Origin: Pseudomonadota bacterium
GTDB lineage: Bacteria > Pseudomonadota > Gammaproteobacteria > Steroidobacterales > Steroidobacteraceae
Direction of reading: 5' to 3'
NCBI GenBank assembly: GCA_025356815.1
Contig: JANXQL010000047.1
Span: 1-40,220, forward strand
Length of the DNA stretch: 40,220 bases
The notes beneath the pieces are model-generated. The model was not told the origin of the DNA. It was given only the letters and a program-made list of their open reading frames with translations, and searched no databases. How positions within the stretch are numbered: position 1 is the first letter of the stretch; each line of letters opens with the position of its first letter. Below, one piece after another: positions 1 to 40,220 of this stretch. The translations under genes and the position numbers were made by a program.

Positions 1-341
1 CGCCCGACGACGGTTCGTCGTACCTGAACGCGTTCGATGAGGGTGAACGGAACGATCTCGGTGTTCACACGGAGGCGCCCGCTGACGATCGACACGCGGT
101 CGCGATCGACGCGAAATCGTGTCCGATCCCAGTCCCAAACCCGTCCAAACAGCCGTCCGATCGCCGCCAGCGCAACGAGCGCGCCAACGATGGCGAGCGC
201 CTTGGTCGCGGAGCCGGTGGAGCTGAGCGTCCGCAGCGCCACGAGCACCGCAGCAAACGAGATGGTCGCCAGCAGCGCGATCGCGAGCGGCCACGCCAGG
301 GAGGCGGTGTGCGGACGGGTCTCGAAGAGCGGTTCACCCAT
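1..341 (-). CDS. PH-domain (bPH2-like) membrane protein, partial
   Basis: Reading the minus strand from the ATG at 341 gives an open frame of 113 codons that runs off the left edge, so only the N-terminus is present. It begins [17 protein letters not shown]. Two hydrophobic stretches follow (about residues 17-35 and 45-60), then a charged, beta-rich segment with WDWDRTRF and [21 protein letters not shown] membrane hairpin followed by a basic strand pattern and a V-P-x-x-x-I-x-x-V element resembles bacterial PH domains of the YdbS/YdbT type (bPH_2), whose function is poorly known. It is divergent from clpP with only 53 bases between starts. The gene normally found beside proteobacterial clpP is tig (trigger factor), which is absent here. 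The family call is inference from pattern; that the frame is coding is fairly secure. Confidence 0.6.
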
Positions 342-394
342 CGTCCGCTGTTTCGGCACTGCAGGGTGGAGCCCTTCCGGCTACCGTGCGATGC

Positions 395-1021
395 ATGAGC
401 CCACTGATCCCGATGGTGATCGAGCAGACCGGTCGTGGCGAGCGGTCGTTCGACATCTACTCCCGCCTTCTCAACGAGCGGATCGTCTTTCTGGGCACGC
501 CGGTGTACCCGGAGATGGCGAACCTGATCGTCGCCCAGCTGATCCACCTCGAGTCCGACGACCCGGACAAGGACATCTCGCTGTACATCAACTCGCCCGG
601 TGGCGACGTCTACGCGGGCATGGCGATCTACGACACGATGCAGTTCATCAAGCCCGACGTGCAGACGATCTGCTTCGGGATGGCGATGTCGATGGGCGCG
701 ATCCTGCTCGCCGGCGGCGCCGCGGGCAAGCGGATGGCCCTGCCGAACGCGAAGATCATGATCCACCAGGGCTCGTCCGGCTTCCAGGGCCAGGCGACCG
801 ACATCGAGATCCACACCCGTGAGATCCTCGACATGCGCGACCGCCTGAACAAGATCCTGGCGCACCACACCGGCCAGAGCATCGACAAGATCCGCCAGGA
901 CACCGACCGCGACAACTTCATGAGCGCCGAAGCCGCCCGGTCCTACGGCCTGGTCGACCACGTGCTTGAAAAGCGCGGCCAGCTGCCGGCCGGGCTGAGC
1001 CCGGATGCGCCGAAATCCTGA
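395..1021 (+). CDS. clpP: ATP-dependent Clp protease proteolytic subunit ClpP
   Basis: ClpP is the cytoplasmic serine peptidase that forms the double heptameric chamber fed by ClpX. The frame gives 208 residues, the usual length. The catalytic triad is visible: Ser99 in GMAMSMGA, His124 in MIHQG and Asp169 in DTDRD. The start is taken at ATG 395 ([12 protein letters not shown]), matching the usual N-terminus; GTG 386 is three codons upstream. No Shine-Dalgarno precedes either start. The wording differs from gammaproteobacterial ClpP, which normally has GQAASMGA and MIHQPLGG. Phrases such as [27 protein letters not shown] and [12 protein letters not shown] are, from memory, typical of Thermoleophilia-like actinobacteria. 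The neighbouring clpX is of gammaproteobacterial type, so clpP may have been acquired, or the contig may be joined wrongly here. Confidence 0.95.
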
Positions 1022-1077
1022 CGGCCCTCAGCCACTTAGGGCGGACGTGGCAGGCGTGGAAAGTGCGACGGGCGTTT

Positions 1078-1106
1078 TTGCAGCCCCCGGCCCAGCGTGC
1101 TATATA
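1078..1106 (+). promoter_or_regulatory. Candidate sigma70 promoter for clpX
   Basis: TTGCAG (1078-1083), a 17-base spacer and TATATA (1101-1106) sit 57 bases upstream of the clpX start. The -35 matches consensus at 3 of 6 positions and the -10 at 4 of 6. It would let clpX be transcribed without clpP, in keeping with the different ancestry of clpP. Call based on spacing and sequence only. Confidence 0.45.
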
Positions 1107-1138
1107 CCCCTGTGTAGGGGTTGGAAGGCGGGCCTTCC
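1106..1138 (+). promoter_or_regulatory. Two tandem hairpins in the clpX leader
   Basis: Two adjacent inverted repeats lie between the candidate clpX promoter and its ribosome binding site. ACCCC (1106-1110) pairs with GGGGT (1117-1121) around a 6-base loop. GGAAGG (1123-1128) pairs with CCTTCC (1133-1138) around CGGG, extendable to 7 bp with a 2-base loop. Neither is followed by a T-tract, so they are not obvious terminators. They could affect mRNA stability or translation of clpX; no function is shown by the sequence. Confidence 0.4.
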
Positions 1139-1162
1139 GCTCCGCCAGCGACGAGGAAGCGA

Positions 1163-2485
1163 ATGACTGACGATTCCAGGGGCAAGCACGACGACGGTAA
1201 GCTGCTGTACTGCTCCTTCTGTGGCAAGAGCCAGCACGAGGTCCGCAAGCTCATCGCGGGCCCGTCCGTGTTCGTTTGCGACGAATGCGTCGAGCTGTGC
1301 AACGACATCATTCGCGAGGAACTGGAGGAGAAGCAGGATCGCACCCGCGAGAAGCTGCCCAAGCCCCACGAGATCAAGAAGGTCCTCGACGAGTACGTGA
1401 TCGGCCAGGACCGCGCCAAGAAGGTGCTGTCGGTCGCCGTCTACAACCACTACAAGCGCCTGCAGACCCGCGCCCAGGCCGGCGAGCGCAAGGTCGCCCC
1501 GGGTCGCGAGGAAGTCGAGCTCGCCAAGTCGAACATCCTGCTGATCGGGCCGACCGGCTCGGGCAAGACGCTGCTCGCCGAGACCCTCGCGCGGCTGCTC
1601 AACGTGCCGTTCACGATCGCGGACGCAACCACGCTGACCGAGGCCGGTTACGTTGGCGAGGACGTCGAGAACATCATCCAGAAGCTGCTGCAGAAATGCG
1701 ACTACGACGTCGAGAAGGCGCAGACCGGCATCGTCTACATCGACGAGATCGACAAGATCTCGCGCAAGAGCGACAACCCGTCGATTACCCGCGACGTGTC
1801 GGGCGAGGGCGTGCAGCAGGCGCTGCTGAAGCTGATCGAGGGCACCATCGCCTCGGTCCCGCCGCAGGGCGGCCGCAAGCACCCGCAGCAGGAATTTCTG
1901 CAGGTCGACACCTCCAACATCCTGTTCATCGTCGGCGGCGCGTTCGCGGGCCTTGAAAAGATCATCACGATGCGGACCTCCAAGTCCGGCATCGGCTTCA
2001 CCAGCGAAGTCAACGCCCCGAGCGAGCGCAAGAACGGCCCCGACCTGTACAAGGAAGTCGAGCCGGAGGACCTGATCAAGTTCGGCCTCATCCCCGAGTT
2101 CGTCGGCCGCCTGCCGGTGGTCGCGACGCTCGAGGAGCTGGACGAGGACGCGCTGATCTCGATCCTGATGGAGCCGAGGAACGCGCTGACCAAGCAGTAC
2201 CGCAAGCTGTTCGACATGGAAGGCGTGGAACTCGAGTTCCTCGAGCCCGCGCTGCGGGCCGTGGCGCGCAAGGCCATGATCCGCAAGACCGGCGCGCGCG
2301 GGCTGAGGACGATCCTCGAGAACGTGCTGCTCGACACCATGTACGAGCTGCCGGGCCTGAAGAACGTCGGCAAGGTCGTCATCGACGAGGCGGTCATCGG
2401 CGGCGAGTCGAAGCCGTACATCGTCTTCCGGGCCGAGGACGCGAAGGTCGCCCCGGTCGAGGAACGGCGCACCGGTTCGACCTGA
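1163..2485 (+). CDS. clpX: ATP-dependent Clp protease ATP-binding subunit ClpX
   Basis: ClpX is the hexameric AAA+ unfoldase that recognises tagged substrates and threads them into ClpP. The 440-residue product has, in order: the N-terminal C4 zinc domain (CSFCGKS, then CDEC), Walker A GPTGSGKT, the pore-1 loop GYVG, Walker [10 protein letters not shown], the RKH loop (GGRKHP), the ClpP-contacting loop KSGIGF, and the sensor-2 motif GARGLR. The start is ATG 1163 with GAGGAAG at 1153-1159; an upstream in-frame TTG at 1121 would place the leader hairpins inside the coding region and is unlikely. The sequence is close to gammaproteobacterial ClpX throughout. It ends in a strong terminator, and lon, its usual next neighbour, lies about 33.8 kb downstream. 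Confidence 0.98.
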
Positions 2486-2512
2486 TCCCGAGGTGCGCCG
2501 AGCGCCGCTGCT

Positions 2513-2544
2513 CAGAAGCCGCCCTCGGGCGGCTTCTGCTTTTG
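2513..2544 (+). terminator. Intrinsic terminator of clpX
   Basis: A perfect 11-bp stem, CAGAAGCCGCC (2513-2523) with GGCGGCTTCTG (2528-2538), closes on the 4-base loop CTCG and is followed by CTTTTG. It lies 28 bases after the clpX stop codon and ends the transcription unit. Confidence 0.9.
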
Positions 2545-2613
2545 TGGGGCGCGTCGCGCCGGTCGCGGTTGCTGCTAGTCTCGTGCCGAATCGCCACCCG
2601 GGGAGCGTCGTCC

Positions 2614-3069
2614 ATGGCCTGCCACCTTCGCCTGCTGCCGTGCCTTCTCCTGCTCGGCCTTGCCGCCTGCGCGCCCGCGCCGGATCGGGTCGCTGACGAG
2701 AAGACCATTCGCGACGGCGAGGCGGCGTGGGCGGAAGCGGTTGCGCTCGGCGACACCGCCGCTGTCGGCGCCCTGCTCGCGGACGACTACCGTGGCGTCG
2801 CCCCGGACGGCAGCGTCACCGACAAGAAGTCCGAGCTCGAGGAGACCCGGACTGGCCCCAGCCGGTTCGTCTCGAATCAGCTGGTCGAGTTCCACGTGCG
2901 CTTCTATGGCGACACGGCCGTCGCGCAGGGCGCGGAGGTCTGGGAGAAGCGCGACGGCGAACCTCGCCGCGGCCGCTACGTCTGGACCGACACCTGGCTC
3001 AGGCGTGGTGGGCGCTGGCAGGTGGTCGCGGCGGAAGACCTCGCGGTGGCGGAGCCGGTGGCGCACTGA
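2614..3069 (+). CDS. NTF2-like (DUF4440/SnoaL-type) lipoprotein
   Basis: The 151-residue product starts with a lipoprotein signal, MACHLRLLPCLLLLGLAAC, with lipobox LAAC. The mature part has the cone-fold pattern of DUF4440/SnoaL-like proteins: an early helix with W (AAWAEAVALGDTAAVGALLADDYRGVAPDG), a middle strand pair with DTAVAQG, and a terminal WLRRGGRWQVVAAEDLAV. Members of this superfamily bind small molecules or act as simple enzymes, and this one cannot be assigned a substrate. ATG 2614 is preceded by GGGGAG and gives the proper lipobox spacing; longer frames start in the clpX terminator region. It lies alone between the clpX terminator and a secreted phosphoesterase. Confidence 0.75.
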   Translation: MACHLRLLPCLLLLGLAACAPAPDRVADEKTIRDGEAAWAEAVALGDTAAVGALLADDYRGVAPDGSVTDKKSELEETRTGPSRFVSNQLVEFHVRFYGDTAVAQGAEVWEKRDGEPRRGRYVWTDTWLRRGGRWQVVAAEDLAVAEPVAH

Positions 3070-3168
3070 CGCTCGCGGCACGGCCGCCTGAGTGGCCATC
3101 GGGCAGGAGCGCGACCTGCGGAAGGATTAATATTGCTCTCCCAAACGGTCACTGGCGGACACCCCTCC

Positions 3169-4425
3169 ATGCTGCAACGTGCTTCGATGCTTGAACGCGC
3201 GACCTTCGCACTGCTCGCGGCGGTGGCTCTGCTGGCGATCGGATCGCGGCCTGCGCGCGCCGCGCCGCCGCCGCCGGTCGGCCACGTGTTCGTGATCGTG
3301 TTCGAGAATAAGGGTTTCGCCGAGACCTTCGGTCCCGACTCGCCGGCGCCGTTCTTCTCGAAGACGCTGCCCAGGCGCGGCGTGCTGCTGACGCAGTACT
3401 TCGGGACCGCGCACTACAGCCTCGGCAACTACCTCGCGATGATCTCCGGCCAGGGCGGCACGCCCGAGACGCGCGACGACTGCGAGACCTTCGCCGACTT
3501 CACCGCCGCTGGCATGACGCCCGACGGCCAGGCGATCGGCCGCGGCTGCGTGTATCCGGCCAGCGTCCACACGCTGCCCGATCAGCTCGAGGCGCTGCAC
3601 AAGCGCTGGGGCGGCTACATGGAGGACCTCGGCAACGACCCGGCGCGGGAAGGGGCGACCTGTGGCCAGCCGACACTTAACGGCGCCGATCCCACCCAGC
3701 ACGCGCAGGCGCCTTCCGCCGCCGTGCCCAAGGGCGACCAGTACGCCGCACGCCACAATCCGTTCGTCTACTTCCACTCGCTGATCGACGGCCCCGCCTG
3801 CCACGACCACGTCGTCAACCTCGAGCGGCTCGCGACGGATCTGGCGAAGGTCGCGACGACCCCAGAGTTCGTCTTCATCTCGCCGAACCTGTGCCACGAC
3901 GGCCATGACGCGCCGTGCCGAAACGGCGAGCCGGGCGGCCTGAAGTCCGCCGACGCGTTCCTGAAGACCTGGGTGCCGCGGATCATGGCCTCGCCTGCCT
4001 ACCGGCGCGATGGCCTGCTGATCGTCACCTTCGACGAGGGCGACGCGGACGAGGTCAGGCAGGCGGACGGGCGGATCCGGATGGAGTTCCCGGGCGAGAC
4101 CTGCTGCCACCAGCAGCCGGGCCCGAACCTCGCGGCGTTCCCGCAGACCGAGTCGGATGACAAGTACCTCGTGACGCTGCACTCGTTCGGCGGCGATCGC
4201 ACCGGCGCCGTGCTGCTGTCGCCGTTCCTGGTGCCCGGCACCGTCTCGGCGACGCCGTTCAACCACTACTCGCTGCTCAAGAGCCTCGAGGATCTGTACG
4301 GCATCGGCGCGCACCTCGGCTATGCCGGTCAGCCGGGCCTGATCGGCCTGTTCGAGCCGGGCTCGGACGTTCAGACGCGCGGGCGCGTGCGCGGTCACCG
4401 CAGCCGCGGTACCCGCGGAAGTTAA
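3169..4425 (+). CDS. Secreted phosphoesterase family protein (phospholipase C / acid phosphatase-like)
   Basis: A 418-residue exported protein with a signal peptide ending near ARA-APP. The mature part has the marks of the PF04185 phosphoesterase family (alkaline-phosphatase fold; phospholipase C and AcpA-type acid phosphatases). These are FVIVFENKGFAETFG near the N-terminus (the family's VVxxENxxF metal-binding segment), YFGTAHYSLGNYLAMISGQ, FISPNLCHDGHD, IVTFDEGDAD, and a C-terminal FNHYSLLKSLEDLYGI. Many Cys residues suggest disulfides. The start is ATG 3169 (MLQRA) or ATG 3187 (MLERA); both leave the signal peptide intact. It converges with the esterase gene on the other strand, with 12 bases between stops. 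The substrate is unknown; removing phosphate-ester groups from glycans is possible but unsupported. Confidence 0.8.
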   Translation: MLQRASMLERATFALLAAVALLAIGSRPARAAPPPPVGHVFVIVFENKGFAETFGPDSPAPFFSKTLPRRGVLLTQYFGTAHYSLGNYLAMISGQGGTPETRDDCETFADFTAAGMTPDGQAIGRGCVYPASVHTLPDQLEALHKRWGGYMEDLGNDPAREGATCGQPTLNGADPTQHAQAPSAAVPKGDQYAARHNPFVYFHSLIDGPACHDHVVNLERLATDLAKVATTPEFVFISPNLCHDGHDAPCRNGEPGGLKSADAFLKTWVPRIMASPAYRRDGLLIVTFDEGDADEVRQADGRIRMEFPGETCCHQQPGPNLAAFPQTESDDKYLVTLHSFGGDRTGAVLLSPFLVPGTVSATPFNHYSLLKSLEDLYGIGAHLGYAGQPGLIGLFEPGSDVQTRGRVRGHRSRGTRGS

Positions 4426-4437
4426 GCTCGCGATCGC

Positions 4438-5187
4438 TCATGGCGCAGGCACGGGCCGGCGCCGCTGCGCGAGCAGCCACTCGTACAGCGCCGGATCCGC
4501 GTAGGTGCGCGTCCACGCGTCGTGGCCGGTGTCGGCGTAGATCGTCAGCGTCGCGTCCCCGCCGCAGGCGCGCACCGCCGCGATCATCTCGGTCTCGTCT
4601 GCGAGCGGCACGACCTCGTCGCGGGCGCCGTGGTACGCCCGCACCGGGATGCCGCGCAGCCGGCAGGCGTCGCCGGGATCCCACGCGCCACTGATCGGGG
4701 CGATCGCGGCGAAGCGTTCGGGCCGCAGGCTCGCCCAGCCGTAGCTCCAGATGCCGCCCATGCTCAGGCCCGTGAGGTAGACCCGGTCCGGGTCGATCGG
4801 CAGCCGCGCGAGCAGCTCGTCGAGCATCGCATCGAGCATCACCGGGTCGAACCCGCCGTAGCCGCCGAGCGTGGACTGTGGCGAGGCGACGATGAACGGG
4901 AAGTCGGCACCTCCATGGGCGAGCTTCGGCGGGCCATTGACGCGCAGTTTGGCGAGGTCCCAGCCGGCCTCGCCCGAGCCGTGCAGGAAGATCAGGAGCG
5001 GATAGCGCACCGGCGGCGTCGCGCTGAACCCGGCCGGCAGGTACAGCAGCAGCCGACCCTCGCTCTTGAGCGTGACGGTCCGGCTGAACGACTGCGGGTG
5101 CTGGCCCACGGCGAGCGTCCAGCGTCCCGCGGCGCAGCCGGCGAGGCCGAGCGCCCCCAGCAGCAGCGCAGCGGCCTGCGCACGCAC
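4438..5187 (-). CDS. Alpha/beta-hydrolase esterase lipoprotein
   Basis: The 249-residue product starts at GTG 5187 with a lipoprotein signal (lipobox LAGC, Cys18). The serine hydrolase core is clear: oxyanion region FLHGSGEAGWD, nucleophile elbow GLSMGG, the acid in ARDEVVPLADE and the histidine in DTGHDAW. This is the layout of the PHB-depolymerase/feruloyl-esterase-like group often found beside polysaccharide genes. It follows the ABC ATPase gene by 5 bases and is surely cotranscribed with it, so it probably takes part in glycan use, for example removing acyl groups from a decorated glucan. That role is inference from context. Confidence 0.8.
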   Translation of the reverse strand: MRAQAAALLLGALGLAGCAAGRWTLAVGQHPQSFSRTVTLKSEGRLLLYLPAGFSATPPVRYPLLIFLHGSGEAGWDLAKLRVNGPPKLAHGGADFPFIVASPQSTLGGYGGFDPVMLDAMLDELLARLPIDPDRVYLTGLSMGGIWSYGWASLRPERFAAIAPISGAWDPGDACRLRGIPVRAYHGARDEVVPLADETEMIAAVRACGGDATLTIYADTGHDAWTRTYADPALYEWLLAQRRRPVPAP

Positions 5188-5192
5188 GCCGC

Positions 5193-6302
5193 TCAGCCGC
5201 CTTCGAGCCGCGCGCCGCGCGGCTCGAACAGGTGCAGGCGCTCGCCGTCGGCGACCAGCGCGATGCGCTCGCCCAGTCGCGGGATCCTGCGCGCGCCCAC
5301 GCGCGCGATGATCCGCTCCCGGCCGACGCGGGCGTGCACGATGACCTCGGAGCCGATGGTCTCGGCGATCTCGACCCTGCCTGCAAGCGCGATCGGGCAG
5401 GCGAGGGCACGGCCCGGCTCCGCCACGTGTTCGGGCCGCACGCCGACCAGCAGCGGGCCGCCGGCGTGCGCCCGGGCTGCGGCTGCGAACGCCGCCGGCA
5501 CCGGCGCCTGGAACCCCTCCGTCGCGAGCGTCGTGCCGTCGGCCGACAGCATCGCCTGGAACACGTTCATCGGCGGACTGCCAATGAAGCGGGCGACGAA
5601 CGCGTTCGCCGGCCGGTCGTAGATCTCCAGCGGCGTGCCGAGCTGCTGCAGGTTGGGCGCATCGTCGTCGGCGGCCGGTGCCAGCACCGCGATGCGGTGG
5701 CCCAGCGTCATCGCCTCGACCTGGTCGTGGGTCACGTAGACCGTCGTCGTCGCGAGCCGCTGCTGCAGGCGCGCCAGTTCCGCGCGCATCTGCACGCGCA
5801 GTTCGGCGTCGAGGTTCGACAGCGGCTCATCAAACAGGAACACGGCCGGCTTGCGGACGATCGCGCGCCCCAGCGCGACGCGCTGGCGCTGGCCGCCGGA
5901 CAACTGCTTGGGCTTGCGCTCGAGCAGTGCCGCAAGGCCCAGCACGCCTGCCGCCTCCTGCACGCGGGCCTCGATCTCGGCCTCGGGCAGCTGCCGGATG
6001 CGCAGGCCGAAGGCGATGTTCTCGCGCACGCTCATGTGCGGGTACAGCGCGTAGCTCTGGAACACCATGGCCACATCGCGGTCCTTGGGAGCGACCTCGT
6101 TGACGACGCGGCCGGCGATCGACAGCGTGCCTGCCGAAACCTCCTCCAGGCCCGCGATGATGCGCAGCGCGGTGGACTTGCCGCAGCCGGAAGGCCCGAC
6201 GATCACCAGGAACTCCTGGTCGCGGATCTCAAGGTCGAGCGCGCGCAGTACCGCGGTCGCGCCAAAGCGCTTGCTGACCCCCTCGAAGGCAATGGCGGCC
6301 AC
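5193..6302 (-). CDS. Sugar ABC transporter ATP-binding protein (UgpC/MalK/MsmK type)
   Basis: A 369-residue cytoplasmic ATPase that would power the carbohydrate importer encoded further right. Visible elements in order: Walker [10 protein letters not shown]-loop [12 protein letters not shown], signature LSGGQRQR, Walker [14 protein letters not shown]-loop VTHDQVEA, then the C-terminal regulatory TOBE/OB region with VGVRPEHV. The start is GTG 6302 ([14 protein letters not shown]), which fits the family N-terminus; the frame stays open to an ATG at 6389 but that adds a low-complexity Pro/Ala segment. The matching binding protein and permeases lie in the opposite-facing operon, which has no ATPase of its own, so this is probably their partner. 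Confidence 0.93.
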
Positions 6303-6485
6303 GCTAGCGGCGGCCGACAGTGGTGCAGGAAGCGGCAGGTGCGGGCGAGGGCATGCGGCGAGTGTCCGGGATGGTCCGCGACGGGGCAAGACCGTAAGCG
6401 CGGTGCCCTCGCGCTCGCGCGGCGATTGCTGCGACGCAGCACGCGTCGGCCACTATTGCTTCCACGCCCACCCCCCGAAGATTGC

Positions 6486-6516
6486 TTGACAGACCGCCCA
6501 CTGGCGGGAGTACGCT
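6486..6516 (+). promoter_or_regulatory. Candidate lacI promoter
   Basis: A perfect -35 TTGACA (6486-6491) is followed at 19 bases by TACGCT (6511-6516), a weak -10. The operator-like repeats lie just downstream, which would allow autorepression by the LacI protein. The -35 is strong, but spacing and -10 are poor. Confidence 0.4.
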
Positions 6517-6530
6517 CCACGCCACAAGAA

Positions 6531-6563
6531 GTAACCGCTTACATCGCTAGTGTAAGCGGTTGC
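6531..6563. promoter_or_regulatory. Mirror-image pair of LacI-type operators
   Basis: GTAACCGCTTAC (6531-6542) and GTAAGCGGTTGC (6552-6563) are each imperfect LacI-family half-palindromes (GTAA..TTAC type). Together they form a larger inverted repeat with 11-bp perfect arms, AACCGCTTACA (6533-6543) and TGTAAGCGGTT (6551-6561), around a 7-base spacer. The pair ends 17 bases before the chosen lacI start, overlapping the 5' leader. It is the natural target for the adjacent LacI protein. Confidence 0.75.
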
Positions 6564-6580
6564 ATGAGGGGGTCCAAGGG

Positions 6581-7594
6581 TTGGCTGCAACACTCAGAGA
6601 CGTCGCGCGCGAAGCGCAGGTATCGACCGCGACCGTATCTCGCGTCATCAACGGCCACGGCAACGTGACCAATGCGACGCGTGCGCGGATCCTCGGCATC
6701 GTCGAGCGACTGAACTACGTCCCCGACAGCGCTGCCCGCAGCCTGAGCACCGGACTCACCAACACCATCGGCGTGCTGCTGCCGGACCTGCACGGCGAGT
6801 TCTTCTCGGAGATCATCCGCGGCATCGACCAGGCCGCACGCCGTCGCGGCCTGCACCTGCTGCTGTCAGGCGTGCATGGCTCGGCCGCGGAAGCCGCGCT
6901 CGCGATCCGCGCGCTCAAGGGGCGCGTTGATGGCCTGTTGATCATGTCGCCGTACGCGGACTCCGAGTTCCTCGCCGACCACTCCGCCGGCGACACGCCG
7001 GCGGTGCTGATCAACTCACCCGTCCGCGGCCACAGCCACTCGTCGCTGTGCGTCGACAACCGCGGCGGCGCAGGCGCGATGGTCGAACACCTCGCCAGCG
7101 TCGGCCACCGCCGGATCGCGTTCGTCGCAGGTCCGAAGGACAACTTCGACGCCACCGAGCGCCTCGCCGGCTACTGCGAGGCGGTTGCGCGCCTCGGTCC
7201 CGGCGTGCGCGAGTTCGTGGTGCCGGGCGACTTCTCCGAGGCCTCCGGCTACCGCGCCGCACAGCGGTTGATGACGCTGGACGAGCGCCCCGACGCGGTG
7301 TTCGCCGCCAACGACATGACAGCGCTGGGCTGCCTGCTCGCCTTCAAGGAGGCGGGCGTCTCGGTCCCGGGGGACGTCGCGCTGGCCGGCTTCGACGACA
7401 TCCCGCTGGCGCGCTTCGTCGCGCCGGCACTGACCACCGTGCGCGTGCCGATGGCGGAACTTGGCGCGCGCGCGCTCGACGGGGTCGCGGACGCGGTTGG
7501 CGCGCCCGGCGCGACGCCCAGCTCGACCGAGATCGTGGCCACAGAACTGGTCGTGCGTGCCTCCAGTGGCGCGCGCGCACGGATGACCGCTTGA
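6581..7594 (+). CDS. LacI-family transcriptional regulator of the sugar locus
   Basis: A 337-residue repressor. The N-terminal helix-turn-helix is textbook LacI: TLRDVAREAQVSTATVSRVI, then the hinge NYVPDSAARSLSTG. The periplasmic-binding-like sugar domain follows, with TIGVLLPDLHGEFFSEIIRGI, VDGLLIMSP, SVGHRRIAFVAG, PDAVFAANDMTALG and VALAGFDDIPLARFVAPALTTVRVP. The start is TTG 6581, eight bases after GAGGGGG; an upstream TTG at 6560 lies inside the operator. It sits between the two arms of the locus and probably represses both until an oligosaccharide is bound. The inducer is likely a sophoro-oligosaccharide or glucose, inferred from the enzymes nearby. Confidence 0.93.
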   Translation: MAATLRDVAREAQVSTATVSRVINGHGNVTNATRARILGIVERLNYVPDSAARSLSTGLTNTIGVLLPDLHGEFFSEIIRGIDQAARRRGLHLLLSGVHGSAAEAALAIRALKGRVDGLLIMSPYADSEFLADHSAGDTPAVLINSPVRGHSHSSLCVDNRGGAGAMVEHLASVGHRRIAFVAGPKDNFDATERLAGYCEAVARLGPGVREFVVPGDFSEASGYRAAQRLMTLDERPDAVFAANDMTALGCLLAFKEAGVSVPGDVALAGFDDIPLARFVAPALTTVRVPMAELGARALDGVADAVGAPGATPSSTEIVATELVVRASSGARARMTA

Positions 7595-7637
7595 GATTCG
7601 TCGTCGGGCCGACCGACTTCACCTTGAATGACACTAC

Positions 7638-7666
7638 AGCCGGCCTCGCTATGGGCCGGGGCTTCC
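7638..7666 (+). terminator. Hairpin between lacI and the TonB receptor gene
   Basis: CCGGCC (7640-7645) pairs with GGCCGG (7654-7659) around an 8-base loop, followed by GGCTTCCTTATTAAG. It could end lacI transcription or attenuate transcription into the receptor gene, whose start is 23 bases further on. The T-run is weak, so the terminator call is tentative. Confidence 0.4.
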
Positions 7667-7688
7667 TTATTAAGACCCGGGGGGGAAC

Positions 7689-10600
7689 ATGAAGAACAGA
7701 CTGCATCGCACCAACAAGATCCTGGCGACCGCCATCGCGACCATGCTCGCGGTGGGCGCCGCGCCCTCTGCCTGGGCCCAGTCGGCCGAAGCGACGCTGC
7801 GGGGTCACGCGACCGCCGGCACCGAGGTGACCGCGAGGAACGTCGCGACCGGCGCGGTCCGTCACACGACGACCTCTGCCGACGGCAACTACGTGCTGGT
7901 CGGCCTGCCGGCGGGCGTCTACAGGGTCGATGCCGGGGCGGGGACGGAGCGCGTCGTGACGGTGAATGTCGCGACCACCTCGGTGCTCGACTTCGCCGGC
8001 AACGCCGCCGCGCTCGCGCCGGAGACGACGCTGGCCGACATCACCGTGAAGTCCTCCAGGCTCGTCGAGGTGCGCACCTCCGAAGTGGGCACGATCGTCT
8101 CGCTCGACCAGATCCAGACGGTGCCGCAGCTGACGCGCAACTTCCTTGAGTTCGCGGACGTCGTGCCAGGCATCGTGTTCAACGTGAATGAGAAGGGCAA
8201 GACCTCGATCCGCGGCGGTGCGCAGAACGAAAACTCGGTCAACGTCTACATCGACGGCGTCGGCCAGAAGGGCTACGTGCGTTCCGGCGTGTCGGGCCAG
8301 ACCGACAGCACCCAGGGCAACCCGTTCCCGCAGCTGGCGATCGGCGAGTACAAGGTCATCACCTCCAACTACAAGGCGGAGTACGACCAGATCTCTTCCG
8401 CCGCGGTGACGGCCGAGACGAAGTCGGGGACCAACGAATTCCACGGCGAGGCATTCGCGACCTATACCAACCAGAGCATGCGCGCCGAGACGCCGGGCGA
8501 GCTCGCGGCCGGCCAGAAGACCGACTCGAAGACCAAGGAGTTCGGTGCCTCGGTCGGTGGTCCGATCATGCAGGACACGATGCACTTCTTCCTGGCCTAC
8601 GAGGGCAAGCGCTACAACACGCCGACGACCGTCACGGCCAATGGCGGCGTGCCGGCCGACGTGGTCGCGGCGCTGCCGGCGGCGGCGCTCGCGCAGCTGG
8701 GGCCCCTGTCGATCCCGTTCCAGGAAAACCTGTACTTCGGCAAGCTCGACTGGGAGCCGACCGCTGACGACCGGATCGTCTTCGACATGAAGATCCGCAA
8801 GGAAACGAGCCTCGGTGACGGCGTCGGTTCGGGCAAGACCGCCTCCGCGGCGCTGCAGACCTCCAACAACGACGACCGCTATGCGCTGCGCTGGGAGCAC
8901 GCGAGCCAGAACTACTTCAACGAGCTGCTGTTCACGTTCGAGGATGCGTTCTTCCAGCCGCAGGGCGCGAACGGTGGCGTGAACGGCGCCGTCTATACCT
9001 ACAAGAACTCTAACAACGACAGCACGATCCTCGAGACCGATGGCGTGGATCCGCGTTCGACGCAGAACAAGGGCCAGAAGGGCTGGGCGATCGCCGACAA
9101 CATCACCTGGAGCCACCTGAACTGGATCACCGGCGACCACACGGTCAAGGCCGGCGTCAAGTTCAAGTCGGTCAAGCTCACCGCCAAGGATGCGGAATCC
9201 GGCTACAACCCGATCTTCTTCTACGATGTGACGCCGGCAGGAACTGCGGCGATCCCTTACAAGGCGGTCTTCGCCGCGGTCGTGTCCGGCCTGCCGCCGG
9301 TCGCGGAGACCAAGGACCGGCAGTTCGGCATCTATCTGCAGGACGACTGGGCGGTCGACAACAAGCTGACCCTGAACCTCGGCGTGCGCTACGACATCGA
9401 GATGAACCCGTCGTACCTCGACTTCGTGACGCCGCAAGTCGTGCGTGATTCGATGGACACGATCATCAATACCGACACGGGCCTCACCTATGGGCAGAGC
9501 CTCGGCCTGAGCTCGGACCCGAACACGAAGATCAACATCAACGACTATCTCTCCAACGGCCACAACCGCAAGGCCTTCAAGGGCGAGTTCCAGCCGCGCA
9601 TCGGCTTCTCGTACGACCTGTTCGAGGACCAGAGGCACGTGGTGTTCGGCGGCATCGGCCGTGCGTACGACCGTGATCTGTATGACTACCTGCAGCTCGA
9701 GATCACCAAGATCGCGATCTCGGAGCCCTCGGTGCTGTTCGAGACGGCCGACCACTCGTGCGCCGGGCAGGGCAATTGCTTCGCCTGGAACCCGAACTAC
9801 CTGAACGGGCCGGCGGGCGTGCAGGCGCTGGTGGCGGGCCAGCCGGGCGAGATCAACCTGATGAACAACAAGCTCAAGACGCCGTACTCGGACCAGTTCA
9901 GCCTCGGCATCCGCAACAAGGTCGGTGACTGGAACACGAGCGCTGCGATCTCGCGGATCCTCAGCAAGGACGGCCTGCAGTTCATCCTCGGCAACCGTCG
10001 CCCGAACGGTGATTTCTTCGGGCCGGAGCCGTGGGGTGGCATCGGCCAGCCGTGGACCTTCGGCCCGCCGGGCATCGCCGGCAACCTGATCCTCGCCAAC
10101 AACGCGATCGAGACCCGCAGCACCTCGTTCCTGCTGTCGGCCGACAAGCCGTACAGCGAGGAGTCGGGCTGGGGCGCGACGTTGGCGTACACGTTCACCG
10201 ACGCGACCCAGAACCGCGACATCAACGAGCACTACGTGTTCGACGGCGTCAGTGCGAAGGCCTATCCGTTCATCCGCTCGAACGCCGCGGCCAAGCACCG
10301 CTTCGTCGGCACGGCGACCGTGAAGGGCCCGTGGGACACGGTCATCGGCGCGAAGCTGACGATCGCGACCCCGATCCCGAAGAACGACATTCAGTGCTAC
10401 TGGACGGCCGACCTGTTCCCTTCGGGTGGGCCCTGCCTGCCGGCGGCGGTAGTCGCGCACGGGCTCGGCATCCGCACGCTCGACATGCAGCTGACCAAGA
10501 ACTTCAGGGTCTACCAGAACGTGAAGGCGTACCTGCGGGTCGACGCGTTGAACGTGTTCAACGCCAAGAACCTCGTCGACTACGACATCCAGCACGCCTC

Positions 10601-10694
10601 GAACGGGCTGTTCTCTGGCGGTTCCTACAGTCCCAATGGCAACATCAACGGCACGACCCGGCAGTTCCGGCTGACCTTTGGCGCGAAGTTCTGA
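7689..10694 (+). CDS. TonB-dependent outer-membrane receptor with carboxypeptidase-regulatory domain
   Basis: A 1001-residue outer-membrane transporter. A signal peptide ends near AWAQ-SAEA. Residues about 31-100 form a carboxypeptidase-regulatory-like beta domain (ATAGTEVTARNVATGAVRHTTTSADGNYVLVGLPAGVYRV). The plug follows from about residue 110 (LADITVKSSRLVEV, VPQLTRNFLEFADVVPGI, SIRGGAQNENSVNVYIDGV). A long barrel ends in FRLTFGAKF with the terminal Phe needed by the BAM machinery. This Oar-like architecture is common in Xanthomonadales and Caulobacterales glycan loci. The start ATG 7689 has a G-rich ribosome site. The neighbouring enzymes suggest it imports a beta-1,2-glucan or its oligomers; nothing in the receptor itself fixes the ligand. 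Confidence 0.93.
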   Translation: MKNRLHRTNKILATAIATMLAVGAAPSAWAQSAEATLRGHATAGTEVTARNVATGAVRHTTTSADGNYVLVGLPAGVYRVDAGAGTERVVTVNVATTSVLDFAGNAAALAPETTLADITVKSSRLVEVRTSEVGTIVSLDQIQTVPQLTRNFLEFADVVPGIVFNVNEKGKTSIRGGAQNENSVNVYIDGVGQKGYVRSGVSGQTDSTQGNPFPQLAIGEYKVITSNYKAEYDQISSAAVTAETKSGTNEFHGEAFATYTNQSMRAETPGELAAGQKTDSKTKEFGASVGGPIMQDTMHFFLAYEGKRYNTPTTVTANGGVPADVVAALPAAALAQLGPLSIPFQENLYFGKLDWEPTADDRIVFDMKIRKETSLGDGVGSGKTASAALQTSNNDDRYALRWEHASQNYFNELLFTFEDAFFQPQGANGGVNGAVYTYKNSNNDSTILETDGVDPRSTQNKGQKGWAIADNITWSHLNWITGDHTVKAGVKFKSVKLTAKDAESGYNPIFFYDVTPAGTAAIPYKAVFAAVVSGLPPVAETKDRQFGIYLQDDWAVDNKLTLNLGVRYDIEMNPSYLDFVTPQVVRDSMDTIINTDTGLTYGQSLGLSSDPNTKININDYLSNGHNRKAFKGEFQPRIGFSYDLFEDQRHVVFGGIGRAYDRDLYDYLQLEITKIAISEPSVLFETADHSCAGQGNCFAWNPNYLNGPAGVQALVAGQPGEINLMNNKLKTPYSDQFSLGIRNKVGDWNTSAAISRILSKDGLQFILGNRRPNGDFFGPEPWGGIGQPWTFGPPGIAGNLILANNAIETRSTSFLLSADKPYSEESGWGATLAYTFTDATQNRDINEHYVFDGVSAKAYPFIRSNAAAKHRFVGTATVKGPWDTVIGAKLTIATPIPKNDIQCYWTADLFPSGGPCLPAAVVAHGLGIRTLDMQLTKNFRVYQNVKAYLRVDALNVFNAKNLVDYDIQHASNGLFSGGSYSPNGNINGTTRQFRLTFGAKF

Positions 10695-10706
10695 CGACGC
10701 GATCGG

Positions 10707-10735
10707 CCCGGGTGGGGATTCCCCGCCCGGGTTTT
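10707..10735 (+). terminator. Intrinsic terminator after the TonB receptor gene
   Basis: CCCGGGTGGGGA (10707-10718) pairs with TCCCCGCCCGGG (10720-10731), with one T-G wobble, and is followed by TTTT (10732-10735). It would lower expression of the downstream enzymes relative to the receptor, as often seen when an abundant receptor heads an operon. Confidence 0.85.
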
Positions 10736-10746
10736 CGGCATGACCG

Positions 10747-10771
10747 CCCGGCGGCAGCAGTTGCCGCCGGG
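10747..10771 (+). other. Perfect 10-bp hairpin before the halogenase-like gene
   Basis: CCCGGCGGCA (10747-10756) pairs without mismatch with TGCCGCCGGG (10762-10771) around GCAGT. There is no T-tract, and the start codon at 10792 follows closely. Together with the terminator just upstream this makes a double structure. It may protect the 5' end of the processed enzyme mRNA or tune its translation. Confidence 0.5.
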
Positions 10772-10791
10772 CCGCTACCGGTGATACCTCC

Positions 10792-12303
10792 ATGAACGAC
10801 ACCTCACTGCGGTCGATCGTCGTCGTTGGTGGCGGCACGGCCGGATGGATGAGCGCGGCTGCGCTGTGCAAGGCCTACGGCGAGAAGATCAGGATCCGGG
10901 TCGTCGAATCCGACGACATCGGCATCATCGGCGTCGGTGAGGCCACCGTCCCGCACCTGAAGACCTTCAACGAGGCCCTCGGCATCAACGAAGTCGACTT
11001 CGTCAAGGCCGTGCAGGGCACGTTCAAGCTCGGCATCCAGTTCTGTGACTGGGGCCGGATCGGCGACAAGTACATCCACGGCTTCGGCGTCATCGGCCAC
11101 GACTACGGCATGCTGCCGTTCCACCAGTACTGGTTGAAGCTGCACCAGGCCGGCGAGGGGGGCGATCTGGGCGACTATTCGCTGCACACGCTGGCCGCGC
11201 CGCGCGGCAAGTTCATGACTTCGGCGAGCGACGTGCCGCCGACCTCGCCGCTGGCGCACATTGCCCACGCCTACCACTTCGACGCCGGCCGCTACGCCCG
11301 CTTCCTGCGCACCTACGCCGAGGCCCGCGGCGTGGTGCGCACCGAGGGCGAGATCGTCGGCGTCAATCTCAGGCCGGACGACGGCTTCGTCGACTCGATC
11401 GTGATGAAGAACGGCGAGCGCATCGAGGCCGACCTGTGGATCGACTGCTCGGGCTTTCGCGGGCTGCTGATCGAGGGCGCCCTGAAGACCGGTTACGAGG
11501 ATTGGAGCCACTGGCTACCGTGCGACCGCGCGATGGCCGTGCCCTGCGCCAAGGTGGGCCCGCCGACGCCCTACACGCGCTCCACCGCGCGCGACGCCGG
11601 CTGGCAGTGGCGGATCCCGCTGCAGCACCGTACCGGCAACGGCCTGGTGTATTCCAGCGCGTTCATGAGCGACGAGGAGGCGGCGCGCGTCCTGCTTTCG
11701 AACCTCGATGGCGCGCCGCTCGCCGAGCCGCGGCCACTGAAATTCACGACCGGCAAGCGCCGCAAGGTCTGGAACAGGAACGTGGTCGCGATCGGTCTTG
11801 CCAGCGGCTTCATGGAACCGCTGGAGTCGACCAGCATCTTCCTGATCCAGACCGGCATCGGCAGGCTCGTGAGCCTGCTGCCCGACCGGCGCATGAATCC
11901 CGTCGTCGTCGAGCGCTACAACGCGCAGGTCGCGTTCGAGTACGAACGCATCCGTGACTTCCTGATCCTGCACTACAAGGCGAACCAGCGGCAGGAGCCG
12001 TTCTGGCGGCAGTGCGCGGCGATGTCGATCCCGGACCACCTGCAGCAGACCCTCGAGCTGTTCATGGACTCCGGCCGCTTCTTCCGCGACGGCGACGAGA
12101 TGTTCGCGATCGTCAGCTGGGTGCAGGTGATGATCGGCCAGAATCTTGTTCCCACCGCTTACCACCCGGCCGTCGACATGGTGCCGGAGGCCGAAATCCG
12201 CGAGTTCGCCGCCAGCGCCCGCGGCGTGATCAGGAACTGCGTCGAGGCGATGCCGACCCACGAGCAGTTCATCGCCCGTCACTTCTCGGCACCGGCGCCA
12301 TGA
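10792..12303 (+). CDS. Tryptophan-halogenase-like flavoprotein
   Basis: A 503-residue member of the flavin-dependent halogenase family, which uses FADH2, oxygen and halide to make a hypohalous intermediate. Seen: the FAD-binding VVVGGGTAGWMSA at the N-terminus, VGEATVPHLKTF, Lys79 in GTFKLGIQF (the catalytic lysine position of PrnA), W271-Q-W273-R-I-P (the WxWxIP motif) and Glu345 in EPLESTSI. All hallmark residues are present, so the protein should be active. No signal peptide is seen. Genes of this kind recur next to TonB receptors in glycan loci of Xanthomonadales and Caulobacterales without a known role. Its stop overlaps the start of the GH144 gene, tying it to sugar use rather than to a secondary-metabolite cluster. 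The substrate is unknown. Confidence 0.88.
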   Translation: MNDTSLRSIVVVGGGTAGWMSAAALCKAYGEKIRIRVVESDDIGIIGVGEATVPHLKTFNEALGINEVDFVKAVQGTFKLGIQFCDWGRIGDKYIHGFGVIGHDYGMLPFHQYWLKLHQAGEGGDLGDYSLHTLAAPRGKFMTSASDVPPTSPLAHIAHAYHFDAGRYARFLRTYAEARGVVRTEGEIVGVNLRPDDGFVDSIVMKNGERIEADLWIDCSGFRGLLIEGALKTGYEDWSHWLPCDRAMAVPCAKVGPPTPYTRSTARDAGWQWRIPLQHRTGNGLVYSSAFMSDEEAARVLLSNLDGAPLAEPRPLKFTTGKRRKVWNRNVVAIGLASGFMEPLESTSIFLIQTGIGRLVSLLPDRRMNPVVVERYNAQVAFEYERIRDFLILHYKANQRQEPFWRQCAAMSIPDHLQQTLELFMDSGRFFRDGDEMFAIVSWVQVMIGQNLVPTAYHPAVDMVPEAEIREFAASARGVIRNCVEAMPTHEQFIARHFSAPAP

Positions 12304-13748
12304 TGAAGAGGCTATGGCGCCGCACCGCGGCGCTCGCACTCGCGGCGGTCCTGTTCGGGCTCGGCGCTGCGGCCTGCGCCGGCGGCTCCGGCGCAGTGCC
12401 CGCCGTGGTGCCTGCGGCGCCGGATACGAGCGCGGTGCTCGACGAGCTCGAGCACCGCTCGTTCCAGTGGTTCTGGGTCTACGCCAACCCCGTCAACGGA
12501 CTGGTACCGGACCGCGCCCCGAGCCGCTCGAACTCCTCGATCGCCGCGGTCGGCTTCGCACTGACCGCCTACCCGGTTGGCGTCGAGCGCGGCTGGATCA
12601 CGCGAGCGCAGGCGCTGGCGCGGACCCGCACGACGCTGCGCTTCTTCCACGACGCGCCGCAGGGACCGGAGGCGACCGGCATGAGCGGTTACCACGGTTT
12701 CTACTACCACTTCCTCGACATGGTGAACGGACAGCGTGTCGACAACACCGAGCTGTCGACGATCGATACGGCGCTGCTGATGGCGGGCGTGCTGACCGCG
12801 GCGAGCTACTTCGACCGCAGCGATCCGCTGGAAGCGGAGGTGCGCGCGCTCGCGGACGATTTGTACACGCGCGTCGACTGGGCATGGGCGGCAGATGCGA
12901 ACGGCCTGGTCGCGATGGGGTGGAAGCCCGACACCGGCCTGTATCCGGCGGGCTGGCGCGGATACAACGAGGCCATGATCCTGGTCGTGCTAGGACTCGG
13001 CTCGCCCACCCATCCGCTGCCGGACGGTGCGTGGGCGGCGTGGGCGGCGAGCTACGAGCTCAGCTGGAAGAGCGAGTACGGCCAGACCCACTTGTCGTTC
13101 CCGCCGCTGTTCGGCCACCAGTACTCGCACGTCTGGGTCGACTTCCGCGGCATCCAGGACCCGTACATGAAGTCCAAGGGCAGCGACTACTTCCAGAACA
13201 GCCGCGCGGCGACCTACGCGCAGCAGGCCTACGCGATCGCCGACCCGCTCGGTTGGAAGGACTATGGGGCGACGCTGTTCGGCATCACCGCCTGCGATGG
13301 CCCGGGTCCCCTGAGCGCGACCTACGAGGGCCAGAGTCGCAGCTGGTTAGGCTACGCGGGGCGTGGCATGGGCGGGGCCCGGACGTACGATGACGGCACG
13401 CTCGCGCCCACCGGCGTGGTCGCGTCGATTGCGTTCGCCCCCGAGATCGTCGTGCCTGCGATCCTGCAGATGCAGCGTCGCTACGGCGCGAATCTGTACT
13501 CGACCTACGGCTTCGTGGATGCATTCAACCCGAGTTTTCCGGGATCATCGCCGCCGCAGGGCCGCGTGGTGGCGGGGCTGGGCTGGTTCGATACGGACTA
13601 CCTCGGCATCGACCAGGGGCCGATCGTCGCGATGCTGGAGAACTACCGCAGCGACCTGCTCTGGCGGCTGCTGCGCGGCAGTGCTCCGATCCGCGCGGGC
13701 CTGACGCGGGCCGGCTTCACCGGCGGCTGGTTGGCGGCAACGCCCTGA
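12300..13748 (+). CDS. GH144-type endo-beta-1,2-glucanase lipoprotein (glucoamylase-like domain)
   Basis: A 482-residue exported protein whose signal ends in GAAAC, a likely lipobox. The mature part matches the PF10091 'glycoamylase-like' (alpha/alpha)6 family, the domain of GH144 endo-beta-1,2-glucanases. Marks include RSFQWFW, NGLVPDRAPS, SGYHGFYYHFLDM, NTELSTIDTALLMAG, GHQYSHVWVDFRGIQD, SWLGYAGRGMGGARTYDDGTLAPTG, and GLGWFDTDYLGIDQGPIVAMLENYRS. GH144 enzymes cut linear beta-1,2-glucan to short sophoro-oligosaccharides. The start ATG 12300 overlaps the halogenase stop (ATGATGA) and the stop overlaps the binding-protein start. The adjacent GH94 and ABC genes strengthen the beta-1,2-glucan assignment. 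Other families carrying this domain exist, so the exact bond specificity is inferred. Confidence 0.82.
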   Translation: MMKRLWRRTAALALAAVLFGLGAAACAGGSGAVPAVVPAAPDTSAVLDELEHRSFQWFWVYANPVNGLVPDRAPSRSNSSIAAVGFALTAYPVGVERGWITRAQALARTRTTLRFFHDAPQGPEATGMSGYHGFYYHFLDMVNGQRVDNTELSTIDTALLMAGVLTAASYFDRSDPLEAEVRALADDLYTRVDWAWAADANGLVAMGWKPDTGLYPAGWRGYNEAMILVVLGLGSPTHPLPDGAWAAWAASYELSWKSEYGQTHLSFPPLFGHQYSHVWVDFRGIQDPYMKSKGSDYFQNSRAATYAQQAYAIADPLGWKDYGATLFGITACDGPGPLSATYEGQSRSWLGYAGRGMGGARTYDDGTLAPTGVVASIAFAPEIVVPAILQMQRRYGANLYSTYGFVDAFNPSFPGSSPPQGRVVAGLGWFDTDYLGIDQGPIVAMLENYRSDLLWRLLRGSAPIRAGLTRAGFTGGWLAATP

Positions 13749-15016
13749 TGGGGCAGCTCCTGCGCCTGGGGCTCGTGCTGCTGCTCGCCGTGCTCGGCGG
13801 CTGCGGCCGGGACAGCGGGCGCAGCGAGCTGCGCTTCTGGGCGATGGGGCGCGAGAGCGAGGTGCTGGCCGAACTCATCCCCGAGTTCGAGCGCCTGCAC
13901 CCCGGGGTGGTGGTGAAGATCGAGCAGCTGCCGTGGACCGCGGCGCACGAGAAGCTGCTGACCGCGGTGGCAGGCGACTCCACGCCGGACCTGTGCCAGC
14001 TCGGCAACACCTGGATTCCGGAGCTGGCGGCGCTGAAGGCGCTCGCGCCGCTGGACGCGCGCATCGCAGCCTCGGCGGTCGTGCGGCCGGACGACTACTT
14101 TCCCGGCATCTGGGCCACCAACGTCATCGGCGGCGCGACCTATGGCATCCCGTGGTACGTCGACACGCGCCTGTTGTTCTATCGCAAGGACCTGCTCGCC
14201 CAGGCGGGCTTCGCGTCCGTGCCCGGTACCTGGGCCGGCTGGGAGCGCGCGCTCGCGGCGATCACGGCGCGCGGCGCGGGCCGGCGCTTCGGCGTGCTGC
14301 TGCCGCTGAACGAATACGAGCCGCTGCTGGCGTTCGCGCTGCAGCAGCGGACCGGCCTGCTCAAGGACGATCTCACTCGCGGCAACTTCGACAGCCCCGA
14401 GTTTGAGCGCACGCTCGGCTTCTACGCCGGGATGTTCGCGCACGGCTACGCGCCGCCGGTGACGAATTCGCAGATCGCCAACGTCTGGACCGAGTTCGGG
14501 CGCGGCTACTTCGCCTTCTACATCAGCGGCCCGTGGAACATCGGTGAATTCCGCCGCCGCCTGCCGCCGGCGCTCGCAGGCCAATGGGAGACCGCGCCGC
14601 TGCCGGGCCCCGACGGCCCCGGCGCCTCCATCGCCGGCGGCGCGAGCCTGGCGGTGTTCCGCCGCTCCCGCCACGCGGCGCTCGCCTGGCAGCTGGTCGA
14701 GTACCTGTCGCGACCGGAGGTGCAGGTGCGCTTCCACGCGCTGACCGGCGACCTGCCGGGCCGGCGAGCGGCCTGGGCGGCTGCAGGGATCGCAGGCGAC
14801 TCGCACACGGCGGCGTTCCGCGACCAGCTCGAGCGCGTCCGGCCGACGCCGCCGGTGCCGGAGTGGGAGCAGATCGTCACCGAGATGCGCATCCTTGCCG
14901 AGCACGTCGTGCGCGGCGAGATGAGCGTCCACGACGGCGCGCTGGAGCTGAACCGCCGCGCCGACCGGATGCTTGCCAAGCGCCGCTCGCTGGTGGCCGA
15001 AGGCGTGCGGCTGTGA
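13748..15016 (+). CDS. Sugar ABC transporter substrate-binding lipoprotein
   Basis: A 422-residue family 1 extracellular solute-binding protein (MalE/UgpB type). The lipobox LGGC puts the lipid on Cys19. Typical features: LRFWAMGRESEVLAELIPEFERLHPGVVVKIEQLPW, the hinge GIPWYVDTRLLFYRKDLLAQAG, a later YFAFYISGPWNIGEF, and the C-terminal QLVEYLSRPEVQVRF. Its ATG shares one base with the stop of the GH144 gene. In this setting it probably captures sophoro-oligosaccharides in the periplasm. The binding specificity cannot be read directly. Confidence 0.93.
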   Translation: MGQLLRLGLVLLLAVLGGCGRDSGRSELRFWAMGRESEVLAELIPEFERLHPGVVVKIEQLPWTAAHEKLLTAVAGDSTPDLCQLGNTWIPELAALKALAPLDARIAASAVVRPDDYFPGIWATNVIGGATYGIPWYVDTRLLFYRKDLLAQAGFASVPGTWAGWERALAAITARGAGRRFGVLLPLNEYEPLLAFALQQRTGLLKDDLTRGNFDSPEFERTLGFYAGMFAHGYAPPVTNSQIANVWTEFGRGYFAFYISGPWNIGEFRRRLPPALAGQWETAPLPGPDGPGASIAGGASLAVFRRSRHAALAWQLVEYLSRPEVQVRFHALTGDLPGRRAAWAAAGIAGDSHTAAFRDQLERVRPTPPVPEWEQIVTEMRILAEHVVRGEMSVHDGALELNRRADRMLAKRRSLVAEGVRL

Positions 15017-15888
15017 AGCGCAGCACGGTCGGCCTGCTGTTCGCGCTGCCGGCGCTGCTCGTGATCGGCGTGTTCTTCTTCGTGCCGGTGCTGATCGCGC
15101 TGTGCCTGTCGGTCACCGACTTCGACATCTATGCGCTCGCCGACCTGTCGAACCTGCGCTGGGTGGGGCTGCGCAACTACACCGAGCTGTTGTCGACGCC
15201 GCTGTTCTGGCGAGCGCTGGGCAACACGCTGTACTTCACGCTGCTGGGCGTGCCGCTGTCGATCGCGACCTCGGTCGGCGCGGCGCTGCTGGTCAACGCC
15301 AGGGCCGCGCGCTTCAAGGGCGTCTTTCGCACCGCGCTGTTCGCCCCGGTGGTGACCACCGTGGTCGCGGTCGCGATCATCTGGCGCTACCTGCTGCACA
15401 CGCGCTATGGCCTGGTGAACTACGGGCTCGGCCGGCTCGGCATCTCGCCGATCGACTGGCTGGGCGATCCGCACTGGGCGATGCCGGCGATCGTCCTGTT
15501 CTCGGTCTGGAAGAACTTCGGCTACAACATGGTGATCGTGCTGGCGGCGCTGCAGCAGGTTCCCGAGGACCTCTACGAGGCGGCCAGCCTCGATGGCGCG
15601 AGCGCCGTGCAGCAGTTCCGCCACGTGACCCTGCCGGCGCTCGCGCCGACGCTGCTGTTCGTCAGCATCCTGACGATGGCCGGCTACTTCCAGCTGTTCG
15701 CGGAGCCTTATGTGATGACGCAGGGCGGGCCCGCGCAGAGCACGCTGTCGGTGCTGTACCTGCTGTACGAGGAGGGCTTCAAGTGGTGGAACCTCGGGCG
15801 CGCCTCGGCGGTCGCGTTCGTGCTGTTTCTGATGATGTTCGCCGTCACGCTCGTGCAGCTGCGGCTCGGCCGCGAGGCCGTCTCGTGA
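15013..15888 (+). CDS. Sugar ABC transporter permease (MalF/UgpA type)
   Basis: A 291-residue inner-membrane permease with six hydrophobic segments, starting LLFALPALLVIGVFFFVPVL. The ATPase-docking EAA loop is present as YEAASLDGASAVQQFRHVTLP. The start is GTG 15013, overlapping the binding-protein stop by 4 bases (GTGA); frames reaching further upstream read through the binding-protein gene out of phase. It forms the channel with the next gene product and needs the ATPase encoded at 5193-6302. Confidence 0.94.
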   Translation: MKRSTVGLLFALPALLVIGVFFFVPVLIALCLSVTDFDIYALADLSNLRWVGLRNYTELLSTPLFWRALGNTLYFTLLGVPLSIATSVGAALLVNARAARFKGVFRTALFAPVVTTVVAVAIIWRYLLHTRYGLVNYGLGRLGISPIDWLGDPHWAMPAIVLFSVWKNFGYNMVIVLAALQQVPEDLYEAASLDGASAVQQFRHVTLPALAPTLLFVSILTMAGYFQLFAEPYVMTQGGPAQSTLSVLYLLYEEGFKWWNLGRASAVAFVLFLMMFAVTLVQLRLGREAVS

Positions 15889-16706
15889 GCGGTCGCGGCC
15901 ACGCCTGGCTCGTCAACGGCACGCTCGTGCTGCTTGCGCTTGCAACCGTGTTTCCGCTGCTGTGGATGCTGTCGGCGTCGCTGATGGCGCCGGGCGAGTC
16001 GGCCAGCTACCCGCCGCCGCTGGTGCCCGCGCACCCGACCCTGGACAACTTTCGGCTGCTGGTGTCGCGCGCCGGCCTCGGCTGGCACTTCCTCAACAGC
16101 GTGGTCATCTCGGCGTCGGCGACGCTGCTGGCGCTGACGTTCAACGTCAGTGCCGGCTATGCGTTCGCCAAGCTCGAGTTCGCGGGGCGGGCGCGGCTGC
16201 AGCGGCTGCTGGTGTCGGGCCTGGTCATCCCGGCGCAGGTAGCGATGCTGCCGCTGTTTCTGCAGCTGAAGGCGCTCGGGCTCGTCAATACCCTGCCCGG
16301 CGTGCTGGTGCCGTCGCTGGCCGGCATCTTCAGCATCTTCCTGGTCCGGCAGGCGGCACTGGCGATCCCCGACGAGCTGCTGGATGCCGCGCGCATCGAC
16401 GGCGCATCGGAAGTCACGATCTTCCGCCGCATCGTGCTGCCGCTGCTGACCCCGATGCTGGTCACGCTGGCGGTGTTCACGTTCCTCGGGGCCTGGAACG
16501 ACTTCCTCTGGCCGCTGATCGTGCTCAACGACAACGAGCGCTACACGCTGCCCGTCGCGCTCGCGGCGCTCTCGCGCGAGCACGTGCAGGATAGCGAGTT
16601 GATGATGGCCGGGTCGGTCGTGACGGTGATCCCGGTGCTGGCGCTGTTCCTTGCGCTGCAGCGTTACTACCTGCAGGGCCTGATGGCCGGTGCGGTGAAG
16701 GGATGA
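15885..16706 (+). CDS. Sugar ABC transporter permease (MalG/UgpE type)
   Basis: A 273-residue permease with six predicted membrane segments. It carries FPLLWMLSASLM near the start, the EAA loop LDAARIDGASEVTIFRRIVLPLLTP, and the MalG-like ending FLALQRYYLQGLMAGAVKG. The start is GTG 15885, overlapping the previous stop by 4 bases. Its own stop overlaps the next start (ATGA at 16703), so translation is probably coupled along the chain. Confidence 0.94.
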   Translation: MSGRGHAWLVNGTLVLLALATVFPLLWMLSASLMAPGESASYPPPLVPAHPTLDNFRLLVSRAGLGWHFLNSVVISASATLLALTFNVSAGYAFAKLEFAGRARLQRLLVSGLVIPAQVAMLPLFLQLKALGLVNTLPGVLVPSLAGIFSIFLVRQAALAIPDELLDAARIDGASEVTIFRRIVLPLLTPMLVTLAVFTFLGAWNDFLWPLIVLNDNERYTLPVALAALSREHVQDSELMMAGSVVTVIPVLALFLALQRYYLQGLMAGAVKG

Positions 16707-19700
16707 AGCGCCTGCGCGGCGGGCTTGCGGGCCTGCTGTTGTGCGCGGGCGGCGCGCTCGCCGCCGAGCCTGCGCAGTCGCTCGACCCGCTGCCACGTGC
16801 CGGCGTCTGGCGCGGCGTCGCCTCCGACGAGGTCGGCGCGACGCTCATCGAGACGGACGATGGCGTCGCGCTGCAGTACGACTTCCACCACCGTGCCGGC
16901 TACGCCGGCGCCGAGCGGAGCCTCCCGATCGACTGGCCCGCGAACTTCGACCTGGAAATCGCGCTCGCAGGCGAGCTCGGCGGCAACGACCTCGAGGTCA
17001 AGTTCGTCGACGACAGCGGCGAGAATGTCTGGTGGGCGCGCCGGCGGGCGTTCAGCGCGCCGGCGGGCGGCGTGCTGCGCCTGCACCGGCGCGAGCTGTC
17101 GTTCGCGTGGGGACCGGCAGCGGATCGCACGCTGCGCCATACGGCGCGCCTGCAACTGGTGGTCAATGGCGTGCGCGGCGGCAGCGGCAGCCTTGCCATC
17201 GGCGCGCTCAAGCTCGTGCCGCGCGAGCTGCCGCCGGCCGTGCCGCTGGCGGCGCTTGCCTGCGACGGCGCCGACGCGGTGCCGCTGCCCGATGGGATCG
17301 CCGCCCACGACTGGCGCTGCGAGCCGGGCCGCGCACCGTGCACGCTGACCCTCGACTGGCGCGAGCGACGCGAATTCGGCGCGCTGCGCCTGCAGTGGGC
17401 GGCGGGGTTGCGTCCGGCGCGCTACACGCTCGACGGCTCCGCCGACGGCGCGCTCTGGCGCGTGCTGCGCGCGGTCGAGGCGGCCGGAGAGGGCGCGGAC
17501 TGGCTGTGGACGCCCGCTGCCGAGTACCGCTTCCTGCGCCTCACGGTGCCCGCCGGCGCGGCGCGCCTGACGCGCCTGGACGCGGATCCGCCCGAGACCG
17601 GCGAAGAGCAGAACCGCCTCATCGCGCGCGTCGCCGCCGAACGGCCGCGCGGCGCGTTCCCGCGCGGCACCACCGAGCAGGGGTACTGGACGCTGCTCGG
17701 CGTCGACAACGGCGCGCACTCGGCGCTGCTGTCGGAGGATGGCGCGCTGGAGACCGACGTCGGCGGCCCGAGCGTCGAGCCGTTCGTCGTCGAGGACGGC
17801 AGGGTGGTGACGTGGGCCGGGGTCCGGACGAGCCAGTCGCTCGCCGGCGGTTACCTGCCGATGCCGTCGGTTGAGCGGCGCGCGCCGAACTGGCGGCTGT
17901 GGGTGGATGCGTTCGCCGATGCCGACGACGGTGGACGCCTGTACGCACGCTACCGGCTGACCAACACCTCGAACGTGCCGCGGCGGCTGCGGCTGCTGCT
18001 TGCGCTGCGACCGTTCCAGGTCAACGGCCCGGCGCAGTTCCTCGCCGTCACCGGCGGCGTCGCGCCGCTGCCGCACCTCGATTGGGACGGCCAGTCGCTG
18101 CATGCGGGGCCGATCACCGTCACGGCGCGGCCGCGGCCCGTGTCGGTCGGCCTTTACGGCTTCGAGCGGCAGGAGGTGCCCGAGGCGCTCGCCACCGCAC
18201 CGGCGCAGCCGGCGGCGATCCGCCAGCAGTGGACCGATCCTGCCGCGCTGGGCAGCGGCGTGCTCGGCTACGACCTGAGACTCGCCCCCGGTGCGAGTCG
18301 CGCGGTGGAGATCCTCGTGCCGTGGGGCGCGACGGCCGTGGCGCCGCTCACGGCCGGCCAGCTCGGTCGCGCCGAGGCGCGGGTGCGCGCGCGCTGGCGG
18401 GCGCGCCTGAACGCGGTGACGCTCGCGGCGCCGGACTCCGTCGAGGCGACCGCGCTTGCCGCGGCGCTGCGCAGTGCGCATGCGCACCTGCTGATGTCGC
18501 GCCAGGACGACCTGCTGCGCCCCGGCACGCGCTCCTACGCGCGCTCGTGGATCCGCGACGGCGCCATGATGAGTGCGGCGCTGCTGCGCCTCGGCGAGCG
18601 GCGCGCACCAGAGGACTACCTGCGTCGCTATGCCACGGCGCTGTTCGACAACGGCAAGGTGCCGTGCTGCCTGGACGCGCGCGGCTCGGACCCCGTGCCG
18701 GAGCACGACAGCGGCGGCGAGTTCCTGTACCTGGCCGGCGAGGTGCTGCGATTGACGCCGGATCGGGCCCGCGTCGAGGCCGTCTGGCCGCAGGTGCGCG
18801 CGGCGGTCGGCTATCTGGACCTGCTGCGCGCGCAGACGCGCGACGCAACCGTCGCCGGCGCCGGGGCGTACCGCGGGCTGCTGCCGCCGTCGATCAGCCA
18901 CGAGGGCTATTCGGCGAAGCCGATGCACTCGTACTGGGATGACTTCTGGGGCCTGCGCGGTTACACCGACGCCATCGACATCGCCGCCACGCTCGGCCAC
19001 GACGCCGAGCGCGACCGCTGGCGCCTGGCGCGCGCGCAGTTTGCCGCCGACGTCGCCGCGAGCATCGCCCGCGAGATGCACGAGCGCGGCCTCAGCTTCG
19101 TGCCGGGGGCCGCGGAGCTGGGCGACTTCGACGCGACCTCGACGACCATCGCGCTCGCGCCCGGCACCGGCGGCGACGACCTGCCGCGCGCGGCGCTGGA
19201 GGGGACGTTCGAGCGCTACTGGCAGGAGTTCAGCGCGCGGCGCGACGGCACGCGGGCGTGGCAGGTCTATACGCCATACGAGTGGCGATTGGTCGGCGCC
19301 TTCGTGCGCCTCGGTCAGCGCGAGCGCGCGCTCGCGACGCTCGCCTGGCTCTTCGCCGACCGCCGGCCGCTCAACTGGAACCAGTGGCCGGAGGTCAGCG
19401 ACCGCGAGCCGCGCCGGACGCGCTTCCTCGGCGACCTGCCGCATGGCTGGGTCGCGTCGGATTTCATGCGCTCGGTGCTCGACCTGTACGCCTACGAGGA
19501 CGAGACGGCGCAGGCGCTCGTGCTCGGTGCGGGGCTCAAGGCCAGCTGGCTGGACGGGCGCGGACTGCGCGTGCGCGGCCTCGTCACCCGCTACGGCACG
19601 CTCGGCTACCGCGTGCGGCGCGTCGCCGGCGGGCTCGAGGTCGAACTGCTCAGCGGGCCACGACCGCCGCCGGGCGGTTTCCTGCTGCGACTGCCCGGCG

Positions 19701-19810
19701 TGCCCACGGACGGCACGGCGCTGATCAACGGACGATCCCATCCCTTCCACGACTCGACGCTGCGAGTGATCGCGGCGCCGGCGCGGATCTACCTGCCGCT
19801 GTCGCCATGA
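16703..19810 (+). CDS. Large secreted protein, putative (alpha/alpha)6 glycosidase with sugar-binding modules
   Basis: A 1035-residue exported protein I cannot place in a characterised enzyme family. A signal peptide ends near ALAA-EPAQ. Residues about 30-175 look like a galactose-binding/CBM11-like jelly roll (LEVKFVDDSGENVWW). About 200-300 resembles a discoidin (F5/8C) module. About 305-590 is beta-rich with YARYRLTNTSNVPRRLRLLLALRPFQV, like the N-terminal super-sandwich of GH94/GH65-type enzymes. About 600-930 is helical and rich in acidic motifs: SWIRDGAMMSAALLRLG (D618), EHDSGGEFLYLAGE (near 670), YWDDFWGLRGYTDAIDIA (near 745), NWNQWPE (near 895). This order resembles a barrel glycoside hydrolase. 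Both ends overlap neighbouring genes by 4 bases. It probably acts on the same glucan in the periplasm, for example on chain ends, branches or cyclic forms; that is inference. Confidence 0.7.
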   Translation: MKRLRGGLAGLLLCAGGALAAEPAQSLDPLPRAGVWRGVASDEVGATLIETDDGVALQYDFHHRAGYAGAERSLPIDWPANFDLEIALAGELGGNDLEVKFVDDSGENVWWARRRAFSAPAGGVLRLHRRELSFAWGPAADRTLRHTARLQLVVNGVRGGSGSLAIGALKLVPRELPPAVPLAALACDGADAVPLPDGIAAHDWRCEPGRAPCTLTLDWRERREFGALRLQWAAGLRPARYTLDGSADGALWRVLRAVEAAGEGADWLWTPAAEYRFLRLTVPAGAARLTRLDADPPETGEEQNRLIARVAAERPRGAFPRGTTEQGYWTLLGVDNGAHSALLSEDGALETDVGGPSVEPFVVEDGRVVTWAGVRTSQSLAGGYLPMPSVERRAPNWRLWVDAFADADDGGRLYARYRLTNTSNVPRRLRLLLALRPFQVNGPAQFLAVTGGVAPLPHLDWDGQSLHAGPITVTARPRPVSVGLYGFERQEVPEALATAPAQPAAIRQQWTDPAALGSGVLGYDLRLAPGASRAVEILVPWGATAVAPLTAGQLGRAEARVRARWRARLNAVTLAAPDSVEATALAAALRSAHAHLLMSRQDDLLRPGTRSYARSWIRDGAMMSAALLRLGERRAPEDYLRRYATALFDNGKVPCCLDARGSDPVPEHDSGGEFLYLAGEVLRLTPDRARVEAVWPQVRAAVGYLDLLRAQTRDATVAGAGAYRGLLPPSISHEGYSAKPMHSYWDDFWGLRGYTDAIDIAATLGHDAERDRWRLARAQFAADVAASIAREMHERGLSFVPGAAELGDFDATSTTIALAPGTGGDDLPRAALEGTFERYWQEFSARRDGTRAWQVYTPYEWRLVGAFVRLGQRERALATLAWLFADRRPLNWNQWPEVSDREPRRTRFLGDLPHGWVASDFMRSVLDLYAYEDETAQALVLGAGLKASWLDGRGLRVRGLVTRYGTLGYRVRRVAGGLEVELLSGPRPPPGGFLLRLPGVPTDGTALINGRSHPFHDSTLRVIAAPARIYLPLSP

Positions 19811-22800
19811 ACATGATCAACACCGATCCCCCACCCGTCCCGACCGCCGTCCCCTGCTGGCTCGGCAACGGCGTCTACGACGCCGTGCTGACCCCGACCG
19901 GGACGGGATTTTCGATGTACGACGGCTACCTGCTGAGCGCCTGGGCCGACGACCCCTGCGAGGACGAATACGGCGTCACGCTGTACCTGCGCGACCTCGC
20001 GACGGGGTCTGCGTGGAGCGCCTGCGGCGCGCCGCTGCCGGGGACCGCGGCGCGGCAGGTCACCGCGTCCGCCGACGCGGTCACGATCGACAGCGTGCAC
20101 GGGTCGATCGCCGCCTGCGTGCGCGTCGAGGTGCTCGCGCTCGCCGGTGCCGAGCGCCGTCGCCTGACGCTGACCAATCGCGGCGCGCAGGCGCGCGAGC
20201 TCGAACTGACCGGCTACGTCGAGGTGGTGCTCAACTCGGCCGCGGCGCAGGACGGGCACCCGGCGTTCAGCAAGCTGTTCGTGCAGACCCGCTATCGACC
20301 CGCGGCGCAGCTGCTGATCGCGACGCGTCGGCCGCGCGCGAACGCCGAGCGTCATCCGGCGCTCGGGCTCGCGCTGCTCGGTGGCGGCGTGCTCGGCTAC
20401 GAAACGGACCGGGTGCGCTTCGTCGGCCGCGGCCGGACGGTGCGCGAGCCGCTCGCACTGACGCAGCCGCTGGCCGGCACGCTGGGCAACGTGCTCGACC
20501 CCGTGCTTGCGCTGCGCACCCGCGTGGCGCTCGCGCCGGGCGAGTCGCGCACGCTCAGCTACGTGCTCGTCGCCGCGGCCGATGTCGACGGCCTCGAGGC
20601 GGCGCTCGCGGCCGCCACGGGGGAGGCTGCGCTTGCGCCTGCGCTGCCGCTGGACGGATCGAGCGCGTGCGTGCCGGAACGCCTCGGCACACTGCTGCAG
20701 GCGACGCGCGGTGCCGCGCGGGTCGGGTACCAGATCCCGCCCGCCACGGCGACGCTGCCGCTTGCGGCGCAGACGCAGGCCCACCCCGGCAACGGCTTCG
20801 GGGAGTTCGTCGACGGTGGCCGCAGCTACCGGATCCGGCTCGCCGCCGACGCCTCCGGCCGGCTGCGCCTGCCGCCGATGCCGTGGAGCAACGTGATCGC
20901 GAACGAGTCCTTCGGGCTGATCGCGAGCGAGAAGGGCAGCCTGTCGAGCTTTGCCGGCAACAGTCGCCTGCACCGGCTCACGCCCTGGCGAAACGATCCG
21001 GTCACCGACCCGCACGACGAGGCGCTGTACCTGCGCGATCAGGCCAGCGGCGCGTACTGGTCGCTGCTGCCGGGTCCGGCACCGGCCGGCGCCGAGTACG
21101 AGCTGCTGCACGGCCAGGGCTGGTCGAGCTGGCGGCACGAGGCGCAGGGCCTGCATCACGAGGTGACGCTGTTCGTGCCGCGGCACGATCCGCTGCGGAT
21201 CGCTCTGGTGCGGCTGACCAACCGCGGACCCGCCGAGCGCTCGCTCGCGCTGTACAGCTACCAGCGCTGGGTGCTCGGCGGCACGCCGGCCGAGAGCCGC
21301 GCGACGCTGGCCGTGGCGGTCGATGTCGGCCGTGCCGCGGTGCTGGCCCACAACACCGCGGCCGGTCCGTTCGCTCACCGCATCGCCTTCGCCGCGTTTG
21401 CAGGCGGCGGCCCGGTGGACGCGACCGCCGATCGGGAGTCGTTCCTGGGCCGACCCGGTTCGCTGTCGGCGCCGCGTGCGCTGCTGGACGGCGGGCCGCT
21501 GCTCGCCCAGGCGGAAGGCGGCGGCTGCGCGGCGCTGCGCACGCGCCTGAACGTCCCCGCCGGTGGCGAGGTGGTCGTCGCCGTGCTGCTCGGCGAAGCG
21601 GATGCGGTCGAGGCGATCGACGCGCTGCTCTACCGCTACCGCCAGACGGGGGCCGCCGAGGCGGCGCTTGTCGAGGTGCGCGACTGGTGGCGGCGGACGC
21701 TGTCGGCGACCCAGGTGAGCACGCCTGCGCCCGAGATCGACCTGATGGTCAACGGCTGGCTCGGCTACCAGACGCTCGTCTGCCGGCTGTGGGCGCGCAG
21801 CGCCTACTATCAGTCGGGCGGCGCGTACGGGTTCCGCGACCAGCTGCAGGACGCCGCAGCACTTGCGCAGACGCTGCCGGAGCTGCTGCGCGCACAGCTG
21901 CTCGAGAACGCCGCGCACCAGTTCGTCGAGGGCGACGTGCTGCACTGGTGGCACACGCCTGCAAGCGAGGGCATCCGCACCCGTTTCGCCGACGACCTGG
22001 TGTGGCTGCCGTGGCTCGCCGCGCACTACGTGCGCGTCACCGGCGACAAGGCGCTGCTCGAGGTGCGCGTGCCGTTCGTCGGCGGCCCCGTCCTCGACGA
22101 CGGCGAGAACGAACGCTACTTCGTGGCGCAGCGGGTCGCGACAGAGGCGACTGTCTACGGCCATTGCGTGCTGGCGCTCGAGCGGGCGATGACCCGCGGT
22201 GCCCATGGCCTGCCGCTGTTCGGGGCCGGCGACTGGAACGACGGCATGAACCGCGTCGGACACGAGGGCCGTGGCGAGAGCGTCTGGATGGCGTTCTTCC
22301 TGCACGCTGCGATCGGCGACTTCCTGCCACACGTCATCGCACGCGGCGACAGCGCGCTGGTGGCGCGCCTGCGCGCCTATCGCGAGGCGATGGCACTGGC
22401 GGCCAACGATGCCGGCTGGGACGGCGGCTGGTACCGGCGCGGCTACTACGACAACGGTACGCCGCTCGGTTCGCAGGCGAGCGACGAGTGCCGCATCGAC
22501 GCGCTGGCGCAGGCGTGGGCGGTCATCTCCGGGGTCGCGCCGGCGGCGCGGCAGCAGCTCGCGCTGGATGCGCTCGAGGCGCACCTGGTCAGCACCGAGG
22601 ACCGACTGATCCGGCTGCTGACGCCGCCGTTCGAGCACACGCCCGAGGATCCGGGCTACATCAAGGGCTATGTCGCGGGCGTGCGCGAGAACGGCGGCCA
22701 GTACACGCACGCGGCGCTGTGGGTGGTGCGGGCACTGGCCGAGGCCGGCCGGCGCGAGCGGGCGGTCGAGCTGCTGCGCATGCTCAGCCCCGTTGCGCAC

Positions 22801-23226
22801 ACCGGCAGCGCCGCCGACGTCGAGCGCTACAAGGTCGAGCCGTACGTGGTCGCGGCCGACGTCTACGGCGTCGCGCCGCACGTCGGGCGCGGCGGCTGGA
22901 CCTGGTACACGGGCTCTGCCGGCTGGATGCTGCGCGTGGCGCTGGAGTCGGTGCTGGGGCTGGGCATCGAAGCCGGGCGCGAGCTGATCCTCGCGCCGCG
23001 CGTGCCGGACGCATGGCCGGGCTTCGAGCTCGACCATCGCCGCCCCGACGGCACCAGCTATCGGATCTCGGTGGGCAACCCCACGCGCTGCGCCGAGACA
23101 GTCGTCGCCGCGCGCCTCGACGGCGTGCCGCTCGCGGTGCGGGACGGCGTGCTGCGCTTGCCGCTGGCGGCCGACGGCGCAAGCCACCAGGTCGAGGTCA
23201 CCCTCGGCGCCAGCCTCCGCGTGTAG
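19807..23226 (+). CDS. GH94 phosphorylase, probable 1,2-beta-oligoglucan phosphorylase (SOGP-like)
   Basis: A 1139-residue cytoplasmic enzyme without signal peptide. The C-terminal half closely follows the GH94 part of cyclic beta-1,2-glucan synthase NdvB: SAYYQSGGAYGFRDQLQD, EGDVLHWWHTP, RTRFADDLVWLPW, GAGDWNDGMNRVG (Asp812 at the GH94 general-acid position), GTPLGSQASDECRIDALAQAWAVISG, DPGYIKGYVAGVRENGGQYTHAA, and YKVEPYVVAADVY with HVGRGGWTWYTGSAGW. The N-terminal half has beta-sandwich repeats. There is no glycosyltransferase domain or membrane segment, so it is not a glucan synthase. Stand-alone proteins of this size and pattern include 1,2-beta-oligoglucan phosphorylases, which release alpha-glucose 1-phosphate from sophoro-oligosaccharides. 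Overlap with the previous gene (ATGA) and the GH144 neighbour support this. Other GH94 specificities are possible. Confidence 0.85.
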   Translation: MNMINTDPPPVPTAVPCWLGNGVYDAVLTPTGTGFSMYDGYLLSAWADDPCEDEYGVTLYLRDLATGSAWSACGAPLPGTAARQVTASADAVTIDSVHGSIAACVRVEVLALAGAERRRLTLTNRGAQARELELTGYVEVVLNSAAAQDGHPAFSKLFVQTRYRPAAQLLIATRRPRANAERHPALGLALLGGGVLGYETDRVRFVGRGRTVREPLALTQPLAGTLGNVLDPVLALRTRVALAPGESRTLSYVLVAAADVDGLEAALAAATGEAALAPALPLDGSSACVPERLGTLLQATRGAARVGYQIPPATATLPLAAQTQAHPGNGFGEFVDGGRSYRIRLAADASGRLRLPPMPWSNVIANESFGLIASEKGSLSSFAGNSRLHRLTPWRNDPVTDPHDEALYLRDQASGAYWSLLPGPAPAGAEYELLHGQGWSSWRHEAQGLHHEVTLFVPRHDPLRIALVRLTNRGPAERSLALYSYQRWVLGGTPAESRATLAVAVDVGRAAVLAHNTAAGPFAHRIAFAAFAGGGPVDATADRESFLGRPGSLSAPRALLDGGPLLAQAEGGGCAALRTRLNVPAGGEVVVAVLLGEADAVEAIDALLYRYRQTGAAEAALVEVRDWWRRTLSATQVSTPAPEIDLMVNGWLGYQTLVCRLWARSAYYQSGGAYGFRDQLQDAAALAQTLPELLRAQLLENAAHQFVEGDVLHWWHTPASEGIRTRFADDLVWLPWLAAHYVRVTGDKALLEVRVPFVGGPVLDDGENERYFVAQRVATEATVYGHCVLALERAMTRGAHGLPLFGAGDWNDGMNRVGHEGRGESVWMAFFLHAAIGDFLPHVIARGDSALVARLRAYREAMALAANDAGWDGGWYRRGYYDNGTPLGSQASDECRIDALAQAWAVISGVAPAARQQLALDALEAHLVSTEDRLIRLLTPPFEHTPEDPGYIKGYVAGVRENGGQYTHAALWVVRALAEAGRRERAVELLRMLSPVAHTGSAADVERYKVEPYVVAADVYGVAPHVGRGGWTWYTGSAGWMLRVALESVLGLGIEAGRELILAPRVPDAWPGFELDHRRPDGTSYRISVGNPTRCAETVVAARLDGVPLAVRDGVLRLPLAADGASHQVEVTLGASLRV

Positions 23227-23247
23227 GCAGGACTCAAGGACCGCACG

Positions 23248-24597
23248 ATGGCCATCGACAGCAGGTTTCCGGACGGCTTCCTGTGGGGCGCGGCGACCGC
23301 CGCCTACCAGATCGAGGGCTCGCCGCTGGCCGACGGCGCGGGCCCGAGTAACTGGCACCGCTTCGCGCACACGCCGGGACGCGTGCGCGACGGCGACACG
23401 GGCGATGTCGCCTGCGACCACTACCGGCGCTGGCGCGAGGACATCGCGCTGATGCGCGAACTGGGTCTGACGGCGTACCGCTTCAGCATGTCGTGGAGCC
23501 GCTGGTTTCCCGAGGGCAGGGGCCGGCGGAACGCCGCCGGCGCCGGCTTCTACGACCGGCTGGTCGACGGCCTGCTCGAGGCCGGCATCGAGCCGCTGGT
23601 CACGCTCTACCACTGGGACCTGCCGGCGGCGCTGGACGACCGCGGCGGCTGGCTGAATCCGGCCATCGCCGGCTGGTTCGCCGACTACGCGAGCGCCGCA
23701 TTCCGGCTGCTCGATGGCCGCGTGAAGAAGTGGGTGACGCTGAACGAGCCATGGGTGGTCGCCGATGGCGGCTATCTGCACGGCGTGCTCGCGCCGGGCC
23801 ATCGCAGCGCGTACGAGGCGTCGATCGCCTCCCACCAGCTGCTGCGCGCGCACGGCGCGGCGGTCGCCGCCTACCGCGCCGAGGGTCGGCACGAGATCGG
23901 CCTGGTGGTGAACCTCGAGCCCAAGGTCCCGGCGTCGGCGTCGTCGGCGGATGCGCAGGCGGCGGCGCGGGCGGACGCCTACATGAACCGCCAGTACCTC
24001 GATCCTCTCTACAGGCGCGCCTATCCGTCGCAGCTGGCCGAGATCTACGCCGACGCCTGGCCGACGTGGCCGGCGTCCGACTTCGACGACATCGCCCGGC
24101 CGATCGATTTCCTCGGCATCAACTACTACACGCGCGGCGTCACCCGCCACGACCCGACGCAGTGGCCGCTCGCGGCGTCGAACGTGCTGCAGCCGGGCTC
24201 GACCTACACCGAGACAGGTTGGGAAGTCTGCCCGGCCGCGTTCACGGCCCTGCTGCAGCGCGTGGCGGCCGACTACGGCAACCCGCCCTTGTATGTCACC
24301 GAGAACGGCGCGGCGTTCTACGACCCGCCGGTTGCGCACGACGGACGGGTGTGCGATCCGCTGCGGGTCGACTATCTGCACGGGCACCTGGCCGCCGTGC
24401 GCGCCGCGCTCGACGCCGGCGTCGACCTGCGCGGCTACTTCGCCTGGTCGCTGCTGGACAACTTCGAGTGAACGCACGGCTACTCCAAGCCCTTCGGGCT
24501 CGTGCACGTCGACTACGCGACGCAGACCCGCACGCTGAAGGACAGCGCGCGCTACTACGCCGCCGTGATCGCCCGCCATGGGCTGACGGCGCCCTGA
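23248..24597 (+). pseudogene. GH1 beta-glucosidase interrupted by one in-frame TGA
   Basis: The frame opens at ATG 23248, 21 bases after the GH94 gene, and reads as a family 1 beta-glucosidase: DGFLWGAATAAYQIEG, the acid/base in TLNEPW (Glu167), LGINYYTRG, and the nucleophile in VTENGAAF (Glu352). At codon 408 (24469-24471) a TGA follows DNFE, exactly where nearly all GH1 proteins have Trp (DNFEW). The same frame then continues for 41 codons with [18 protein letters not shown] and KDSARYYA, the normal GH1 ending, to TGA at 24595. A single TGG-to-TGA change explains it. A protein stopped at 407 residues lacks the aglycone-side Trp and the last barrel segments and is probably inactive. Read error, recent nonsense mutation or UGA readthrough remain open. 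Its role would be hydrolysis of sophorose or other beta-glucosides. Confidence 0.88.
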
Positions 24598-24778
24598 GCA
24601 TCCCGTCGGCCGGCGCCGGCGTCGCTGCTGCTCGAGGCGTGCTGCCCGCCTGGCGCCTCGCCCGTCGGCGCGTCGCGCAACGGTTCACCGATCCGCGCCG
24701 GCGGTCGCGCCTGGCGGTGACGCCCCGGGCACCCGGCCAGGGCATGCGCGCCGCGCAAGCCGCGCGCGTTCACCTCGG
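24598..24778. other. Intergenic stretch between GH1 and the convergent secreted-protein gene
   Basis: 181 GC-rich bases between convergent genes. I see no convincing terminator, RNA gene or coding frame; short GC palindromes near 24740-24770 lack T-tracts on either strand. Confidence 0.4.
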
Positions 24779-25453
24779 CTAGTGGTGGTCCGCGTCGTTG
24801 ATCATGACGTGTGACCAGAATGTGCCGGACGCCATGACGTACGGCAGCGTCCTGCTCACGGTGCCTTCTTCCGGCAGGCCGATCTCGGCGGCAGTCCTGT
24901 ACGGGAAGTGGATGGACTGCCACGACGCGATCGCCGCGCCCGCGGACTGCGTGGCGGCGTCGTACGCCGCAGCCGGGCCGAGCATGCGGTAACCCGCCAC
25001 GGGGCCGCTCGGCAAAGGCAAATTCCCGGCTTTGATTTCCTGGTCGATGGTGCGACGGCGATCGGCCGCCGGCAGCGCGCCCAGCTGCGCGATTCTGCGC
25101 ACGATCGGAATGAACGTTTCGTGGTAGCAGCGCACGTCGAACTGTGCGTCCGCAGGGCGCGTGCCGGTGCAGACCATGCCGTTCGTGCCCGCCCGCAGCA
25201 GCGTCAGCGCCATGTCCGGGCCGTAACCCACGACCGTCGCGTGTTCGCGCATCGCAGGCGGCAGAGGCAGCACGGCCGCCGCGATCTGCTCGCTCGCCGG
25301 CGGAACCGTTGGGCTGTCCGCCTGCGCCGGGTGGATGCAGGCGGCGGCGAGGGCGAGCGCAAGCAAGGGCGCCGTCGCCGCCGCGGGTGCCGTCGGGCCA
25401 CTCCGCGGATCGCGCTGCGCGTCTTCGGCCCGCCCACGGCGTTCGCCTGCCAT
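24779..25453 (-). CDS. Secreted protein of unknown function
   Basis: A 224-residue frame from ATG 25453, which is preceded six bases upstream by AAGGAG on the minus strand. After a basic start comes a hydrophobic stretch APLLALALAAACIHPAQA that looks like a signal peptide. The mature part contains MREHATVVGYGPDMALTLLRAGTNGMVCTGTRP and FDVRCYHETFIPIVRRIAQL. These remind me of an uncharacterised family of small exported proteins with a paired-Cys beta region; I know no function for it. A terminal SGTFWSHVMINDADHH is rich in His and Asp and could bind metal. It is the first of three minus-strand genes for exported proteins and does not seem tied to the sugar operon. Confidence 0.7.
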   Translation of the reverse strand: MAGERRGRAEDAQRDPRSGPTAPAAATAPLLALALAAACIHPAQADSPTVPPASEQIAAAVLPLPPAMREHATVVGYGPDMALTLLRAGTNGMVCTGTRPADAQFDVRCYHETFIPIVRRIAQLGALPAADRRRTIDQEIKAGNLPLPSGPVAGYRMLGPAAAYDAATQSAGAAIASWQSIHFPYRTAAEIGLPEEGTVSRTLPYVMASGTFWSHVMINDADHH

Positions 25454-25615
25454 CGATGACTCCTTAGGTGCCGCCGCAGGTCGCAGCCGACTGCGCGGTA
25501 GGTTGCTGCGTGCGTGGATGACCTGAATCGCAAGCAGTACGCCCGACGAAGCCCGCGCGCCGGTCTCAAAGGCCGCTCGGGCGCTGGCCGTTGAGGGGCG
25601 GCGGACCGTTTCAGT

Positions 25616-27154
25616 TCACAGCTGGCCGGCGTGCGCCGAACCCGCCGACGCGGCCTTGAGGCCTCTTTCGGCCAGCCGGCGGCCCGGCGCCACCGCGAGC
25701 GCCTGCTCGAATTCCGCGCGCGCCTCGCTGCGACGATCGTGGCGGAGCAGGAACGCTCCCAGCAGCTCGTGCGTCGGCTGGTCGACGATCGGCGGACCGA
25801 ACGCGACCGGCAGCGTCGATTCCAGCGCGACGGCACGACGCAGCAGCTTTTCCGCGGCCGCCAGATCCGTGCCGCGCTCGGCCATCAGGCCCTGCGCCTC
25901 GAGCAGCAGGATCTGCGGTCGGACGCGATCGGTCGGATCGGGGTCGTTCCGCCTCGTCTCCACGTCGACGACCGCCCGGGCGGCGGCGTCCAGTGCGGCG
26001 AGCGCGTCGCGGGCGGCGGCGTCGTGCGCCTGGGCGATCTCGCCGAGCAGGCGGGCGAACGCGAAGTCGAGCCGTGCCCCGGGCCCCGCGTTCGACGGCA
26101 ATGGCCAATTGGCCACCTCGCCGCTCCAGTCGCCCGTCTCGAGCAGGTAGCGCAGCCGCATGCTGGCGAAGGAACCGGTCATGCTGTCATCCGGATCCGG
26201 CGAGCGGGCCGGGCGTTCCATCGCGAGCGCCGCTTCCACCGCGGTGCGGCAGGCCGCCAGCGTGCGCCTCGCGGCCTCCACATCGCCCAATTGAAGATAG
26301 GCGTAGCCGAGCCAGCTCGGATAGTGCCCGCAACTGACCGGGCCCTTGCCGGCGGCCAGGCGCGTGCGACTGGCGGCGGCGATGGCGGCCACGTTCGCCT
26401 CGACGCTGGCCGGCCACAGCCCGAGCGCGAGGAAGATGTGCGACGTCATGTGCTGGGCGTGGCCCGCGGCCGGCGCGATCCTGGCGTAGAGGCGCGCCGA
26501 TCGCAGCCCGAGCGGCGCGTGCACCGGGTCGTCGTAGCTGTGGATGAGGTAGTGCAGCACGCCGGGATGCTCGCGCTGACGGATCCACACCTCCTCGAGC
26601 ACGGCCGCCGCCCGCATGTAGGTCGCGACATCGCGGCCACGATGCGCGCTCCCCAGGATCGACAGCGCGTAGAACGCCGCGGCGTCGACGTCCTCCGGAT
26701 AGCGCGCATGCAGCTCCGCCATCGCCGCTTCGTAGCGGTGGTCGCGCTCCTGCTTCGTGCCGTCGCCGTAGAGGATCTCGATCGCGTCCAGGTAGTCCTT
26801 CTCGCGCTGTGTCGGCGCCTTCGCCCGGCGCAGCGCCGCCGAGGGCGCCAGCTTGTCGAGCGCGGCGCGGGCGGCCGGCAGGTCCTGCTTCATCCAGACC
26901 GGATGATTGAACGTCATCGCCTCGCCCCAGTACGCGAGCGCGAACGAGGGATCCGCCGACTCGGCGCGACGGAAGGCGCTCGCGGCGGCGTCGTACTCGA
27001 AGTCATGCAGCAGGGCCAGGCCGTCGAGGAAGTCGGCCTGGGCCGCGGGCGCGCCTGACTGGGCGAACTCGACCCGACCGTATTCGCCGGCACTCGATGC
27101 GGACCCGCCGACGAGGAACGCGAGCGTGGCGAGCACAACGCTGAATGAACGCAT
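25616..27154 (-). CDS. Secreted tetratricopeptide-repeat protein
   Basis: A 512-residue exported protein starting at ATG 27154 (signal MRSFSVVLATLAFLVGGSASSAG), with GAGGA upstream on the minus strand. The body is a series of helical repeats of TPR type: FLDGLALLHDFEYDAAASAFRRAESADPSFALAYWGEAM, a central AQHMTSHIFLALGLWPASVEANVAAI, and a C-terminal ELLGAFLLRHDRRSEARAEFEQALAVAPGRRLAERGLKAA. Conserved-looking pieces such as FNHPVWMKQD and GVLHYLIHSYDDPVHAPLG are, as I recall, shared by a family of periplasmic TPR proteins without known function. It probably scaffolds protein interactions. The longer open frame to 27514 adds a segment without signal features and was not used. Confidence 0.8.
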   Translation of the reverse strand: MRSFSVVLATLAFLVGGSASSAGEYGRVEFAQSGAPAAQADFLDGLALLHDFEYDAAASAFRRAESADPSFALAYWGEAMTFNHPVWMKQDLPAARAALDKLAPSAALRRAKAPTQREKDYLDAIEILYGDGTKQERDHRYEAAMAELHARYPEDVDAAAFYALSILGSAHRGRDVATYMRAAAVLEEVWIRQREHPGVLHYLIHSYDDPVHAPLGLRSARLYARIAPAAGHAQHMTSHIFLALGLWPASVEANVAAIAAASRTRLAAGKGPVSCGHYPSWLGYAYLQLGDVEAARRTLAACRTAVEAALAMERPARSPDPDDSMTGSFASMRLRYLLETGDWSGEVANWPLPSNAGPGARLDFAFARLLGEIAQAHDAAARDALAALDAAARAVVDVETRRNDPDPTDRVRPQILLLEAQGLMAERGTDLAAAEKLLRRAVALESTLPVAFGPPIVDQPTHELLGAFLLRHDRRSEARAEFEQALAVAPGRRLAERGLKAASAGSAHAGQL

Positions 27155-27449
27155 GGGGGTCCTCACGGCAGGGCGCGGGCAGGCACGCGCGGGCGCGGCG
27201 AAGGGAATGGCGCCCGCGAAGCGCTGTTCATCGTACCTGCGGGAGGCGCCGCCGTACACGCGGGCGTGCCGATCGGCATGCCCGCGTGGGGCAGGCGCCG
27301 TGCTCGCCGCTCGCATCCCGCGCGGGCGTCCCGCTCGAGGGGGGACCGCCGGACCGACCCCGGAGGCGGCCGAACGTTCGCCGCTTACCGATCGCGCAAT
27401 GCCCAGCCGGCCTCCCAGCGTCGGAAGGTGTAAGCAACGTCCTTGGAAA
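27155..27449. other. Intergenic stretch upstream of the TPR gene
   Basis: 295 bases between two minus-strand genes. Short frames exist on both strands but are Arg/Pro-rich, lack ribosome sites and resemble nothing known. The promoter of the TPR gene should lie here, but no clear -35/-10 pair stands out. Confidence 0.4.
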
Positions 27450-27992
27450 TCACAGCTGGCGTCCCGGCGTGTCGCGTCGAAGCACGCGTTCGGCGTGGAC
27501 GCGCCGGCTGCCATCCATGTAGCTCTCCGAAATCGTCAGCGTGTCGTCCTGGATCTTGAAGGCGCGTCGCTGGTCCGTCCCCAGGTACGCCGGGATGTTG
27601 CCGCCGAGCACGTGGGTCACCCAGGCGCCGCGTTCATAATTGACGGTGTATGTGCCGAAATAGGCGCAGTACCAGGCAGGAATGCAGGCCTCAGGATCGG
27701 GATCCGTGGTCGCGACGTCGATGTCGGGCGGATTGCGCATGATGCTGATGGAAACGTGGCCGCCCGGCGTGAAGATGAACAGGCCGATCGGCTCGGTCCC
27801 GTACGCCTGAACGGGTGCGCCGCCCTCGGGCGTATCGACGTAACGGACGAGATGCCACGTGCCGACCAGGGTGTCGGGACCGGGATCCGCGCCGGCGGCA
27901 GGACTCTGGGCACAGAGGGCGGGCACTGCAAGTGCGCACGATATCAGCGCGCGACGCGCCGCTGCCCGTAGGTGGGGGAGGCGAGTGCCCAT
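27450..27992 (-). CDS. Secreted lipocalin-like protein
   Basis: A 180-residue product from ATG 27992, seven bases after GGAGAGA on the minus strand, with a signal peptide ending near AGA-DPG. The mature domain begins LVGTWHLVRYVDTPEGGAPVQAYG and continues PIGLFIFTPGGHVSISIMRNP, YFGTYTVN and TLTISESYMDGSRRVHAERVLRR. This is the pattern of the small lipocalin-like family (Lipocalin_5): a GxW motif after strand A and a repeated beta-barrel rhythm. Members probably bind small hydrophobic ligands; no ligand can be named. An upstream in-frame ATG at 28007 gives a five-residue longer product. Confidence 0.75.
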   Translation of the reverse strand: MGTRLPHLRAAARRALISCALAVPALCAQSPAAGADPGPDTLVGTWHLVRYVDTPEGGAPVQAYGTEPIGLFIFTPGGHVSISIMRNPPDIDVATTDPDPEACIPAWYCAYFGTYTVNYERGAWVTHVLGGNIPAYLGTDQRRAFKIQDDTLTISESYMDGSRRVHAERVLRRDTPGRQL

Positions 27993-28070
27993 CCGTGATC
28001 TCTCCATATCCAGGTTCAGTCCTCCATGGTAGCTCGGCACGTCGCCCATGGCCTGCAGCGGAGCTTCTGA

Positions 28071-28646
28071 ATGACGGCACGGTCCGGACCCGCGGGTGCC
28101 GCGCACGGCGAGTGGCGACGCGCCATCGCCGCGGGTGTCGTCTATACGCTCATCGTGTTCGCGGTCGCCTTTGTCGTCGGCGCGGTGCGGGTCACGCTGG
28201 TGGTGCCGCGTGTCGGCTCCCTCCTCGCCGTGATCCTCGAGGCGCCGATCGTGCTCGCGGGCAGCTGGCGCGTCTCGCGATGGGGCACCCGGCGATTCAA
28301 GCTGAGCCGCGATGGGGGCACTCGCGCGATGATCGGTGCGGTTGCCTTTTCAAGCCTGATGCTGCTGGAGCTGGGCGTCTCGGTGTTGGTGTTTGGAAGC
28401 ACCCTCGAGTCTTACTTCGCGAAATTCGCGACGCTGCCGGGCGTCGTCGGCTTGGCCGTGCAGCTGTCATTCGCGGCCATTCCGCGAATCCAATCCGCGC
28501 GGAGTCCCAGACAGGCGCGGGTGTGGCTCGTCGGACGGCGCCTTCATGGACGGCCTGCATCCAAACGAGTCGCGCTGCTACCGTGCATCGAAAGCAGCCG
28601 TCGTGCGCGGGCGGCGCGCTCTGCGCCGCCTCCAGCCCGCGGCTGA
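28071..28646 (+). CDS. Small membrane protein of unknown function
   Basis: A 191-residue frame. Residues about 17-145 hold four hydrophobic segments: AIAAGVVYTLIVFAVAFVVGAVRV, VGSLLAVILEAPIVLAGSW, MIGAVAFSSLMLLELGVSVLVFG and LPGVVGLAVQLSFAAIP. Short loops and the RVTLVVPRVG link resemble a group of four-helix proteins of about 140 residues without assigned function. After residue 147 the sequence becomes Arg/Ala/Pro-rich and overlaps, on the other strand, the decayed repeat-protein fragment. The original stop was therefore probably near codon 145-150 and the tail is an accidental extension. It is divergent from the lipocalin-like gene. Confidence 0.6.
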   Translation: MTARSGPAGAAHGEWRRAIAAGVVYTLIVFAVAFVVGAVRVTLVVPRVGSLLAVILEAPIVLAGSWRVSRWGTRRFKLSRDGGTRAMIGAVAFSSLMLLELGVSVLVFGSTLESYFAKFATLPGVVGLAVQLSFAAIPRIQSARSPRQARVWLVGRRLHGRPASKRVALLPCIESSRRARAARSAPPPARG

Positions 28647-28762
28647 ACGCCGGCCGCTCCTGCTTGAGGAGCTTCGCCCACGCGGCGCTCGCGACCGCGG
28701 CGTCCGCCTCTTAGCCCGCCAGCGGCTCGAGCGGGTTCGCGCTCGGCGCGAAATCGGTGTAG
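28610..28762 (-). pseudogene. Decayed C-terminal fragment of a BNR/sortilin-like repeat protein
   Basis: The minus strand reads TDFAPSANPLEPLAG, a stop (TAA), EADAAVASAAWAKLLKQE, then RPAFSRGLEAAQ. This is the same as the last 50 residues of the intact repeat protein at 29688-32933 (ADFAPTANQLELLAGYEADAA, AEYAKLLKDELPAFSRRLEAAQ) with a nonsense codon in place of Tyr. The two stretches align without gaps at an offset of exactly 1100 bases (28621 matches 29721). By hand I count 17 differences in the 120 bases 28621-28740, about 86% identity. That makes it a remnant of a diverged paralogue rather than a fresh duplication. Confidence 0.85.
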
Positions 28763-28808
28763 ATGCGAATCATCACATCAAGCGCGCCGGCTTGCGGGTT
28801 GATTCGCA

Positions 28809-29177
28809 TCAAAGCCAGTGAGTGCGTAGATCAAAGGAGAGCTGGCGCTGGTGACGAACCGATAACAGAAAAACTACTGAGTCGCGTACGGCGTAGAGAA
28901 GCAGGTACTCGTCGGTGATGTACTCGCGGATTTCAGTATCGTTTGCGTTCTTTGCTCTGAGCGCGTGCAGTTTGGCCCGGCCCTCTTCCGAGAGCGGCGC
29001 CGGCGCGAGAAAGTCGCGGCCCATCTTGGGAAAGCGCTCGAAGTTCGGAATGACATCGTTGAAGGCGCGTTCCATCAGCCTGTCGAATCCCGCGTCGCCT
29101 TCCTGCTCGGCGACGAACTCCCGGATTGAATTCAGGCTTTTCTGGAAGTTCGCTGTTATGCGGACGCGCGACGGCAT
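28809..29177 (-). CDS. RelE/ParE-superfamily toxin
   Basis: A 122-residue basic protein from ATG 29177, six bases after the antitoxin stop. It has the ParE/RelE pattern: VRITANFQKSLNSIREFVAEQ (helix pair), FDRLMERAFNDVIPNFERFPKMGRDF, REYITDEYLLLYAVRDSVVFLLSVRHQRQLSFDL. The terminal strand with a VxHQRQ element is typical of this fold. RelE members cut ribosome-bound mRNA and ParE members poison gyrase; the sequence alone does not decide which. With the adjacent Phd-like gene it forms a type II toxin-antitoxin operon in antitoxin-toxin order. Confidence 0.85.
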   Translation of the reverse strand: MPSRVRITANFQKSLNSIREFVAEQEGDAGFDRLMERAFNDVIPNFERFPKMGRDFLAPAPLSEEGRAKLHALRAKNANDTEIREYITDEYLLLYAVRDSVVFLLSVRHQRQLSFDLRTHWL

Positions 29178-29183
29178 GTGTCG

Positions 29184-29492
29184 CTAGCGCTGACGCTTCC
29201 GGGGAGTCCTGTATCTGGCGCGGACCTCGGCGACGCTCTGGGTGCGTTCGGCGTCGATGTCGGCGATGCCGCGCGTGGCTTCGTCGATCAGGATCAGATG
29301 GATGTGCTCGCGCTCAAGCCGGTGGTAGTGATCAAGGCGTCGGGCATCAACCAACGCGACATAGCTTTCGCCGTTGCGGGTGATGATCTTCTCCTTGCCG
29401 CTGCGCACCTGTTCGGCGAGGTCCGTGAAACTCTCACGAACCTGATTCATCGGAACGATGTCGTCGCTGTTGAAGCCCACCGCTGAATCCAT
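29184..29492 (-). CDS. Phd/YefM-family antitoxin
   Basis: A 102-residue protein whose N-terminal half has the Phd/YefM fold: DIVPMNQVRESFTDLAEQVRSGKEKIITRNGESYVALVDARRLDHY, i.e. the helix, the basic beta hairpin and the V-x-L-V/I-D strand. The C-terminal half is charged and helical, as expected for the toxin-binding tail. ATG 29492 lies inside an AT-rich inverted repeat, a likely autorepression site. ATG at codon 15 (MNQVRES) is a possible alternative start but would remove part of the first strand. It directly precedes the toxin gene. Confidence 0.85.
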   Translation of the reverse strand: MDSAVGFNSDDIVPMNQVRESFTDLAEQVRSGKEKIITRNGESYVALVDARRLDHYHRLEREHIHLILIDEATRGIADIDAERTQSVAEVRARYRTPRKRQR

Positions 29493-29509
29493 TAATGAAT
29501 AGATTAATG
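29490..29509. promoter_or_regulatory. Palindromic operator over the antitoxin start
   Basis: CATTAAT (29490-29496) and ATTAATG (29503-29509) form a perfect inverted repeat around GAATAG. It is AT-rich in a GC-rich setting and includes the antitoxin ATG. Phd/YefM proteins bind such palindromes to repress their own operon, so this is the probable operator. Confidence 0.6.
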
Positions 29510-29595
29510 TCTTGTACGCCGGGTCGACCTGCCGGGCAACCCCGCGGGCGACCTACGGCCGGCCAGCAACCGGCCGCAGCCGAGGTCGAACGAGA

Positions 29596-29619
29596 GTCGC
29601 CCGACCGGTGTCGGGCGAC
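29596..29619. terminator. Strong hairpin downstream of the repeat-protein gene
   Basis: GTCGCCCGAC (29596-29605) pairs perfectly with GTCGGGCGAC (29610-29619) around CGGT, about 70 bases beyond the stop of the minus-strand repeat protein. A second stem, CGGCCGG/CCGGCCG, lies near 29555-29577. T-tracts on the minus strand are short, so termination is likely but not certain. Confidence 0.55.
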
Positions 29620-29687
29620 GGCATCGCACACTCCATCCAGACGCCGGGGCCGGCGCAGCGTCGCCGCGTGCCGGCGGGCCCTCCCCG

Positions 29688-32600
29688 CTAGCGCGCGGGC
29701 GCAAGCGCAAGCGGCGCGAGCTGCGCCGCCTCGAGCCTGCGACTGAACGCCGGCAGTTCGTCCTTGAGGAGCTTCGCGTACTCGGCGCTTGCGGCCGCGG
29801 CGTCCGCCTCGTAACCCGCCAGGAGCTCGAGCTGGTTCGCGGTCGGCGCGAAGTCGGCGCTGCCTGCGACATCGCCGCCGCCGGTGCCGACCTCGGCGTT
29901 CAGCCAGATCAGATTCAGGTAGACGCCGTAGGGCTCCACGAAGTACTTGTCGTCGCTGTTCTGCAACGACTTCGAGACCAGCTTCGACTCCACCGCCTGC
30001 AGCCGTGACGCGAGCGCGTTGCTCGCCGCGAGCAGATCGGCCCGCGCACTGGCGTCGGCCGCAGACAGCACCTTCGCAGGGGCGGGCGTCGGCTCCGGTT
30101 CGTCCTCGTCGCCTTCCTCGGCGGGGGCGGCGCGGACCTTGTCGAGCTTGCGCGCCGGACCGAGCATCGCCTGCACGATCTCCAGCTGCCGGCGCAGCCA
30201 CTCGATCTGGTTGACGGTGTCGGAGACGCCGCTGATGTCGGCGCAGATCTGCCGGAGCGTCGCGACGGACTTCGCAAGGTCCGCCTGCGTGCCGGGCGAG
30301 CGCGGGTCCTTCAGCACGCTCAGCGGCTGGGTCAGCGCGCGCTCGCCGACGGTCAGCTTCAGCGTGTAGGTGCCGGGCGCGACGATCGGGCCCACCTCGG
30401 CGGGCTTCGAGCCCCAATGCGTGATCGGGCGTGCGTCGGCGTCACGAAAGCGCGGCTCGTTCCAGATATGGGCGTTGTCCGGCGCCGCGGTACGCAGCGC
30501 GATCACGCGCGGCGCGTCGTAGCGCAGGTCCCACTCGACCCGGTTCAGTCCCGCCTTGCCCTTGGCCTCGAGCCAGCGCACGTGCGCGCCGCTGGCATCC
30601 TGGATCTCCAGCAGCGGCGGATCCTTCTGCTCGCGCTCGAGCGAGTAGTCGACGAGGGCCTGCGGCGCCTTGGTGTAGCGGTAGGCCGGGCGCGGTGCGT
30701 ACAGCTCGGGGGCGGCGCCGCCCGGGTGGCGGGCGCGGGCTTCCAGCGAACTGAGGTCGTCGAGGATGTAGATGCCGCGGCCGTAGGTCGACACGACCAG
30801 ATCGTGCGCGTCCGGCTGCACGACCACCCAGCTGACGGGCGCGTGCGGCAGGCCCGCCTGCAGCGGGTTCCAGTGCGCGCCGTCGTCGGGCGAGGTGTAC
30901 AGGCCGTTGCCGGTGCCGGCGAACAGCAGGCCCGCGACCGCCGGGTCCTCGGTGACCGAGCGCACGTAGGACAGCGCGTGGCGCGGCAGTTTCGCGTCGA
31001 TGCGCTTCCAGCTCCTGCCGTAGTCGGCGGTCTTGTAGATGAACGGGTCGCGGTTGTCGACCAGGTGGAAGTCGATGCTGACGTAGGCGGTGCCGGCGTC
31101 GAAGGTCGACGGCGTGATCGAGGTCACCGTGCCGTCGGGCGGCAGGCCGGGGAGGTTCTTCGTGAGGTTGCTCCAGCTGGCCGTGCCGTCGCGGGTCAGC
31201 CACAGCTGGCCGTCGTTGGTGCCGGCCCAGACCAGGCCCCGCTCGCGCGGCGAGGGGGCGATCGCGAACACCACCGCGCCGTAGAACTGGCCGAGGTTGT
31301 CGCCGACGATGCCGCCGGAGGGCACGATGTGCGCCCGGTTCCCGGTCGACAGGTCCGGGCTTGCGACCGTCCAGTGCTGGCCGGCGTCGGTGGTGCGCCA
31401 CACGACCTGGCAGCCATAGTAGACGGTGTCATGCTCGAACGGGTCGATCGCCAGCGGCGCGGTCCAGTGGCAGCGGTACTTCAGCGCGTCCGGGGGCGAG
31501 TCGAGCGTGTGCATCCAGGGGCTGAGCGAGTGCGCCTGGCGCGAGTGCGCGTCCCAGCGGGTCAGCTTGTTGCCGTAGCAGGTCGCCCAGACGATCGCAG
31601 GATCGGTCAGGTCCGGCAGCGTGAAGCCCGACTCGCAGCCGCCCATGTGGTGGTCCCAGCCGGTCTCGCCCCCCTCGGTGTTGACGCTCGGCCCGCGGAA
31701 GTTGCCGTCGTCCTGCATGTTCGAATAGAAGAAATACGGCACCTGCCGGTCGACGGCGACGTGGTAGGTCTGGCCGATCGGCAGCTGCACGCGGTGGAAG
31801 CCGCGGCCGTGCACGGTGGTGATGATCAGGCCCGCGTCGTCGGTGATCACGAAGCGGTCGGCGTTGCTCGGGTCGATCCAGATGTCGTGCGTGTCGCCGC
31901 CCCAGCGCACCTCGTGGAAGGTCTCGGCGCCGTCCAGCGACTGGTGGAACGAGGAGTTGGCGACGTAGACCTCGTTGTCGCTCGCCGGGGAGACGGCCAG
32001 GCGGATGTAGTAGCCCGCCCGGCCGATCAGCGCGCGCTGGTGGTTGACCCCCTTCCACTCGCTGCCGCCGTCGTCGGATCTCCACACCGAGCCCTGGTCC
32101 TTGGTCTGGATCAGCGCGTACAGGCGCTGGCCATTGGTCGGCGCGATCGCGACGTCGATCTTGCCCAGCGGCGAGGCGGGCAGGCCGTGCTGCTCGATGC
32201 GCTTCCACGTGCCGCCACCGTCATGCGAGATCCACACGCCGCTGCCGGGGCCGCCGCTGAACTCGCCCCAGGTGTGCAGTTCGACCTGCCACAGGCCGGC
32301 GATCAGCGTGCGGGGGTTCTTCGGATCCATCGCAAGTCCGGAGCAGCCGACGTTCTCGCCCGCGAACAGCGACCGCTCCCAGTGGCGGCCGCCGTCGGTC
32401 GTGCGGTAGACGCCGCGTTCGGCCTGCGGACCGGTCGTGCGGCCGAGCACGCAGGCGTAGACGATGTCCGGGTTCTGCGGGTGGATCACGATGCGGCCGA
32501 TGCGGCCGGAGTCCGGCAGGCCCATCAGCGACCAGCTCTTGCCGGCGTCGGTGGACTTGTAGATGCCGTTGCCCATCACGTCGTTGTCGCGGATCACCCA

Positions 32601-32933
32601 GGCCTCGCCGGTGCCGGCCCAGACCGTGTTCGGATCGCTCGGCGCGACCGCGAGCGCACCGATCGCGGCGACCGGCTGATCGTCGAACACCGGCGCCCAG
32701 CGGTTGCCGCCGTCGCTGGACTTCCAGATGCCGCCGGAGGCGGCACCGGCGTAGTAGGTGGACGGATCGCCGGCCACGCCTGCGATCGCGGCGATGCGGT
32801 TGCCGATGTGCGGACCGGCGAAGCGAAAGTGCAACGCGGCCTCCGGCGCGCTGGCGTCGGGTTCGGCCGCCGCGGCGGGGCCGGTGAGGGCGATGAGCGC
32901 GGCGAGGCTGAGGGCGAGCAGGCGGATCGACAT
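29688..32933 (-). CDS. Secreted BNR/sortilin-like beta-propeller protein
   Basis: A 1081-residue exported protein with a signal peptide ending near PAAA-AEPD. Residues about 35-720 contain many Asp-box/BNR repeats of the form S-x-D-x-G-x-x-W: KSSDGGNRWAPV, KSTDAGKSWSLM, RTTDGGRHWERS, SHDGGGTWKRI, RSDDGGSEWKGV, RTTDAGQHWTV, KTADYGRSWKRI, TSPDDGAHWNPL. These predict one or two beta-propellers like sortilin/VPS10 or sialidase-like proteins. An Ig-like region about 800-880 and a C-terminal helical segment with coiled-coil character follow (AKSVATLRQICADISG onward). Such proteins are often labelled glycosyl hydrolases, but I see no catalytic signature. ATG 32933 is preceded by GGAGAA on the minus strand. 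A decayed copy of its C-terminus lies downstream beyond the toxin-antitoxin pair. Confidence 0.88.
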   Translation of the reverse strand: MSIRLLALSLAALIALTGPAAAAEPDASAPEAALHFRFAGPHIGNRIAAIAGVAGDPSTYYAGAASGGIWKSSDGGNRWAPVFDDQPVAAIGALAVAPSDPNTVWAGTGEAWVIRDNDVMGNGIYKSTDAGKSWSLMGLPDSGRIGRIVIHPQNPDIVYACVLGRTTGPQAERGVYRTTDGGRHWERSLFAGENVGCSGLAMDPKNPRTLIAGLWQVELHTWGEFSGGPGSGVWISHDGGGTWKRIEQHGLPASPLGKIDVAIAPTNGQRLYALIQTKDQGSVWRSDDGGSEWKGVNHQRALIGRAGYYIRLAVSPASDNEVYVANSSFHQSLDGAETFHEVRWGGDTHDIWIDPSNADRFVITDDAGLIITTVHGRGFHRVQLPIGQTYHVAVDRQVPYFFYSNMQDDGNFRGPSVNTEGGETGWDHHMGGCESGFTLPDLTDPAIVWATCYGNKLTRWDAHSRQAHSLSPWMHTLDSPPDALKYRCHWTAPLAIDPFEHDTVYYGCQVVWRTTDAGQHWTVASPDLSTGNRAHIVPSGGIVGDNLGQFYGAVVFAIAPSPRERGLVWAGTNDGQLWLTRDGTASWSNLTKNLPGLPPDGTVTSITPSTFDAGTAYVSIDFHLVDNRDPFIYKTADYGRSWKRIDAKLPRHALSYVRSVTEDPAVAGLLFAGTGNGLYTSPDDGAHWNPLQAGLPHAPVSWVVVQPDAHDLVVSTYGRGIYILDDLSSLEARARHPGGAAPELYAPRPAYRYTKAPQALVDYSLEREQKDPPLLEIQDASGAHVRWLEAKGKAGLNRVEWDLRYDAPRVIALRTAAPDNAHIWNEPRFRDADARPITHWGSKPAEVGPIVAPGTYTLKLTVGERALTQPLSVLKDPRSPGTQADLAKSVATLRQICADISGVSDTVNQIEWLRRQLEIVQAMLGPARKLDKVRAAPAEEGDEDEPEPTPAPAKVLSAADASARADLLAASNALASRLQAVESKLVSKSLQNSDDKYFVEPYGVYLNLIWLNAEVGTGGGDVAGSADFAPTANQLELLAGYEADAAAASAEYAKLLKDELPAFSRRLEAAQLAPLALAPAR

Positions 32934-33076
32934 GGCGCGGTTCTCCGGTGACTCTGCCGATCCTACCCGAAGCCGGGCGGGGGATTTTCCTGCAGCGCCC
33001 GGGCGGATCGTGCGCTGCAGCGCAGCGGCTGCGCAGGTAGGCTAGAATCCCGCCGCTCCCACGAGGCCGCCCGCCG
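32934..33076. promoter_or_regulatory. Divergent promoter region, repeat protein and dnaQ
   Basis: 143 bases between divergent starts. A TAGAAT at 33043-33048 could be the dnaQ -10, about 30 bases before its ATG, but the matching -35 is poor. A GC palindrome lies near 33012-33036. No RNA gene is seen. Confidence 0.35.
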
Positions 33077-33817
33077 ATGCGCCAGATCATCCTCGACACA
33101 GAGACCACGGGCCTCGAGCCTGCGCAGGGTCACCGCATCATCGAGATCGGCGCGGTCGAGTTCGTCAACCGCCGCCCGACCGGGCGCACGTTCCAGAAAT
33201 ACCTGAACCCCGAGCGCGCCATCGATGCCGGCGCCCAGGCCGTGCACGGCCTGTCGGCCCAGTTCCTGCAGGACCAGCCGAAATTCGCCGAGATCGTCGC
33301 CGAGTTCGTCACGTTCATCCGCGGCGCGGAGCTGATCATCCACAACGCGCCGTTCGACGTCGGCTTCCTCGACCACGAGTTCGGCCGGCTGCCGCCGCCG
33401 CAGCATCTGGTGACCGACCTGTGCACGGTGCTCGACACGCTGGTGCTCGCGCGCCAGCTGCACCCCGGTCAGCGCAACAGCCTCGACGCGCTGTGCAAGC
33501 GCTACGGCGTCGACAACTCCAACCGCGACCTGCACGGTGCGCTGCTCGACTCGCGCATCCTCGCCGACGTGTACCTCGCGATGACCGGCGGCCAGGCGGC
33601 GCTGACACTGCTGGCCGAGGGCGGCGGCAAGGCCGGCGATGCCAGGCGCCGCAGCGCCCGGCGCGCCAAGGTCGCCATCGAGATCCCGATCGTGCGGGCC
33701 TCGACCGAGGAACTCGTGCTGCACGAGGCGATGCTCGATCGCATCGGCAAGCAGGCCAAGGGCAAGTGCCTGTTCCGTCCCCCGCCGCCGCCGGCGGCCG
33801 ATGGGCCGGATCGCTGA
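33077..33817 (+). CDS. dnaQ: DNA polymerase III epsilon subunit (3'-5' proofreading exonuclease)
   Basis: DnaQ is the proofreading exonuclease of the replicative polymerase. The 246-residue product has ExoI DTETTGLE at residues 7-14, ExoII IIHNAPFDVGFLDHEF, and ExoIII NRDLHGALLDSRILADVY with the catalytic His and Asp. After about residue 185 comes a basic linker and a tail (RASTEELVLHEAMLDRIGKQAKGKCLF) matching the alpha-subunit-binding end of proteobacterial DnaQ; a Pro-rich run closes the protein. pgi follows after 35 bases and may be cotranscribed. Confidence 0.96.
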   Translation: MRQIILDTETTGLEPAQGHRIIEIGAVEFVNRRPTGRTFQKYLNPERAIDAGAQAVHGLSAQFLQDQPKFAEIVAEFVTFIRGAELIIHNAPFDVGFLDHEFGRLPPPQHLVTDLCTVLDTLVLARQLHPGQRNSLDALCKRYGVDNSNRDLHGALLDSRILADVYLAMTGGQAALTLLAEGGGKAGDARRRSARRAKVAIEIPIVRASTEELVLHEAMLDRIGKQAKGKCLFRPPPPPAADGPDR

Positions 33818-33852
33818 AGACGTCCGTGTCCCGACCTGCCACCGGAGCCCCC

Positions 33853-35493
33853 ATGAGCCATTCGCTGCCCGTCGGATCGAACGAACTGCTGGCGCGGCTG
33901 GCCGCGCACGCGCAGCGCCTGCAGGCGCTGCGCCCGGGCGAGCTGTACGCACAGGGCCAGGGCCGCCAGTCGCGCTACACCCTCGAGGCGGAGGGCCTGA
34001 TCGTCGACTGCTCGCGCCAGCTGATCGACGAGCCCGCCTGGCGCGCGCTGCTCGAGCTCGGTGCCGCCGCCGCGATCCCGGCCGCCGCCCGGCGGATGTT
34101 CGACGGCGAGGTCATCAACCACACCGAGCACCGCCCGGCGCTGCACGTCGCGCTGCGCGCGCGCGGCGGCGCGCCGCTGCAGGTCGGCGGCGTGGACGTG
34201 CGCGAGGCGGTGCGGGCCGAGCGCGCGAAGCTCGCCGCGTTCGTGGCGGGGATCCGCGGCGGCGTCCGGCGCGGCGCCGGCGGCGAGCGGTTCACCGACG
34301 TCGTCAACGTCGGCATCGGTGGCTCGGACTTAGGTCCTGTGATGGCGACCGAGGCGCTGAAGGCCTACGCGCGCGGCGGTCCTTCGCTGCACTTCGTCTC
34401 CAACATCGACGGCACCGAGGCGGTCGATCTGATCGCGCGGCTGAACCCGGCGACGACGCTGGTGCTGATCTGCTCGAAGACGTTCACGACCCAGGAGACG
34501 CTCACCAACGCCCGGCGGATGCGCGCCTGGATCGCGGCCGGCGTCGGCGAGGCGAACCTCGCCCGGCACTTCGCCGCGATCTCGACCAACCATGCGGCGA
34601 TGGATGCGTTCGGCGTCGCCGCCGATGCGCGCTTCACGATGTGGGACTGGGTCGGCGGGCGCTACTCGCTGTGGTCGGCGGTGGGCCTTGCGATCGAGCT
34701 TGCGATCGGCACCCGGCACTTCGAGGCGATGCTCGAGGGCGCGAACGCCATCGACACGCACTTCGCAGCCACCGACGGCGAGGCGAACCTGCCGCTGGTG
34801 CTGGGCCTGCTGTCGGTCTGGAACGGCAACTTCCTGGGCTGCCACTCGCACGTCGTGCTGCCGTACGCGCAGCGCCTGCACCGGCTGCCGGCCTACCTGC
34901 AGCAGCTGACGATGGAATCCAACGGCAAGAGCGTGCGCCGCGACGGCAGTCCGGTCGAAGGACCCACCGGCACCGTGATCTGGGGCGAGCCCGGCTCGAA
35001 CGGCCAGCACTCGTTCTTCGAGCTTCTGCACCAGGGCACGCATCGCATCGCGGCGGACTTCCTGCTGCCGTACGAGTCGCCGACCGGCAAGCTCGCCGAC
35101 GCGATCCTCACCGCCTCGAACGCGCTGGCGCAGGCGAACGCGCTGGCGCGCGGCCGTACGCTTGAGGACGTGCTCGCAGATCCCAGGGTCCAGGCCGCGG
35201 GCGCGGCGGGCGCGGCGCTCGCGCCGCACCGGGTCCACCCGGGCGGCCGGCCGTCGACGATCATCGCCTTCGAACGGCTCGACCCGTCGACGCTGGGCAA
35301 GCTGATCGCCCTGTACGAGCACCGCGTCTACGTCGAGAGCCTGCTGTGGGGCATCAACCCGTTCGACCAGTGGGGTGTCGAGCTCGGCAAGGTGCAGGCC
35401 GAGGCGCTGGTGCCCGTGCTGCAGGTCGTCCCGGGTGAGCTCGGCGCGCACGCATGGCTGCGGGCGGCGCTGCAGGCCACCGGGCTCGACTGA
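33853..35493 (+). CDS. pgi: Glucose-6-phosphate isomerase
   Basis: Pgi interconverts glucose 6-phosphate and fructose 6-phosphate in glycolysis and gluconeogenesis. The 546-residue length is standard. Family motifs: NVGIGGSDLGPVM, SNIDGTEAVDLIARLNP, SKTFTTQETLTNA (phosphate-binding), MWDWVGGRYSLWSAVGL, QQLTMESNGKSVRRDG, WGEPGSNGQHSFFELLHQGTHRIAADF, and the C-terminal ESLLWGINPFDQWGVELGK. ATG 33853 follows GGAG by six bases. It stands near a glucan-degrading locus that yields glucose phosphates, but it is an essential central gene and its position may be coincidence. Confidence 0.97.
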   Translation: MSHSLPVGSNELLARLAAHAQRLQALRPGELYAQGQGRQSRYTLEAEGLIVDCSRQLIDEPAWRALLELGAAAAIPAAARRMFDGEVINHTEHRPALHVALRARGGAPLQVGGVDVREAVRAERAKLAAFVAGIRGGVRRGAGGERFTDVVNVGIGGSDLGPVMATEALKAYARGGPSLHFVSNIDGTEAVDLIARLNPATTLVLICSKTFTTQETLTNARRMRAWIAAGVGEANLARHFAAISTNHAAMDAFGVAADARFTMWDWVGGRYSLWSAVGLAIELAIGTRHFEAMLEGANAIDTHFAATDGEANLPLVLGLLSVWNGNFLGCHSHVVLPYAQRLHRLPAYLQQLTMESNGKSVRRDGSPVEGPTGTVIWGEPGSNGQHSFFELLHQGTHRIAADFLLPYESPTGKLADAILTASNALAQANALARGRTLEDVLADPRVQAAGAAGAALAPHRVHPGGRPSTIIAFERLDPSTLGKLIALYEHRVYVESLLWGINPFDQWGVELGKVQAEALVPVLQVVPGELGAHAWLRAALQATGLD

Positions 35494-35638
35494 CGTGCTC
35501 GCGGCGCTCGAGCAGGGCGATCGACGGCTTCGGGTCGGGGCGATCGCCCGCGCCGGGAATCGAGCCGGGCCGGGCGACGTCGCGGTCAACGACCCGGGAC
35601 GTGCGGGGCGCGCGCCGCCGCGGGATCTAAAATCGACT

Positions 35639-35682
35639 GATTATTGAAAATAATCGGCTCTTATAATCATTCTGTATTAATA
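35639..35682 (+). promoter_or_regulatory. AT-rich palindrome and promoter of the H-NS family gene
   Basis: The perfect inverted repeat GATTATT-GAA-AATAATC (35639-35655) is followed by a consensus -10 TATAAT (35662-35667). A second palindrome, TATTAATA, lies near 35675-35682. The -35 region falls inside the first palindrome. The AT island stands out from the GC-rich surroundings and is 38 bases upstream of the gene, so it is a likely binding site for the H-NS-like product itself or another repressor. Confidence 0.65.
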
Positions 35683-35719
35683 TCCCGGCAGCATTTTTCG
35701 CTGCGCCGAGGACGAGCCG

Positions 35720-36136
35720 ATGAAATCGCTGGTTGAGCTGCAGAACGAGATCCAGACGCTGCAGCAGCAGGCCGCGGAGCTGCGCAGCCGCGAATTCGAC
35801 CGCACGGTCGCCGACATCGTCGCGCAGATGGCCGCCTTCGGGATCACGCTCGCACAGCTCAAGGGCGCGATGAAGAAGGTCCCGGCCGGCCCGGGCAAGG
35901 GCAAGGGGCAGGGCAAGGGTCGGCCCAGGGCCGGCGCTCGTCCCGCGGCGCGGACCGCCACCGCCAGACGCGGCAAGGCCGGTGCGAAGGCAGGTGCCAA
36001 GACCGGCAGTCGCGGGCCGGCGCGGATCAAGTTCCGGGGCCCGGCCGGCGAGACCTGGAGCGGCCGCGGCAAGACCCCGACCTGGCTCAAGGCGCTGCTC
36101 GCCTCCGGCCGGCAGGCCGACGACTTCCGGATCTGA
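35720..36136 (+). CDS. H-NS family nucleoid protein with long basic linker
   Basis: A 138-residue DNA-binding protein. Residues 1-50 are a coiled-coil oligomerisation segment (SLVELQNEIQTLQQQAAELRS) and a helix up to QLKGAMKKV. Residues about 55-100 are an unusually long Gly/Ala/Lys/Arg linker (GKGKGQGKGRPRAGARPAAR, GKAGAKAGAKTG). The end, IKFRGPAGETWSGRGKTPTWLKALLASG, is the H-NS C-terminal DNA-binding motif (YRGPDGETWSGRGRxPxWL type) common in Xanthomonadales and Burkholderiales. ATG 35720 has GAGGA eight bases upstream. H-NS proteins silence AT-rich and acquired DNA. The histone-H1-like linker is longer than usual. Confidence 0.92.
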   Translation: MKSLVELQNEIQTLQQQAAELRSREFDRTVADIVAQMAAFGITLAQLKGAMKKVPAGPGKGKGQGKGRPRAGARPAARTATARRGKAGAKAGAKTGSRGPARIKFRGPAGETWSGRGKTPTWLKALLASGRQADDFRI

Positions 36137-36201
36137 CGCCCGCCGGGCCCGCGGCGCCCGCCGGGGGGGCATAACACCCGGCGCCGTCGCTCAAATGCGA
36201 C

Positions 36202-36230
36202 CTTGATCCGCGGGCAGGGCGCCTCCACTA
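36202..36230 (+). promoter_or_regulatory. Candidate heat-shock (sigma32-type) promoter of lon
   Basis: CTTGATC (36202-36208), a 14-base spacer and CTCCACTA (36223-36230) partly match the sigma32 consensus (CTTGAAA, 11-16 bases, CCCCATNT). Lon is a heat-shock gene in gammaproteobacteria, which supports the idea. The -10 match is only about half. Confidence 0.35.
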
Positions 36231-36304
36231 AGCTATCCTTGGACTTCCTGTCGCAGCGGCTCACGGCGAGTCGCGCGACCGTCCCGTCCGCCCAAGGAAC
36301 ACCC

Positions 36305-38779
<2,475 letters not shown>

Positions 38780-38993
38780 CGCGGGCAGCTCGCGGGCGCG
38801 CCCGACCGCGCCCGGGGCGCAAGATGATCCCGCCCCCTGTTTGACCCCAGTCCGCGTCCGTACATTCGGCAATGTTCAGGCAGGCGACGGTCGGCGTCTG
38901 ATGCGGTCTTCGGCACCGTGGTAGGGACTCGACCCAGGAGGGGGCCGTCGGTCGTTGAACCGGCGGGTGTCGCAGGAGCACGCACCGGTAAGC
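38780..38993. other. Intergenic stretch between lon and wecA
   Basis: 214 bases without a recognisable gene or tRNA. It contains a small hairpin ACATT-CGGC-AATGT (near 38862-38875), a TTGACC at 38841 without a well-placed -10, and a strong AGGAGG-type ribosome site at 38936-38942. The last could serve a TTG start at 38955 in frame with wecA. Confidence 0.4.
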
Positions 38994-40088
38994 ATGAGTC
39001 ACTGGATCCCAGCACCGGCCCTGCTCAGCGCGGTCGCCACCGCCGTGGCGATGCTGCTGCTGCGTCCGGCGGCCGGGCACATCGGCCTGCTCGATCGCCC
39101 GAGTGGCCTTGAGGGCCACAAGCGCCACAGCGGCGCGATCCCGGTGGTGGGTGGGCTTGCGATGCTGTGCGGCCTCCTGGCTGCGGTGATCGCGACCCCG
39201 GGCGGGGCGTTCGACGCGCGCGTGTTCCTGGTCGCCGCCGCGATCCTGGTCGTCGTCGGCGCGCTCGACGACGCGTTCACGCTCTCGCTGCGGCTGCGGC
39301 TGCTCGCCCAGAGCAGCGCCGCACTGTGGATGTACTCGGTCGCAACCGCGGGCGTGCGGGTCACCACGCTGGGCGACCTGTTCGGTACCGGCGCCAGCGA
39401 CTTCTCGGCCGTCGCGCCGGCCGCGACCGTGGTCGTGGTGGTCGCCGGCGTCAACGCCTTCAACATGCTCGACGGCCTCGACGGGCTCGCAGGCGGCGTC
39501 GCGCTGGTGGCGTTGATGCTCCTGCTCGGCGCGCTGCCGGCGCCGCTGTGCCCGGCCTTCACGCAGGTCGTGCTCGCGCTGATCGGCGGACTGTCCGCCT
39601 TCCTGCTGTTCAACGCCCCGTTCGGACTCAACCGGCGCTTTCGCTCGTTCATGGGCGATGCGGGCAGCACGCTGCTCGGCTTCTCGCTCGCGACCGTGAT
39701 GATCAGCGCAAGCCAGGGCAAGGCCGCGCTCGCGACGCCCATCACGATGGCCTGGCTCGTGCTCGTGCCCTCGACCGACCTCGTCTGGAGCGTGCTGCGC
39801 AGGCTCGCGCGCGGCCGCTCGCCGATGCAGCCCGATAATCAGCACCTGCACCACACGCTGATGGCGGCGGGACTGTCGGCGCGCGCGACCTGCGTCGCGC
39901 TCGTGCTCACCGCGCTGGTCGGCGGGCTGGCGGGACTTGCTCTGGAACACCACCACGCGCCCGAGTGGCTGTCGTTCGTGCTGTTCGTGCTCGCAGGCGG
40001 AGGGATCGTGCTTGGCAGCCACGCGCTCAGGGCCGCCCGCGCGCGCGCCCGTGGCGGGCTTGCGACCGACAGCGCGCGCGCCGACTAG
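38994..40088 (+). CDS. wecA: Undecaprenyl-phosphate GlcNAc-1-phosphate transferase (WecA-like)
   Basis: An integral membrane enzyme that moves a sugar phosphate from a UDP-sugar to undecaprenyl phosphate, starting O-antigen or other surface glycans. The 364-residue product has about ten membrane segments and the family motifs [27 protein letters not shown], the Asp pair in [36 protein letters not shown], and the His motif [10 protein letters not shown]. The E. coli WecA order is kept, including the PEWxxxVLFxLA end. ATG 38994 fits the usual N-terminus; TTG 38955 has a better ribosome site and would add 13 residues. The stop TAG (40086-40088) is at the very edge of an IS5-family element, so the last residues may have been changed by the insertion. 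Confidence 0.92.
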
Positions 40089-40220
40089 GGCCTGTTAACA
40101 CTATGTGATATGCTATGCGGCATGGAAATCAGCGCAGAGCAGTTCAGTCGGATCGAGGCGTTCCTGCCGGTACAGCGCGGCAACGTCTCGCTCTGCAACC
40201 TCGAAGTCGTCAACGCGATC
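40088..40220 (+). mobile_element. IS5-family insertion sequence, left end (runs off the window)
   Basis: From about 40088 the sequence GGGCCTGTTAACA looks like the terminal inverted repeat of an IS5/IS427-group element. A transposase reading frame begins 34 bases inside. The preceding TA (40086-40087), or CTA, would be the target site. Only the left end is visible, so the second repeat and the target duplication cannot be checked here. Confidence 0.75.
40122..40220 (+). CDS. IS5-family transposase, N-terminal part
   Basis: From ATG 40122 the frame reads MEISAEQFSRIEAFLPVQRGNV then SLCNLEVVNAI to the window edge (33 codons). This is the characteristic opening of IS5/IS427-group DDE transposases (MEIxxxQFxRIxxxLPxQRGNV, SxxNLxVxNA). 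In this group the protein is often split into two frames by programmed frameshift; that part is outside the window. Confidence 0.85.
   Translation, partial: MEISAEQFSRIEAFLPVQRGNVSLCNLEVVNAI

Follow-up and report, generated by a model that had tools for sequence, protein, structure and literature searches.

A candidate new family of secreted six-hairpin glycosidases in beta-1,2-glucan operons of Proteobacteria

Several beta-1,2-glucan enzymes came from mining gene clusters that hold GH144 and phosphorylase genes, and a review of the field calls for more such mining (PMC11842490). The same review attributes the alpha-1,6 ring closure in Xanthomonas to the GH186 enzyme XccOpgD (PMC11842490). 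In GH15 enzymes, the general acid sits in the alpha5-alpha6 loop and the base in the alpha11-alpha12 loop (excerpts of PMC12446779), a Tyr holds the catalytic base, and the Asp of an Arg-Asp pair serves subsite -1 (excerpts of PMC8626586).

Gene, operon and distribution

The window, a 40,220-nucleotide stretch of a contig from a Steroidobacteraceae genome, carries on its forward strand a candidate gene for a secreted six-hairpin glycosidase of 1035 residues plus a TGA stop (16703..19810; ORF translation and AlphaFold). The gene overlaps that of ABC permease 2 by four bases (ATGA, 16703-16706; permease stop TGA, 16704-16706) and that of a GH94 phosphorylase by another four (ATGA, 19807-19810; GH94 start ATG, 19807-19809); both overlaps had been named in the original prediction.

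The neighbouring genes lie on the same strand. A LacI-type regulator (6560..7594; Pfam LacI and Peripla_BP_3) and a TonB-dependent receptor (7689..10694; Pfam OMP_b-brl_4 and TonB_dep_Rec_b-barrel) are followed by a tryptophan-halogenase-like flavoprotein (10792..12303; Pfam 5.4e-196), an optional operon member present in 6 of 81 sources, and by a GH144 beta-1,2-glucanase (12300..13748; PF10091, 3.1e-75). The best PDB match of the latter was 8xul (3e-168), which is the GH144 beta-1,2-glucanase XCC2207 according to the accessible part of its description (PMC12102758). Then come an ABC sugar-binding protein with a lipoprotein-like start, LGGC (13748..15016; Pfam SBP_bac_1), ABC permease 1 (15016..15888, start approximate; Pfam BPD_transp_1) and ABC permease 2 (15885..16706, putative GTG start read from the sequence; Pfam BPD_transp_1 on the containing ORF). 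Downstream of the candidate lie a GH94 phosphorylase of the cyclic-glucan-synthase type (19807..23226; PF17167, 1.6e-104), at whose N-terminus no signal peptide was seen and whose best PDB match (8rf9, 1.1e-232) is a cyclic beta-1,2-glucan synthetase, and a GH1 beta-glucosidase (23248..24471; PF00232, 7.8e-133; TIGR03356 above cut-off).

Genome searches found 426 loci encoding a relative of the 1035-residue protein, and 80 were kept. Open frames of at least 992 residues were present in 79 of these, the other (L020, 815 residues) starting at a contig end. The frame is genuine and no GC-rich artefact: nine of the 98 related genomes (that of the window among them) had strong long matches without internal stops, and three more had weak or partial ones. 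The protein is a member of a real, widespread proteobacterial family, three annotated records of which bear the automatic NCBI name "discoidin domain-containing protein".

A GH144 gene lay upstream in each of the 66 sources that had 6 kb or more of upstream DNA, which bears out the proposed membership of a beta-1,2-glucan pathway, and on the same strand in 69/69 cases where both genes were called, at a distance of 2.1–3.4 kb by called ORF ends. In the phylum sample, 12/12 genomes with a strong match have GH144 versus 36/396 overall (P 5e-14, with the window genome included and kinship ignored); among related genomes, GH144 was present in 9/9 with a strong match and in 20/96 altogether. Eleven GH144-positive relatives do without the family enzyme, indicating that it is not required wherever GH144 occurs. 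The family is a regular member of GH144/phosphorylase-type clusters in Proteobacteria, and the three annotated records name it after its discoidin domain only. No alpha-glucosidase was present among the annotated recurrent neighbour clusters, nine minor clusters (5–12 loci each) standing outside that annotation. OpgG/OpgD had no match in 15 of 15 genomes of the window's genus, some of them incomplete, which makes uptake of foreign glucan likelier than trimming of the cell's own glucan by the OpgG/OpgD route.

Module architecture and invariant residues

The AlphaFold model of the full-length protein (pLDDT 89.6, pTM 0.90) showed, from N to C, two beta-modules, a supersandwich, an (alpha/alpha)6 barrel and a C-terminal sandwich. 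A putative Sec signal peptide with an AxA-type end, MKRLRGGLAGLLLCAGGALAA, occupies residues 1–21 (16703..16765), as judged by eye; likewise by eye, N-termini were hydrophobic in most of the 43 homologue rows listed. Strands in the model delimit an N-terminal beta-sandwich (residues ~25–175; 16775..17227) that is weakly CBM11/CBM_AftD/CBM4-like. In a Pfam survey of 43 homologues (reporting limit E 0.1) this module matched CBM_AftD in nine, CBM_11 in seven and CBM_4_9 in four, and none of the three models matched the window protein itself. The second module (residues ~185–295; 17255..17587) is a CBM32-like F5/8 type C domain by Pfam and a PDB profile search: F5_F8_type_C was found in 43/43 homologues (best E 3.5e-22), which accords with CBM32, and in the window protein at E 0.0017, under the curated cut-off, while the family profile matched CBM32-type PDB structures (4zz5 at 4.5e-15). 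The modelled beta-supersandwich (residues ~297–545; 17591..18337) precedes a twelve-helix (alpha/alpha)6 barrel (residues ~575–930; 18425..19492; model ma2df587efca7, pLDDT 92.1, pTM 0.93), and a C-terminal beta-sandwich closes the model (19490..19798). The Pfam survey and the models agree with the earlier description of two sugar-binding-like modules, a sandwich and a helical domain; the barrel anticipated there was obtained, with invariant acidic residues inside it in 94 sequences.

Conservation was read from an alignment of 94 sequences, 92 of them distinct, with identity down to 18%. The catalytic part has 34 invariant columns; eight hold Asp or Glu, and barrel loops contain six of the eight. 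Such conservation argues against a glucan-binding scaffold without catalysis, a reading that the two carbohydrate-binding-like modules would suit and that we regard as extremely unlikely; the window protein and its relatives are very probably glycosidases. The four acidic motifs singled out beforehand were all located in the protein, with WIRDG starting at residue 616, EHDSGGE at 667, YWDDFW at 744 and NWNQWPE at 891. Y612, R614, R618 and D619 are conserved in 94/94 sequences, as are E667 and D669, and position 673 is Glu in 79 and Gln in 15. Equally invariant (94/94) are E734 in SHEGY (18902..18904), placed by model topology in the alpha5-alpha6 loop and proposed as general acid; D746 in YWDDFW (18938..18940), an alternative acid or sugar contact; and E897 in NQWPE (19391..19393), the proposed general base, placed by alignment and model topology in the alpha11-alpha12 loop.

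Comparison with known barrel families

Searched against Pfam, NCBIfam and PDB sequences, the catalytic region of the window protein gave no significant hit. Weak six-hairpin Pfam matches occurred in some homologues (Bac_rhamnosid6H in 26 and GDE_C in five of the 43), and in whole-genome searches two homologues exceeded a cut-off: a member from genome G128 reached 28.0 bits against 24.5 for Bac_rhamnosid6H, and one from G187 reached 27.6 bits against 21 for GDE_C. Neither model matches the window protein, for which the earlier reading of no match to a characterised family stood. We take these models to represent GH78 and GH133, respectively, whose profiles gave at best E 1e-4 and 6e-4 against the family; W-x-R-D and an acidic D are common to the family and one GH133 sequence.

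The nearest named profile to the helical barrel was a 17-sequence GH15 set (profile-profile E 1.4e-8), compared with 0.029 for GH37, 0.063 for GH144 and 0.17 for GH94, the reversed-alignment controls giving 0.32–0.87. A heterogeneous set of unnamed six-hairpin barrels aligned as well as GH15 (E 3.7e-8), and a second GH15 set of 11 longer sequences gave no alignment to the family profile (E 0.14). GH144, an operon partner with an (alpha/alpha)6 barrel, nevertheless has no profile similarity: the profile of the operon's own 69 GH144 sequences yielded no alignment (E 0.06–0.11), which lends no support to a link with clan GH-S. The GH15 Pfam threshold (PF00723) was not reached, with no match in the window protein and one in 43 homologues at E 0.052. 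The NCBIfam model oligosac_amyl, presumably a GH15-type model, gave the window protein 10.6 bits (E 0.15).

GH15 (glucoamylase, glucodextranase, isomaltose glucohydrolase, dextran dextrinase; clan GH-L) shares with the family the supersandwich followed by an (alpha/alpha)6 barrel, and the likeness extends to Y-x-x-x-W-x-R-D, D-x-x-G-E, the loop positions of acid and base, and a base followed by G-D/N-x-P-H/Q. The profile alignment made Y612-A-R-S-W-I-R-D619 (18536..18559) the counterpart of GH15 Y-R-Y-C-W-I-R-D and E667-H-D669-S-G-G-E673 (18701..18721) that of Q-x-Q-x-D-V-Y-G-E, placing R618-D619 on the GH15 Arg-Asp, D669 on D381, E673 on E385 and E897 on the base E593. The Arg-Asp stands at the start of alpha2, with Y612 seven residues ahead of D619 (94/94), the offset of the base-holding Tyr of GH15. 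E734 was not placed on the GH15 acid by the automatic alignment; we propose this equivalence because of barrel topology and spacing. Arg-Asp lies 115 residues from the acid and 278 from the base, against 124–128 and 288–293 in 14 of 15 measured GH15 sequences, and 50 residues from D669, against 76–80 in 14/15. By sequence and model, Tyr612, Arg618-Asp619, Glu734 and Glu897 would thus be equivalents of the GH15 catalytic set, an assignment new here. The family differs in its acid motif (SHEGY versus G-I/L-W-E), in two additional N-terminal binding modules and in residing in a beta-1,2-glucan operon.

With the full-length model, Foldseek ranked the GH15 dextran dextrinase first (E 8.5e-15; identity about 12%). 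As this is a retaining transglucosidase with GH15 residues, the family enzyme might by analogy open or re-form cyclic glucan by transglycosylation; nothing found in the sequence separates transfer from hydrolysis, the catabolic operon favours hydrolysis, and we consider transfer very unlikely. With the catalytic part alone, beta-acting GH94 and GH116 stood slightly above GH15 (5.5e-17 versus 1.1e-14), at TM about 0.5–0.6 for all three. For clan GH-L the residue set agrees, whereas Foldseek favours neither GH15 nor GH65 over GH94/GH116 and one of the two GH15 sets is unaligned.

These folds, together with enzymatic partners identified as GH144, GH94 and GH1, all from beta-acting families, would suit a periplasmic exo-beta-1,2-glucosidase or sophorosidase that shortens beta-1,2-glucan, linear or already opened, from its ends and whose barrel, resembling that of GH116 or GH94, had been adapted to beta bonds. 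GH94 cellobiose/chitobiose phosphorylases and the GH94 domain of cyclic glucan synthase headed the catalytic-domain search, and the whole-region profile matched GH94 better than GH15 (E 1e-9 versus 1.6e-8). However, GH94 falls short of significance with the helical-domain profile (E 0.17), no member among 43 was matched at E 0.1 by the Pfam models PF06165 and PF17167 (control: 4e-116 and 2e-104 for the neighbouring GH94 protein), and the invariant residues (Tyr, Arg-Asp and the Glu of the alpha11-alpha12 loop) keep to the GH15 pattern. GH116 (beta-glucosidase; exo-beta-D-arabinanase ExoMA2) has a like fold (TM about 0.5) with identity of 10–15% among the matches listed. The 18 families that the Pfam survey of 43 members listed at E 0.1 do not include DUF608, which we assume to be the Pfam name of GH116; a DUF608 search yielded no confident GH116 sequence set, and GH116 was compared by fold and Pfam model. 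We consider a beta exo-enzyme rather unlikely and the family enzyme probably alpha-acting.

Proposed function and significance

We see the 1035-residue protein as the founding member of an uncharacterised family, predicted to be secreted glycosidases, within the six-hairpin (alpha/alpha)6 superfamily. The original suggestion of a candidate new family is supported: the family is real and widespread, the catalytic part has no significant database match in the window protein, and GH144 is upstream in every source with enough flank.

An alpha-type site inside a beta-1,2-glucan operon suggests as substrate the single alpha-1,6 bond of cyclised glucans, and we tentatively propose this ring closure as the bond attacked. 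Of the ends, branches and rings considered originally, rings are the most likely target. Beta-1,2-glucans would cross the outer membrane via the TonB receptor, and the family enzyme would act in the periplasm; the GH144 enzyme would cleave beta-1,2 bonds. With its GH15/clan GH-L type site, the family enzyme would hydrolyse an alpha-glucosidic bond, presumably by an inverting mechanism in which Glu734 serves as acid and Glu897 as base; Tyr612 would hold Glu897, and Arg618-Asp619 would grip glucose at subsite -1. Its targets would be the alpha-1,6-cyclised beta-1,2-glucans, which serve Xanthomonas, Ralstonia and Cereibacter as osmoregulated glucans. The ABC importer may then deliver the resulting oligosaccharides to the cytoplasmic GH94 and GH1 enzymes. 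The family, its operon, the predicted fold and the matching of residues are computational results; that the enzyme is alpha-specific and inverting, which substrate it uses and in what order the steps run are inferred. The predicted alpha-bond chemistry differs from that of a plain additional beta-1,2-glucosidase.

The same GH15-type residues would equally fit a clan GH-L-like alpha-glycosidase with a different alpha-linked target: one that belongs to beta-1,2-glucan or is attached to it, or else an unrelated alpha-glucoside that enters through this TonB/ABC system. Since the residues are retained outside this operon in a distant group (L128, L129, L132) and in short sisters (L124–L127), the chemistry does not depend on a single substrate. 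Against such a substrate, GH144 is upstream in every source with enough flank, and no further alpha bond in beta-1,2-glucans was found described in the available parts of the literature; we judge it unlikely. For the ring-opening reaction that we prefer, no enzyme opening the alpha-1,6 bond was found in the parts consulted of the papers retrieved on alpha-1,6-cyclised beta-1,2-glucans.

It is possible, though slightly more tentative, that this is the first family dedicated to breaking the alpha-1,6 bond of alpha-1,6-cyclised beta-1,2-glucans, a counterpart of the GH186 cyclase and a new GH family, with which soil and water Proteobacteria would feed on periplasmic glucans made by other bacteria. 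An enzyme that opens this bond would complete the degradation pathway for these glucans and would provide an analytical tool for alpha-1,6-cyclised glucans, which matter in plant disease.

The gene and its operon

The ORF at 16703–19810 (+) encodes 1035 aa and shares an ATGA overlap with the neighboring gene at each end. The four motifs quoted in the original prediction were located at residues 616, 667, 744, and 891, and the ORF agreed with that description in its length, both overlaps, and all four motifs. The gene is part of a continuous single-strand run encoding a LacI regulator, a TonB receptor, a tryptophan-halogenase-like protein, GH144 (12300–13748), a sugar-binding protein, two ABC permeases, the protein under study, GH94 (19807–23226), and GH1. 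The GH144 protein was nearest to the solved β-1,2-glucanase XCC2207 (8xul, E 3e-168), and the GH94 protein to cyclic β-1,2-glucan synthase, in its phosphorylase region (E 1.1e-232). By eye, a signal sequence was present at the N-terminus of the protein under study and none was seen on the GH94 protein.

Two antisense ORFs, 16667–19750 (-) with 1027 aa and 19789–24579 (-) with 1596 aa, are expected by-products of high G + C coding DNA. Elsewhere in the window, an 844-aa ORF at 30417–32951 had no Pfam match at E 0.01 and is accompanied by a 1081-aa antisense ORF, and a homologue of ParE-type toxins is encoded at 28809–29177 (-).

Distribution of the family and its association with GH144

The genome of the window contained one match to the protein. 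Matches were found in 12 of 98 genomes of the relatives set and in 40 of 398 of the phylum set (the window's genome included in both), and were strong and long in only 9 and 12, respectively; most of the others were confined to the CBM32-like module or to a short segment. In the genome collection, relatives were encoded at 426 loci, of which 80 were kept for analysis, including loci from Brevundimonas, Duganella, Massilia, Dokdonella, Lysobacter, Luteimonas, Sphingomonas, and others.

The plasmid collection yielded four matching records, and three of the matches are named "discoidin domain-containing protein" by NCBI. The fourth (L257:8367–12927, Xanthomonas sacchari) is covered by no listed gene and falls in three pieces; the same operon genes lie upstream of it, and Entner–Doudoroff and glucokinase genes come after it. 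On a Croceibacterium plasmid, the gene directly follows a "glucoamylase family protein" that was taken as GH144 from its Pfam name; the two overlap by 4 bases, and no ABC genes intervene.

The operon survey took in the window plus 80 loci, 81 sources altogether. Many loci end early at contig ends, each cluster was named from one or two scanned representatives, and some permease calls, including the window's second permease, were missed. Genes called in these sources were those for the binding protein (70), GH144 (69), TonB (62), LacI (59), GH1 (47), a MalK-type ATPase (34), and GH94 (19). The halogenase was called in six; in the window, this flavoprotein gene lies at 10792–12303 between the TonB receptor and GH144 genes. 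GH144 was present in all 66 sources having at least 6 kb upstream, and wherever both genes were called (69/69) they were on the same strand, 2139–3361 bases apart by ORF ends as called. Every genome with a strong match also had GH144 (12/12 in the phylum set and 9/9 in the relatives set, uncorrected for kinship); in one of the 12, G381, the sole member is distant and does not adjoin GH144. The converse association fails, since the enzyme was absent from 11 of the 20 GH144-positive genomes of the relatives set.

OpgG/D was found in 2 of the 9 enzyme genomes versus 8 of the 11 GH144-only genomes (P 0.07), with 7 of the 9 belonging to one genus; for both reasons, no conclusion was drawn on whether the enzyme is tied to missing OPG synthesis. 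In the window's genus, 0 of 15 genomes, some of them incomplete, had OpgG/OpgD matches, which makes a role in trimming the host's own glucan by that route unlikely.

Members also occur in other settings. A Methylosinus match with 31.6% identity had no GH144-type gene within its stretch, for which the gene table is incomplete, so the wider family reaches outside the GH144 operon. This record (L259:2448–3926) lists a "glycoside hydrolase family 15 protein" ~3.6 kb upstream of the distant relative. A second, distant full-length group (L128, L129, and L132; 28–32% identity) is located outside the GH144 operon, and some genomes (G191, G399, and G490) contain both full-length groups. A short sister family of ~750 aa (L124:7163–9403, L125:8182–10530, L126:8478–10706, and L127:7537–9834) is without the binding modules and keeps the invariant catalytic residues; two members scanned had no Pfam match. 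By eye, a gene for a small membrane protein is the neighbor in all four loci, joined in L125 and L127 by one resembling a glycosyltransferase gene; no substrate clue was found in the four neighborhoods.

The protein belongs to a real, widespread, and uncharacterized family of very probable glycosidases. The window member fits no family in the libraries searched, and a few homologues barely cross the thresholds of other six-hairpin families. No description of the family was found in the accessible portions of open-access literature on β-1,2-glucanases, α-1,6-cyclised β-1,2-glucans, and GH144/TonB/discoidin/sophorose topics (an unpublished, closed-access, or CAZy-only record may exist), nor among the listed open-access matches, in the portions available, on β-1,2-glucan degradation and Xanthomonas. 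No open-access paper was found that combines the NCBI product names with "2-glucan". By title and abstract, PMC13063451 (diatom mannan) was the only paper from 2025 on among those for GH195–GH200 to concern glycans, and no description of the family appeared in that listing. Xanthomonas citri BglS is not the same gene, being XAC1448 in the accessible text of PMC9108719.

Predicted fold and relation to glycoside hydrolase families

AlphaFold models were obtained for the full-length protein (43 sequences; pLDDT 89.6, pTM 0.90) and the catalytic part (49 sequences; pLDDT 92.1, pTM 0.93), with the module order N-terminal sandwich, CBM32-like sandwich, supersandwich, twelve-helix barrel, and C-terminal sandwich. 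Against the PDB, the full-length model matched a GH15 dextran dextrinase first (E 8.5e-15), followed by GH94, GH116, GH78, and GH63. With the catalytic part, GH94 and GH116 led and dextran dextrinase was eleventh (E 5.5e-17 versus 1.1e-14), with TM values to the query of 0.57 for GH94, 0.51 for GH116, and 0.59 for dextran dextrinase. These rankings indicate that no solved structural family is near the modeled protein, and fold likeness alone leaves the chemistry undecided. Among the best 50 BFVD matches, the named ones were mostly phage/virus proteins with binding-type domains; a glucan 1,4-α-glucosidase of viral origin, ranked 40th, had a TM of 0.65 of its own length at only E 1.4e-4.

Thirty GH15 sequences were divided into a set of 17 used for comparison and a set of 11 longer sequences that did not align (E 0.14), and two short ones were omitted. 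The helical-barrel profile aligned with the 17-sequence set at E 1.4e-8 and with a heterogeneous unnamed six-hairpin set (23 rows, 19 distinct) at E 3.7e-8, and scored lower against GH78 (E 1.2e-4), GH133 (one sequence; E 5.6e-4), GH37 (E 0.029), GH144 (E 0.063), and GH94 (E 0.17); reversed controls against four sets gave E 0.32–0.87. Over the whole catalytic region, the values were E 1e-9 for GH94 and E 1.6e-8 for GH15. The DUF608/GH116 sequence set was too small and too weak to align, and GH116 was compared by fold only. Membership in clan GH-S was rejected because profile similarity to GH144 was not found. One homologue apiece exceeds the Pfam cut-off for GH78 and GH133; assignment to either was rejected since neither match occurs in the window protein and the profile scores are low.

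Predicted active site and proposed substrate

In the GH15 alignment, where most residue deviations come from one of the 17 rows being a wrong ORF (L154), R618-D619 matches the WIRD pair and E897 the base Glu; D669 and E673 coincide with residues of D-V-Y-G-E, and the G-D-x-P-H stretch corresponds to G-N-x-P-Q. The acid loop is without a residue-by-residue GH15 alignment; the model places E734, the putative general acid, in the α5–α6 loop and E897, the putative general base, in the α11–α12 loop. These loops hold the GH15 acid and base according to the available part of the dextran dextrinase paper (PMC12446779), and the acid and base of GDE are at the GH15 positions in that of PMC4837477. For TtGA, the accessible text of a GH65 paper (PMC8626586) describes an Asp of helix α2 bonding O6 of the -1 glucose and a general base held by a Tyr between α1 and α2. 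In the protein under study, D619 lies in α2 and Y612 seven residues earlier, the same spacing as in GH15 sequences.

Conservation was assessed in 94 sequences (92 distinct at 99% and 81 at 90%), comprising the window, 84 loci, and nine more (four short sisters, three distant full-length, and two operon members); the 43-homologue set contained 42 distinct sequences. Y612, R614, R618, D619, E667, D669, E734, W745, D746, D808, E897, D911, H914, and W916 were invariant in 94/94, including the short sisters at 18–22% identity. Family members very probably act as glycosidases.

By analogy with known clan GH-L enzymes, a base Glu positioned on the β face, as in GH15, implies that the substrate is α-linked, and on this analysis the enzyme is rather likely to be α-acting. 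β-1,2-Glucans themselves lack α bonds. The available text of PMC10514313 and PMC11842490 divides osmoregulated glucans into four groups, describes an α linkage for just one of them, a cyclic β-1,2-glucan containing one α-1,6 bond, and names Ralstonia, Xanthomonas, and Rhodobacter as makers of this α-1,6-cyclised form; the ring closure is made by GH186 XccOpgD (PMC11842490). In this ring, the α-bonded glucose has O4 and O6 free and the chain on O2, which would fit recognition by the Arg-Asp pair, with its O4 contact, provided that the pocket has an opening at O2. From the α-type site and the α-1,6 bond in cyclic β-1,2-glucan, we tentatively propose the α-1,6 ring closure as the substrate bond, which the enzyme would cleave before or after GH144 cuts the ring.
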